A stretch of DNA of 64,000 nucleotides from Thermothelomyces thermophilus ATCC 42464. Lineage: Eukaryota > Ascomycota > Sordariomycetes > Sordariales > Chaetomiaceae. The stretch is from positions 3,472,001 to 3,536,000 of the forward strand of contig NC_016474.1 of the NCBI RefSeq assembly GCF_000226095.1. The letters run 5' to 3'. The position numbers were made by a program, and so were the translations under genes. The notes beneath the pieces are model-generated. The model searched no databases. It saw only the letters and a program-made list of their open reading frames with translations, and had not been told where the DNA came from. Below, piece after piece: positions 1 to 64,000 of this stretch. Numbering within the stretch: position 1 is the first letter of the stretch; every line of letters begins with the position of its first letter.

Positions 1-668
1 ATGCGGGAGGTGAAGTGAATCCCCAAGGCCTAGAGCGCCAGTGAGGGTCAGTTGCTCGTGAACAGGATCCCCAAGGTAGACCGGCACGCTGCGGCAGTCT
101 CGGGTTTGACCCTCCGGTTTCCGTCAACCGTTCCATCTACCACCGTGGCGTTTGGAGGATTGAAGTGAAAAGGGATGTTTCGTCGTCTCGATGGATGTTG
201 TTTTTTTTATCATTGTGTCGAGCCGAAAAACGAAACGTCTACTTTTTCAAAAAGTGTCTTGAGTTAAGTTTGAAGGTACGAGAGCAGGTTGAGCCCAGCC
301 TCGCTTGCTGCGAAGCGTCAACTCAAAGTTGAATGATGAAAAAAACATTTCCTCATCGCCCTCTGGACCGTCGTCCCTTTCTCGACTTTTATCTTTCCGG
401 TAAAGATAGACGGCAATGCATTTGCACTGCCACAACCGCTTTCGCCCACCCGCATCGCCAAACAAGCAATCCCCCTCCACAACCCCGCCGGAGATAGCTA
501 TTTTTAAGCATTGGACAAAGCCGATAAGGGCTCATTGGGACAGAGACATACGATACTTGACAATACAAAGGAGCTTTTGGTGGTTTGTGATGCTTCACAG
601 GGCCTCAGTCAACGAAGGGCAACTCGAGCGGTGCCGAGATTGGAGTATTTGACCGCGCACTCGAGTAA

Positions 669-700
669 GTATGTATGTACATACGTACATACATACATAC
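669..700. repeat. GTAT/ATAC tetranucleotide repeat, palindromic
   Basis: A run of GTAT units turns into ATAC units. GTATGTATGTAC, ATAC and GTACATACATAC form a perfect 12-bp inverted repeat with a 4-nt loop. A similar structure occurs at 1821-1862 and a shorter one near 5006-5030. Confidence 0.85.
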
Positions 701-1456
701 TGTACAGTACAGCACACATGACAAGGCAAGGGAAATCTGGAGGCAGGATGACGAGCCGTGGAAGAAGCTTGCCTGCCGTGTAACAATACTCTACGCTAGT
801 AGATGGCTTATCACGTCACGGAGGACACACGCAAAGCTGGCAGCTATCTTGCATGTGCCTCGACAGGGGGGGGGGAGCAGGTCAATTCACGCCTGCAATG
901 CCCTTGCCTAATCCTTGCCCTACACTAGATTGCTGGGCCGAGACTGCCTGGGCAGTTTTTAGAGGATTACTTTGGGGTGTCTCCTACTCTCCGTACAGCA
1001 CCCGAGACCTCGAAGTTCAAAGACTACAGACTCACTCGCCCAGCCTCCCGAGAAATGGGCCGGGAGGAGATAGATTCGAAACCATCTTGTCGCGTACGTG
1101 AACTCCGAGTTACCAATTTGTCTTGGATACCAAGGTCCAGAACCTTGGCCAAGCCAATATGGAGATATCGTGAGACCTAAGTAGCCGGGTCGAGATCTAT
1201 CTCGATCAAGATCAGCGCAAAAAGAAGTGAATAGCGGGAACTCTACGGATTACCCTGTACGCCTTCTCAGATGAGGGACAGACTTAAAGGGGGAGAGGGA
1301 AGTGCGTAACGTAAAACAGAAAGTCGCTGCTGCCTCACTCGTGTGGGCGAGTAACTTACAGCCTGAAAGGTAAGTATCCGAGACATGGGCGGGAAGAATC
1401 TCCGAGAGACGAATGAGCCGCAATATATTGGACTGACTTCGATGGACGACTGACCG

Positions 1457-1529
1457 GCCAGCCACCCAGCCAGCCAGCCACGCAGAAGAGGAAAAAAAAA
1501 AAGAAAGAAAGAAAGAAAGAAGGGGAAGG
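1457..1529. repeat. Simple repeats: CCAG units then GAAA units
   Basis: Tandem CCAG units (about 1457-1480) are followed by a purine tract of A9 and GAAA units (about 1491-1529). These are ordinary microsatellites with no coding evidence. Confidence 0.8.
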
Positions 1530-1820
1530 GATCGTACCTACAATAGAAAGTGAAATTTTTTTTGTGCTTTTGTTGAGTTGGCCCGGCGCCTTGCCTAGCG
1601 TCTGCCACAAACACTTGGCAAAAGCTTGTCTGGACAGACGAGGCAATTCGGAGTGACGCTCAGATCGAGCCGAGAAAAAAAAGTCATACATATTACGTGA
1701 TTACCAAGTGGACGCCAAGTCGCCGCCTACACTTGGGGGCAACAGTTGACCGGATGCCGGGCTGATTCCCGCGGCGATGGGCCAAGCCCAAGGGTGCACC
1801 GATCCTGCGACCTTGTATCG

Positions 1821-1862
1821 ATGTATATATGTATGTATGTATGTACATTCATACATACATAC
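1821..1862. repeat. GTAT/ATAC tetranucleotide hairpin
   Basis: GTATGTATGTATGT is followed by a short spacer and ATACATACATAC, giving a second inverted repeat of the type at 669-700. It could form a stem of about 12 bp. Confidence 0.8.
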
Positions 1863-4800
1863 CTTCAGACACACTACCTGTACACTTGCGTAGTTGATTA
1901 CGGTGTTCCGTGTAGTTACACTAGTGTAGTGGAATCCAGGGCTAAAGTCTGCTGCCGTTGCAGGCGAGCCGCGGATCTGCAAGACAATATTCGCCGGGGT
2001 TGTCGCCGAATTTCGACGAATACCTCGGCCACGTGTGGATGATATCGGACAATATCCTCGCCGGCTCTGTAGTGTGTCCTGTACTGTGTTGTAAGGTGTA
2101 CGGCTCACAGGAGTACATAACATCCATGCATACATACACACCACAACAACCACAACTTGTGTGCCCTTGGAAGCGAGGCCGGAAGACGGGGATCTGGGCG
2201 TCCCGGTGTTTGCCACACCGCAACCTGCCGTCCGGCCGTTCTGAACAAGGTGAAGTCTTGGCTGGACAAAGCCAGTTGTCATGAGTGAGCCTGCGGTTCG
2301 GAATCCGGTCCACCACCTTTGTCGCGAGTCGTGACTGCATGGCACTTGGCGGCCTTGGGAGGAACGAATACTTCGCAGGCCGCGGGCCGAAGCTGCGGTG
2401 AAACAGCCGGCCGTGGTCATGCCTGGCGGTGGTCTCTGGTGCTGGGCAAGGTCATGAAGCGCCTTGGCTGAGTACAAAAGAACCAAGGCTCACGCTTGGC
2501 CCAGAGGGCACAACGGCACAACGGCACCGCGGGAGAACGGCACCCGGCGCTGGTGGAGATTCCGAGAGTTGAGTCGTTTCCAAGACACCGCCAAGAACGG
2601 GTGTTGAATCCGTCGAACATGTCGAACTGGGGAAAAGAAAAAAAAGCGCCAAACCGGGCGGCGGCCGGCAGTTGGGACGAGTCCTGAGGACGGGAGCATT
2701 GGTGTGCTCCCAACTCGTTTCCCGTCTCGAGCTCTCGTCAACATTCGGTGGATTGTTCGCGTAACCGTGTGCGCGGCTTGCTTGACCAATAGCTAATTGG
2801 CTGCCGGGGAAGCGTGCGGCGCTGGCAATTGTGGCAGTCATTGGTGTGTGGTGTGGGATTGGACAAAACATCGAGGCAAGCTTCTGAAAAGCCCGACACG
2901 GGGACACATCTACCGTTGTGATGGGGGATGTAGTGTACTGTTACAGAGGAGAAAGCCGTGGGAAAATGCCTCACGGAGCTGATGACGAGAGCTGATCCGG
3001 CGGTGACCAGTTGCTGCTGCACGGCAAAAACCGCCTGGCATGTCTCGAGAGCTGCCGACTCCTTGACATCTTACACCACCTGGTATAGCCCGCATATGCT
3101 TTGCTGTGTTGCGTAACGATGCAATGCACTCTGCAGCAAGGGTGGAAAGGGTGGAGGAAGTCGAAAAGGGACGGGGAAAGGGAGGGGAGGGGAGAATGGC
3201 GCGCATGTTTCGTTGGTCAGTCGGGGCGCCAATTGAAGCAGTCAGCCCCCAGGTGAAGGCCTGCCATATCTGTGCCGCCGCTGCGCTGGGCAGGCCGGAG
3301 CGGCGCTTCGGCGGTCAGCCCGTGGCACCGTTATTCCTGCAGGGAGAGGGAACGGTGGCACCCTCTGGCTGCCACTGGGAAACGAGCGCGAGACCGATAC
3401 ACTAGATAGTGAGCAAATGCAGGGGACAAGGGGGGAAAGAGAACAATGAAAAATAAAAAGGGAAATCATCGAGGGCCTCTTCACCGCTCTCATCGACCTC
3501 CCGAAACTGAGAAGTTGACGGGTGACTTCGGAGTGTCCCCCCGTCCAAACACGGATGGGTCGCCGCAACATCAACAGCCGGGAGGCCGCCAACGCCGGGA
3601 CCGGGAAGGAGGGCGAGATGAAGCCAGGTGGAAACCCGTGTCGTGTACGGATTACACTAACCCGTACACGACAAAGACCCCGCCAGCCTTTGGCCAAGAA
3701 CTTCCGGTCGGCCTCTAAGTGGATACGATGCTGGAGTCCATCGGTGCAGAGAATGAATATATGTACTGCGTACTGCAAGCACTTCGTACGTAGGATGTAG
3801 CGTACATACTACAGTAGCTCCTGCATACGCGATTCGTGCCGTGTGTCGCAGCTCGGCCCTGGTGGGTTTGTCGCGGTGGTGATGGCCAATGCCCTGTTGT
3901 CCCATCCAGAAGTGTCGACGATCTTCTGGTGCGGTCTGTATGTCGCACTGCAGTTCGCTGCATCGTCCAGCGAGGCGATTGTGATGTAGTGGATGCCGCG
4001 GCCGGGGAGGGGATGAGATCAGAACCACCCTCGAAAACGCAGCTAGAACCTCCTGCACGCCAACAAACACGGGTTGCTGCGCGTTCAGGACAACTTGGCC
4101 TGACCGGATTACTATACACTCGGGTTATGATGGCCAAATAAAATATGTGGCGAAAGGCGCTGGCAGCTGGCATACTTGCAGTACAGCAGATGGGAAAAGA
4201 GAAGGAATCCGCAATTGGCCTTGGCAGGCTCAACCGCACCTCAGCCGCTTCCATTCGCGGACAAGCCCCCCAGGTTCGCAGTACGTAAGGAAAGTACGGA
4301 GCGTAGGTCAGGTCCCTAAGGTAAGAGCTGCGAGCTAAGTTGTGTATTACTAAGGCACTTTGGTGAGGTATGCATGTGCGTAGTAGGAAGGTCAGGTAGG
4401 TCCACAGCATTCGGTCGGTTGGGACCGTTTTTTGGAAGCTGATGCTGATTGACGAAACAGGCCTCGGGCTGCAGGATAACCAGAGCGAGACATCGAACTG
4501 CAGGCGAAATTGGGGCTGGCGGATCCTGCATGGGGGACGCATGGAATCTCGAGAATACCTTGCCCATTTCCTCAGGCACATTCCCTTCTAGGTGCGTGGC
4601 GTTACCTACCCGGTACTGTACAGTACGTTCCCGGTAACTGTTTCAGTACACTACGCGTTCGGTACGTGAGCAGGGCAGTTCCTTCAACTCCTAACTGGAA
4701 CCCACGGTGTACTGTCTCTAGTACCTTGACGTCTTTCGGTACTTGGACAGACATATCCGTACTTTCATTACGAGACTCTCGGACAAATGCTGCTGTTCTC

Positions 4801-4990
4801 ACCGTATCAGACAAGGTCGCGCTGTATGTACATACACTAATCCAAGATGCTGATCAGACTCGTTTGTCTCCGTGACTGCCACCTTGAGTTAGCAGGCGAC
4901 TGCAATGCCGGGGAGTTCTTTTTCCGTCGAGCGGTTGGTAGTGTTATCCACCGTCACATAAAGGCCCTAAGCCCTTTCAAGGGGAGGGGG

Positions 4991-6320
4991 GTTTCGTTGA
5001 TCGTCTATGTATGTATGTACAGTACATACTAATCCGTACCTGCCGTTGGTCGATTCCCTGCCCCGTTCTTGCCACTCACCGTTCTCTTGTGGTTCCCTTG
5101 TACTACTCTGTCACTTGGTATTTCCAAAGTACGGAGTACTTGAACCCTGAGTCGCCCGTCTCTTTCCGCCCCAACATTTGCTGACGTCTCGAGAACCTTC
5201 ACAATCCTGCCTCGGTTCCAACCCAGCCCTCGACCAGGTGCAGCAGTCCAGAGTTGCGGCCTCGAGGACGGTCGCCGTGGCTGTCCCGGGCCAACGGCTA
5301 GCGCCTCTTCCCTCTCCGGTTTCCACTTCCCACAGTCGCACCGACGCTTTTCACTGGCGCTTCTCCCGCCCGCAGCCCGGGTCACACACAAAAACCTGCG
5401 GCGGTGCTAGACTGCGCCCAAAGACTGGGTCTCCCCCACCGCCGTCTTCGTCATTTTTGTTCGCCTTACTCTTGGTGCCCCAGCACTCTTTGAAGAAGGC
5501 AAGGGAGCTTCTAAAACCCTGGCGGCTTGGTACTACCGTACTAGTAGACAGAGCAGTCAGCAAGCAGAGTCGAGCCGATCAACCGCGCCTAGCAATAACA
5601 ATAACTACCTACCTACCCAGCCCAGTGGCCCCCTTCCAAGTCGACAACAAGCACGGACAAGGAGACTAACGACGACCGCCTTGCGCACCATGTCGAGCCA
5701 CCGCCTGACCTCGCAGTCATCTGCCCTGAGCTGCCTTAACTAATAGCGGCGGGGATCTTCTAAGAAACTACTCGCTCCCACCTCTCGAGTGCCGAAGACG
5801 AATAGAAATCGAGACAGAACTAAAGACTAAGATACAGAAAAAGGAGGAATAACCCCCAATTCGCCTTCCCAACTTTACCCCCCCAAAAGCTCCACTAGCC
5901 CTCCACCCCACTTGGCTCACGCTCGACCGACGTCTGGATTTTCTCGCACCTTTATAATATTATAAGTCGGGGCTTTTTCCCAGCCGATCTTCCTCCCTTT
6001 CATCACAGGGGATCGAGATTCCATCAACAACTCGACGACTGCGGTTTTGCGATCGACAGGCGACAACAACCGGGCTTTGCCCACTCACCCACGGCGTTCC
6101 TCGCCGCCAAGCTCGCTGTTGCTTGCATAAGCGCAGTGACTTTTAGTTAACCCTCGGCTAGCTTGCATCGCCCAGCCGTTGCCTGCATTGCCCGCCCTCA
6201 GTGACCAACCCTTGCATCATCAGCACTACCGGACCTGCACTCGCTCTTCGGCACCTACAAAATCTTGCTCTCTCGGGTAGCCGCGTTTGCAAATCACTCG
6301 GCTCTGGCCCATCACCCGTC
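4991..6320 (+). promoter_or_regulatory. Promoter and long leader of the SAT4-like kinase gene
   Basis: This is the region directly upstream of the kinase start codon. It becomes pyrimidine-rich and ACC/CAACAA-rich towards 6300, as is usual for fungal leaders. An AT-rich TATA-like stretch, TTTATAATATTATAAG, lies at 5951-5966, followed by CT-rich sequence. One TACGGAGTA motif lies at 5130-5138. The transcription start cannot be fixed from sequence alone. Confidence 0.4.
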
Positions 6321-7856
6321 ATGGCTTCCTCTGGGCAGTCGGTGGCGTCCTCATCGCCCCGCACGTCGCCTCACATGTCGCCGCGCTCGTCACAGCCGCC
6401 ATCCATCAAGTCGGTCGAGGGCCCCGCCAAGTCGCCAAAAATAAACGGCCAGAACGGCGGCCCGGCGATCCCCGTCGGCGCCATCGAGCAGTCGCAAAAG
6501 CCTGCCGAGAAGGGCTCCATGAAGGACAGGCTAACCCGCATGTTCACGGCCCGAGACGCAGCCTCGCGTGCCGCGACCCCCGACAGCATTGGGAGTGCGC
6601 AGGCCAAGAAGCATCAGGATGCGGCCGCGACACCGGCCACGACGTCGCCACCTCCCACCAAGCCGGTCGGCGGCAAGGAAACGCACCTGCAGCGCTTCGT
6701 AATCAATCCAGACGTTCAGGGCGGCCATGAGCACCACTTGAAGTCCAGCCGTCGGCAGGAGAAGCTCACGGACCTGATCAAGAATTTTCTTGGCAGGAAA
6801 CCGGAGCATGCGCCCGAAAACGATCTCTCCTTGGTATCGAATTGGGTCGACAACCTGAGGAAAGAAAAAGAGGGCGCCGCGTCGGACAAGAAGCCGCCGG
6901 CGAATCCGTCGGCGACCTTGGTGGAGAAGTACGGCAAGTGCCAAGAGGTCGTGGGGCGGGGTGCCTTCGGCATTGTCAGGATATCCCACAAGAAGCTGGA
7001 TAACGGTCTGGGCGAGAAGCTATACGCCGTCAAGGAGTTCCGCCGGCGGCCCGAGGAGACGGAGAAGAAGTACAGCAAGCGGCTGACGGCCGAGTTCTGC
7101 ATCTCGTCGTCGCTCCGCCACCCTAACGTCATCCACACCCTCGACCTCCTCAAGGACTCCAAGGGCGACTACTGCGAGGTGATGGAGTTTTGTGCGGGCG
7201 GCGACCTGTACACGCTTGTCCTGTCGGCTGGCAAGCTCGAGGTGCAAGAGGCCGACTGCTTCTTCAAGCAGATGATGCGGGGTGTCGAGTACATGCACGA
7301 GATGGGCGTGGCTCACCGCGATCTCAAGCCCGAGAACCTGCTGCTGACAACGCACGGCGCGCTCAAGATTACCGATTTTGGCAACGGCGAGTGCTTCCGC
7401 ATGGCCTGGGAGAACGACGCCCACATGGTGTCTGGTCTCTGCGGCTCCGCTCCTTACATTGCCCCTGAAGAATACACCGCCAAGGAGTTCGACGCGCGTG
7501 CCGTCGACGTCTGGGCTTGCGGTGTCATTTACATGGCGATGCGGACGGGCCGCCACCTCTGGCGAGTCGCTCGCAAGGACGAGGACGAGTTCTATACGCG
7601 CTACCTCGAAGGGCGTCGGGACGAAGAGGGCTATGCCCCGATCGAGGCGCTGCACAGGGTGAGTGTTTCGGACAAACGAGGACTTGACGGGGAATCCGTT
7701 ACGGTATTGACCTTGAGACATCAGGCTCGCTGCAGAAACGTAATCTACTCAATACTAGACCCCAACCCGGCGCGGAGAATCACCGCCTCGCAAGTGCTCA
7801 AGTCCGAATGGGGCCGCGAGATACAACTTTGCAAAGCCGGCGAGGAGGGTCTCTAA
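6321..7856 (+). CDS. SAT4: SAT4/HAL4-type serine/threonine protein kinase
   Basis: Predicted 489-aa protein kinase of the fungal HAL4/SAT4/HAL5 family. In yeast these kinases stabilise plasma-membrane nutrient and potassium transporters and affect salt tolerance. Residues 1-200 are Ser/Pro/Ala-rich and probably disordered. The kinase domain runs from about 205 to 475: glycine loop VGRGAFGIV (211-219), ATP lysine K238 in YAVKEF, catalytic HRDLKPEN (332-339), DFG (352-354, as TDFGNGE) and APE (381-383), so all core residues are present. One intron of 66 bp (7659-7724, GTGAGT...CAG) is inferred; it is a multiple of three and stop-free, so unspliced RNA would add 22 residues just before the motif IYSILDPNPARRIT. 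The ATG at 6321 is chosen; the open frame extends upstream only from a GTG at 6201, which is unlikely in a eukaryote. The family call is strong, but which paralogue (SAT4, HAL5 or NPR1-like) is less certain. Confidence 0.88.
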   Translation: MASSGQSVASSSPRTSPHMSPRSSQPPSIKSVEGPAKSPKINGQNGGPAIPVGAIEQSQKPAEKGSMKDRLTRMFTARDAASRAATPDSIGSAQAKKHQDAAATPATTSPPPTKPVGGKETHLQRFVINPDVQGGHEHHLKSSRRQEKLTDLIKNFLGRKPEHAPENDLSLVSNWVDNLRKEKEGAASDKKPPANPSATLVEKYGKCQEVVGRGAFGIVRISHKKLDNGLGEKLYAVKEFRRRPEETEKKYSKRLTAEFCISSSLRHPNVIHTLDLLKDSKGDYCEVMEFCAGGDLYTLVLSAGKLEVQEADCFFKQMMRGVEYMHEMGVAHRDLKPENLLLTTHGALKITDFGNGECFRMAWENDAHMVSGLCGSAPYIAPEEYTAKEFDARAVDVWACGVIYMAMRTGRHLWRVARKDEDEFYTRYLEGRRDEEGYAPIEALHRVSVSDKRGLDGESVTVLTLRHQARCRNVIYSILDPNPARRITASQVLKSEWGREIQLCKAGEEGL

Positions 7857-10067
7857 CACGTGCTCCGTCAGGTGGCCGGGCGATGTGTACCTTGCCTGGA
7901 ACAGCATCGCCTACCGCCTGGCGGAACATGTCTTGAAGCATCTTGAAACTCCACCTCGCAGTCTCTGATCCTATAAAGACGAGCCCCTCACCTGGCTGAC
8001 TCTCCGTCCCATCCCCCTCCCATTATCCTCTCCTTAGGAACTCCAACCGAAGACAATCTTACGATGTGCCCCCTCCCCCCACCCCCGGCCTAACTAAGAA
8101 CGCAGCACCAACGCATGGCAGAGGCGATGATGGGGTCTATCAACGTATCACGACACGGAATGCCTCGGTTCGGGCTAGCATCGGAGTTTGGAGTACATCG
8201 TTTCTCCTTTTAATCATCTGCTTCTTTGGGCGGTCTCTGTCGTTCATCTTGTTGTCCAAATACTTCCCTTTCGTTCGTCGGGGGACGGTTGGCATCTTTG
8301 CCTCTGCGCTGGTCGGCATAGATACATTTTTTTAAAAGCATAACCATTCTACTTCGCTGTCCGTTTACTGCCTACTCATCCCCCAACCGTAAAACTCGCT
8401 TGGGTTGGGTTAGCCGGGCGGGCATCGAGCTGCTCTCAACCCCTTCGACGAGCGCTTAACATTGAGGACCCCCTTGCCTCTTACTCCCTCTTCGCCCTCG
8501 CCGCTCAGTTCCGCACTGCTTCTTCTCGTGTCGGATTTTATGTCAGACCTCTGAGATGCCACTGCAGCCAGCCCATACCTGGTAAGTTGTTTACTAGTAA
8601 TCCATGCCCTTGATGATTTTCCAACTCGGCATGAGTGAGTTAGGGTCCTCAGCCCCAGCGAGCTTCGGGCCCAAAGATTGGTCGGTTGGTCATATATTTA
8701 TGTTCCCTTCTCTTGGGTTTTCTTGGGGGTACGACCCCTGCCTGTATGCTACGCCTTGAGCATTAGCGGTTAGTGGTATTGCCGCTGATTATGGCCTCAC
8801 GCTCGGGTCCCCGGAAGGGAATGGGCGAGGAGGTGGTGGAATATGAGAGAAGTCATGCCAAAGGCTAAAAGGGTACCGGGAGGGATCTTGGACTCGGTAA
8901 CCCTAGATAGTGCCGACAACATGTTCTATAAAACGTCAAGCACGAGACCGGGTCGCAAATGCTTTGGCGCCCCAGTGCCGCTGTCGCACGTCTGGTTATA
9001 GGGGAGTCAGCGGTCATCAGGCGACCATCAACTTGTCAAAACCACACGCCATCTGGTTGAGTAGCGGACCTTATATACTGCTGCGAGAAGCTTGTAATAC
9101 CTCGCGGGAAAGTGGTGGTATATATATAAAGACATACAGATTAGAATCGAACCAGGTTCCTTTTCTGCTCGCCGTCGTCATCGTCCTCTCCTCGCTCCTC
9201 ACCTATAACTGATTTAGTTTCAAAAATCTCACAGAAGGCTGGCTCTTCAAACACACTCATACAACGCCGGGAACAGGCCGACGCAGTCCAGTGTCGGCCT
9301 ATCCCAACTGCCCGAAGCCTTTCTCTTCTCCTATGCCTCGTCAAGCTCGACCGGTAAACTCTGTCCCCTAACTAGCACAGTGCCGACAGCCATACTCGGT
9401 TTCCGCCTGCCAACCCCCTCTCCCAACTTCCGTCGTTTGCAAGACTTCTACCATGAAGCTTCCCGGAGAATATCAACGTGAATGATTGCGGATGAAACGA
9501 CATCTTCGGTCTCGTATGCTTCCCGGTTTACATGCCCTCCCAGTGGGGTATTAAAAGAAGAGGATCCCCCAATTGTCAAAGCTCTCGCCCAATCCATATC
9601 CAAAATCGCAACCGGAAAGTATGTCGAGGATCCGCAAAAAAAAGACGCAAGCGGGAAGTTAGGGCAGGCGGAGAACGGATATCAATGTAAACAATGAACG
9701 AAGCCACCCCTAGGTACTGAAGCACAGGTAGACGCGAGATTTCCCGCGCCTATTAGTTTCCTTTACGCCGCCAGAACCTTTCCGATATCAACCGACCAAA
9801 CCGACCAAGCCAACCCCTCCTTTTCCCCTTTCCTTCCTATCTGAACTTTGACATATCAAGGGAATAGATAAAAGGATAAATAGGAAAAAAAATGGGAACG
9901 TTTGAATACACCTGTTGGGGGTATTCACTCACACGGCCATGATATATAGGCACTTGCCTCCTTGTCACCGACCCGTACAAGCCGAAACCCTCCAGAAGAA
10001 AATAACTCCCCAAGATTCACTTTCCGGATTAAGAAGTCGGAAAGAAGGAGCCAGATACGCTTCAAGA
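7857..10067. other. Intergenic region between convergent genes
   Basis: 2.2 kb between the 3' ends of the kinase gene and the minus-strand gene at 10068. It presumably contains both 3' untranslated regions. Short open frames (for example 8066-8335 and 9482-9697) lack domains and coding-like base composition. I see no RNA gene or repeat. Confidence 0.45.
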
Positions 10068-11756
10068 TCAAGAATGAAGCAGATCCCAGGCCCTCGCACA
10101 TAAGCTCAAAAACTCCTCCTTCTTCGCCTCGAGAGTCTCGGGGCTGTCCCGTCCCTCGCCAAAGAAGGCCCTCCTCGGGGCTGACGCGGCACCAAACGGA
10201 AGCGGCATGGACTGCTGCTGCTGTTGCTGCGGCTGCGGCGGATGTGGAGCGGCCGGGGCCGGGCGTCCGCCGTTACCAAGCGGCGGGCTGCCGCCCTCTT
10301 CATACTCGGCACGTCTGCGCTTCATGGGGTTTGTGCCACTGCCGCTTGGGCCAGACCCGGGAGGCGGGGCTTGGTGGTTGTTGCTTAGGGTTCGGCTACT
10401 GGTTGTGGGGAGGGAGGGGTCAGCAAGATTTGGGGAGAGTCTGTGATGGCTCTGGTGGTTATGATGGTGATGATTGGATGGTGCATTGTGGGCAGTATTG
10501 ACATTGTGCTGGCTGTGCGGGTAGTCCCGGGATGCCTGAGTGTTCGGGGGGGACGGCGGCGTCGGGGGCTGGTGGCCGCCGTAGCGTACTAACTTTGGTA
10601 GGAGCTCAGGCCGGCCGCCGGCCAGCTCGACCTGCGCTTCTTCTGCCGACTTGTACTCGCGCGTGCGAGCGGGCTGCGGCTGGGCCGGGGGATGGTGTGG
10701 GGAAGGTAGTGGCGCACGGTTCTGACCGGCGAAGAGCGCGTGGCCGCTAGACTCGGGGTGGCCCGAGAGATTCTGGCCGAAAACGTCGGCAATTGGTGGG
10801 AGGCGGTTGTTGGTCTGATTGGCAGGTACGTGGTGGATGTGCGACATGCTGGCGAGGTTGGAGGGCTGGTTGGTGACGTGCCGCGTCAGCGGGTGTGGAT
10901 TGTGTCTCCCCGTGAACGTCTGGCCCAGAGGCGCCGACTGGATGACCCTCTCATTGGCGAACTGTTCGTGCGATGGAGCAACGATGCTTAGGCCCGGAGG
11001 CGGGCCGCGCTTGCGGGCGAGGCCTGGCGTCTTCGCGGCAAAATGACTCGACTCCTTGTCCTTATCGGAGTTGTCCCCCATCTTCGCCGATTGTTGTTGG
11101 AGTCTTGCCTCGATGATCTGTCTTTGATGCTCCCTGACGGTCATGCTGCGGTTTAGCTGTTCTTGCTCGGCCGCATCTTTGGGTACGAAACCGGGCGAGA
11201 GACAGGCGAGGCCGACTTCTTGAATCGCCAGGCCATCTCGTGCGGTCATGGGCCGACCCGTGGCGGGAGACACGATGCTGGTGTTCTTGGAGAGGTCCAG
11301 CTTCCTAGGCCGGTGCCTGGCGGCTTGCAAGCCGGGCGAGCTGGGCTCCTTCTTAACGACAATTTTGGGTCCGCTGGCATTTCGAGACCTGTGCGTCGGG
11401 AAACAAGAGTGCGTTAGTAATGCGGGCCGGGTGCACAAAACGCGAGGTGCAGACTATATTCGGGGTTTTGCTTACGCGCTGGGCGGAGAGGATCTCTGCG
11501 TGGTAGCTGCACCAGGAGTGGCAGCACCAGCAGCAGCACTAGCAGTCGAACCCTTAGGGCTGCCGCTGCTGGATCGCGTTGGTGGTGCAGATGCGTTGTT
11601 CGCGGCGGCTGCAGATGCTGGTGGAGGAGGTGGAGGGGCGGCTCCTGTCCTCTGAGCGCTGGGCGAAGTCGAAGTCGGGGGAGGGAGGTCAGAGCCGTAA
11701 GACGACGGCCTGTCGTGAGGAGCAGGCGAAACAGCCATTGCAATCGCGGTGCTCAT
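10068..11756 (-). CDS. Low-complexity fungal protein of unknown function
   Basis: Predicted 533-aa protein I do not recognise. Two exons: 11756-11476 and 11388-10068, separated by an 87-bp intron (GTAAGC...CACAG) that joins in frame. The start MSTAIAMAV at 11756 is the first ATG of the frame; the open frame upstream of it begins only from TTG. Residues 1-94 are Pro/Ser/Ala-rich. A more conserved-looking block follows: KIVVKKEPSSPG, then a basic RHRPRKLDLSKNT stretch, then a helical segment (ARDGLAIQEVGLACLSPGFV through QRQIIEARLQQQ). The middle is His/Asn/Pro-rich, with a KRRR-type basic patch (possible nuclear signal) and a Gln run near the C terminus. The last 25 residues (ETLEAKKEEFLSLCARAWDL) look like a folded amphipathic helix. 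It is probably a nuclear or regulatory factor, but that is inference from composition. The 3' end faces the kinase gene. Confidence 0.7.
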
Positions 11757-14700
11757 GATCAAAGTGTGCGTTCGCCTGTTGTTGCGCTGCAAATGATCGA
11801 ATCGAAAGAAAGAAATGAAGAGCGCGTCGACGACAAGCCCCAGCAAATTGGGGGCAAGGCGTGCGCTGAATGCACTGGATGCAGATGCAGCTGAAGCGAG
11901 GTTTGCGTTGCGGCGGAAAAAGGGGTGTTCTGTTGGGGGCCTAGAAAACCGAATCCTCCGGGGGGGCCGCCTCTTTGTCGATAATTATTACGGGTACGAT
12001 CCGAAAACGTCGAGGGGCTCCTCTCGGACTGTGGACGGGAGAGGATAATTCAGGTCGTAGGGAAGAAATCCCACGGCCGCGGGCAAAAAGGCGAGGGCGA
12101 AGAGAGATCGAGGGTCCGAGCGATCTGCGATTGCGAGGGTGGTGGTGATTGATCGTGCACGTCTGTCTGATTAGCAGACAGATCCAGACAGGTCGCCCAC
12201 GCCGCTGCCCATCCGGGTCTGGGCGCTTCCAGATGGCCGTCAAAAAGGCTGGTGTCACTGTGCGAAGGCGCAGCAGCGTCGCGACTGGCGCCTGCCGCAC
12301 TTGACCCCTTTCGGCAGATCTTGGTGCAGGTTGGAAAGCGGAAACCTGCAAGCTCCTGCGGCTTTGACGGGCGCTTGTTGCAGACCGGTCCACCGCAGCT
12401 TGGCCCTGTTGTCGGACGCTCGGCGCTGGTTCTGGTCAAGACACACACACGACGAGAATTATTTGAGCAGCTTTTACACAGAACTCTCTCCGTGCGTGCG
12501 GTGTTGCAAATAATCCTTTCCCCTTTCCTCGAGTTTCCTCGAAACAGCCAGCCTTGGAGCAACCTCGGGAGTTTGAGCGGCGCTTTTTTTTTTCTCGTGC
12601 GACTGGACGAGCTAGCTGATCCTGGGCCTCGAAGTAATGGACGTTCGGATAAGCGTGCCGGGAGAGGGACCAACCTAACCAGCAGGGTTGTTGTGATGAT
12701 GCACCAGCTGCAGCAGAACAGGAAACAAAAAAAGACTGTCCCAGCCCGCGATCCAGCAACAGGAGGGCGGGCAATTATTTCTACTGCGTACGACACTGCG
12801 TCAAAAGCAGAGAGACCCGAAGGTCGGTTCCTGCAAGGGGTTTCAGTCGGAAGGGGGGGCTCCCTCGGGATGAAATACGCTAAGGATCCGTGGTTGAGGG
12901 GCTGCTTGTGAGACGCGGGAACAACAACCTTTTTTTAGGGAACACACACATAGCCAGACGACGACCCCGGAGTTGTAGGAGACCAGCGGAGCCCCAGCCA
13001 GTCCTGTTTCTCTTTACGAAATGGGGCCGCAGACCCTCTGGCGAATCCGCGATGCATACGCTCTCTCTGCCGTTACAAGTGTCAGCAGGATAGGTGAGCT
13101 GCACATGTGGGTGACTGCGGTCCAGTGGTTCTAGTGTTTGAGGTTCCCCGTCGCGGAGCCCCGAGTGGAGGCCTGGGGGTCTTGGCTGGAGCTGGCTCCC
13201 TGTAACAACCCCTGGGGCGATCGAGGTCTCCGGATTCCTGGATGTTTGTCTGTGACCGCCTTGCGACCAGCTATCTGCTGTGCCCCGCGGCGCTGTTGGC
13301 CCGTGGGAGCGACGAACAGGCCCAGTGCAGGACTCCGTACCGGGAGAGAAGAAGGTAAATAATCGCGGCAAATGGTCGACAATGACACAGAGAGAGAGGT
13401 CCGTTAAATGGTTTGGGTTGAGCTCACTACACTAGTGGATCTCTCGTCGTTGGCCGATCTGTGCAGTCCGCGCTTTCTTGGGGGACCCCACGCCCTGCCC
13501 CTCCAGGCTCCTGCAGAACACCTTGCGCTCCGAGCCCCGGCAGCTGAAACTCGTCTGTGCGCCAGGAGGCGCAGAGGTCCATCGTGAACGAACGCTATCA
13601 ACGCCATCCCGCGTCGGCGTTGCGGAGGGCCGCTCGCGACCATGCTTTGCAGAATTTCGAGACCACCCTTCCCAGACGACATTGTGTGTGTAAAATATGT
13701 CGTGGGCCCGGGATTAATCATTTTCGTAAATCCGCGGCGCTAGCCGTCATAAATCCCTTGCGCTCTAAATTCCTCCGAGACAAGGCCTACGCAGTTAAAA
13801 GAGCCGATCTCTGTGCTCTCTTTCTCCCGCGGTGTGAGCTTGGTTTTGCCCACGCGACTCCCGTGATGCCGATTGCGGAACCAAGGGCAGCCGTTTGCCG
13901 GATCAATTCAAGGTTAAAAAAGACATCACGACGAGACGGGCGGCAGGGTCCCTTGGCACAGAGATGCTTGTCACTCGTTCTCAGCCAATTGAGATGGAAC
14001 TGTTGCAACACTTCGTTGACAGGGCTGCACTGCTGGGTTACGGAGACGCTGGCTCTGTTCCTACTCGGTGTGGCATTGTAACAATGCTGAGACGATGAGT
14101 CCCAAGTTCCGTGCGCCGCGCTCCTCCCTGCCTAGTTTTCTGGGGGTAACAACTACAATAGGCAGTTGCAGCCCTCGGTCCGTCACTGTTGGAAATTACA
14201 TGTTTGATCAGAAACGGCACGCTCGGCTTCCTGGTTGGTGCGTACTTCGTACACTATGAGTTATACGGAGTGGTGTCGATTCCTTTTTCTGGATCGTCCA
14301 GGTGCTCCCTGGCCTCGGCAATGTCGCTTGTCCGCTTGTCTTGTCTGCCCTGCGTGCCTCAGATTTGGGCAAGTCAAACCATACAAGAGGTAAGCCAATC
14401 AGCAGCTCCTCGGCGGCCTGCGGTTGGTTCCCCTGAGACGGCCGGTGACGGTGAGTCGCGCACGAGCGCTGTACTGTGTACTACTATGTAGGCACTAAGG
14501 GCGCAGATCGATTTTAGGAAGCCACTTTGAATCCTAAGGTGGAACCAATGACCAGGCGGCGTTTTCAGTGAAATTGCCAGAAGAGACAACCGTTCTTGTG
14601 AGGCTTATGAACATCAGTCATTTTCCGTGTGACAAGAAGATATGCAAAGAACGCGGTATCATGGCTTGCAGACGCGAGGGACTACAAACAGCCTGCTCGT

Positions 14701-15351
14701 CGCGCGATCCTGCTTGCTAGCCGTACGGGCGCCGAAAAGTTGGCGAGGCGACTAAATTGCGGTCTGCCCTACCCGCACGCACTAGTGTACCAAGAATGCG
14801 CCATGCCGGACTTGGGCATGCACATTAACAAACATACTGAAGACGCCTAATGTGCGCTAACGAATGCCATTGGGTTGAATTATGGAAACTGTTGTTGGCT
14901 GCTGCAGCTGCTGGAGAAGAATGGATGATGTGGCAGACTAGCCATCGTGGGAATTTCGGAAAGAAGCAAGTCGCCCGCCCACTCAATTCGGGCTCTCAAA
15001 CACTAAATTCGGCTTGGATATGGCTTCTGCAAATGTTGAGCATGTCAACCACTGGGCTGAAAGTTTCTATGGCTCGCAGTCCACAAAAGAATAGCAGGTA
15101 TTCCGTACACCAGGTGCCTACCTTGGTGACATATACACGGAGAGTGTGAGGAAGGGAGAGACAGGCGCACACCGTGAAGCCAGTGGCGGGGCATTTTTGG
15201 CCAGCCGCCGAGTGCCCACCCAATAAAATTTTCCCGATATCGATATGGTGATTCATGTATCTTCAACCCATCTTCTATTGTTGCAAGACGGTAGCTTCTC
15301 ATTAGGACCGCCAAAAGAAAGAATAACAGACGAAAAACTATACATAGCAAG
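11757..15351. other. Intergenic region, upstream of two divergent genes
   Basis: 3.6 kb between the starts of the minus-strand gene (11756) and RPC19 (15352). Long leaders are common for fungal regulatory genes, so part of 11757-13400 may be leader of the unknown gene. Open frames here (for example 12050-12796, minus, about 248 codons) show no domain and no coherent splicing. No repeat or RNA gene was recognised. Confidence 0.45.
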
Positions 15352-16017
15352 ATGCCCAGGGCTAAGGCAAAGAACGAGGATCCGGTTGAGGGCGGATCGG
15401 ACGTTGACATGGAGGAGGCTCCTACATCACACCAGCCTGAGAACGTGGACGATATGTCGGTGGACCACAACGACGACGACGAGGAGGAAGGGGGCTTCGA
15501 AGAGGATGACGATGACGAAGAAGACGACGTGCAGAGAGTAAGGCTGGTATGTCAAATCCCAAATATAGGCCGTTTCTGGTTCGCAAAACGCGTCAGATTC
15601 TAATGAGCGAGTAGCTCCCTGGCTCAACGCCGACTGCCGCCTCGTTTGAATTCCTCAACGAGGGCCATACCCTCGGAAATGCCTTGAGGTACATCATCAT
15701 GAAGAAGTAAGTCCTGCATCTGACCGGCCGTGTTTCGCAGTCGTTGACTGGCGCCTCAGTCCCGACGTTGAGTTTTGCGCCTACGCAATTCCTCACCCCT
15801 CAGAGGCGAAGATGAACGTGAGGATCCAGACATTTGGTAAGGGCTATAAGTTAACATCTCCGGCAACCGATATATTTCGACTGACATCTGCTCAGAGGGC
15901 ACCACCGCGATCGAAGCGTTGCAGAAAGGGCTGCGGGACCTGCAGGAGCTCTGCGACATCGTGACTGATAAGTTCATTGATGCGAGGGATCGGTTTGCGG
16001 CGGCTGCCTCTTCATAA
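15352..16017 (+). CDS. RPC19: RNA polymerase I/III subunit AC19
   Basis: Predicted 161-aa AC19 subunit, shared by RNA polymerases I and III, where it pairs with AC40 in the alpha-like assembly platform. Four exons: 15352-15546, 15615-15706, 15760-15836, 15896-16017; introns of 68, 53 and 59 bp with GTATGT, GTAAGT and GTAAGG donors. The splice joins give a continuous Rpb11/alpha-N-like domain: LPGSTPTAASFEFLNEGHTL, GNALRYIIMKN, then PDVEFCAYAIPHPSEAKMNV and a C-terminal helix. The N-terminal 60 residues are very acidic (runs of D and E), a common feature of fungal AC19. The stop lies 181 bp from the stop of the convergent NDUFA6 gene. No anomaly seen; the family and exon structure are secure. 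Confidence 0.95.
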
Positions 16018-16198
16018 AATCCCCCGGCTTCGGGACCGTGAAGTAGGCAAAAAGCAAGGGTGGCGTTTCGGCGTATTTATTGGCTGGGTTATGCATACAG
16101 ACAGAGGGCACTTTTAAGCATCTTATCAACTCATTGAGATGTGGTAGGAATGTTTCTTGTTTTCTATACGTTCATGAACAAGTGTGTAGGATGCCATT

Positions 16199-16882
16199 CT
16201 AGTTGCGGCCCTACGGGATAAATGCGTCAGCAGAAAGCTGCTAAAGGGACGCACACTGAGCGGACATACCTCCAGAAACCCAGTGATGAAGTTGGACGGC
16301 AGCCTCTTCTCTCCCCTGAAGTTCTCCTCCTTGAAGAACGACATGACGTGGTTCGTTTGGCGCCAGAAGTTCATGGTTTCCTAAAAACAGGCGTGTATTA
16401 GCCCCCACCCGTCGAGATATACAGAGATCCGCCATCAGTTCTCCGCAACATCCGATGTGCCGTGGCCAATTCTTCCGTCCCTCGGGCGCCTCAGATTCAG
16501 GTTGCTTACTTGGTAGTCGGCCCGGCTATGGAAAAGAAGGATATCGACGGCGGGCAGCTTGTTGACATATCGGTGGCGCTCAAACTCCTGCCTGATGCGG
16601 GACCGGATAGCCGAGACGGGGTGGGGGATAGAGTACATGGTCTGAATCTCGGGCGCCTGGCGAGAGCGAGCATGTCAGTTTTCCTGTCTTCGAAACCTCC
16701 CCGGCGGTGTCTGGTGTCCATACCGCCCGGAGCCAGTCACGATATGCCGCAAGCACCCTCCGCTTGGCGTCGGACCAATTGGCCGCTGCTGCATGTCAGT
16801 CGCTGATCGATTGCGGGCGGCTAGTTGTTGGGTGCTCACACTGCCTCGTGGTAACGGCAAATTGGGTCGGTGAGATCGCCAT
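16199..16882 (-). CDS. NDUFA6: Complex I LYR subunit NDUFA6/B14
   Basis: Predicted 125-aa accessory subunit of mitochondrial NADH:ubiquinone oxidoreductase (B14/NDUFA6, LYR family), which sits on the matrix arm next to the acyl carrier protein. Five exons: 16882-16840, 16788-16724, 16656-16510, 16380-16270, 16210-16199, all joining in frame. The LYR-type motif reads [11 protein letters not shown]; it is followed by [37 protein letters not shown] and [16 protein letters not shown]. The last exon has only 12 nt (GRN and stop). The first intron ends in a tandem acceptor, CAGCAG, so two products differing by one residue (SAAN or SAN) are possible. It is divergent from BUD31 across a 399-bp spacer. 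The length matches the family. Confidence 0.93.
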
Positions 16883-17281
16883 GGCGGCCAGAGATGCGGT
16901 TGTCGTTCGGTCGGCTGGAAATCAGTGGTCGACTTGCGGTTGGATTCCCGGTTGCTTCGCGGAGCGTTGCGCCAGCCCATTACCATAGTATGTCGAAAGC
17001 TTGGACCACCCCGCCAATGACGGCCGCGGCAAGGACCCACAGCACTTCGAGCAGAACGCCAAGCATCCTGCTCGAACTTCAAGAGTTAAGCCGGCAAGTA
17101 CTCCGTAATGCGCTACCGTCAGCTCTCACCAGAAACACCATTCTTTTGAACTCTTTGCTTCAGCATTTCCCTGTAATTACGCAGACCGTCGACCATTCGC
17201 GAGTGTACAAACAAAAGAATAAAAAACACCCGAAGTTGTTCTTTGCAATAGCAGGAGCAGAAGAAAAGAACAAGAGCAGCC
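16883..17281. promoter_or_regulatory. Bidirectional promoter region of NDUFA6 and BUD31
   Basis: 399 bp separate two divergent start codons, so the two promoters must overlap or abut. A TACTCCGTA motif lies at 17099-17107. No TATA box stands out. The stretch before BUD31 is A-rich with CAA/AAG repeats, as in fungal leaders. Confidence 0.5.
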
Positions 17282-17728
17282 ATGCCCGCGATCCGCCCCG
17301 CCTCCAAGCGCAAGCCGCCGCCGGACGGATTCGAAGATATCGAGGAGGACCTGCTCATCTTCAGCAACAAGATGAAGGATGCGCAAAACACGCCGACCGA
17401 CAACATCCCAAAGCACCAGGCGCAGTGGCCCATCTTCCAGATCGCGCACCAGCGCAGCCGCTACGTATACGAGCTCTACTATGAGAAGGAAGCCATCAGC
17501 AAGCAGCTGTACGACTGGCTGCTCAAGAACGGCTACGCCGACCCCATGCTCATTGCGAAGTGGAAGAAGCAGGGCTACGAGAAGCTCTGCTGCCTGCGCT
17601 GCATTCAGACCAAGGAGACCAACTTCAACTCGACGTGCATCTGCCGCGTGCCGAGGGCGCAGCTGAAGGAGGACCAAGACGTGCAGTGCGTCAATTGTGG
17701 GTGTCGCGGTTGTGCGTCGACGGACTGA
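17282..17728 (+). CDS. BUD31: Splicing factor BUD31 (G10 protein)
   Basis: Predicted 148-aa, single-exon homologue of BUD31/G10/Cwc14, a zinc-binding component of the activated spliceosome that sits near the U2/U6 catalytic core. It begins MPAIRPASKRKPPPDGFE and carries the family blocks HQAQWPIFQIAHQRSRYVYE and YDWLLKNGYADPMLIAKW. The C-terminal cysteine cluster includes EKLCCLRCIQ, FNSTCICRVP and the terminal CVNCGCRGCASTD, which bind zinc ions in known structures. The length is normal for the family (about 145-157 aa) and no intron is needed. Its 3' end faces the ZNF511-like gene 372 bp away. Confidence 0.96.
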   Translation: MPAIRPASKRKPPPDGFEDIEEDLLIFSNKMKDAQNTPTDNIPKHQAQWPIFQIAHQRSRYVYELYYEKEAISKQLYDWLLKNGYADPMLIAKWKKQGYEKLCCLRCIQTKETNFNSTCICRVPRAQLKEDQDVQCVNCGCRGCASTD

Positions 17729-18100
17729 GCGAGGCAGGAACCGTGGCGTTTTTGGCGTGGATAGATCGTGGAGCGGATTACAAGACCGTGGGGGGACTCT
17801 TTCATAGTTCCAGGCCACACATGCTTGGGCGACGGGATAGACACTGTAAGAGTCGCTCCCCGTCAAACCGTGTTTCATGCTCAAAATGCTTACCGTGTCA
17901 GGAGAGGTAATGGAAGGGCATAAAAATCGGCTCTTTACTGGTTGATCTGGGCGGGTATACGATGTAATGGCATTCAACGAGACATAGTTTTTGGCCTGTA
18001 TGTCCCACCTCTCAACCTTTGTGGTCCCCCCCCTTCGCCGTCTTGACGCTCATGTGGTTGCCAGTGAAGACCCCTCTGTCTTCCCCTCAAAACACTAGGG
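17729..18100. other. 3' spacer between convergent genes
   Basis: 372 bp between the stops of BUD31 (+) and the ZNF511-like gene (-). No gene or repeat is seen; it presumably holds both 3' untranslated regions. Confidence 0.6.
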
Positions 18101-18973
18101 TCACCGTTTTGCGAAACCGGCTCTTTTGCCTCGCCCAAACCGGACGCTCATCGGCACAAATCTCAATGACGACATGGCGCTCGTTAGGTCCTCCATCTCC
18201 TCTTCTGGGAGCTGCTCGGGACTCCGCCGATTCGATTCCGCCGCCTGTCTCTCATCTGCTGCTGCGATCATGTTGGCGGACGCGTCGACTCTTTGCGCCT
18301 GACCCTGTGCTTGAGTCTGGCTGGGCTGCTGGTGCGCTGCTCTCGCCGTCCTTGATTTTTGGCGACTACCACTGCTCTCTAATAAAAGAGAGCGCCGGCC
18401 ATCTATCCCTTCCCGTGTGATGGCGAAGAAGAAGTTTTTGGGATACATGTGTTTATCGATCAAGTGCATTCTCCGTTTCTGCGGTGTGCTGCACTTCCTG
18501 TCGCAGCCCTCCACAAAGCAGGAGTACTGCGGACGGAAATTAGCCAGCCGTGCGGCACAGGATGGGCTTGTGGTACTTACAGTGCGTTCCCCCCTTTCCC
18601 TCCTCGCCTGGACGAAGGAGTCATGTGTTTCCTCGATATGCAAGCTCAGAAGGTGGGCGCTTGGGAAGTTCTTGCGGCACTCAGCACATCGGTTGGAGTG
18701 CTGGTCCCTGTAGTGGGCCTCGTATGCACCGTATGATGAGAAGACTACGGGTTCGCGGTGCGGAGGCAGGGAACATTGCATCTCGACGTTGAGGTCACTG
18801 TCATTATCAGATAGGTCAAGACCCGCAATTTTGGTGGCAGGGGCCGATGCCTCATTGTCGCTGCTTCTTCCTTCCCACCCGCCACGGCCGTCTCCAGTTT
18901 TGGCGTCTAGGTCCCGCTCTGAAAGTGCGGCTCCGTTATAAGGAGTTTCCTCAGGTTCGCGTGAACGCTTCAT
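18101..18973 (-). CDS. C2H2 zinc finger protein, ZNF511-like
   Basis: Predicted 272-aa protein resembling the ZNF511 family of C2H2 proteins, conserved from fungi to animals and of poorly known function. Two exons (18973-18581 and 18526-18101) flank a 54-bp intron (GTAAGT...CGCAG) that is stop-free and a multiple of three. Splicing restores the family spacing between ERGERT and YSCFVEGCDRKC. The start MKRSREPEE at 18973 is chosen because upstream sequence of the frame contains a poly-C run and no conservation. Fingers: an incomplete one around residues 67-92, a C2H2 with C96, C99, H112 and H117 (CAECRKNFPSAHLLSLHIEE), and a longer one with C134, C139, H152 and H157. The C terminus is Gln/Ala-rich with a basic tail. 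The stop is UGA followed by C, but a second stop lies two codons on. Likely nuclear. Confidence 0.85.
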   Translation of the reverse strand: MKRSREPEETPYNGAALSERDLDAKTGDGRGGWEGRSSDNEASAPATKIAGLDLSDNDSDLNVEMQCSLPPHREPVVFSSYGAYEAHYRDQHSNRCAECRKNFPSAHLLSLHIEETHDSFVQARRERGERTVSTTSPSCAARLANFRPQYSCFVEGCDRKCSTPQKRRMHLIDKHMYPKNFFFAITREGIDGRRSLLLESSGSRQKSRTARAAHQQPSQTQAQGQAQRVDASANMIAAADERQAAESNRRSPEQLPEEEMEDLTSAMSSLRFVPMSVRFGRGKRAGFAKR

Positions 18974-20052
18974 TCTTGGGATATTGATCCAGGAACAGAC
19001 ATCGAATCTATCGTCTGGCCCACTGTTAGTTTGTTGCTGGCTTATTCCTGGTCCCCCCCCCCCCGGAACAAGGGAAAAAAAGAGCAAATAAACTAAACGG
19101 GGATTGGGGCACAACAAAAGGCAAACGTTAGGTGTAGAAGTGGCAAGAGGAAGAAGCCCTATATCATGTTTCTTACAAGGGAGCTGTCGTGTGACGAAAG
19201 TCTGCAAGCGAATGGTCTTCGCGCCTCATCAACATTTTTGGCTTGACCATACTATCCTACCTTTTTATCCCTGTGTAATGTTCCTCAAGTACCGACTGGT
19301 TAGACCCCCAAATTGTCGCTTAGAGCTGTAGGATTATGACTATTGGAACGCCAAACTTGGCAGAGCTTCCGATGTCGATGGTGGGTTGATGATTGTACAT
19401 GACCTGATGTAGACGTGTGTACGAGTATGCGTCAAAGACTCTACTCCGTTGTTAGGCAGTATGGACCTGCTCACCTCCGGCGCCTGGTGTGACTGGGGGG
19501 ACCACAGCGGGCAGGGGCGCTGCTGATTGGCTGTTCTAGACATCCCGCTCTTCGAAGAGAGTGACAAGGGTCTTTTGTCGTCCAATGTCTGGCTGTTGAA
19601 ATCGTACGGCGGGTCGCTTTGCGAATTGCTTCGATTTTCAGAACCGCCTTGCCTTTCTTTTGTGCCGTTTCTACGCTTGGTCGCGCATCGCTCGTCGCAC
19701 ACTTCCTCTCCAAAGGCCTAACTAACGCCGTCACTGTGTCGGCATTGGTTTACGCGTCCTCCACCCCAATGCGCTCATCACCTGCCGCACAACTGCCCGC
19801 CGAAAGCCGCAGCGCCCCTCCTCGACCGTCCGCCGAACTCAGTGCGTCACCATCAAGTTATGGACCGCCTGCGCAATATCGGCTTTCCGATTACTGCGTG
19901 TGAGCTTTGGCCATAGGGACCGGCTCCTCTTCTGCAAAGTGTTCCTTCCTCTTCGAGAACAAAAATTATTCAGACCGGCTTCGGTGTTCCCCGTCTGCGT
20001 CTGCGGTCTGTCTGCGAGACAATTCGTGCTCGTCGGGTAGCGGCGACCAACC
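18974..20052. promoter_or_regulatory. Divergent promoter region, ZNF511-like and EST1-like genes
   Basis: 1.1 kb between two divergent starts. A poly-C run (about 19055-19064) lies in the probable leader of the zinc finger gene. The 200 bp before 20053 are pyrimidine-rich and CG-rich, like a leader. No other gene can be supported; the minus-strand open frame at 19340-19702 has no recognisable content. Confidence 0.45.
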
Positions 20053-23000
20053 ATGGCCTCAACCACCGCGACTGCCGCGGCGGCTACCCCAGCCATGCCG
20101 TCAACTGACGAGGCCTGGAAGTGAGTGTTTACGAGCCCAAGAAACAGGGTCGATGTCATGTATTCGCAAATCAAAATGCCATGATTGTTCGAAAGCAGCA
20201 ATCGACAGCAACCGCGCGCCGTGCGAGCCCAAGCTTGCTAACTCGACCACGCAGACTCGCACAGAAGCTACGTGCCGCGATTGTAAAGGAACTCGAGCAT
20301 GTCCAGAAGGGCGGTCGCGGCACAAATGAGCTCGCGCGTTTCGAGAAAGTCGAGAAGTTGATGGAGAAGTTAGTCGTCACCCGATATTGTCCCCGTGCAC
20401 CCCGCCAGACTCGACTAACCGACGACTCCCAGTTATCGCCTTGCCTGCCTCCAAACCATCTGGCCCGACATGCGTGCTGCCAACGAGAAGAACGCCGAGG
20501 ACGCTCTCTGGCATACCCATACTTTGGTCACCAAGACCTACCGGAAGGTGCTTGGGAGGCTCCAGGGCGACGACAACGTCGTCCTGCGACGGAAAGTCGA
20601 GAAGCTCTATGCCCACTACCTCAAGACGGCTCAATACTTCTACAGGGGCTATCTGCAACGGGTTTGCGCGAGATACGACATGAAAGATCTCAAACGCATC
20701 GCTCGCCGCGCGGATCTTCAGGAGATGCCCTTGCCGGATAAGGAGAAGGTTGACGCTTCGGCAGCACAGCTTGAGGATATTGTCAAGCGCTCGTGCCACA
20801 AGACGCTCATCTACCTCGGTGATCTATCGAGATACCGCACGCTACTGCGGGCAAAGGACCCCAAATGGGACGGCGCTCTGGCATACTATCTCCTGGCAAA
20901 CGAGCTCATACCCGAATCTGGACATGGCTATCACCAGTGTGGGGTCATCTACGTCGAGACTGGGGATCACCTTCAGGTGGTTTATCACCTATACCGTGCC
21001 TTGGCATGCGATCTGCCACACCCGAATGCTTCGACAAACCTCGATCTCGAGTTCCGTGAACTCCAGAAACGCAAGGACATCACCAGCAAACATGCGTTGG
21101 TGACTTGGTTCGTGAAGCTCCATGCCTTCTACTCGCAGGGAAAGGACTTCACCGAGCGTAAAGAACTCGAGAGGGAGGTTGACCATCGACTTGGCCTCGC
21201 CATGAAGTCGGGAAAGGGATATGACTCGGACCTGGACCTGCTCAAGATTGTTCTTATCAACATCACCGCTTATGTCGCCGCCCAGGACAAGGTTGCCAGT
21301 ATGGATGCGCGGCCTCTCTGATGCTCGTGAACAGTTGCTGACGGAGGGGTAGAAAACTGGACCGACGAGGGCTCGCGATCTTGCCAGTTCCTCCTGCTCC
21401 TCAACCTGCGGACAATCAACGCCATCGCACGTCTCATTGGAGAAGAAATTACAGACGTCATCAAGCGCAAAGATGCGGAGGCTCCCGTCAGCACTTCTGT
21501 GACCGCCTCACAGACGGAGCCCCCAACCAAGTTTACGCCCGCCTTCAACCGTATCCTACCCCTTCTGCGTGTTTACATGGCATGGCTTTGTTCCTACGGC
21601 TCCCAACTTGTTGAATTTCGGCCGCATCTCGAACCGCAGTTTGGCGCTATGTGCGTGACGCTGAGCAACACGTTATCCCTCCTGTTCGAGTTATTGGGTG
21701 GAGACCAACAGCTCGGAAATCCGGTTTCGTGGCGCTTTCCCGAGGACGAGATTACCATGGGCATCAGGTGCCTCAATGGACCCGATTTGCACGACGGCTG
21801 CCAGCTTTATTACGATGCCTTTACGCGCAAGCCCAAGCCGCGCCGCGAAGACGTTCCCGATGCCAACGGCACCGATGATGATGTGTCGTTCACCCGTGCG
21901 CTGGACGTTCTGCTCTGCGGCCTGGACCTATCCGAGCCGGAGTCGAAGTTCCCGTTCACCACATCCACAGTTACGAAAGGAGCTAGGGAGCTCACGACTT
22001 TCGTCTATCTTGAAGGCGGCAAGCCCGGCCCTATTCCGAACCCGCCGCCCGTTCAGCATATGACTCCGGTCCCTGTTCCTGCTAGCACGGAGCGTAATCT
22101 GACTGCGCCAGTATTGGCTCCGAGTCCTTGCGAGTCTAACGAGCTCTCCGAGAACCGGGACTTTTACGGTCCGGATTTGCGAAACAATACTGGAAACAAC
22201 GCTCGTAACGGGCCAGTTTCGACAAGCATTGCACCAGCGCCAACGGCGCCTGTTTCCGAGTTCCCCATTGAAAGACAGATGTTCAATATCCTGAACGAGT
22301 TCATCAACCCTCCCGAATCCGCACCGGCGGCCAAACCTGAGACTCCTAGTCGCCCTGTTGCACGAACGAGCCCGTATGGTATGGGTTCCGCATCCGCTGC
22401 TGAGACCTTCGGAGCTAGAGCTTCGGGCAGCTCGGGACCTGGGTCTGCTGCTGGCGGCAAAGTTCTTCCTACTCTACCATGGGAGTATTTCTACAAGCCT
22501 TCGGCCAACCCAGCCTTGCAATCTTCGGGCACTAATGGTCTGGCTGCTGGATGGGCCGCAAACGGCAGAGCGTTTTCGCGACCGACAAGCTCGGGCAATG
22601 GGCTCCAGCTAGGGATTGGGGCGACCGCCGGCAGCCCGCTTGCACGGCAGGCGCAGCAGAGGTACGATAGCCGAGAACAGTCGAGGTTGCTTGAAGAGCA
22701 AGAAGACATTCTCCGCTCTCTAGATCTGGAGTCGGTCCAAACCAGTCAGCCTCGGCAATCCCATGACACCCGGGGAGGCTGGCCTGCCGTAGCCGCACAG
22801 AGCTCGAGCTCTGTAATCGGAACAGCGTCCCACTCTTTGCAGCAGCAGAGCACCTGGCTCCCCCCGGCAAGCCCTTGGCAGACTACTCATGGCCAGAACC
22901 CCACGGTCACGACGACTACTGGCGGCGTCCCCAATTCGCCGTTTTCGACACTCAACTTCTCGACAAATAGTTCATCTATACCCGCCGTCAATAGCCCGTG

Positions 23001-23193
23001 GGGCGTGCCCTCGCACGGCGCGTTCGCTAGAGACTGGCCCGACGCTCGACAGCCGAGAACGGGCGTAGCTCAGCAACCGCTGGGGCTGGATATCTGGGGC
23101 GACGCGATGGGGCAACAGCAGCAGCTGGCAGTGGGCGAGAGTTCCGGTGGAACTTGGACGGTGCGGCAGCAGCAGGGCATGCCGAAACGTTGA
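20053..23193 (+). CDS. EST1/SMG7-like TPR protein
   Basis: Predicted 962-aa member of the EST1/SMG5-7 family, which includes telomerase cofactors and nonsense-mediated decay adaptors with a 14-3-3-like TPR fold. Four exons: 20053-20120, 20255-20368, 20433-21298, 21353-23193; introns of 134, 64 and 54 bp close the frame. Residues about 24-200 form the EST1 N-terminal helical domain (LAQKLRAAIVKELEHV, YAHYLKTAQYFYRGYLQRVC). Residues about 205-480 form the Est1 nucleic-acid-binding/TPR region (RSCHKTLIYLGDLSRYR, GYHQCGVIYVETGDHLQVVY, FLLLLNLRTINAIARLIGEE). The remaining half is Ser/Pro/Gln-rich and probably disordered. No PIN domain is present, so it is closer to SMG7/Ebs1 than to SMG6. Filamentous fungi usually have a single such protein, so its role could be decay, telomere or both; that cannot be decided here. 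Confidence 0.88.
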
Positions 23194-24408
23194 AATGTGT
23201 TTGGAGAAATGCCTGCATTCTCCATTACATCTTTTTTGCGCTGTTCCGCTGTTCAACTCTTCCCCGTCATCGATTGGCCGGGCAGCTGTTCGACGACCCC
23301 CTTCCCGCTCTCTGCGGATATTCGGGTTCGTCTGATTCTGCCAGCAGCGTAACGCGCTGCGGATGCCTCTGTCGACCACCATCCCATCCCATGGCGCTTG
23401 CCGCGCAATCGCTAAGCAGAGCGCAATCAAGTGCTAGGCGATGGCGTCCTCTTCTCTTCCCTGTCAATCTTGGAGGAGCTCGTTCGAGCTTCCATCCTCT
23501 GACTTGGCCAGAAGAGACCCCCGCCGACAGCTATGTGATCTCCTAGAGCAGGTTTCTGCGGCTGACAAGTGCGGCAACCAGTCGTCGGTGTGGCCGAACC
23601 ACGCCAGGCACTTTGAGTGACGCCCAGCCGCAACAGGCGGCCAGCTCGCTCTTGCTCTCGTCCTCGGAAGAGGGCGGTTCGTCTGCTCTGGCTTTCATGA
23701 GTTGCTGCGGCGTGAATAACACTCTTTCTCGACTGGTCTGCTCCTGTGAACTTTGCTGCCGCACAAGTTCATGACTCAATTCAGCGTTCAGTTTGCAATG
23801 AAAAAGAAAAAATAAGAAAAAAAAAATGGACAAGCTCCTGTTCAACCCTCTTTGCCTGCTTTGTCCCGGCCCTGCTTTGCCTCATGGCCCCTTCTGTCTT
23901 GCTCTGGTTCTCTTCAATGTCCTGGCTGTGTTTACAGAAAGCATTCATATATGCAATCAGATTGTCGCCTGCGAGGGTGACAGAATCAGTTGCTAGCCGC
24001 GGGGGGGGGGGGGGGGGGGTATCATCAAAGTTGAATTTCCGAATTCCCATAATGACAATGTTGAAATGAAAAGGACGCCAGTCAGGACATGTTTTCCTTT
24101 TCCCCCTAATTCATGACGCACACACCAAGGCAAAGAAAATTGAGACTGTTAAATCAGCTCAGGATTCTGGCCGCCTTATATAACCACTTTTGCCGTTGTT
24201 GAAACCTTTCTAGCATGAATGCCTGTATCTTTCCCCTATGCCTGGGACCCTTTGCCTTCAACGCCTATCTTGCAACAAAATCCGGAAGGTGGAACTTCCA
24301 TTCGCTTTGAGATGCGATGATAACAGGGTAAAAATCAGATAGTTATGTACCGCTTTTTTGAACCGCCTTGGGCGTTTGAATTCATGCGAGCTTGCCTGGT
24401 TCGCTTGT
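23194..24408. other. Intergenic region between convergent genes, with G19 run
   Basis: 1.2 kb between the EST1-like and adenosine kinase stops. It holds a run of 19 G (24001-24019) and A-rich tracts (about 23805-23826). No open frame with coding character is seen. Confidence 0.55.
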
Positions 24409-25781
24409 TTACTGCTTGCCAGGATAAGTCTTCTTGGGGAAGGGATAACTGTTTGAACTCCGTTAGTGCCCATCTACGAAACTGTCGGGGCGGGCCGGTG
24501 TTGAGGGATAGAAAGCGCGGACGGTCCGCGATATCGCGGTGGTTTTTGATTCATGTGAAGGAAGGATCGGAACCCGGCTCGGATGGAGTACTTACGAAGG
24601 ACCAAGTTCCCTGATGCTCAGCGACGCCAGCCACTGGCCCATGTCGATGGAGACGTCCAGCGGGCGGCCCTCGACAATACCCGCGCAGAAGCCGCCGGCG
24701 AAGGCATCGCCGGCGCCGTTGGTGTCGCAGATCTCCTCCTTGGAGATCGCGTGCACGGGGTACTCCTTGACCTCGTCCTCGCCCTGGACGGCGACGATGG
24801 TCGGCTCGGTGCCCTGGGTAATGACGGCCACGCGCTTGCGCTGCGTGTTGACCTTGGGCAGATTCGCCAGCGCCTTTGCGATCTCCTTGACGTCCTTGGT
24901 GCCCAGGTTGTGGGAGTCCGCATAGGCCTCCGCCTCGGTCTCGTTACCGATCACGTAGTCCCAGTAGGGGGCAGAGGCGTCGAGGGGCTCCTTGAAGAAC
25001 TGGGGGATGAAGGGAGCGGAGAGGGACACGATGAAGGGCTTGTTCTTGGTGGCCGCCTGGTTGGCGAGCTCCATGATGGCAGGGGGGCAGACTGGACCAT
25101 TTGGTGAGAAACCAACGTTCAGTCCAGAGAGAAGTCTCCTGGGTGGAGGGGAGGCTTACCAGTGAAGTGGTAGCCGCCGACGTAGAACACCTCGGCATTC
25201 TCCACGAGGGCCCAGATATCCGGGCGCTTCAGGTGCTCGAGGTCGTAGTGGTTGGCGGCACCGAGATCGGTGCACATACTGCGGTTGTGACCGGTGATAA
25301 CGACGCCGCAGCGGCCGGTGGGAATCTTGGGGTCGACGCGGTACTCGACGCGCAGACCGGCCTGCTTGCAGGCGTCGCGGAGGATGGCGGCGTACTTGTC
25401 ATCGCCGGCGCCACCCAGATAGACGACGCTGTTTGGAGGGAGGATGTACTGGGCACCGCGGGCCGTGTTCTGGGCGGCACCGCCGGCGATCAGCTTGGCA
25501 TCGTAGTTGTTGAGGAGGTCCTCGTAGATGTCCAGGTGCTTGGGCTCGGCAAGGATGGCGTCGTTAGCCTTGAGGCCGTATTTCTGGAGCAGAGCCTCGT
25601 TGCCGAAGGCCTGGATGTCTGAAGCCGCATTCTCACATCAGCCAGAATTCGGAGGCCGAACGTATCCTCCTCTGTCGGCACGATGCCAATGCGCTCTGTA
25701 CAGGACATAGAGATGTCACTCGCACTTACCAAGGAGGGGATTCTCCAGGCAGAGCAGTCTGTAGTCCTTCGTGGATGCCAT
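24409..25781 (-). CDS. ADK: Adenosine kinase
   Basis: Predicted 348-aa adenosine kinase (PfkB/ribokinase family), which phosphorylates adenosine to AMP and so removes the product inhibitor of S-adenosylmethionine-dependent methylation. Four exons: 25781-25730, 25618-25160, 25091-24596, 24448-24409; introns of 111, 68 and 147 bp. The join of exons 1 and 2 makes NPLLDIQ, the family's N-terminal substrate motif. GGAAQNTAR (63-71) is the first PfkB signature region, and DTNGAGD (293-299) is the second, with catalytic base D299 and the anion hole GAGD. The last exon encodes only YPFPKKTYPGKQ, the usual C-terminal tail, and would be missed without splicing. The length equals that of typical eukaryotic adenosine kinases. 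Confidence 0.95.
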
Positions 25782-26590
25782 ATTGCTGAGCCGGCGGTTG
25801 CGGGGACGTGGTATGCGGTGCGAAAGGTTTGTGCTGCTGCTCTGTCGGCGAGTTAAAGAAGAGCAGCTGCTTCCTATTAAAAGGCGGGGCAGTAAAATGG
25901 TGGGGTTTAAACTCCGAATTGTACCGCCATCCGTCCCTTGTTCGATCAGCGCCCTGGTTCGGTCAGCGAGGAAGGGCTTGGCAAAGACGCAGGGCCGTGA
26001 GCACACTGCCGCCGATCCCATCCGGAACATGATTTATGTACAAGCGGCTTATTAGGGAAGGTCGGGGAACCTGCCGACTGGATCTGAAAGGATTGAAGAA
26101 AATAAGGTTGCAAATATCGTGAACCACAAGATGTTCCAAGTACTGGAAACGAAGCGATCCGTTCTACGACTTAGTTCCGTTGCTGATTGACGTCAGATGG
26201 CTGGGATTGGATCTGTTCTTGTTCATTCCCATATCTACGCCCGCGACCGGCCCCGTCCCGCTCACTTTGCCCGTCACGACTCAATCAGGATGCCCCGCAA
26301 TATCGCCTCGGAAGCGAGGAGTTCGCGCTGCTTGATTCCCAAAGAGTAATGCCCTGACTGCATGGCCTGCTCCGTTTCTCCCCTGCGACGCCGGATTCTC
26401 GAGTACATTGCCTTGCAAACAAGCCCCGTCCCGACCGCGCTTGGGAATCTTTTATTCATTTCACGCCCATGATAGCTTGCGCAAAAGAGCAAGTTTCCCG
26501 TCCGCCTTCGCAGTCCCATAACTACAAAGCAGCAAAAGACCAATGCAATCCGATGAACCCCTTGCCCAGATGTAGAACCCGTGAAAGCGC
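25782..26590. other. Spacer between RPL2 3' end and adenosine kinase start
   Basis: 809 bp on the shared minus-strand side, holding the RPL2 3' untranslated region and the adenosine kinase promoter. No gene, repeat or RNA recognised. Confidence 0.55.
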
Positions 26591-27637
26591 TTACTCCTTC
26601 GTCTTCTGGGTACCACGCAGCAGACCCGTCCGTCTCGCAGCAATGAGACCCGCCTTCTGACCCGGCGCAGCGTACCTCGAGATGGTAGACGCCTTACCAA
26701 TGTGTTGATGGTTACCCTGTAGCGCCATGTCAGATACGCAAGGTCCCGGTAGTTATTGGATCTCCCTGAACTTACACCACCGTGAGGATGGTCAACCGGG
26801 TTCATGGCAACACCACGAGTCTTGGGCCAGCGGTTGCGCTTGACGGCGAACTTATGCTTGGCACGCGAGGCCTCTGGAGTTGTGTGTTAGAGCTTCATCC
26901 TTGCTTGCTACAGATTCCATTGCAAAGACGCATGTGAGAACGTACTCAGGAGAGGCTTGTCTGTCCTGCCACCACCGGCAACGATGCCGATCATGCCACG
27001 AGCGTTGCTGCTGACGACCTTCTTGGCACCCGAGGGGAGCTTGATGCGGGTCTTGCCCTCATCGGGGTTGTGGCCGATAACAGTGACGTAGTTACCGGAG
27101 GTGCGGCCGAGAGCGCCACGGTCACCGGGCTTCTCCTCGACGTTGGAGACGACGGTACCCTCAGGAATGGAGGAGAGAGGAAGGATGTTGCCGACGGTCA
27201 GGGCGGCGTTCTTGCCGGCGTAGACGAACTGGCCAGTGTACATGCCCTCATTGGCAATGAAGGTCTCAGTGATCTTCTTGAACCTGTAGGGCGAGTTGAA
27301 GACGACGCGGGCGAGGGGCGCACCACGGCCGGGGTCGTGGATGATCTCCTTCACAAGACCCCGGATGTAGCCATGGCGCTCGGCGTAGTCGAGGGTGCGG
27401 AACTTCGCGGGGTTCTTCCGCAGACGGGTGTTGGCAGTGAAGACGCTGCCAGCGCCCTTACGCTGGTTGCGGATCTGGATGTGGGAGAAACCAAAGTTAG
27501 CACCATTCCCACGGCTCCCCCAACTCGCGATAATCCCCAGCGCAATCGGTCGGTCGCTGCAATCGAGGGCTCGGTATCGGGTCGATTCGAGGTATTCGGA
27601 AACTGAGATAGCGGATTGTACTTACGACGCGACCCAT
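26591..27637 (-). CDS. RPL2: 60S ribosomal protein uL2 (L2/L8)
   Basis: Predicted 254-aa cytosolic ribosomal protein uL2 (yeast L2, human RPL8), located beside the peptidyl transferase centre. Four exons: 27637-27626 (only MGRV), 27474-26946, 26873-26776, 26716-26591; introns of 151, 72 and 59 bp, all joining in frame. The tiny 12-nt first exon followed by a longer intron is typical of fungal ribosomal protein genes. Recognisable blocks: [62 protein letters not shown] and the near-universal [11 protein letters not shown], whose histidines lie close to the catalytic centre. The length is identical to yeast L2. A CT/T-rich tract upstream fits a ribosomal protein promoter. Confidence 0.97.
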
Positions 27638-29816
27638 CTTGCCCTTCCTACCTGAGAAATGTGGAAGTGACGGGTTGACTGGGTGGTTGTTTGAGGTTGA
27701 GGTTGCGACACAGGAAAGCTCCAAATGGGTGAAGCGATATTTTTCCAAATTTCTGTGTGGATTGCAGCAGCCACAGCTGAGTGGTGTGGCTGCCAAGTGC
27801 CCTAACGCGGGGAGAAAGTGTGGCGCCGAACCTTGCTTGGCTAGGCAGCACCTGTCAGCAGCTGACCGTATGATATCACAGTGCAACAGCTGTTACTCTA
27901 AATGTCCCAGTCGGAGAGCCGTTCTCTTCACCAGCAGCCTGGCCCTTCCAGTCGATCTCGGGAGTCTGATGGGGTTTCTGAAAGGGTTTATTGCATGCTG
28001 GTAATCTGTATACCAATTTCTTTGCTCAAATCTCCAGTTTTTCTGGTTCAAACTTTGATCTTGTTTGGCACACAGTGACTTAGTTTAACCTTGGTACTTT
28101 CACACGGTACGCGAGGATCTCACCAGGCTGAAGAGCTGCAAGCGCCAGCCGTGATTCCCAACCTCAGTCCTCTGCCCCGCGACGTTGAAGCAAGGCCATT
28201 TTCGCCGTTTGCAACATTGACCATCAATTCCGACCTAGCACCTGCACGAAAGTCAGTCTGTATGATTGGTAATCGTTACGTGTCTGATTTCGTTATGCCA
28301 GGGTTCACTCATACTAACAGCAATGTAGGGTTGCAAACGCTGTTATGATTACTACGCTTCCGCTTGTTACAAAATGAAGCTTCATTGAGTCGCAGTTTCG
28401 TCTGAGTTTCAAGCGTCATGACTGGCGGCGACGCCAAAATTGCGCGAGCGCTAGGCTTGGGCCGCATCCCTGAGGACTGGTCAAGCGGCCCGAGGCTTAA
28501 TCTGCCTTGAGCCCGACAAGAGACCTCCAAAGGAAGACTCCCCAAGGCTGAAGCTTTTCTAAGCATCATAGCAAGGCTAGAGTGCATGATGGTGGGTTCA
28601 ATTGGCTTTGGCAATTTCCCGGTTCGGTTTTCGCTCTGATCGCGTGCAGAGTTGCATTTCGGAGAGATCAACCATCTCGCATTTTATGCACGCGTCGCGT
28701 CGGCTCTATGGCAAGTGTCACGCTGTCGCATTCCATGGCTCAGGTCTCGGACAGGAAGGCGTTGGGAGATCCAGGAAGCCTGCGGCGGGGTGCTGCGACG
28801 ATGCGAGATTATCAGCTACCCTTGAGCGGACGCCGGTGCCATACCGTTTCTCTTCGTCCTCTTGTCTTGAGCTAAATGGATATGAGGAAGGCGAGGTAAC
28901 CCCAGTCGATTGCCAGCGCAGCGAGTGCTGAGAGTACAAGACAAGGCTTCCGTCGAGCAGGCTTATTCTTCCACTGGTCATCACCGTCGCAGGCATCTGG
29001 TCCAATGCTTTTACCATGAGAACGGGTACCTGCGAACTGGACCTGCCAAATTCGTTCAGGCGATGCTGCTGCCCAGCTAGCAGACTCGTGCTTGCCCATG
29101 GTTTTGGTTGGGTAAAACACCCGCCGCTGGAGCTGGATGTAAAAAGCGGGCCAGTTCACGCACCTCGTCTCGCAAATTCATTTTCTGCCGGATCCGCCGC
29201 CAACACAGCTTTGAATGTCGCACCTCACGATCACTTTACTACATCACCGCAGATGGGAGGAGCGTACTGAGCTTACTGATCGTTACCGTTGGCTCTGAAT
29301 GGTAGTGTGAGGAGGAAGTGCAGAACGGTCGGACAGCGCTCCTGGTGTGGTAACTGCCCAGAAGACACAAGACTATCCTTGTGCTTTTTTGGAACCGGGG
29401 ACTAGAGTGTCAAACGGAGAAGCCTTATTTGAGGGGGTTGTTGAGGTGTTGGCAGAGAGGGCAATGGGTGGCGATGGGAGACTGCGATGAACTCGTTGGG
29501 CCACGGCACAGGGCAACTAGGAGAACTGCCCGGGGAGTGCTTGATGCTGGCAGCCTTGCCGGCAGAAGCAGGAGGTAGGGTTGAGATAGGTTATTGAGCA
29601 GTTTGTACATAGTGATTGAACCTATCAAGTTTACCCCCCAGCTGGGAGAGTAAGCTAGGAGGGTCCTTGGCCATTGTCGGGTCGGGTACGTAATTTCTTG
29701 CAGCCGATCTCTCTCCATCAACCTTAAGTGCTCCTCACCTTTCCACCTCCACTCTCCACGCTCCAGACCTCAACCAGCAAACGCCATCCACCAACAACGC
29801 GTACACGTGCTCCAAA
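27638..29816. other. Intergenic region between divergent RPL2 and DDT/WHIM genes
   Basis: 2.2 kb without a gene I can support. Overlapping open frames at 28582-29159 on both strands lack domains and clear coding bias. The region presumably holds the RPL2 promoter at the left end and the promoter and leader of the DDT/WHIM gene (CCA/CTCCA-rich) at the right end. A snoRNA cannot be excluded. Confidence 0.45.
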
Positions 29817-32030
29817 ATGGCGGACGACGACTCTTCCGAGCTGTCCTCGATTTCATCGCTTTCGGAACCGCCTTCTGAAGATGATTCCGACATCCAATTG
29901 GAGGAGCGTCATGGCATCCTGAAATTCTTCCACAAGGTCGACCAAAACCCAGCTCTGGAGCCGAAGGAGAAAACGCCCGCCCGACCGAAGCGGGAGCCTT
30001 CGCCGCCGCATGAATACGTCCTGGCGGATAATCCAGACATTGCCGTACGTGTTTCTATCCTCATCCACGTCATCGCCGCGCTATGACGCGAGAGATCGCG
30101 CTCGCCACACGTAGAAGTACGCGCTAATCGTTGCCCTCGCAGTTCATCGTCATGTTCCGCGCCCGTTTCGCCGAAGCGTTCCCGAAGAGTCTCGCGAATT
30201 TTGGTCCTCAGGAGCTAGAGCGCGACGTTGTCGAAACGATCCCAGGCGAGCGCGTCGAGCACTTCCTCTGTGCCCTGTTGAGCCTGTTGCTCAACCGCAA
30301 GCAGGATGTAAAGTGCGTATTAGCAGTTTGGCGGAAACCTTGTTGGATCAATTTTTTTTTTTTTTTTTGAAATGCTGACCTCGGTTGGACTTCAGGCCCG
30401 GCCATTACAATCGCGCGCTGGAAGAAGCTATCCAGACGCACAAAGGGCAGTGGGCGAAGGACTGGGAGAGCAAGAACCCGCTCGCGGGGCAAGCGACCTT
30501 CGCGTCGATGACCCCAGTACAAAGGGTGTGTTTTTGATCTTGTCCAAGGACCGGCGCGCCATGGCACCTTTGGAGCTTTGTCCGCTCTGTCGATTCGCAC
30601 TCGGTTGCTGACTCAAGTATGACTAGCTCACTCTTCTGCGCACCTTGGTGCAGTGGACTCTTTCCTCCTCGGACACGGTTAGAGCTATCATCGCCAAATC
30701 ATACCGAAACCGACATGACGACGATCTCAACATTCCCTTGAGCGTACAACCGTGGGGCAGCGATGGCGACAAGCGACGGTATTTCCTTATCGAGGGCAAC
30801 GACGATACCTCGTTTCGCGTGTACAGGGAGAGCAACCCGGCGGGCTTGAACAGGACGTGGTGGAGCGTCGCTGGCAACATTGACGAGCTCAGGGCACTCA
30901 TCGATAAGCTTGAAAACCAAGATGGGGGGCCGAAGGCGAAGATGTTCGCCAAGAAGATTGCAAACAGCATTCCGCGGTTCGAAGCCACGGAAGAGAAGCG
31001 TCGCCGCAGAGAGTACCGCCAGATGCGCAAGGAGCAGTTCAGGCGTCCAGAGCCCGGCTTTTCCCTCTACGAAGGCCGCACGAGAGGGAAGCGCATAAAG
31101 TACACGTATTCCGACGACGAGGCCGACTTCTTTTCGGACTCGACGAATCGCCGTTCGTCCCGCAACACCAGGCATCACACACCAGCGGAGCCCAGTGGCC
31201 CTGTCACAACAGCCAGCGGCCGGCAAGTCAGGGCACCGACTCGGCTGAACGCGGAGAACGTCAGCAACGGAGGACCGAGTGCTTCCGTGAGCGTGCAGGG
31301 GGATGGCGAGGTCCCGGAACTGAAGCACACCACCCGTTCGGGACGCCCTCAAAGGTCTGCCGCCGTCAATCATGGGATGAACGGCTGGACGACGAGGAAG
31401 CGGAAGAGCGAGGAATACGAGTCTGAGGAGTCCGAAGAGGAGGGCAGTGAACCTGATTTTGGGGACGACGAGGAAGACGAGCATGTTCCGGACGAGACAG
31501 AGGAGGACGACGAGGAATTCGAGCAGGAAGAACTTACAGACGAGGACCTTGAGGCGGTCCGGAAACCAAGCCTCATATTTAAGTTCCCGGTCAGGGTCTC
31601 GTTCGACGAGAACAACAGGGTGCATCAAATACCGGGCCCGCCGGTCGCGACCGAGAAGAACAAACACCCCAGGGCAGCGCACCAGAACGTTGTCGCTAGC
31701 GACGGCGGCTCCGAGACTAATGATGTCGGTCCCGTGGAGCCGATCGTGCCGGAAGCAGAGCCACCTGCGGCCGAGGTCATCGCGGTCGCGACCAAGGCTG
31801 CGGCGGGCCCTGCGCCTGGCGGAGAACAAGCCGGAGCTGACGCTGGCAAGCCGACTGAGCCGGCGGGGACGGCCGGGACCGGCGCGGACCAGGCCGCAAA
31901 TGAGGCAGGAGAGACCACCAAGTCCTCCCCTACCCCGGCAAACGAGAATGCGACCTCTTTGACTCTCAGGGGGAGTCCAGAGCTTGCCAAAGCAGTGCCC
32001 CGGGCTGTTGATGGCAGTCCTGTGGAGTAA
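29817..32030 (+). CDS. DDT/WHIM-domain chromatin protein
   Basis: Predicted 643-aa nuclear protein with the DDT and WHIM modules found in accessory subunits of ISWI-type chromatin remodellers (RSF1, CECR2, BAZ families). Four exons: 29817-30044, 30143-30312, 30396-30525, 30627-32030; introns of 98, 83 and 101 bp. Residues 1-35 are acidic. The DDT-like region is about 77-175 (FRARFAEAFPKSLANFGPQE, FLCALLSLLLNRKQDVKPGH). WHIM1-like QRLTLLRTLVQWTLSSSDTV follows at about 175-195, and WHIM2-like PWGSDGDKRRYFLIEG with TWWSVAGNIDELRALI at about 218-270. A basic region (about 290-330), a KRIKYTYSDDE motif and a long acidic tract (about 437-486) follow; the C terminus is Ala/Pro/Glu-rich. No ATPase, PHD or bromodomain is present, so it must act as a partner subunit. 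The name of the fungal orthologue is not certain. Confidence 0.82.
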
Positions 32031-32389
32031 CGGGCGTTATCTTGGTAGGGAATAGCCAATATGTTTTCATGATATATCTGCTATGAATAGGGAGTTGGGT
32101 GCTATGGCAAAAGACAAAGACATAAAATGGAGTCACTTGGGACGCTACATAGTATTTGAGCCCTCGGTCTCTGTGTCAGGGAAGAGACCCTTGGAATGTT
32201 ACTGTGTGGGAAGAGCGGGGAGTCATCGCAGCCGTATGTTCTCAAACCCTGAACCCGTAATACAGATAGATATTCACTCGGCAGATGCATTGCAGAGACC
32301 TAGATTACTGTACATACAGCCGGAACTTTGGCCCATAGTGATTCCAGCTTAATATCATCGACGAGCTGCTGTTCGGCCTCCGCCCTCCC
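32031..32389. other. 3' spacer between convergent genes
   Basis: 359 bp between the DDT/WHIM and Atg43-like stops. No gene or repeat recognised; both 3' untranslated regions lie here. Confidence 0.6.
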
Positions 32390-33064
32390 TTATTTGTATC
32401 TCCTCCGCCATGCAGGATTCTCGGGCGGTATTTGCCAGTTATTCACCCCATACCACCACCTCCTCAATCGAGCCCCGAGTGTCGATCCGTGTATCCGCGC
32501 ATTCCTGTTCCAGTACTGCCACCCACAAATCCCGAGGTTGTAAAGAATGCCTTGGAGAAAGGGCATCATGACCTAGTGTAACCATCAATCTCATCGATCT
32601 ATCCCCAAGCCCGTCCCTAGCCCATTGACACAATGGAGAAGAGGAACGAAGGAAAAAAAAAAAAAAAAAGGCAGGCTTACCTGGTCCCTGATCGTAATCC
32701 ACCCAATCTTCCACCACGTGTCCGCGTTGCGTATGCTCCACAGGTAGCTTTGCTCAAAGCGCAGGTCGGGCATTGGGGGGAGGTGGTGCCGGCGCGGGCG
32801 CGGCGTGACGCGTGAGGACCGGTAGTGCGCCGAGCTCTCCTCCTCCTCCTCCTCCTCCTCCTCCTCATCCTCGGTCCCGTCCTCCCCAACGATTAGGTGG
32901 TCCTCGTCGATGTTGCCATCGTCGGGGTAGGCAGGCTCGAGATGTACGGGCTCCTTGTGTGAGGCGGCCGTGGAAGGGTTGATGTCGTGCTGCGGAGACG
33001 GAGAGCGGTTCAGGTGTGCTGTTTGGACGGTTTCGGCGACTTGGAGGGGGACAGATCCGGACAT
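32390..33064 (-). CDS. ATG43: Atg43-like mitophagy receptor (DUF1770 family)
   Basis: Predicted 188-aa protein of the fungal DUF1770 family, which includes fission yeast Atg43, a mitochondrial outer-membrane receptor for mitophagy. Two exons (33064-32681 and 32572-32390) flank a 108-bp intron (GTAAGC...CACTAG) that contains a long T run. The N-terminal SVPLQVAETVQTAHLNRSPS and STAASHKEPVHLEPAY blocks are characteristic, followed by an acidic run of about ten Glu. The core LPPMPDLRFEQSYLWSIR and NADTWWKIGWITIRDQ (about 96-128) runs into a hydrophobic segment VMMPFLQGILYNLGICGW (129-146) that may insert in the membrane, then GARLRRWWYGVNNW. No clear Atg8-interacting motif could be assigned by eye. 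The family call is strong; the mitophagy role is extrapolated from S. pombe. Confidence 0.85.
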
Positions 33065-34085
33065 TGTGAAGGTGGGCTTCAAGACTTGATGCTTGAGATC
33101 ATGGAATTGGGTTGGGGGGGGGGGGGGGTGCTGTTACGCCCGGAGTCGTAGGTCGCCGTCGGTCTCGAGACAACGATACGCTAGTGTTGGGCAGCGGGCC
33201 CAGAGAGACGCGGCCGGTCCAGGGTACGGAGTAACTGCTGTGGCTATCGTCAGAGCCCCACAAATAAGCAGTCCCCGTGTTCTTGGCTGAACAGCGTGTT
33301 TAACCCTTGCACTTGGCACTCCGTATAGTTAACGAGCAGGGTGGTCTAGTGTAATCCGTCCCTATAGTTGTAATCCTTACAGTTTTGACCCTGACTCCGT
33401 CTCGTTATCACTCACGACAGCTAGTTAAGTCTGTACTGTTGTTTGGTGACACGTATGTATGTACCCGTAAATCTCCTCCCACTCCTCGAAATGGAACCAC
33501 CCCATCTTGTCTGCACTTGAGTGCTATGTTGCTGAAAGGAAACCTTCGCGCACCAATCAGTGAATCAGTGACCTGACACATCCAACAAGAAAGCGCAAAG
33601 CCCCACCTAGAAGGCAAGAATGCGCCTTAAGACTGACGCACTGGCTAAGACGTAATACTCCGTAAATAGTTTCGTGGCATACTAGTAGTACGGAGTACAT
33701 CAGGTATTTGTCGGTGTAGGCTGGATACCCAGCTGGGGTACGCAGGGTGTACTCGTAATCCGTACTTTCCTAGTTGCAGGGTCACTTGGCCAACAAGCCT
33801 CGGCCAGGAAGATATTCTGTGCGGCCCATGACCAATGGTGACTCGAACCACTCAGGCAACAGGTGGGGCTCAGGGCGGCCACTTTGCCCCAGCCCATAAA
33901 AAGCTTCACAACTTGAAACCCCTCTCGCGTTCAACCCCACCAAATTCGAGAATTCCCGGTTTCCAGACATAACTTCGCCAGGAACGAGAACACTTCTTTT
34001 CTTGAGGAGGAGTTAGGCAAATTTTTATTTTTCCAACGTTTCCTTTTCTCACATCGGTACTTTCCTTTCGTAACAAGTTTTCACC
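33065..34085. promoter_or_regulatory. Divergent promoter region of ATG43-like gene and eRF1
   Basis: 1.0 kb between two divergent starts. It contains a run of 15 G (33114-33128; poly-C in the ATG43-like leader) and three TACGGAGTA/TACTCCGTA motifs (33225, 33656, 33689). The 100 bp before eRF1 are T/C-rich, ending in TTTTCACC before the ATG. Confidence 0.5.
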
Positions 34086-35596
34086 ATGAGCGACCCCAAC
34101 GCGAGTGAAGCGGAGAAGAATGTGAGACGCGCGCATCTTCTGGCATCCTACGATGACTTGCGTATGCTGACAATGTGGCCGGTAGATCGAGATTTGGAAG
34201 GTGAAGAAGCTCATCAAGAGGCTCGAGGCCGCACGCGGAAATGGCACCAGCATGATTTCTCTGATCATCCGTACGTCTCTTCAACCCAGTCGCCTAGCCT
34301 CGCCCGTGTGCACAGTGTTGCTGATCGACTTATTCAGCGCCGAAGGATCAGATCTCTCGTGCGGCGAAGATGTTGGCTGAAGAATACGTACGTCTCCTGC
34401 AAGATGCGAGGAAGCGTCTCGGCCATGACATTGCCCAATCTAACACGAACGCAACATAGGGAACCGCATCCAATATCAAGTCGCGTGTCAACAGGCAGTC
34501 TGTCCTTTCGGCCATTACCTCGACCCAGCAACGCCTGAAGCTCTACAACAAGGTCCCTCCCAATGGCCTCGTGGTGTACTGTGGCGAAATCTTGACCTCC
34601 GAGGGCAAGGAACGCAAGGTCAACATCGATTTCGAGCCCTTCAAGCCCATCAATACCTCGTTGTACCTGTGCGACAACAAATTCCACACCGAGGCTCTGG
34701 CCGAGCTGCTCGAGTCGGACCAGAAGTTCGGTTTCATTGTCATGGATGGTAACGGGGCGCTGTTCGGCACCCTCAGCGGCAACACCCGTGACGTTGTTCA
34801 GAAGTTCACGGTCGATCTCCCCAAGAAGCACGGCCGTGGTGGTCAGTCTGCGCTACGTTTCGCGCGTCTGAGAGAGGAAAAGCGCCACAACTACGTGCGA
34901 AAGGTTGCCGAGTTGGCGGTTCAGAACTTCATCACCAACGACAAGGTCAACGTTGCCGGCATTGTGTTGGCTGGCTCGGCCGACTTCAAGAACGACCTGA
35001 ACGGATCCGATATGTTCGACCCACGTCTGCAAGTCAAGGTCATCAAGGTTGTAGACGTGTCGTACGGTGGCGAGAACGGATTCAACCAGGCCATCGAGCT
35101 GTCCGCCGAGACGCTGGGCAATGTCAAGTTCATTCAGGAGAAGAAGCTCATCAGCAAGTACTTCGAGGAGATCAGCCAGGACACTGGCCGAGTCTGCTAC
35201 GGTATCGACGACACGCTCAAGGCGCTGGAACTGGGCGCTGTCGAGACGTTGATTGTTTTTGAGAACCTCGAGATTACCCGCTGGACCTTGAAGGACAGCA
35301 ACGGCAGCGAGATAATTCTGCACACGACCAAGCAGCAGGAGCAGAGCAACCGCGAGAAATTCATGGACAAGGAGACGGGTCAGGAGATGGAGGTTGTCTC
35401 TCAGGAGTCCTTCCTTGAGTGGATCGCCGAGCACTACAAAGATTTCGGCACCACCCTCGAGTTTGTCTCGGACCGGTCGACCGAGGGTAACCAGTTCGTC
35501 AAGGGCTTCGGCGGCATTGGCGGCCTTCTCCGGTACAAGGTCAACTTTGAGCAGTTAGCTGACGTGGATGACGATGATGAATACTACGACGATTGA
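34086..35596 (+). CDS. SUP45: Translation termination factor eRF1
   Basis: Predicted 435-aa eukaryotic class I release factor, which reads all three stop codons in the ribosomal A site and triggers peptide release with eRF3. Four exons: 34086-34121, 34186-34270, 34338-34387, 34460-35596; introns of 64, 67 and 72 bp, two of them with GTACGT donors. Key motifs are all present: NIKS (62-65) and YLCDNKF (126-132) of the stop-codon-reading domain, and GGQ (184-186, [13 protein letters not shown]), the catalytic loop in the peptidyl transferase centre. The acidic C-terminal tail [11 protein letters not shown] is usual. Length matches the family (435-437 aa). The stop is UGA-C, followed by an in-frame open extension and a candidate 3' untranslated intron (separate entries), which together suggest autoregulation by read-through and mRNA decay. 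Confidence 0.97.
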
Positions 35597-35818
35597 CCCG
35601 TTGATTCCCTCGTTGACAACGAGGGATCCGGGATCGAAGCCATCACGTCCGAGCCGATGACACCGCGTGCCGACCAGGCGGCCTCCGCGTCGCGAAGCCC
35701 CGAGAAGAAGGTTCCGCCCGCGCAGCGGCGGCTGAAGCAGGGCTTTCCGGCGGGCCCGAGCCGCGATCACCAGGTGTCGCGTCCCAGCCCGCTTCGCTCT
35801 GTGATGACGGCTTCTTGA
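35597..35818 (+). other. In-frame extension after the eRF1 stop (candidate read-through region)
   Basis: After the eRF1 UGA the same frame continues for 73 sense codons to a second UGA at 35816-35818. The third codon position is about 78% G+C (57 of 73, counted by hand), higher than positions one (about 70%) and two (about 59%), which is the order seen in real coding sequence here. The encoded tail is Ser/Pro/Arg-rich (for example RSPEKKVPPAQRRLKQG) and ends in SVMTAS; it has no recognised domain or peroxisomal signal. Whether it is translated is not shown by the sequence. Confidence 0.45.
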
Positions 35819-35836
35819 GTTGGAGGCAGACAGAAG

Positions 35837-35895
35837 GTACGTGGCTCTCTTCCAACGAATGATGGGTTGCGCTCGTTCCTGACTCGGCATGATAG
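35837..35895 (+). other. Candidate spliced intron in the eRF1 3' untranslated region
   Basis: GAAG/GTACGT donor, CTGAC branch site (35879-35883) and ATAG acceptor 13 nt after the branch A give a 59-bp intron with all signals at normal spacing. The donor hexamer is the same as in eRF1 introns 2 and 3. It lies 240 nt after the annotated stop but only 18 nt after the second stop. Confidence 0.6.
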
Positions 35896-36584
35896 GTAGA
35901 TGCCCGTAGGATCGAGAAGTCGGCCAAGTACGAATCATTGCAGGGCATCAATCGGGAGATTGGTTCTAGACACTTTTTGGGGACACGAGCTGGTAGGGCT
36001 ATCAGTGGTCCTGGAACGCGGACCTCGCACCAAGCCATGCGGTGTCCGTCCGGTCTGTAATTGTCACGGGAGATTTGTCGAGTCTTAGATAGCTGGTTTA
36101 CGAACCGACACTCATTTATGGCAATCCGTTTTTAAAGACGTGCAATGTAGCTTTTGCTTGTTGGTGCGGTCAGGATAGGTCTGCAGTTTCACTGACGATA
36201 TCCAAATGGCTGCTCCCGCAAGCATCATCATTGTACTGTACGACACCCGACAAAAATAAAATGGGGCCGAACTCGGCCGCCCGTCTCCAGCTCTGCGGGG
36301 TTGGACGCACAACTTTAGCAACCAAAGCTCCAGCAACATGTTGAAAAGGGTCAAAGGAGAGCGGATCAGTTCGGCGAAAGGGGCATTGTTCATGGTCGTT
36401 GCCTCGCGTATGTTGAAGCAGATGTCACGCCCTTATCTTGACATATTTTATAGTTTATTATATTTTTCCTATATCTCTCACAGCAGATCAATGAAACTCT
36501 TTCTCTTCTCCTCGGTCCTCGACTAATTAGGATATCCAATTGATCCCGAGTTTCTGCATGTTACAACCCCCATCGTCGGTCACC
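35896..36584. other. Spacer between eRF1 and prephenate dehydratase genes
   Basis: 689 bp holding the rest of the eRF1 3' untranslated region and the promoter and leader of the downstream gene on the same strand. It becomes AT-rich around 36420-36480. No further gene recognised. Confidence 0.55.
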
Positions 36585-37863
36585 ATGACAGCATCAAGCC
36601 CTCACCAAGTCTCGAGCCAGGCAAACCTTAACACCAACACAACCGTCGCCTTCCTCGGGCCAGTCAACTCGTACTCGCATCAGGTAGAGTGGGACTCATT
36701 AGACCTCCGGCAAAATCCAGATTAACCCAAAAAAAAAAAAAAATCTGACATTTTATGGGTCAAGGCCACCAAAACTGCCTTTCCGGAGCCAGAATGGCGC
36801 CTCGAGCCGACGGGGACGATAAAAGGTACCGACGCCGCCCAGCTTGAATGAGCTCTCCGGTCGGCCTTCAGAGCCCTTACAAGCTTCAACAGAGGTCTTT
36901 GACCGCGTGCAGGCCGGACAGGCGGCCTACGGGGTCGTACCGTTCGAGAACTCGACTCACGGCACTGTCGCCTTCACGCTCGACAACCTCGCCGACCGCG
37001 CGGGCGAGTACGCCGAGATCGTCGTGTGCGACGAGGTCTACCTGGACGTGCACCACTTCCTGCTGGGCCGCCGCCGTGATCCCGATCCCCTCCTTCGGGA
37101 CCCGTCGCCAGGATCAGCATCAGCATCGGTATCAGCATCAGCTGCTCCATCAGCGGCGGCACCATCATCGCACCACAGTAGTAGCAGCAGCAGTAACAGC
37201 AAGGGCGTGCCCCTCGCCTCGCTGTCGCACATCCGCCGCCTCTACTCGCACCCGCAGGCGTTCGGGCAGACGGGCGCCTTCGTGCGGCGGTACCTGGCGC
37301 ACGCGGAGACGGTCGAGGTCAGCTCGACGTCGCGCGCCGCCGAGCTCGCGGCGGGCGACCCGGCGGGCGAGAGCGCCGCCATCGCCAGCGAGTGGGCCGC
37401 GCGGGGGTTCGGCCTCGACGTGCTCGCGCGCTGGGTGGAGGACCGCGAGGACAACACGACCCGCTTCTTTGTGCTCCGGAAGGACGGGGAGGAGGGCGAA
37501 GGGGGGAGAGCTGGGAGAGCTGACGGGGGAGAGGAGGGCAAGGGGCGAGAGGACGAGGATGATGCTGCTGCTTATAGCGGGGCCAGGTACAAGTCGCTGG
37601 TGTCGTTCACGGTGCCGCATCGGCAGCCGGGGGCGCTGGCGGACGTGCTGGACTGCTTCCGGGGGAGGGGGCTGAACCTGACGAGCATCAACAGCGTGCC
37701 CAGCCTGGTCGAGCCGTTCCAGTACCTGTTCTTTGTCGAGTTCGAAGGGAGCAGGTTGGACGACCCCGAGGGGAGGGTCGGCGGCGTGTTGGAGGATCTG
37801 AACAGGGTCGCGGAGCGGTGGAGATGGTTGGGCAGCTGGCGGAACCGCAGAAGTGGGAGGTGA
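36585..37863 (+). CDS. PHA2: Prephenate dehydratase
   Basis: Predicted 376-aa prephenate dehydratase, which converts prephenate to phenylpyruvate in phenylalanine synthesis. Three exons: 36585-36683, 36765-36825, 36893-37863; introns of 81 and 67 bp. The second intron has a less common GTACCG donor, but without it the frame stops, and with it the family motif TI-x-EVFDRVQAGQAAYG is restored. Catalytic-domain motifs are AFLGPVNSYSHQ, GVVPFENSTHG (67-77) and TRF (243-245, in DNTTRFFVL). An ACT regulatory domain for phenylalanine binding spans about 286-350 (SFTVPHRQPGALADVL, LNLTSINSVPS). Two inserts are unusual: a Ser/Ala/His-rich one (about 117-159) and a Gly/Glu/Asp-rich linker before the ACT domain. 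The start at 36585 is preferred; an in-frame ATG at 36558 would add nine residues. The stop codon directly abuts a GA/GT microsatellite. Confidence 0.9.
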
Positions 37864-37874
37864 GAGAGAGAGAG

Positions 37875-37906
<32 letters not shown>
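37864..37906. repeat. GA then GT dinucleotide microsatellite
   Basis: GA units followed by about 14 GT units begin immediately after the prephenate dehydratase stop codon, whose GA is the first repeat unit. Confidence 0.9.
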
Positions 37907-38516
37907 GTTGTGTAGAGGGTAAGGGCAAATGAACGATTAAAAAAAGAGGAAGATTATTCTTCTCTTTTCCTTCTTTTCCTTCTTCTCTTTCTTCTTCCTC
38001 CTCCTCCTCATCATCATCATCCTGTTCTTCTTTTTTATCTTCCTCCTTTCAGAAAGTAACTGGTTCATGTATTAGAGTTGGGGGCCGGAGGTGTGCAGCT
38101 ACTGTGATTGAGGTCACTCATGTGCCCCATTGCATTCATAAGGCGGTTTGCCGTCGAGCCTAGCTTTACGGAGGAGTACTACCGGCCGCCGCATAACTTG
38201 GCTGCTTGAGCCAACAAAACTCGGATGCTCAGAAAGGAAGTCGAAGCTCAAATGCGCACCTTCCCTCTAGATCTCAGGCCCTTGTTCTCCTGTGAGCGGC
38301 TGCGGGAGAGGAAGATAACCCTAACCCTTCTTTCCTCTTGAACGCCTTATCCTCGGTCCACGACAACCGACGATCTCATGTACTAATAGTTACCTATTTA
38401 TGTGCATGCACATAAAGCGCAGGGCTCGATTGATTCTAAAAGACCTTGTCGGCCGCGTCGCCAAGGAATTTATCTCGTCTCATACTCATAACTACTCATA
38501 CTCACTAAACGATGCA
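37907..38516. other. Spacer between prephenate dehydratase and HTD2-like genes
   Basis: 610 bp with a pyrimidine/CTT-rich tract (about 37955-38050) and otherwise unremarkable sequence. Promoter and leader of the HTD2-like gene are expected near the right end. Confidence 0.55.
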
Positions 38517-40043
38517 ATGATGCGTGCCTCAATGCTCAGCGCGCCCCTTCGACGGCACCGACCCTCGAATCTTGGGTACCTTCGGCCCATCTTCAGCCGC
38601 GCTTTCTTCTTCTCATCATCATCATCATCATCAATATCATTATCAACATCGTCTTCTTCTTCTTCTTCTGCATCCGCGCCATTTGACTTGGAGGCATACC
38701 TCCAGTCGGCTCGCCAAAAGCTGACCTCGCGACCACCGACTCTTATCCCCGACGTCCTCTCCCCCACGCACTCCCATCTCCTCACCCTCTCCCTGGCAGA
38801 CCACGTCCCGGCCCTCTTTCCGGCCGACCAGCTCTCCAGACCCCTCTTTCCCCTGCCGTCACCGTCATCGCCACCGTCATCACCAAAAGTCGGCGGCGCC
38901 GACGCCGCGAGAGCGGAGGAGAAGGACGAGGAGGACCTGACACTCCCGCAGGGCCACCACCTCGTCTACTTCCCCCTCCAGCTGCCCCCCTCCCGCCTGC
39001 TCCCCGACGGCACCGACCCGGACCACTGCCCCGGCGCGCCCTTTGTGCGCCGCATGTGGGCCGGCGGCGAGGTCGTCTTCCGCGAGGGCTGGGACCGCGC
39101 CATGCGCACCGACGGCCGCCGCGCCCTCTGCGTCGAGACCGTCGGCGCCCCCGTCCTCAAGCGCGGCCACGCCGGCGCTACCGGGACCGGGACCGACTCC
39201 GGCACAGGGCAGGAAAAGGTCTTTGTCGACGTCCGCCGGCTCTACGGCGCCGGGGAGGAAGAGTGTGCCGAGATGCTCCGGAGCGGGACCGCGCCGGTGG
39301 AGGAGATCCGCCGGTTGGTCTTTATGCGTGGGAGGGATAGCCGGGCCGGGGAGGCGGCGGTTGCGCGGAGAATCCTGAAAGGTGTGTTTTACCCAATTAT
39401 GTTTTTTCTTTTTTTTTACCTTTTTCTTTTCCTCTCTTTATGCCTTCTGGTCTTCCCCTCCGAGGCCATGAAATGGGGGAATAGAGACATGCTTTTTTTT
39501 TTTTTCTTGGACTGCCCCTGCCCCTGCTGGTGTTGTCGTTCGTGCCGTGTTAGCCTTTTCGCTAATGGGGAACCCCCAATCCTTTTGGGAAAAAAAATAT
39601 ATATATATAAAGCCTCCGCCGCGCCAGAGTTCACCTTCTCGCTGAAGCCCGACGCGACGCTGCTCTTCCACTTCAGCGCGCTCACCTACAACGCCCACTC
39701 CATCCATCTCGACCCGGGGTACGCCCGGAACCGCGAAGGGTACAAGGGCCTGCTCGTCCACGGCCCGCTCTCGCTCGTCCTCATGCTCTCCGCCCTGCGG
39801 GCCTGCCTGGCCAAGCTGTCGCCGTGGCCCCGGACGGGAGCGCACGGGCAGCCGCGGCCCGGCTACGTCAAGTCGCTCAGCTACCGGAACATCGCCCCGC
39901 TCTACGTGGACGAGCAGATGACGGTGTGCCTGCGCAGGACCAAGTCGGCCGCCGGTGAGCTAGGTTGGGACGTGTGGATCGAGGGGCCTGACGGCGGACT
40001 CGCCGTCAAGGGGAAAGCCATCACAACTGATATCGCATCGTAA
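38517..40043 (+). CDS. HTD2: Mitochondrial 3-hydroxyacyl-thioester dehydratase, HTD2-like
   Basis: Predicted 431-aa hot-dog-fold dehydratase like yeast Htd2, which dehydrates 3-hydroxyacyl-ACP in mitochondrial fatty acid synthesis (precursor of lipoate). Two exons: 38517-39381 and 39613-40043. The N terminus MMRASMLSAPLRRHRP is Arg-rich with no acidic residue, as in a mitochondrial targeting peptide, followed by a Ser run encoded by TCA/TCT repeats. The first half holds the degenerate hot-dog (HHLVYFPLQLPPSRLLPDGT, MWAGGEVVF). The second holds the hydratase motif FSALTYNAHSIHLDP (309-323) with candidate catalytic residues N315, H317 and H320, then GLLVHGPLSLVLML. The intron (231 bp, GTGTGT...AAAG) is stop-free and a multiple of three, so it can be misread as coding; its T-rich translation is hydrophobic and unlike the family. 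An in-frame ATG at 38400 would add 39 residues ahead of the targeting peptide and is rejected. Confidence 0.83.
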   Translation: MMRASMLSAPLRRHRPSNLGYLRPIFSRAFFFSSSSSSSISLSTSSSSSSSASAPFDLEAYLQSARQKLTSRPPTLIPDVLSPTHSHLLTLSLADHVPALFPADQLSRPLFPLPSPSSPPSSPKVGGADAARAEEKDEEDLTLPQGHHLVYFPLQLPPSRLLPDGTDPDHCPGAPFVRRMWAGGEVVFREGWDRAMRTDGRRALCVETVGAPVLKRGHAGATGTGTDSGTGQEKVFVDVRRLYGAGEEECAEMLRSGTAPVEEIRRLVFMRGRDSRAGEAAVARRILKGVFYPIMFFLFFYLFLFLSLCLLVFPSEAMKWGNRDMLFFFFLDCPCPCWCCRSCRVSLFANGEPPILLGKKIYIYKASAAPEFTFSLKPDATLLFHFSALTYNAHSIHLDPGYARNREGYKGLLVHGPLSLVLMLSALRACLAKLSPWPRTGAHGQPRPGYVKSLSYRNIAPLYVDEQMTVCLRRTKSAAGELGWDVWIEGPDGGLAVKGKAITTDIAS

Positions 40044-40482
40044 ACAACCAGGCCGATGGAAGGAACTTCCTTCTTGACGTTCGGTAACAGGGCAGTTCGG
40101 CCCATCTCCAAGGGAGAGAACCCGAAGACTAATCATGTATATACATTAATTATAAAATGGTTCGCAATGAACAAGCATGTCATGACGGTCCCGTCACACT
40201 GTCACTCTAGGCAGAGAGAGCCGCTAGCATATATGTTGCGGGGATGATATTTGTTTACATGGATTATTATTACCTTAAAAGCATTGCTATCATCTATGGG
40301 TATCTCGAGACTTGATGCATCCCTTAAGAAAAACGCCAACACTTTTCCCAGCCCAATCCCATCCTCCTAATTATACACGATCATCGTACAACTCACACAA
40401 GACAAGAGAGAGAGGTATTTACAACCCGCTTTCTGCAGATAACCCTCTGTATATCCGTGGCAATGGCGTGCACAATGGCACA
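40044..40482. other. 3' spacer between convergent genes
   Basis: 439 bp between the HTD2-like stop and the stop of the large minus-strand LRR gene. AT-rich around 40130-40300; no gene seen. Confidence 0.6.
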
Positions 40483-43400
40483 CTAGACCTCAAATCCGGC
40501 CCTTCGGAAGTCATCCACCATCTTTCGGAACAGCTCATCGCCGTCCCCGTCCTCGTCACCCGGCAGCCTGTCCTCCTCGGCCTCCCGAACCAATACCCGG
40601 ATCGAGTGCTGACCAGGCGGCGCCTGTCCTTCCGCGGGCGTCTCGGCCTCCGAAACAGGATCCAGCGTCTCGGTTGGGCTGTCCATGCCTCCCGCGATAC
40701 CGCCCTCATGGTAACTCGCCGCGGCGCCGCCGCCGTGCTGCTGGTACCCGTGAGGGCCAGAGGGCGGTGCCGCACTCTCCACTGTCTCCACTGCCTCGAA
40801 CTGCGCCGTCGTCGTCTGCGGCGGTGGTCCAGCCTCGCCGTTGCTGCCGTGGCCGCCACCGGGTTCGGAGCCAGTGCTCGGGGACGTGTCCGGGGCCCAC
40901 ATGCCAACGTCGAGCCCGAGGTCCAGCCCGAGACCGCCGATCTCGCCGACGGACGGCCAGGCGTCGTCCCCGCCATCCATCGCGAGGAGCCCGGCGCCGC
41001 CGCTGCTCCCGCTCCGCTGGTGCCGGTGCCGGTGCCGGTGCCGATACGAGTACTCCCGCTGCTGCGAGTCTGCGCCGTCTCCTTCTCCCCCTCCCCGGTC
41101 CCTGCCCAAGCGCACCGCATCCCCCAACAACCTCGCCCGGTTCTCCTTCAGCTTGTTCTCCAGTGTGGCAAACAAGCCTTCCAGCACGTCTCGCAGCAAG
41201 GCCTCCTCCTCCCTCAGCAGGTCGCGGATCGCATTGGAGCCCGGGTTGCCCGCGCCCGCGGCGGTCGCGGCGCCCACGGCCGGCAGGGGGACGCTCGTGG
41301 GCGTGCGCTGCAGGCCGCGCAGGACGTTGCGCCAGATGGCGGCGCGCTCGTCGGCGGGCAGCGGGAACTCGACGAGGGCGGACCGGTCGGCGCCGGCGAT
41401 CGAGTCGACCAGGAAGCGCAGGCTGGTCAGGTTGAAGTTGTTGCCGCGGCAGTCGAGGGCGCGCAGGGTTGCGTTCGCCGCCAGAGCGCGGCCCAGCAAC
41501 CCGGCGTCGTCGTGCAGGTTCTGGTTGCGGATCCGCAGGTGCGTGAGGGCGGTGTTGGCGGCCAGCCCGGCCAGGGCGCGCCCGGCGCCGCGTGGGAGCT
41601 GGCCGTCGTCCAGCTTGCCCGAGAAGCCGGATAGGTCGAGGAATTGGATGGACGTATTGCGGGCAAGGAGGTCGTGGAGCGTCGCCACGAGCTCGTCGCT
41701 GCAGGGCCCGGGAGAAGACAGGGAGGGGGCGGTTCCCGCGAGGCTGAGGAGGGTTAGGTGGCGCGTGACGGTAAGGGCCTTGAGGAGGGCCAGGTAGTGG
41801 GCTTCCTCCTTGAACTCGATCATCTCCATGTAGAGGCCGGTGGGGCCCTGGTTGGCCGATATGGCGGCCGCTAGGTCCTCGATGCCGTCCTCGATGGGGT
41901 TGCCGTTAAGTGAGAGGTGCATGCCCCGGTTCTCGCCAATGGCCCGGAACAACTGCGCCGCTTGGCTACCAGTGACTCCGCAATGGTTGAGGACGAGCTT
42001 GTGAAACCTCAGAGGCTGGCCTTGGTCGATCCTCCAGCTTCGGTACTCCAAGAACCTCTCCAGGTCCTGGAACGTTGCAGGATCGAGCTTGGATGGGTTT
42101 AGTCACGCACATAATTAAGCAATTCCGGTAGAGTGGGAAAGAAAAAAAGGAACTAACCTTGTAACCCGACACATTGAGCTCCTCCAGGTTCTCCATGCCC
42201 TCGAGGGCGGCAAAGGGAAGCAGGGAGCCTTCAGTGTGGCTCTCAGCCTGGATACTGCCACTGAGGTTCAATTCCCTAATATCGGTGAGGTATCGGAACA
42301 GCCCTGGCAAGATGTGCGCCGGGAGACGCCCGGGATTTCCGGAGACTGACAGAGACTGCAGCAGCCCAGGGTAATGCGAGAGGGGTTCCACGATCATCTC
42401 CCGCAAGCTGGCGTCGTCAAGGCCACAGTAGGACACGTCCAGCGCTTGAATCGCTCCGCACTTCATGGTCTCGGCTTGGACAGGGTCAGTGGTGATCAAC
42501 CGACAAAGCGCCAGGAGCAGGTGGTGTCGCTTACCGAGGTCATCCACGTCAAATTGAGGCAGGGTGTTCCCGTTGACAATCAAGCGATTGCACTTTGTGA
42601 TGCCAGACCTCAGGAGGCGCAGAATTGGCGTGAGGAACTGGAGACTGGGCACTTGGTTCCTATGCTGCGCCACCTGTGCGTGAAACGACTTGCTGCAGTT
42701 GCCAAGGTCCATTTGCCGGATGGTCTCGGAACAGAAAGCGAGCGCATGGAACTCTTGATGCAGCACCGGGCTGACCTTGAGCATCTCGATCTCGTCGGGA
42801 CCAAGAGCCACGCCTAAAAAAAAAAAAAAAAAAAAGGGGGGGGGGTTGTTTGGTCAGCACATCAACGAGGTTCTTCCCGAAACTCGACCCAAACGGAGTT
42901 GCACTTACAGGTGCGGCTCAGGTAGGCAACGTTGGCCTTGCTGAAAGCGTTGTCTTGAAGCCCATACAGCACGGCCAGGTCAACATCCCGGAACGAGAAG
43001 GACGTGAAGTAGTCGTTATAGCGCAGCGCTCGCAGGACCGCCAGAAGCTGCAAGGGGGAATATGGCCCGCGCTTCCCGGGCAGCAGCCGGAACTCGGGGG
43101 CGAACCGCGTCTTCCAGTTGATCTCCCAGTTCACGTCTTGGCAGCGGTAGGCAGCTAGGTACGCATCCAGGGTCCGCTTGAAGCTTCCAAAGTCTTCCTT
43201 GGGCACGAGATACTGCGGCTCTTTCAGTCCCGATACGCGGAATACCTCCATGGTCTGCCATAGCTGCGGCCATGCCGGCTTGAGGAAGCGATCTGCCATG
43301 CCGAGGACGCGAATGACTTCTCGGTAGTACCGGCTGGCGAGCTCGAGAGTGACGGGAGGTTGGAAGGGATCGCTGGGATTGTCAGTCAGCCCGTGCTCCC

Positions 43401-44611
43401 CCCGAGACTCGCGGGTTTCTCCGCCAAGCATATCAGCCTTACCGGAAAGTGATATTGAACCGCTCTTCATGGACGACCCAGTCTCCCCTGAGGCACTCGA
43501 GGGTGACGAGGCCGAACGACTTGTGACGGCACACGGGGTCTCCGGCCTTCGATTTCAGAATCTCGGCAAGGTGACAAAGGTAGGTGCCGACCACGAGGTA
43601 AAAGGCGGGGGCTTCCTGGGGCTTTTTGGATGCATCCTCGAGCTTGGGCATGTACTCCTTCCTTGTGAATCCACGCAGGACGACGGGTATGATGTCGGGC
43701 CTGCGGTGTTGGAACCTTGGCTCCTCGGCCTCGTTCAGCCTTTCGAGCAGGGCCCTGACGTCCGGGGAACAACGAACACGGCCATCTTGGTCTTGCTGAC
43801 CGGCCCGCATCGCCCGGGTGATGTGGTGCATCAGCTCGTTCCGCTGGGCGGGAGTCGCGAAGAAGAACTCGGACCGGCATGAGGCGTAGCCGGCCGGCTG
43901 GCTCCTCCACCAGACTTCGATCCCGAACGATGGGCGTGTGGTCTCGGCCGCGAACACGGACACGATTGCGTCTACCGGGATGACGAGAAGCGGCTCGGGT
44001 GCTGAGCCGCCGTGCCCACGCTTCTGTCCCTCGGTCGACAATCCCGGGAGGAGGGCGACGGCGTCGGCGCGGCTCTTGGTCTTGACCAGGTACTCCGAGG
44101 TGACGACGAGATATGGGGCCTTGGTCTTCAGCAGCAGCGCGTCGTGCTCGAGCGGGGCGGATCCCTCGACATGCTGCGCCCCCCAGTCGACGGACGAAGC
44201 GGCCAAGCTGGCGTTGGCGAAGCTCAGGCTGAGGCTATCGGTGGTTGAGAGCGACAGGCGGGCGTGGTCGTCCGAGACGGTCGAGCTCCGGCGACTGGGA
44301 GGTTCCAAGCGCGACGAAGAGGACAACGGCCGCGACTTGGAGAGCCTCCGGGCGTGTGTACGGAAGCTGTGGCCCCCATCAGGAGTCCCGTCCCGGTCCT
44401 TGGAGGCGAAGGAGTGCCATGGGCGGCTCTTGAGAGAGCGGATGGAAAATGGCCGGTGCTCGCTGTCGGCGCTGGCCGGAGAGCTCGGGATTGTGGTCGG
44501 AGGGCTGGCAATGGAATCGGAACTCTCGGACCCGGATACGGCCATGGCTGCCCGACTCGATCGTTTCTTGACCTTCAAGGCCGGAGCCGTCGTCGCCATT
44601 GCCTTGGACAT
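40483..44611 (-). CDS. Large PH-like plus leucine-rich-repeat protein
   Basis: Predicted 1297-aa protein with PH-like N-terminal and leucine-rich-repeat (RNI-type) central regions. Five exons: 44611-43443, 43372-42909, 42813-42158, 42087-40483 carry the coding sequence in four blocks joined by introns of 70, 95 and 70 bp. Residues 1-140 are Ser/Arg-rich. A PH-like region is about 150-270 (APYLVVTSEYLVKT, EFFFATPAQRNELMHHI), and a second membrane- or lipid-domain-like region is about 300-400. Leucine-rich repeats run from about 540 to 1000 (IQALDVSYCGLDDASLREM, ELNVSGYKLDPATF, LRALDCRGNNFNLTSLRFL). The tail is acidic, with a His/Arg repeat and Gly-rich stretches. This order resembles CARMIL-type actin regulators, but no capping-protein motif was found, so function is open. 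The start at 44611 (MSKAMATT) is the best first ATG; the second intron contains T19 and C11 tracts. (Correction to exon count: four coding exons.). Confidence 0.82.
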
Positions 44612-45989
44612 GACGATCGGTGGCAAGGCGGTTGAACGCCAGTCGGCTTGCCGCAAGTACACCAGTGTACTGTTCGCAGTTGCGCGCCGGGTGCAGGACG
44701 CAATCGCCGGAGGACTCGAGGGCACGGTGCGGTGCGGTGCGGTGCGGTTGATAACTCCACTTCCTGGGCCCTTCTGTGAGTTTCGATGCGGGGGGGAAGA
44801 ACGGTGTGGCATACATACACGAATCGGCGAAATGTGTGCGGTAGCGATGTCACGCGAACATGTCTCTCGGCCAATGCAACCGTGATTGTTCAAAGCAGCT
44901 TTTTTGTTTGAAAATAATGATCGAGAGCCGTTGTTGCGAAGAAGAAAAGAAAAGAAAAAAAAGAAGTTAAGTGACAACGCTGACTCGCGGGAGCCACAGC
45001 GCAGCCAAATAGCAAACAACACCGCGGCTGGCACAACGATTGCATGCGCAAGCGGGCAGGGCAGAAGTCGGGTAAGGGCCGTTTTGGCGGTTTCAATTCA
45101 GTGCACCGGCGATGCTCTTTGTCGGGTGGATGGAGGAAGGCCTATCGTTTGGTTTGCTCTTTAACCACGTGCAGGTGCAATTCGTTCCTTTCGTTTATTG
45201 ACTTCTCCGCGGTCTTCGCTCCTGCAATGACAAGCAGCAGGACCATCCCCCATCCCCCATCGGCAGCTCCGTCCTGTCGATCCAGGCCTTCCAGGCCTGC
45301 CAGGCCTTGGAGCAGGGCGGAGACAGTTTCTCGTGTACTGCGTAGTTATCGGATGTATGATGATGTTATCCACCAGTGCTGGCATCTTCGTTTCTAGATT
45401 CATCCAATCGCGACGTGGCAGCAAATCCCCGTGGGCCAGGGCCCTTGTCCCGCCAAAAGGGTCTCGGGTGGAGGCGCCGAGCCGCTCGCTACCTTTGCGG
45501 GTGCAAGAACCGGACGACTAACGTCATCCATACCCTGCTCAGCCACATACCCGATTCGGCCAGGCTCATTTCCAGCAAATTTCATCAAATTAGAACATCC
45601 ACCAGAGCAACCTAACGTTCTTAATTTTCTTCCAAACACTACTCTTCGACTCCTTTCGACATCACGATCACAATCACTAATAAGAAAAATCCCCCCGAGC
45701 CGTCACCGTACTGCTAGGACGAAGACCGATATCGAGACCTTGAAACCTTCTATATTTTACTAGATATAAGCGCTATATTATAGGGGGCTTAAAGAAGGGG
45801 TAGTCTTTTAGGGTGATATAGGGGGAAGGGAGGGTAATAAATGGGATAATTAGTATCTCTGGATTATTCTGGTTTGAATGTAATAGATTTGGTACTGCTA
45901 GAGCTAGAATTGGTCGAGTTATTATACTGCTGTTTGTCATATTTTTGCTTGTGAATTAAATAGCCGAATTAGGTGTGTGGCCGAAAAGG
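44612..45989. other. LRR gene promoter and transition to AT-rich repeat block
   Basis: 44612-45600 is ordinary GC-rich DNA with the probable leader and promoter of the LRR gene; a TGCGG tandem (about 44729-44747) is present. From about 45750 the base composition turns AT-rich, although the first recognisable element begins only at 45990, so mutation has spread into or the flank is itself repeat-derived. No gene is supported. Confidence 0.5.
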
Positions 45990-46413
45990 TGTCACGGAAA
46001 TATGCATGCAGCTGCCGCCTGGGCCACCGACACAAACGGGCCAATCAAGCCGAAAGAATGACGGACCAATCAGGACAGGATCACACTTGGCAAGAAATGA
46101 TCCTAGCAGAGGATCACTAGCTCACGACGTGAGCCAGGTGAGCTAGTACAGAGGATCACCACGACCGCTAGTAATCCTAGGAGTATATATATAAATAGTC
46201 ACTTGTTATAGTAGACTCTAAGAGTTTACTAGTAGTAATAATTACAATTATAGTACTTATACTAAGTATTACTAATTATTATAAGAGATAACTCTAAGTG
46301 TTATTATAAACTCTTTAGCTTTACTAAATCCCTTAGACGACCTGCCTACTTGTCACGCTTAACCTACCTTTGTCTAAACCCTTTTAGAAGAAGTCTAAGT
46401 TAGGTTTATTATA
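45990..46413 (+). repeat. 5' LTR of element A
   Basis: 424-bp LTR starting TGTCACGGAAATAT and ending in a mutated ...CACA-type end. It shares diagnostic bases with the LTR at 61118-61545 (CACCGACACAAAC, AGTACAGAGGATCACC), which identifies that copy as its partner. Confidence 0.9.
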
Positions 46414-49249
46414 TATTATTACTACTCCCTTTGTTCTATCATGGTTCAGAATAGAGGTAACTTTGACCTTAACATCGATATAGCTACTAACGTTATAGCC
46501 GAATAGCTGCTTGCTTAGCTTAGTTAACTCTAGCAGTGGATCTAGGAGTTAGACTAGAGAGATAAGGCTACTTAAGCTCGAATTAAGGAACTCGAGAACC
46601 GTAAAAAGTACTTATAGAAGTTAGTTAACAAGGCCTACGCTAAAATCGAAGTACTTAAGGGCGCTAAAGTAAAGCGTATTAAGATCAAACTACCTAGTAA
46701 ATATAGAGGAACTAAGGAAGATCTTATAAGGTTCCTAATAAACCTCTGATTTTACTTCTAGCTTAATGATAACAAGTTTCTAGATAACAAAGCCAAAGTC
46801 CTCTATATAGCTATAAGACTAGAGGGTAAGGTACTTAGATAGTTTAAGCCTATATAGAATGACTATCTTACTAAGGAAGACAAAGACGACTAAGACGTAT
46901 TTATATAAGCAGTCTTCTAATCTTATAACCGTTTCGAAAAAGAGCTTTAGAAAGTTTTTAGCGATAAAGATAAGAAGATTTATATATAAGAAAGACTTGC
47001 TAATCTCTAATAGACTAAGTTAGTAACCTCCTATACTATATAGTTTAGATAGGATATACTTAAGTCTTAGCTTAACGATAAGGCGTTGATATAATTATTC
47101 TATAATAGCTTAAAGGAAAAGGTTAAGGATAAGCTATATAAGTATAATCGGCCTAAGACTCTAGACAAATATATTATATAGGCTATCAAAATCGATAATT
47201 AACTCTATATATAAGAGCAATAGAAACAAGGTCAAATAAACGAAACCATAGTTAAGGCTAACGACAAGAAAAAGTAAACATATATTAGTACCTTATATAG
47301 GACGTACCCTAGAGCTATAGATATAGATATAGCATAAAAGCAAGACTAGAAGAAGACATCTAAAGACAAGTCTAATATTACCTACTATAACTACAGAAAG
47401 AAAGAGCACTATAAGTAAGAATATCAAAGCCTAAAGAAAGAGTAGAAGACAGTCCCTAGAAAGGAAATTACGGCTATCGACAAAACCACTAAGGATATTA
47501 TCAAAGTAGCGGCTACAAGCTACAAAGACAAGGGCAATGACACAGACAATCTTAGACACGACGGTAACGGTAAAGACGAACAAGCACCGTACTCCGAACT
47601 AGTCACTATAGATCCAGAGATAGGTCTTGCCAAATAGGACATGGTAGGAGAATATGCACCGCCAGTTTTGATTCTCCTAGCCTTAAGGCAGTAAGGTTTT
47701 ACAGTTATATAAAGGAGGGATAGATTATAGACAATAGATACCTAAGGAATCGAAAGACCTAGACCTAATGTTTTATTCCTTTAGGAACGAATTGAATAGT
47801 ACTATAACGAAGTTTTCTAACTTAACATGGAACTACGCGAATAGGATAGACGCTTAATTCGACTTGCTTAGTAGAGTAATAAAATGAGAGATGAAATGAG
47901 GGAACTTTAACATATCGTAGAAATTATTAAAGGAGAATAGCCTATGACATATAATAGGCCTAATAGCTACGCTAAGTATCTTAATGGCTAATAACTTAGT
48001 AATAATATACAGAACCTAGAATACTAGTTTATATATATAAACCATAGAAAGGACAAACGTACGTAAGAAAGCTACTAGAAAAAATACTCCTATGTTAGTA
48101 CTAGAGTATTTACGGTCTATATATAATAGGAAGGATTTGGGAAAGAATTCTAATACCTCCTAGGCGATGCTACGTGACTGTACCTTCGATATAAGGCACA
48201 TGCGTAAGTGCCTTAGTTCTAGTATATAGTATATAAATGCTAATATTACTTCTATAACAAATTCAAAAACAATCACTAGCCGACCTAATAAGGAAATAAG
48301 GATAGAAGCTTATACCCTGTGGAATAGGTCTACAATATAGGAAACAAAGTAGCTAAATTGCTCTAGAAGATCAAAGCCTACGATTTAGAAGGCATTACGA
48401 TAGTTCTAAGATGAGCCTAGCCTAGGCACTACAGAACCAGACGAGATATATAGGACTTATGCTAGAGTAACGATTACCTCTATTATACGGATGAAAAGAA
48501 ATTGCGAATTTGGGAGCTTTAGACGAAGCTATAGTACATACGACAGAAAGTAGAACAGACCTAATAGTAAGAAGCCGTAAGCACTTAATAGCTTATAGAA
48601 ATAAGCACGATCGATAAAGCCGCTATTAGCCGAACAACTAAAGAGGTTAGTACTAACCTAGGAAATAGGTTAGGGCCCTTTAAGGGGCCCGGAAGCTATT
48701 AACGCCTATGTAGCAGCGGGTAGTAGCGTAGTATAGGAGGAACTGGCGTAAGAGACTACTATATCGAGACCTCCGGCAGAAACATAGGAAATCGCCGCAA
48801 TCTTTAGACGACGGCGGCAAGATAAGCGATTATAGATAATAGCATAGTAAAAACAGTACAAAATACTCGTACTAGTAGATAGTAGAGCAGAGATAAACCT
48901 AATTTTGCCGACACTTGTAAATTAGCTATAGATACCCTAGAGAATAAAGCGGAAGCATAGCATAGTCAAAGGGCTATTTCCGATGTAATAGGTATATAGA
49001 GAGACCAAACTAATTAATATTACTATAGTAGGGAAGACTATAGCAGTCGTATTTAGCATTATAGATATAGGCAACGACAAAGATATAATATTAGGGTTAC
49101 TATAGTATAAAGATTACGACCTAGACATTAGCTAGAAGAATGGTAGCTACCTATAACCCTAAATGAAGTTATATTTGACTAGTAAGATAGGGAGCACGCA
49201 AGGATCATGAGCAGATAATGCTTAAGGAAAGGCATATCCTACGGATCCA

Positions 49250-49673
49250 TGTTATAGAAATATATATGCAGATACCGCCTAAGCCACTGGCACGAACAGG
49301 CTAATTAAGCCAAAGGAATGATAGACTAATCAGGATAGGATCACGCTTAGCAAGAAATGATCCTAATAGAGGATCACTAGCTTACGATATAAGCTAGGTA
49401 AGTTAGTATAAATAATCACCACGACTACTAGTAATCCTAGGAGTATATATATAAATAGTTACTCGTTATAGTAGACTCTAAGAGTTTACTAGTAGTAATA
49501 ATTACAATTATAGTACTTATACTAAGTATTGTTAATTATTATAAGAGATAACTCTAAGTGTTATTATAAACCCTTTAGCTTTACTAAATCCCTTAGACAA
49601 CCTGCCTACTTGTCACGCTTAACCTACCTCTATCTAGACCCTTTTAGAAGAAGTCTAAGTTAGGTTCGTCATA
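49250..49673 (+). repeat. 5' LTR of element B
   Basis: 424-bp LTR, same family as the A LTRs but with B-type diagnostic bases (CACTGGCACGAAC, AGTATAAATAATCACC). It is followed by the same interior sequence that follows the A 5' LTR. Confidence 0.9.
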
Positions 49674-52600
49674 TATTATTACTACTCCCTTTGTTCTATC
49701 ATAGTTTAGAACAGAGGTGACTTCGACCTCGACATCGATATAGCTACTAACGTTACGGCCGAACAGCTGCTCGCTCAGCTTGGTCAACTCTAGCAGCGGA
49801 TCTAGAAGTTAGACTAGAGAGACAAGGCTGCTTAAGCTCGAATCAAGGAACTCGAGAACTATAAAAAGTACTTATAGAAGTTAGTTAACGAGGCCTACGC
49901 TAAAATCGAGGCACTTAAGGGCGCTAAAGCGAAGCATATTAAGATCAAACTACCTAGTAAATATAGAGGAACCAAGGAGGATCTCGTAGGATTCCTAATA
50001 AACCTCTGATCCTACTTCTGGCTTAATGACGATAAGTTTCTAGACAATAAAGCTAAAGTCCTCTATATAGCTATAAGACTAGAGGGTAAGGCACTTAGAT
50101 AGTTCGAGCTTATATAGAACGACTATCTTATAGAAGAAGACGAAGACGACCGAGACGTGTTTATATAGGCAGTCTTCCAATCTTATAATCGTTTTAAAGA
50201 AAAGCTTTAGAAGGTTTTTAGCGACAAAGACAAGAAGATTTATATATAAGAAAGACTTATTAATCTCTAACAGACTAAGTTAGTAGCCTCCTATACTATA
50301 TAGTTTAGATAGGATATACTTAAGTCTTAGCTTAACAATGAGGTGTTAATGTAATTATTTTATAATAGCTTAAAGGAAAAGGTTAAGGACGAGCTATATA
50401 AGTATAATCGGCCTAAAACTTTAGACAAATATATTATATAGGCTATTAGGATCGATAATCGACTCTATATACGAGAGTAATAAAAACAAGGATAAATAAA
50501 CGGAACTACGGTTAAGGCTAACGACAAAAAAAAGTAAGCGTATATTAGTATCTTATATAGGACGTACCTTAGAGCTATAGATATAGATATAGCATAGAAG
50601 CAGGACTAGAAGAAGATAACCAAAGATAAGTCTAATATTACCTACTATAACTACAGAAAGAAGGGGCACTATAAGCAAGAATACCAGAGCCTAAAGAAAG
50701 AATAGAAACTAGCCCCTAGAAAGAAAATTACGGCTATTAACAAAACTACTAAAGACGTTATCAAAGTAGTAACTACAAGCTATAAAGACAAGGATAGTGA
50801 TATAGATAGTCTCGGATATGACGGTAACGGTAAAGACAAACAAGCACTATACTCCGAACTGGTTACTATGGACCTAGAGACAGGTCTCGCCGAATAGGAC
50901 ACGGCAGGAGAGTATATACCGCCAATTTCGATTCTCCTAGCCTTGAGGTAGTAGGGTTTCATAGTTATACAGAGGTAGGATAGATTATAGACAACCGATA
51001 CCTAAGGAATTAAAAGACCTAGACCTAATGCTCTATTCCTCTAGGAACAAATCGAATGATACTATAACGAAGTTTTCCGACTTAATATGGAACTATACGA
51101 ATAGGATAGACACTTGACTTGACTTGCCTAGTAGAGTAATAAGACGAAGGACGAAATAAGGGAACTCCGATATATTGTAGAAGCTATTAAAGGAGAATAG
51201 CCTATGATATATAATAGGCCTGATAGCTATACCGAGTACCTTGACGATTAGTAACTTAGTAATGACGTACGGAACCTAGAATACTAGTTTATATGTGTAA
51301 ACTATGGAAAAGACGAGCATACGTGGGAAAGCTACTAGAAGAAACACTCTTATCTTAGCATTAGAGTACTTACAGCCTACGTATAGTAAGAAGGATTTAG
51401 GAAAGAATTCTAATACCTCCTAGGCAACGCTATATGACTATACCCTCGATACGAGGCATATATACAAGTGCCCTAGTTCTAGTATATAGCATACAAATGC
51501 CAATATCACTTCTATAACAAATTCGAAAACAATTACTAGCCAACTTAATAAGGAAATAAGGACAGAGGCTTGTACCCTGTGAAATAGGTCTATAATGTAG
51601 GAAACAGAGTGGCCGAATTGCTCTAGAAGATCGAAACTCGCAATCTAAAAGGCATTACGGTAGTTCCAAGACAAGCCTAGCCTAGGCACTACGGAACCGG
51701 ACGAGACATATAAGACTTGTGCTAGAGTAACGATTGCCTCTATCACGCGGACGAAAAGAAATCACGAATTCGGGAGCTTTAGATAAAGCTATAGCACGTA
51801 CGACGAAAAGTAAAACAGACCTAATAGTAAGAAGCCGTAAGTACCTAATGGCTCACGGAAATGAGCACAATTAATAAAGCTACTATCAGCCAAACAACTA
51901 AAGAGGTTAGCACTGACCTAGGAAACGGGTCAGGGCCCTTCGAGGGGCCCGAGAGCTATTAACGCCTATGTAGTGGCGAGTGGTAGCATAATATAGGAGA
52001 GACTGGCGTAGGAGACCACTATATCGAGACCTCCTAGCAAAAACATGGGAAATCGCTGTAATCTTTAGACGATGGCGGCAAGATAAACGACTATAGATAA
52101 TAGTACAATGGAAACAGTACGAAATGCTCGTACTAGTAGATAGTAGAGCAGAGATAAACCTAATTTTGCCAATACTTGTAAATTAGCTACAGATACTCTA
52201 GAGAATGAAGCGGAAGCATAGCATAGTCAAAGGGCCATTTCTAACGTAATAGGTATATAGAGAGACCGAACCAATCGATATTACTATGGTAGGGAAGACT
52301 ATAGTAGTCGTATTTAGTATCGTAGATATAGGTAACGATAAAGATATAATATTAGGATTACCATAGTATAAAGATTATAACCTAGACATTAGCTAGAAGA
52401 ATAGTAGCTACTTACGACCCTAAATGGAGTCGTATTTGACTAGTAAGATAGGAAGCACGTAAGGATCGCGAGCGGACGATGCTTAGGGGAAAGCATATCC
52501 TATAGATCTACTATAAGAGACGGATAGTGGCAGGCAGACCACTACAGACTCTAGAAGAGGTGGCATAACGACATCGATATCGCGATAGGAAGAACGAGCT

Positions 52601-55600
52601 AAACCGCCGATAGCTATTCTCTCCGTTAACGAATGTAGAGCACTATAATTAGAGTAGTAGGTTAAGATAGGAGAAATCGCTAGTATTACTATAGACAGAA
52701 CCAAGTTCGTATACTATTAGAAAACCGAGAGACAAGACAAGACTAGGAAAGTACTAAAGGAATACGAAGGATACCTAGCATTTAAACCGAAGTATCTAGA
52801 AGGATTACTAGAATACGGCCTATAGGATTACGAGATTAAGCTTAAAGAAGGAGTATAACTAAAGTTCTTCAAGATTTACTATATAAGCTAGATATAGAAC
52901 AAAGAACTTAAGCGATATTTAGAGGAGAACCTTCGAAGAGGACATATCCGCCTGTTAATATCGCTAGCAGGCTACCTAATCCTATTTATGCCTAAGAAAG
53001 ACAGAAAGCTATAGTTATACGTTAACTATTAGTAACTTAATAAACAGACCGTGAAAAATCAATACCTATTACCGCTAATCTTATAGTTCCGAGATTAGTT
53101 AGCAGGAGCCTAATATTTTACGTATCTTGACTTGCTATTAGCCTATAACTATATACGGATCAAAGAAGGCGACGAGTGGAAAACGGCCTTTAGGATACCC
53201 TATAGCCACTACGAGTACCTCATTATACCATTCGGACTTACGAACGCGCTAGCAACGTTCTAAGCCCTAATTAATCAAGCTATCTAACCCTTTCTCGACA
53301 AATTTATAATATATTATCTTGACGATATACTTATCTTCTCTAAGACGATAGATAAATACTAGAAGTATATAAAAGTAGTGCTAGACGCGCTATACACGTA
53401 CAAACTATCAGTTAATAAGGAAAAGAGCAAATTCCACGTTAGGAAAACGGTATTTCTAAGATATGAAATATCCCTAGGACAAATTCAGATAGAACCTTCA
53501 AAGGTTAAAGCTATTAAGAATTGGCTATAACCGACGTTAGTCACAGAAGTACAAAGCTTCATCAGATTTACAAACTTCTACCGAATGTTCATTAGGAACT
53601 TTAGAGCGATTATACGACCTTTGTATAAACTTACTAAGAAGAATGCCAAATTCTAATAGGAAGAGCGATATAAGCAAGCATTTATAAAGATTTGTAATAC
53701 CATTACTAAAGATCTAGTACTAGTACTACTAGACCCTAAGAAGCTATTCGAGGTAGAAATGGACGCTTCAGACTACACTATTAGAGGATAATTGGGATAA
53801 CGAGACGGATAAGGGAAGCTATATCCTATAGCCTTCTTTTCGAAGAAGCTCAATAGACCACGTCTTAATTATCCGATCTATAATAAGGAACTACTTACGA
53901 TTATTAAAGCTTTTAAGGAATAGCGACTATACCTTAGTAGTACGATTAAACCGGTACAAGTATATATAGATCACAAGAACCTATAATACTTTACGACAAC
54001 GAAAGAACTTAACGGACGACAAATACGATAGGTAGAATTCCTCGTAGAATTTAACTTTAAAATCCGCTATAAGAAGGGCAAAGAGAATATATAAGCAGAC
54101 ACCTTAAGCCGACAAACGGATCACATAGAAGGATAAATAGGAATAACACTACCGTTGTTCAAGGAACGAACAGACAGAACGCTATATTACGAAACGTAGA
54201 TACCTATAGAAGATGATCTACTCGACTTGTTCTTAGAATGCTATATAATCTTTTAAGAGGAAAGGATTAACGAGGCATAGTATTAAGCAGCACCTAGACT
54301 AGTAATACCTAATGGAGTGGAAGAAAAAGATAGAAAACTCTGGTACTAAGGCAAAGCGTATATCTACGATAAAGATCAACAGCTACGGATGATTCGAGAA
54401 CTCTACAAGTCGAAACTTGGAGGATATAAAGGAGTTACGAAGACTGCCGCACAAGTCAAGAAATATTATGACTTTCTATAGTTAATGGCACGAGTTAGGG
54501 AAGTTATATGGAACTACGACATTTGCAATTAAAGCAAAACGGCACGATATAAGCCGTATAGGCTACTTTAGCTACTACTAATAGCTAATAAACTATAGAG
54601 TTTAGTTACGATAGACTTTATTACAAAGCTGCCAGAATCTAAGGACACGGCCATAGGAGTAATCTACGATAGTATTCTTACTATAGTAGATTGCCTAACT
54701 AAGTAGGTATACTTCTTTCCTTACAAGGAGTCCTAGATAGCTAAATAGCTAGTAGACATAATCTATTAGCAAGTTATATTAGTATATGCTTGGCTGTAAG
54801 AATAAATTACCGACAGAGATACTAAGTTCGTATCGAAGTTCTAGCAAGCGTTAATATAACGATTAGGCATCAATAACAAGCTATTAACGGCATATTACCT
54901 ATAGACCGATAGACAAATAGAGCGATTAAACCAAGTTATTAAGTAATATCTCCGTTCTTATGTCAACTACTAGTAAGACGACTAGGTCATGCTATTACTA
55001 ATAGTACAACTCGCCTATAATACGACGCCGATAGAAACGACCAAAGTTACACCATTCTTCGTAAACTATAGATATAAAGCAGACCTTAGGCAAGGACCAG
55101 AGGTCACAGTACCAAGAGTAGCAGTTAAAGTAGAACAAATGTATACATTATATGAAAAGCTTAAAAAGGAACTCGAGTTTGTCAAGACTAGAATAAAGAA
55201 CTACTACAACAAATATAGGCTCAAGGGACCTTACCTAGAGAGGGGAGACAAAGTCTACCTAATCGCACGAAACTTACGAACTAAACGACTAAGCGCGAAG
55301 CTAGACTTTAAGAAGGTCGGACCCTTCATTATCAAAGAACGAATTTCGACATCTAACTACCGATTATTGTTATTATTATCTATATAACTATAGACGGATA
55401 TTTTTTATATTTTACTCCTTGAACCAGTACCGAAAAACGCTAAGGTTATTACATATATTAAAGTAGAAGATAAGGAAGAAGAATAGAACGTCGAAGAAAT
55501 TCTAGATTTATATATTATTAACAGGGAACTATAATATCTAGTTAAATAGCTTGATTTTAGACTAGAAGATAACTTATAAGAACTAGTTAAGAACTTAAAC

Positions 55601-56374
55601 TACCCTAAGAAACTAGAACAGTTCTACCGGCAGAACCCGGATCAACTATAGGCACTAGCTCGGACAAAACGGCCAAGTCAGCCTCCGACAAATCTAGGCC
55701 TAAAGAAGACTAGTCAAACGGGACGTCAGCACCCTAGGACCATATATCACTAATAATACGTACTTCGGAATCCCGCACCCTCCGTTCTTCCGCCTCTATT
55801 TCCTCTAGAGACTGTATACCTCGATGAAACAGCTCGGAACCCCGCTCCTTTAAGAAACGTTTCTAGTGACGAAGACGAGCTAATCGACCGATAGCTGTCT
55901 AAAGTTAAGTCTGAAGGACAAAAAGGGCCTCTTTGGCATTAGCCTCTTCTTGCTCTACACGCTTTTGTTTAGATATAATCTTTGTTATTATAAAGAATTA
56001 GCTACGAACACTAAGGCAATAAACCAAGTCATAAATAAGCAGACGCTACGTCAGAACCATTATAAGAACGACCCTAATATATATACTTGCTATAGTAAGA
56101 AGAGCCTAACGCTATATAATAAGCCAAGTTCTACTTAAAATACTATAAATATGGCATGACATCTACGTTAGAAGAATTAATAAAAGAAGCAAGCGCAGCG
56201 CGCTATTAGGATTTCGAGGATCGGCGCTTAGAAACACAATCTACCATCTTGTCAGTTACTAGTAATATAGGAAAAGGGAAAAATTACAAGGTATACATAG
56301 AAAAGGATATTAGCGCTATTTGAAACGGCCTAAAAGAGGGCTTTCAGGTCAAAAGCCTCGGAGGGAGGGCATCG

Positions 56375-56798
56375 TATCACGGAAATATGTATACAGATGC
56401 CGCCTAAGCTACTGGCACGAACGGGCTAATCAAGCCGAAGGAATAATGGACTAATTAGGACGGGATTACGCTTGGCAAGAAATGATCCCAATAGAGGATC
56501 ACTAGCTTACGATATGAGCTAGGTAAGCTAGTATAAATGATCACTACGACTACTAGTAATCCTAGGAGTATATATATAAATAGTTACTTGTTATGGTAGA
56601 CTCTAGGAGTTTACCAATGGTAATAATCACAATTATAGTACTTATATCAAGTATTGTTAATTACTATAAGAGATAACTCTAAGTGTTATTATAAACCCTT
56701 TAGCTTTACCAAATCCCTTAGATGACCTGCCTACTCGTCACGCTTAACCTACCTCCGTCTAGACCCTTTTAGAAGAAGTCTGAGTTAGGTTCGTCACA
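56375..56798 (+). repeat. 3' LTR of element B
   Basis: 424-bp partner of the LTR at 49250-49673, sharing the CACTGGCACGAAC and AGTATAAATGATCAC variants. It ends in GGTTCGTCACA, immediately followed by the target duplication and the resumed interior of element A. Confidence 0.9.
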
Positions 56799-59700
56799 AT
56801 CTACTACAAAAGACAGATAGTGGCAGGCAGACCACTACAGACTCTAGAAGAGGCGGTATAACGACATCGATGTCGCGACAGGAGGAACAAGCTAAACTAC
56901 CGATAGCTATTCTCTCCGTTAACGAATGCGGAGCACTGTAATTAGAGTAATAGGTTAAGACAGGAGAAATCGCTAGCATCGCTATAGATAGAACCAAGTT
57001 CGTATATTACTAGAAAACTAAGAGACAAGACAAGACTAGGGAAGTACCGAAGGAGTACAAGGGACACCTAGCATTTGAACCGAAGCATCTAGAAGGATTA
57101 CTAGAATATAGCCTATAGGATTACGAGATCAAGCTTAAGGAAGGAGCATGACTAAAGTTCTTCAAGATTTACTATACAAGCTAGACATAGAACGAAGAAC
57201 TTAAGCGATATTTGGAGGAGAACCTTCGAAGAGGATATATCTACCTGTTGACATTGCTAGCAGGCTACCTAATCCTGTTTGTGCCTAAGAAAGATAGAAA
57301 GCTATGATTATATATTGACTATTGGCAACTTAACAAATAGACTATAAAAAACTAATACCCGTTACTACTGATCTTATAGCTCTAAGATCAGTTAGCAGGA
57401 GCCTAATATTTCACATATCTTGACTTGCTATCGGCCTATAACTATATATAGATCAGAGAAGGCAACAAGTAGAAAATAGCCTTTAGGATACCCTATAGCC
57501 ACTATAAGTACCTCGTCATACCATTCGGACTTATAAACACACTAGCAACGTTCTAAGCCCTAATTAATCAAGCTATCCGACCCTTTCTCGACAAATTTAT
57601 AGTATGTTATCTCGACGATATACTTATCTTCTCCAAGACAATAGACAAACACTAGAAGTATATAAAAGTAGTACTAGACGTGCTATATGCGTACAAGCTA
57701 TCAGTTAACAAGGAAAAGAGCAAATTCCATGTCAAGAAGATAGTCTTTTTAGGATACAAAATATCCCTAGGACAAATCTAGATAGAACCTTTAAAGGTTA
57801 AAGCTATCAAGAATTAGCTACGACCGATGTTAGTTATAGAAGTACGAAGCTTTATCGGATTTACAAACTTCTACCGGATGTTTATCAGGAACTTTAGAGC
57901 GATCGCACGACCTTTATACGAGCTTACTAAGAAGAATACTAAATTCTAATAGGAAGAGTAATACAAGCAAGCATTTACGCAAATCCGTAACGCCATTACC
58001 AAAGATCTAGTACTAGTACTACTAGACCCTAAGAAGTCATTTAAGGTAGAAACGGACGCTTTAAACTACGCTATCGGAGGACAATTAGAATAACGAGACG
58101 GACAAGGAAAGCTATATCCTATAGCCTTCTTTTCAAAGAAGCTTAATAGACTATATCTTAATTATCTAATCTATAATAAGGAACTACTTACGATTATCGA
58201 AGCTTTTAAGGAATGGCGACTATACCTTAGTAGCACAATTAAACCGGTATAAGTATATATAGATTACAAGAATTTGCGATACTTTACAACGATAAAGGAG
58301 CTTAATAGATAATAAATATAATAGGTCGAATTCCTCGCAGAATTTAACTTTAAGATCTGCTATAAGAAGGGCAAAGAGAACATACAAGTAGACATCTTAA
58401 GCTAACGAACAGATTATACGGAAGGACAAACGGAAATAATATTACCGTTATTTAAGGAACAGACAGACAGAACGCTATATTACAAAACGCAGATACCCGT
58501 AAAAGATGATCCACTTAACTCGTTCCTAGAACACTATACAATCTTTTAAGAAGAAAGGATCAACAAGGCATAGTATTAAGTAGCACCTGGACTAGTGGTA
58601 CCTAACGGAGTAGAAGAAAGAGATAGGAAACTTTGGTACCGAGGCAAAGTATATATCTATAACTAGGATTAATAGCTATAGATAATTCGAGAACTCTACG
58701 AGTCGAAACTCAGAGGACATAAAGGAGTCACGAAGACTATCGCACAAGTCAAGAAACACTACGACTTTCTATAGTTAACGGTATAGGTTAAGGAAGTTAT
58801 ATAAAACTACGACATTTGTAATCGAAGCAAAACGGCACGATATAAGCTGTATAGGCTACTTTAGCCACTACTAATAGCTAATAAACTATAGAGCTCGGTC
58901 ACGATAGACTTTATTACAAAGCTACTAGAATCTAAGGATATGGCTATAGGAGTAATCTATAATAGCATCCTTACTATAGTAGATCGCCTGACTAAATAGG
59001 CATACTTCTTTCCCTATAAGGAGTCCTAGACAGCTAAACAGCTGGCAGACGTGATCTATTGGCAAGTTACATCAGTATACGCTTAGCCATAAGAATAGAT
59101 CACTGATAGAGACACCAAGTTTGTGTCGAAGTTCTGGCAAGCATTAATATAACGATTAGGCGTTAATAGCAAGCTATTAACAGCATATTACCTACAGACT
59201 AACGGATAAACGGAGCGACTAAACTAAGTTGTCAAGTAGTATCTCCGTTCTTACATTAACTACTAGCAAAACGACTAGGTTATACTATTACTAATAGTAC
59301 AACTCGCTTATAACATGATACTAATAGAAATAACTAAAGTTACACCATTCTTCGCGAACTACGGATATAAAGCAGACCTTAGGCAAGGACTAGAGGTCAT
59401 AGTGCCAAGAGTAGTAGTCAAAGTAAAATAGATGTATATACTATATAAGAAGCTCAAAAAGGAACTTAAGTTTGTTAGAACCAGAATAAAGAACTACTAT
59501 GACAAATATAGGCTCGAGGGACCTTGCCTAGAGAGGGGAGACAAAGTCTACCTAATTATATAAAACCTACAAACCAAACGACTAAGCACGAAGCTAGACT
59601 TTAAAAAGGTTAGACCCTTTGTTATCAAAGAACGAATTTCGACATCTAACTACTAACTATCGTTACCGTCATCTATATAACTACAGACAGATGTTTTTCA

Positions 59701-60445
59701 TATTTCGCTTCTCGAACTAGCACCAAAAAACACCAAGGTTGCTACATATATCGAAGTAAAAGATAAGGAAGAAAAATAGGACATCAAAGAAATTCTAGAT
59801 TTATATATTATTAATAGAGAACTATAGTACCTAGTCAAATAGCTTAATTTCGGACTAGAAGACAACTTATAGAAACTAGTTAAGAATTTAAACTACCCTA
59901 AGAAACTAGAACAGTTCTACTACTAGAACCCAGATCGACTATAGGCACTAGCTTAGACAAAACGGCCAAGTCGGCCTCTAACAAATCTAGGCCTAAAGAG
60001 GACTAGTCAAACAGGACGTCAGCACCCTAAGACCGTACGTCACTAATGATACATGCCTCGGAATCCTACACCCTCCGTTTTTCTGCCTCTATTTCCTCTA
60101 GAGACTATATACCTCGACGAAACAGCTTAGAACCCCGCTCCTTCAAGAAACATTTCTAGTAACGAAGACAAGCTAATTGACTAATAACTGTCTAAAGTTA
60201 AGTTTGAAGAACGAAAAGGGCCTCTTTAGCATTAGCTTCTTCTTATTCTACGTGTTTTTGTTTAAATATAATCTTTATTATTATAAAAGATCAGCTATAA
60301 ACATTAAAGCAACAACTAGGCTATAAATAAGTAGACGCTATATTAGAACTATTGTAAGAATAACCCTAATGTATACACTTGCTATAGTAAGAAGAGCCTA
60401 ACGCTATATAACAAGCTAAGTTCTGCTTAAAACACTACAAATATA

Positions 60446-60892
60446 TGTGACAAACCTAACTCAGACTGCTTCTAAAAGGGTCTAGACGGAGGTAGATTGA
60501 GCGGGACAAGCAGGCAGGTCGTCTAAGGGATTCGGTAAAGCCAAAGGGTTTATAACAATACTAGAGTTGTCTCTTACAGTAATTAGCAATGCTTGGTATA
60601 AGTACTGTGATTGTGATTGTTACCACTAGTGAACTCCCAGAGTCCACCATAACGAGTGACTAGCTAGCTATATATATACAATTGTCTGTCCCTCTTCAAT
60701 AGTTATTACTAGTACTATTTCTCCTTTCACTCTGTAACTCTGTGTCGTCAACGGTGACATGTTATTATCACCAGTGAAGACCTTGGTCTTGGCGGTGATA
60801 ATCTTCTGATTGGTCCGTCAAGTGATTGGCTGTCGGAATGTCCCGTGTCCTGGCTGCAGCCTGTCAGGCCGTCCATATGCTTATCCGTGACA
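60446..60892 (-). mobile_element. Antisense solo LTR of a sister Gypsy subfamily
   Basis: A 447-bp solo LTR in the opposite orientation to A and B, bounded by TGTGACA and CCGTGACA and flanked by a perfect 5-bp duplication ATATA (60441-60445 and 60893-60897). About 180 bp at its left (LTR 3') end closely match the A/B LTRs, while the rest is diverged and is less AT-rich. It lies within the 3' part of element A, so it arrived after A. Only the LTR remains, presumably after LTR-LTR recombination. Confidence 0.9.
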
Positions 60893-61117
60893 ATATAGTA
60901 TAACGTCTACGCTAGAGGAGTCAATAAAAGAAGCAAGCGTAGCACGCTGTTAGGATTTCAAAGATCGGCGCTTAGAGATACAATCTACCATCTTATTAGC
61001 TACTAGTAATATAGAAAAAGGAAAAAATTACAAGGTATATATAGAAAAGGATGTTAGCGCTATTTAAAACGGCCTAAAGAGGGCTTTTAGGTCAAAAGCC
61101 TCGGAGGGAGGGCATCA

Positions 61118-61545
61118 TATCATAGAAATATATATACAGCTGCTACCTAGGCCACCGACACAAACGGGCCAATCAAGCCGAAAGAATGACGGACCAATCA
61201 GGACAGGATCATACTTAGCAAGAAATGATCCCAGCAGAGGATCACTAGCTCACGACGTAAGCTAGGTAAGCTAGTACAGAGGATCACCACGACTGCTAGT
61301 AATCCTAGGATTATAAATATATATATATAGTCACTCGTTACAGTGGACTCTAGGAGTTTACCAGTGGTAACAATTATAATTACAGTACTTATACTAAGTA
61401 TCGCTAATTACTGTAAGAGATAACTCTAAGTGTTGTTATGAACCCTTTGGCTTCACCGAATCCCTTAGACGACCTGTACGCTTGTCCCGCTCAATCTACC
61501 TTCGTCTGAACCCTTTCAGAAGAAGTCTGAGTTGGGTTCGTTACA
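61118..61545 (+). repeat. 3' LTR of element A
   Basis: 428-bp LTR, partner of 45990-46413 by shared diagnostic bases, ending GGTTCGTTACA and followed by the AAAGG target duplication. Confidence 0.9.
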
Positions 61546-61565
61546 AAAGGGTATGAGATATGTTA

Positions 61566-62657
61566 TACCTCTTCTAGTATTATCAATCCTAGTGTGATAT
61601 ATGCCTTATAACTAATGTAAATTAGCTAAGAAGTCTAGGTATAACTAACCTAATATAAACTTATATAATATAGAAATATTAATACCTAGTGTCTCCCTCC
61701 TGGTTTTTAATTACCTTTATAAGCTGTCGGGGCATTGAGTGTGCTAGGCACTGAAGAAACTTAGGGGGTACTACCTCCTATACCTCCTCTAGGATGAATA
61801 ATCCTAGTGTAATATATACCCTATAACTAACGCAAATTAGAAAAGTAGCTAAGAAGTCTAGGTATAACCAAACTAGTACAAATTTCTATAGTATAGAAGT
61901 ATCAATACCTAGTCTCTCCCCCCCTTAGTTTCCAATTACTATAAGCCGTCAGGGCATTGAGTGTGCCAGGCATTGAAGAAACTCAAGGGGCACTGCCCCT
62001 CACGCCTCCAGAATAGCTAGTCGAAGCTCTATAAGGCTCAGCTATTGAACATCGTAGCGATGTTCAAGCCAATCTTTCATCTAGTGCTATACATGCTTAA
62101 TAGGGTTCAAATCTAGGCTTTGAGCCTGCCACGTAGGACCTAGATTCCTATACTCGAAAGGATATCCCTTATTAACTTGGCTATCAACCTAGAGATTTTA
62201 TCTATAAATACTTTCGTATAGAAAATTATTAGGAGAGTGATATGGTGTGATAATTATGTAAGTGGCTTGCAAAAAATGGAGAAAAGCGGGGCATGTATCG
62301 CACTAGGATTATTTATCCTGGAGGAGGTGTATGCCTCCAGAACAGCTAGTCGAAGCCCTGTAAGGCTCAGCCATTGAACATCGTAGCGATGTTCAAGCCA
62401 ATCCTTCATCCAGTGCCATACATTCTTAATAAGGCTCAAATCTAGGCTTCGAGCTGGCCACTATAGGACCTGGATTCCTATACTCGAAAGGATATCCCTT
62501 GACTTGCCTGTCAACCTAGGGATTTTATCTGTAAGTACCTTTATATAGAAAATTATTAGGAGAGTGACATGGTGTGATAATTGTGTAAGTGGCTTGCATG
62601 AGAACTGAAAAAAGTGGGGCATGTATCGCACTAGGATTAATAATGCTGGAAGAGGTG
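61566..62657. mobile_element. Tc1/mariner-type short element (outer copy), split by inner copy
   Basis: Terminal inverted repeats of about 42 bp (left from 61566, right ending 62657) are flanked by TA (61564-61565 and 62658-62659), the target of Tc1/mariner elements. Without the inner insertion it is about 541 bp. On the minus strand its right half encodes a remnant of a DDE transposase C terminus (IKNVWHWMKDWLEHRYDV, about 62385-62438; Tc1 enzymes have NPIENVW here), so it is an internally deleted, non-autonomous derivative. Differences between the two ends are transitions, as expected from RIP. Confidence 0.8.
61781..62329. mobile_element. Tc1/mariner-type short element (inner copy), nested
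   Basis: A 549-bp copy of the same family inserted at a TA (61779-61780 and 62330-62331) inside the outer element. Its left end (TACCTCCTCTAGGATGAATA) and inverted right end (CACCTCCTCCAGGATAAATA) match over about 42 bp with only transition differences. The interior repeats the outer element's left part (GGGCATTGAGTGTGCCAGGC, about 61947-61966) and transposase-derived right part. It is non-functional on its own because most of the transposase gene is absent. Confidence 0.82.
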
Positions 62658-64000
62658 TATGAGCTCGTCTTCTAACCAACCGATCTGCACATGAATAAAA
62701 CGTCGAGCAATGACGTACTCCGTGCTTCCATAACGTATTGAGCATACGCCTCACCCATCAACTCCTGCTGGGAGCGTATCGATCGGCGTTATGTTTTTCT
62801 TTTTCTTTTTCGTCGACACAGGTTTCGCTTTCATGATGGAGTAAACGGAATGTGTGGATTTGTTTATAAACACAGCCATTTTAATAAAGGAACACGAGCT
62901 GGTGATTACTCCGGACTTCCCTGTCATCATACCATGTTCAGCTGGAGAGGCAGGGCGGGACGCAACAGAGTGCATGCCTGTGGAGCTTGTCTGGAACTGG
63001 AACTTGCTGACAAGGGTATAACTAGTGTAGCACCACGCCTGCGTCTGATTTACTCGAAAAGGGGAATGGAGGGATGCTTTGGTGCACTACGTACACTACT
63101 CCGTATTCCATGCCCGACGTAGCACAGCGCACTGGAATCCGTAGTGTATGTGCAGTACACACATATGTGTAGTAAGTGTATGCGGAGGAATACTCCATAG
63201 AATTGGTTAAGGATCGCGGAGAGACGGCGCGCAGAGGCTGTGGCTTGGCTCCAGTGGCTTCACAGATGGCACACTGCAGCATTTTGACGGAATCTCGCTA
63301 CATAAAAATGGTTTATATGTATACAGTAGTTATGCCCACACTTTCGTGAGTAACAAGGATGGAGGAGACTGCTACCAGTGCTGGTAATCTTACACTAGCC
63401 GCAACGCGAAGGAGAGCAGTTTCCAGCTCAACCTAGTCTTCGTTAGTGCACTTGGAAAGATGTGGTCGTCCGCCCTGGAAAAAGGCGAGAATGATAAGAG
63501 CAGTAAGGAAAAATGAGGAAACCCCACGAAGGAAAAGGTCAGCAACGGAAAAAAAATATCCTGAAGCAGCAAGATACGTATGTCGGAAAGAAATTCGGGA
63601 AGCGAAACACTCTTCCGATCAGCTTTCTGGAATTGCAGTCATCCAGAAGTTCGTCGACGCGTCTAAAGCACTGAAGTGACTCTTGGTCGATTTGCTGGGA
63701 CAGGAACTCGGCCGAGGTAATGACTTAACAGCCACCATCGACTGGAACTCTAAAGGTTTATAAAGAGGAGATATCTTCGAAAGCTGTATTTGGTAAGGAA
63801 TAGAGCACCGAGGACGAGGTATCTAACTTTGCTGGTCTCTTTATTGGCCGTTCTGAATGTATAAAAACTTACTCCTCATATTACGAACCCACTCAAGTAT
63901 AGAATACCTCTGTTGTGTATGTAATCCGTACTGCCGCCGAGGTTCGTTTTCGGTCCGGCGACCAGACCAGCGTAAGGTCGCCCAGTCACCCAACCCGCAG
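62658..64000. other. Unassigned region of normal composition
   Basis: 1.3 kb right of the repeat block returns to mixed base composition. A TACTCCGTA motif lies at 63097-63105. Short open frames (for example 62850-63122 and 63446-63679) have no recognisable product. The end of the window cuts the region. Confidence 0.45.

Follow-up and report, generated by a model that had tools for sequence, protein, structure and literature searches.

Does the eRF1 gene in this window (the whole stretch of DNA analysed here, 64,000 nucleotides in length) carry, beyond its stop codon, the elements of a switch through which the release factor could control its own level? The original prediction had proposed just this: a switch joining read-through of the stop to EJC-dependent mRNA decay, offered as an inference from plants. 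A closer precedent had already been published, since the title of Kurilla et al. 2020 (FEBS Lett 594:3504, cited in PMC10578600) names Neurospora crassa erf1 as autoregulated via read-through and 3'UTR-intron NMD, a circuit that is also tied there to Zhang and Sachs 2015 (Genetics 200:1133). On the evidence set out below we consider it probable that the eRF1 gene in the window is a member of this known fungal and plant circuit, in which case the published feedback of a release factor on itself would reach a further fungal genome. The layout fits such a switch, but two of its supports proved less solid than had been proposed, namely the open frame after the stop, which is weak evidence, and the stop context, which is UGA-CC and not UGA-CU.

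The identification of the gene as eRF1 held. Among PDB chains the region 34532-35593 matched those of eRF1, the lowest E-value being 3.3e-172, the three eRF1 domains of Pfam (eRF1_1, eRF1_2 and eRF1_3) were matched across 34460-35593, and the four exons of the coding region (34086-35593, plus strand; exons 34086-34121, 34186-34270, 34338-34387 and 34460-35593) joined into a stop-free translation of 434 amino acids with the C-terminal end DDDDEYYDD. The exons are separated by intron 1 (34122-34185, GTGAGA...CTGAC...TAG), which was placed by the joined translation and a relaxed splice pattern, and by introns 2 (34271-34337, GTACGT...CTGAT...CAG) and 3 (34388-34459, GTACGT...CTAAC...TAG), which were placed by the joined translation and their splice signals. 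The gene is complete and, judged by its short introns and its surroundings, filamentous-fungal.

Downstream of eRF1 and also on the plus strand lies a prephenate dehydratase gene (36844-37863, Pfam PDT), while about 11 kb upstream ends an EST1/SMG5-7-like gene (20470-23193, plus strand), in which Pfam EST1 and EST1_DNA_bind were matched over two ORFs. The EST1/SMG5-7 protein family includes some NMD factors; the 907 nt after the stop of this gene held no intron-like model under the relaxed rule. Farther along the window the block 46001-62000 is AT-rich (GC 34-40% per kb), with a TpA/ApT of 1.57 and a composite RIP index of 0.99, the values for 1-45000 being 0.69 and -0.46. These values suggest repeats heavily mutated by RIP, as would fit a fungus of the Pezizomycotina.

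Beyond the coding region the first stop, a UGA in the context GAU-UGA-CCC (35594-35596), is followed in frame by an extension of 73 sense codons (35597-35815), with GC contents of 68.5, 58.9 and 78.1% at codon positions one, two and three, and then by a second UGA (35816-35818). Both stops, the 73 codons between them and a position-three GC of about 78% had been given exactly. A 59-nt 3'UTR intron with full signals had also been claimed, and these signals are indeed present at 35837-35895 (GTACGT...CTGAC...TAG, plus strand); the distances of this predicted intron from the first stop (240 nt) and the second (18 nt) follow from the coordinates. Its GTACGT donor recurs in two of the three introns of the coding region, namely 2 and 3, and from branch to acceptor it measures 13, similar to the 15, 13 and 16 of those three. 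When a single relaxed splice rule was applied to 34086-36250, the donors recovered were those of the three coding introns and 35837, together with two further upstream donors that share the acceptor of coding intron 3. Three acceptors in all are possible for the predicted 3'UTR intron, the two alternatives ending at 35899 and 35909. Among 2000 shuffled 3' regions an intron-like model appeared 12 times with a GTACGT donor and 230 times with any accepted donor.

How often would such an arrangement occur by chance? We defined the full layout as an open frame that closes at a second stop no more than 50 nt from a donor, with 60 nt or more between the first stop and that donor. It arose in 200 of 20,000 shuffles, and across 44-kb stretches of both strands it followed 22 of 1208 TGAs, eRF1 included (11/600 on the plus strand and 11/608 on the minus strand). 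These rates speak for the view that the arrangement regulates nothing, a 3'UTR intron, or merely intron-like signals, having come to lie behind a frame that is open in a GC-rich setting. The same view can draw on Trichoderma reesei, where eRF1 mRNA in the presence of caffeine, an NMD inhibitor, went down at 2, 12 and 120 h and up at 72 h (data given in part of PMC9118705), a mixed response that does not fit simple NMD control in that species, caffeine being a blunt tool. Since the circuit has been published for eRF1 both in plants and in Neurospora, the prior against an incidental arrangement is high, and we regard it as very improbable.

The openness of the extension is by itself weak evidence, because 43% of 20,000 dinucleotide shuffles of its own sequence also stayed open, as an incidental frame would. 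Shuffles with the composition of the region downstream were open in 7% of 5,000 cases, and one antisense frame of the extension is fully open as well. Moreover among the nine gene ends examined two besides eRF1 have 67 and 52 open codons after the stop. A stretch of 67 open codons at 40041-40244 (plus strand) follows the stop of the ORF 38400-40043, and its codon usage is not gene-like.

Codon usage is the better evidence for the extension, being gene-like overall and best in the eRF1 frame. With a score trained on eight other gene pieces, three of which are ORFs without a Pfam match, the extension reached +0.037 in the eRF1 frame, the five remaining frames giving values between -0.079 and -0.331. 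Of the 124 in-frame CDS windows, 67 scored no higher than the eRF1 frame. Scores as high as that of the extension were found in 11/620 off-frame windows and in 6/960 unannotated ones; 83 of the unannotated windows are free of stops, and 4 of the 6 fall among these. Five other genes are also followed by open stretches, whose in-frame scores were -0.155 to -1.157, with three of the nine ends (1, 1 and 5 open codons) left out of this comparison, and one wrong frame of the 29 codons that follow the kinase gene scored +0.057. The position-three GC excess of the extension was matched in 1.25% of 20,000 shuffles. In its last third (35741-35815) the eRF1 frame scored -0.154 and two other frames scored higher (-0.144 and -0.065). 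The extension peptide had no Pfam match at E-values up to 1 and is probably of little function, the frame mainly having to remain open.

Gene-like codon usage would also be expected if the extension were simply more coding sequence of the ordinary sort, to which alternative splicing or RNA editing gave access without any read-through, and an intron annotated near the 3' end of the coding region of Aspergillus nidulans eRF1, as recorded in part of PMC4065248, points the same way. Against the splicing version, a search of 35400-35815 for in-frame introns of 45-200 nt that would skip the first stop, made with relaxed signals, returned no candidates, and we find extra coding sequence of this kind barely credible.

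The viral and prokaryotic contig collections that we scanned contained no eRF1 relatives close enough for a conservation test. The viral contigs gave none and the genome contigs gave two loci, one of which (L002) is an archaeal record. The other is eukaryotic-looking and 71% identical to eRF1 in its best segment; it is an intron-split eRF1 gene (L001:2932-4386) whose contig is catalogued under a Verrucomicrobiaceae MAG from a pond, probably through contamination. The gene ends in TAA with TAG as the very next codon, leaving no extension.

The proposed leaky context of the first stop came through in part. The UGA-C that had been pointed out is correct, and with UGA-CCC the eRF1 stop would belong to the UGAC class that a passage of PMC3542737 names as a leaky context. 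In Ustilago, however, the short motif that suffices for read-through is UGA followed by CU, the efficiency being set mainly by the first two nucleotides after the stop (Stiebler et al. 2014; passages of PMC4207609), and in eRF1 these two are CC. A gene described as ZNF511-like had been offered as a control that shares the UGA-C but lacks an extension; the ORF in question (18101-19207, minus strand) does end in TGA-CCC and then meets TAG, but its ZNF511 identity found no Pfam support.

A stop without the CU that suffices in Ustilago raises the question of whether read-through is needed at all. The intron alone could drive the feedback through EJC-NMD, with decay tracking the efficiency of termination, read-through at UGA-CC being too rare to matter and the open frame being a relic or neutral. 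Such a scheme has a footing in Neurospora, where EJC-dependent NMD through 3'UTR introns is established, NMD by spliced 3'UTR introns requiring EJC factors (according to passages of PMC10578600), and the openness of the extension, unremarkable for its composition, also speaks for it. It accounts less well for the gene-like in-frame codon usage of the extension, for the placement of the second stop near the intron and for the hairpin described below, and the title of the Neurospora precedent names read-through. We therefore hold feedback through the intron alone to be unlikely, and favour a circuit in which read-through of the first stop takes part.

For read-through to take part with CC rather than CU after the UGA, structure may have to compensate, and a candidate stimulator lies directly behind the stop. 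Here an inverted repeat, absent from the original prediction, is predicted to form the stem-loop CCCG-uu-GAU-u-CCCUCGUU-gac-AACGAGGG-AUC-CGGG (35597-35632, plus strand). Its basal CCCG/CGGG pairing begins immediately 3' of the first stop, and its 8-bp core (35607-35614 with 35618-35625) starts 10 nt after it. The 36-nt hairpin has a predicted energy of -19.0 kcal/mol, equalled in 17/5000 shuffles, and 13 of its 15 pairs have a probability above 0.85 in a 261-nt context, the other two having 0.44 and 0.67. With a few more nucleotides (35597-35640) the fold reaches -20.1 kcal/mol (z -3.47; none of 200 shuffles equally stable), while the first 44 nt behind the stops of five other genes give -0.3 to -16.5 kcal/mol. 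Taken as a whole, the stretch 35560-35836 folds unremarkably (z -0.89, with 36/200 shuffles as stable), so that only the local hairpin stands out.

This hairpin was picked out post hoc, and comparable ones occur at an appreciable rate. An energy of -19.0 kcal/mol is reached by 329 of the 127,930 36-nt windows on both strands (202 of the 329 on the plus strand) and by 35 of 28,538 when GC is matched. On the plus strand 24/755 TGAs and 9/211 TGACs, eRF1 included, have behind them a stem-loop that matches the eRF1 hairpin in shape class and energy. Under the shape rule, which is our own rewriting of a rule in a Drosophila paper, 829 of 6000 random 60-mers qualified, 219 of them with equally low energy, and the 60 nt after the eRF1 stop were matched in stability by 289 of 3000 shuffles. 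An Rfam search of 33600-36600 at E-values up to 1 returned a single match, outside the feature and far below the gathering score.

With these figures in mind we put forward, as a tentative possibility, that the stem-loop at 35597-35632 may be a dedicated read-through stimulator, and that a structured element of the kind found in viruses and Drosophila, in place of a CU context, would set both the leakiness of the sensor stop and the set-point of the feedback. If the hairpin does stimulate read-through, a structured element would reside inside the termination machinery's own gene and offer a testable control of that set-point. Among the literature matches listed, which come from a source of partial coverage with many journals outside it, none described a hairpin behind the stop of a fungal eRF1 gene. 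The hairpin together with the CC context may be a new detail, one that the titles and passages on the known circuit do not cover.

The geometry around the predicted junction fits read-through coupled to decay. Vertebrates and plants follow a >50-nt rule, and their EJC sits 20-25 nt upstream of the junction (as described in part of PMC3711448). The two eRF1 stops straddle this rule: the splice signals lie 240 nt downstream of the first, which would place the predicted intron beyond the limit, versus 18 nt from the second. If an EJC sat 20-24 nt before the predicted junction, it would occupy 35813-35817 and overlap the second stop; a ribosome terminating at the first stop would not disturb it, one that had read through would have to displace it, and a second stop on the expected EJC site is a layout that would make the switch sharp.

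From this arrangement we infer how splicing, EJC deposition, read-through, decay and feedback would be connected in eRF1. With ample eRF1, ribosomes would terminate at the first UGA, and the spliced 3'UTR intron would leave an EJC about 220 nt downstream of it, which would recruit NMD and lead to decay of the mRNA. When eRF1 is scarce, near-cognate tRNAs would win at the leaky UGA-C, perhaps aided by the adjacent 3' hairpin, and the ribosomes reading through would translate the 73 codons and halt at the second UGA, atop the EJC site. The EJC would thereby be displaced, the eRF1 mRNA would survive and more eRF1 would be made.

Finally we compared the locus with known systems. Kurilla and colleagues are said to have proposed similar circuits in many fungi and in seed plants. 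The nearest likeness is to Neurospora crassa erf1, which is likewise a filamentous-fungal eRF1 gene with read-through and an NMD-triggering 3'UTR intron, both of which are predicted here from the sequence. The stop of plant eRF1-1 studied by Nyiko and colleagues is reportedly UGA-CUA, whereas the gene in the window has UGA-CCC and a predicted hairpin. The plant gene otherwise resembles the arrangement predicted here, in that read-through protects the mRNA from NMD triggered by a 3'UTR with a distant intron (Nyiko et al. 2017, as described in part of PMC11062462), and in A. nidulans the 3' non-coding region of eRF1 is annotated as containing an intron (PMC4065248, in part). With viral type II elements and Drosophila dfr the locus would share a stem-loop that lies behind the stop at roughly +8 to +10: read-through structures typically start about 8 nt 3' of the stop (a passage of PMC3542737), in dfr the stem-loop that stimulates read-through spans +9 to +59 (part of PMC13170385), and the core stem predicted for eRF1 would start at 10 nt. 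The viral elements differ in using UGA-CGG or UGA-CUA where eRF1 has UGA-CCC, and dfr differs in its UAG stop, that of eRF1 being UGA with a stem-loop that is predicted. As for bacterial RF2, it too is a release factor that gauges its abundance at a UGA-C within the mRNA encoding it, but it does so by +1 frameshifting inside the coding region, with no read-through or decay (passages of PMC5009743).
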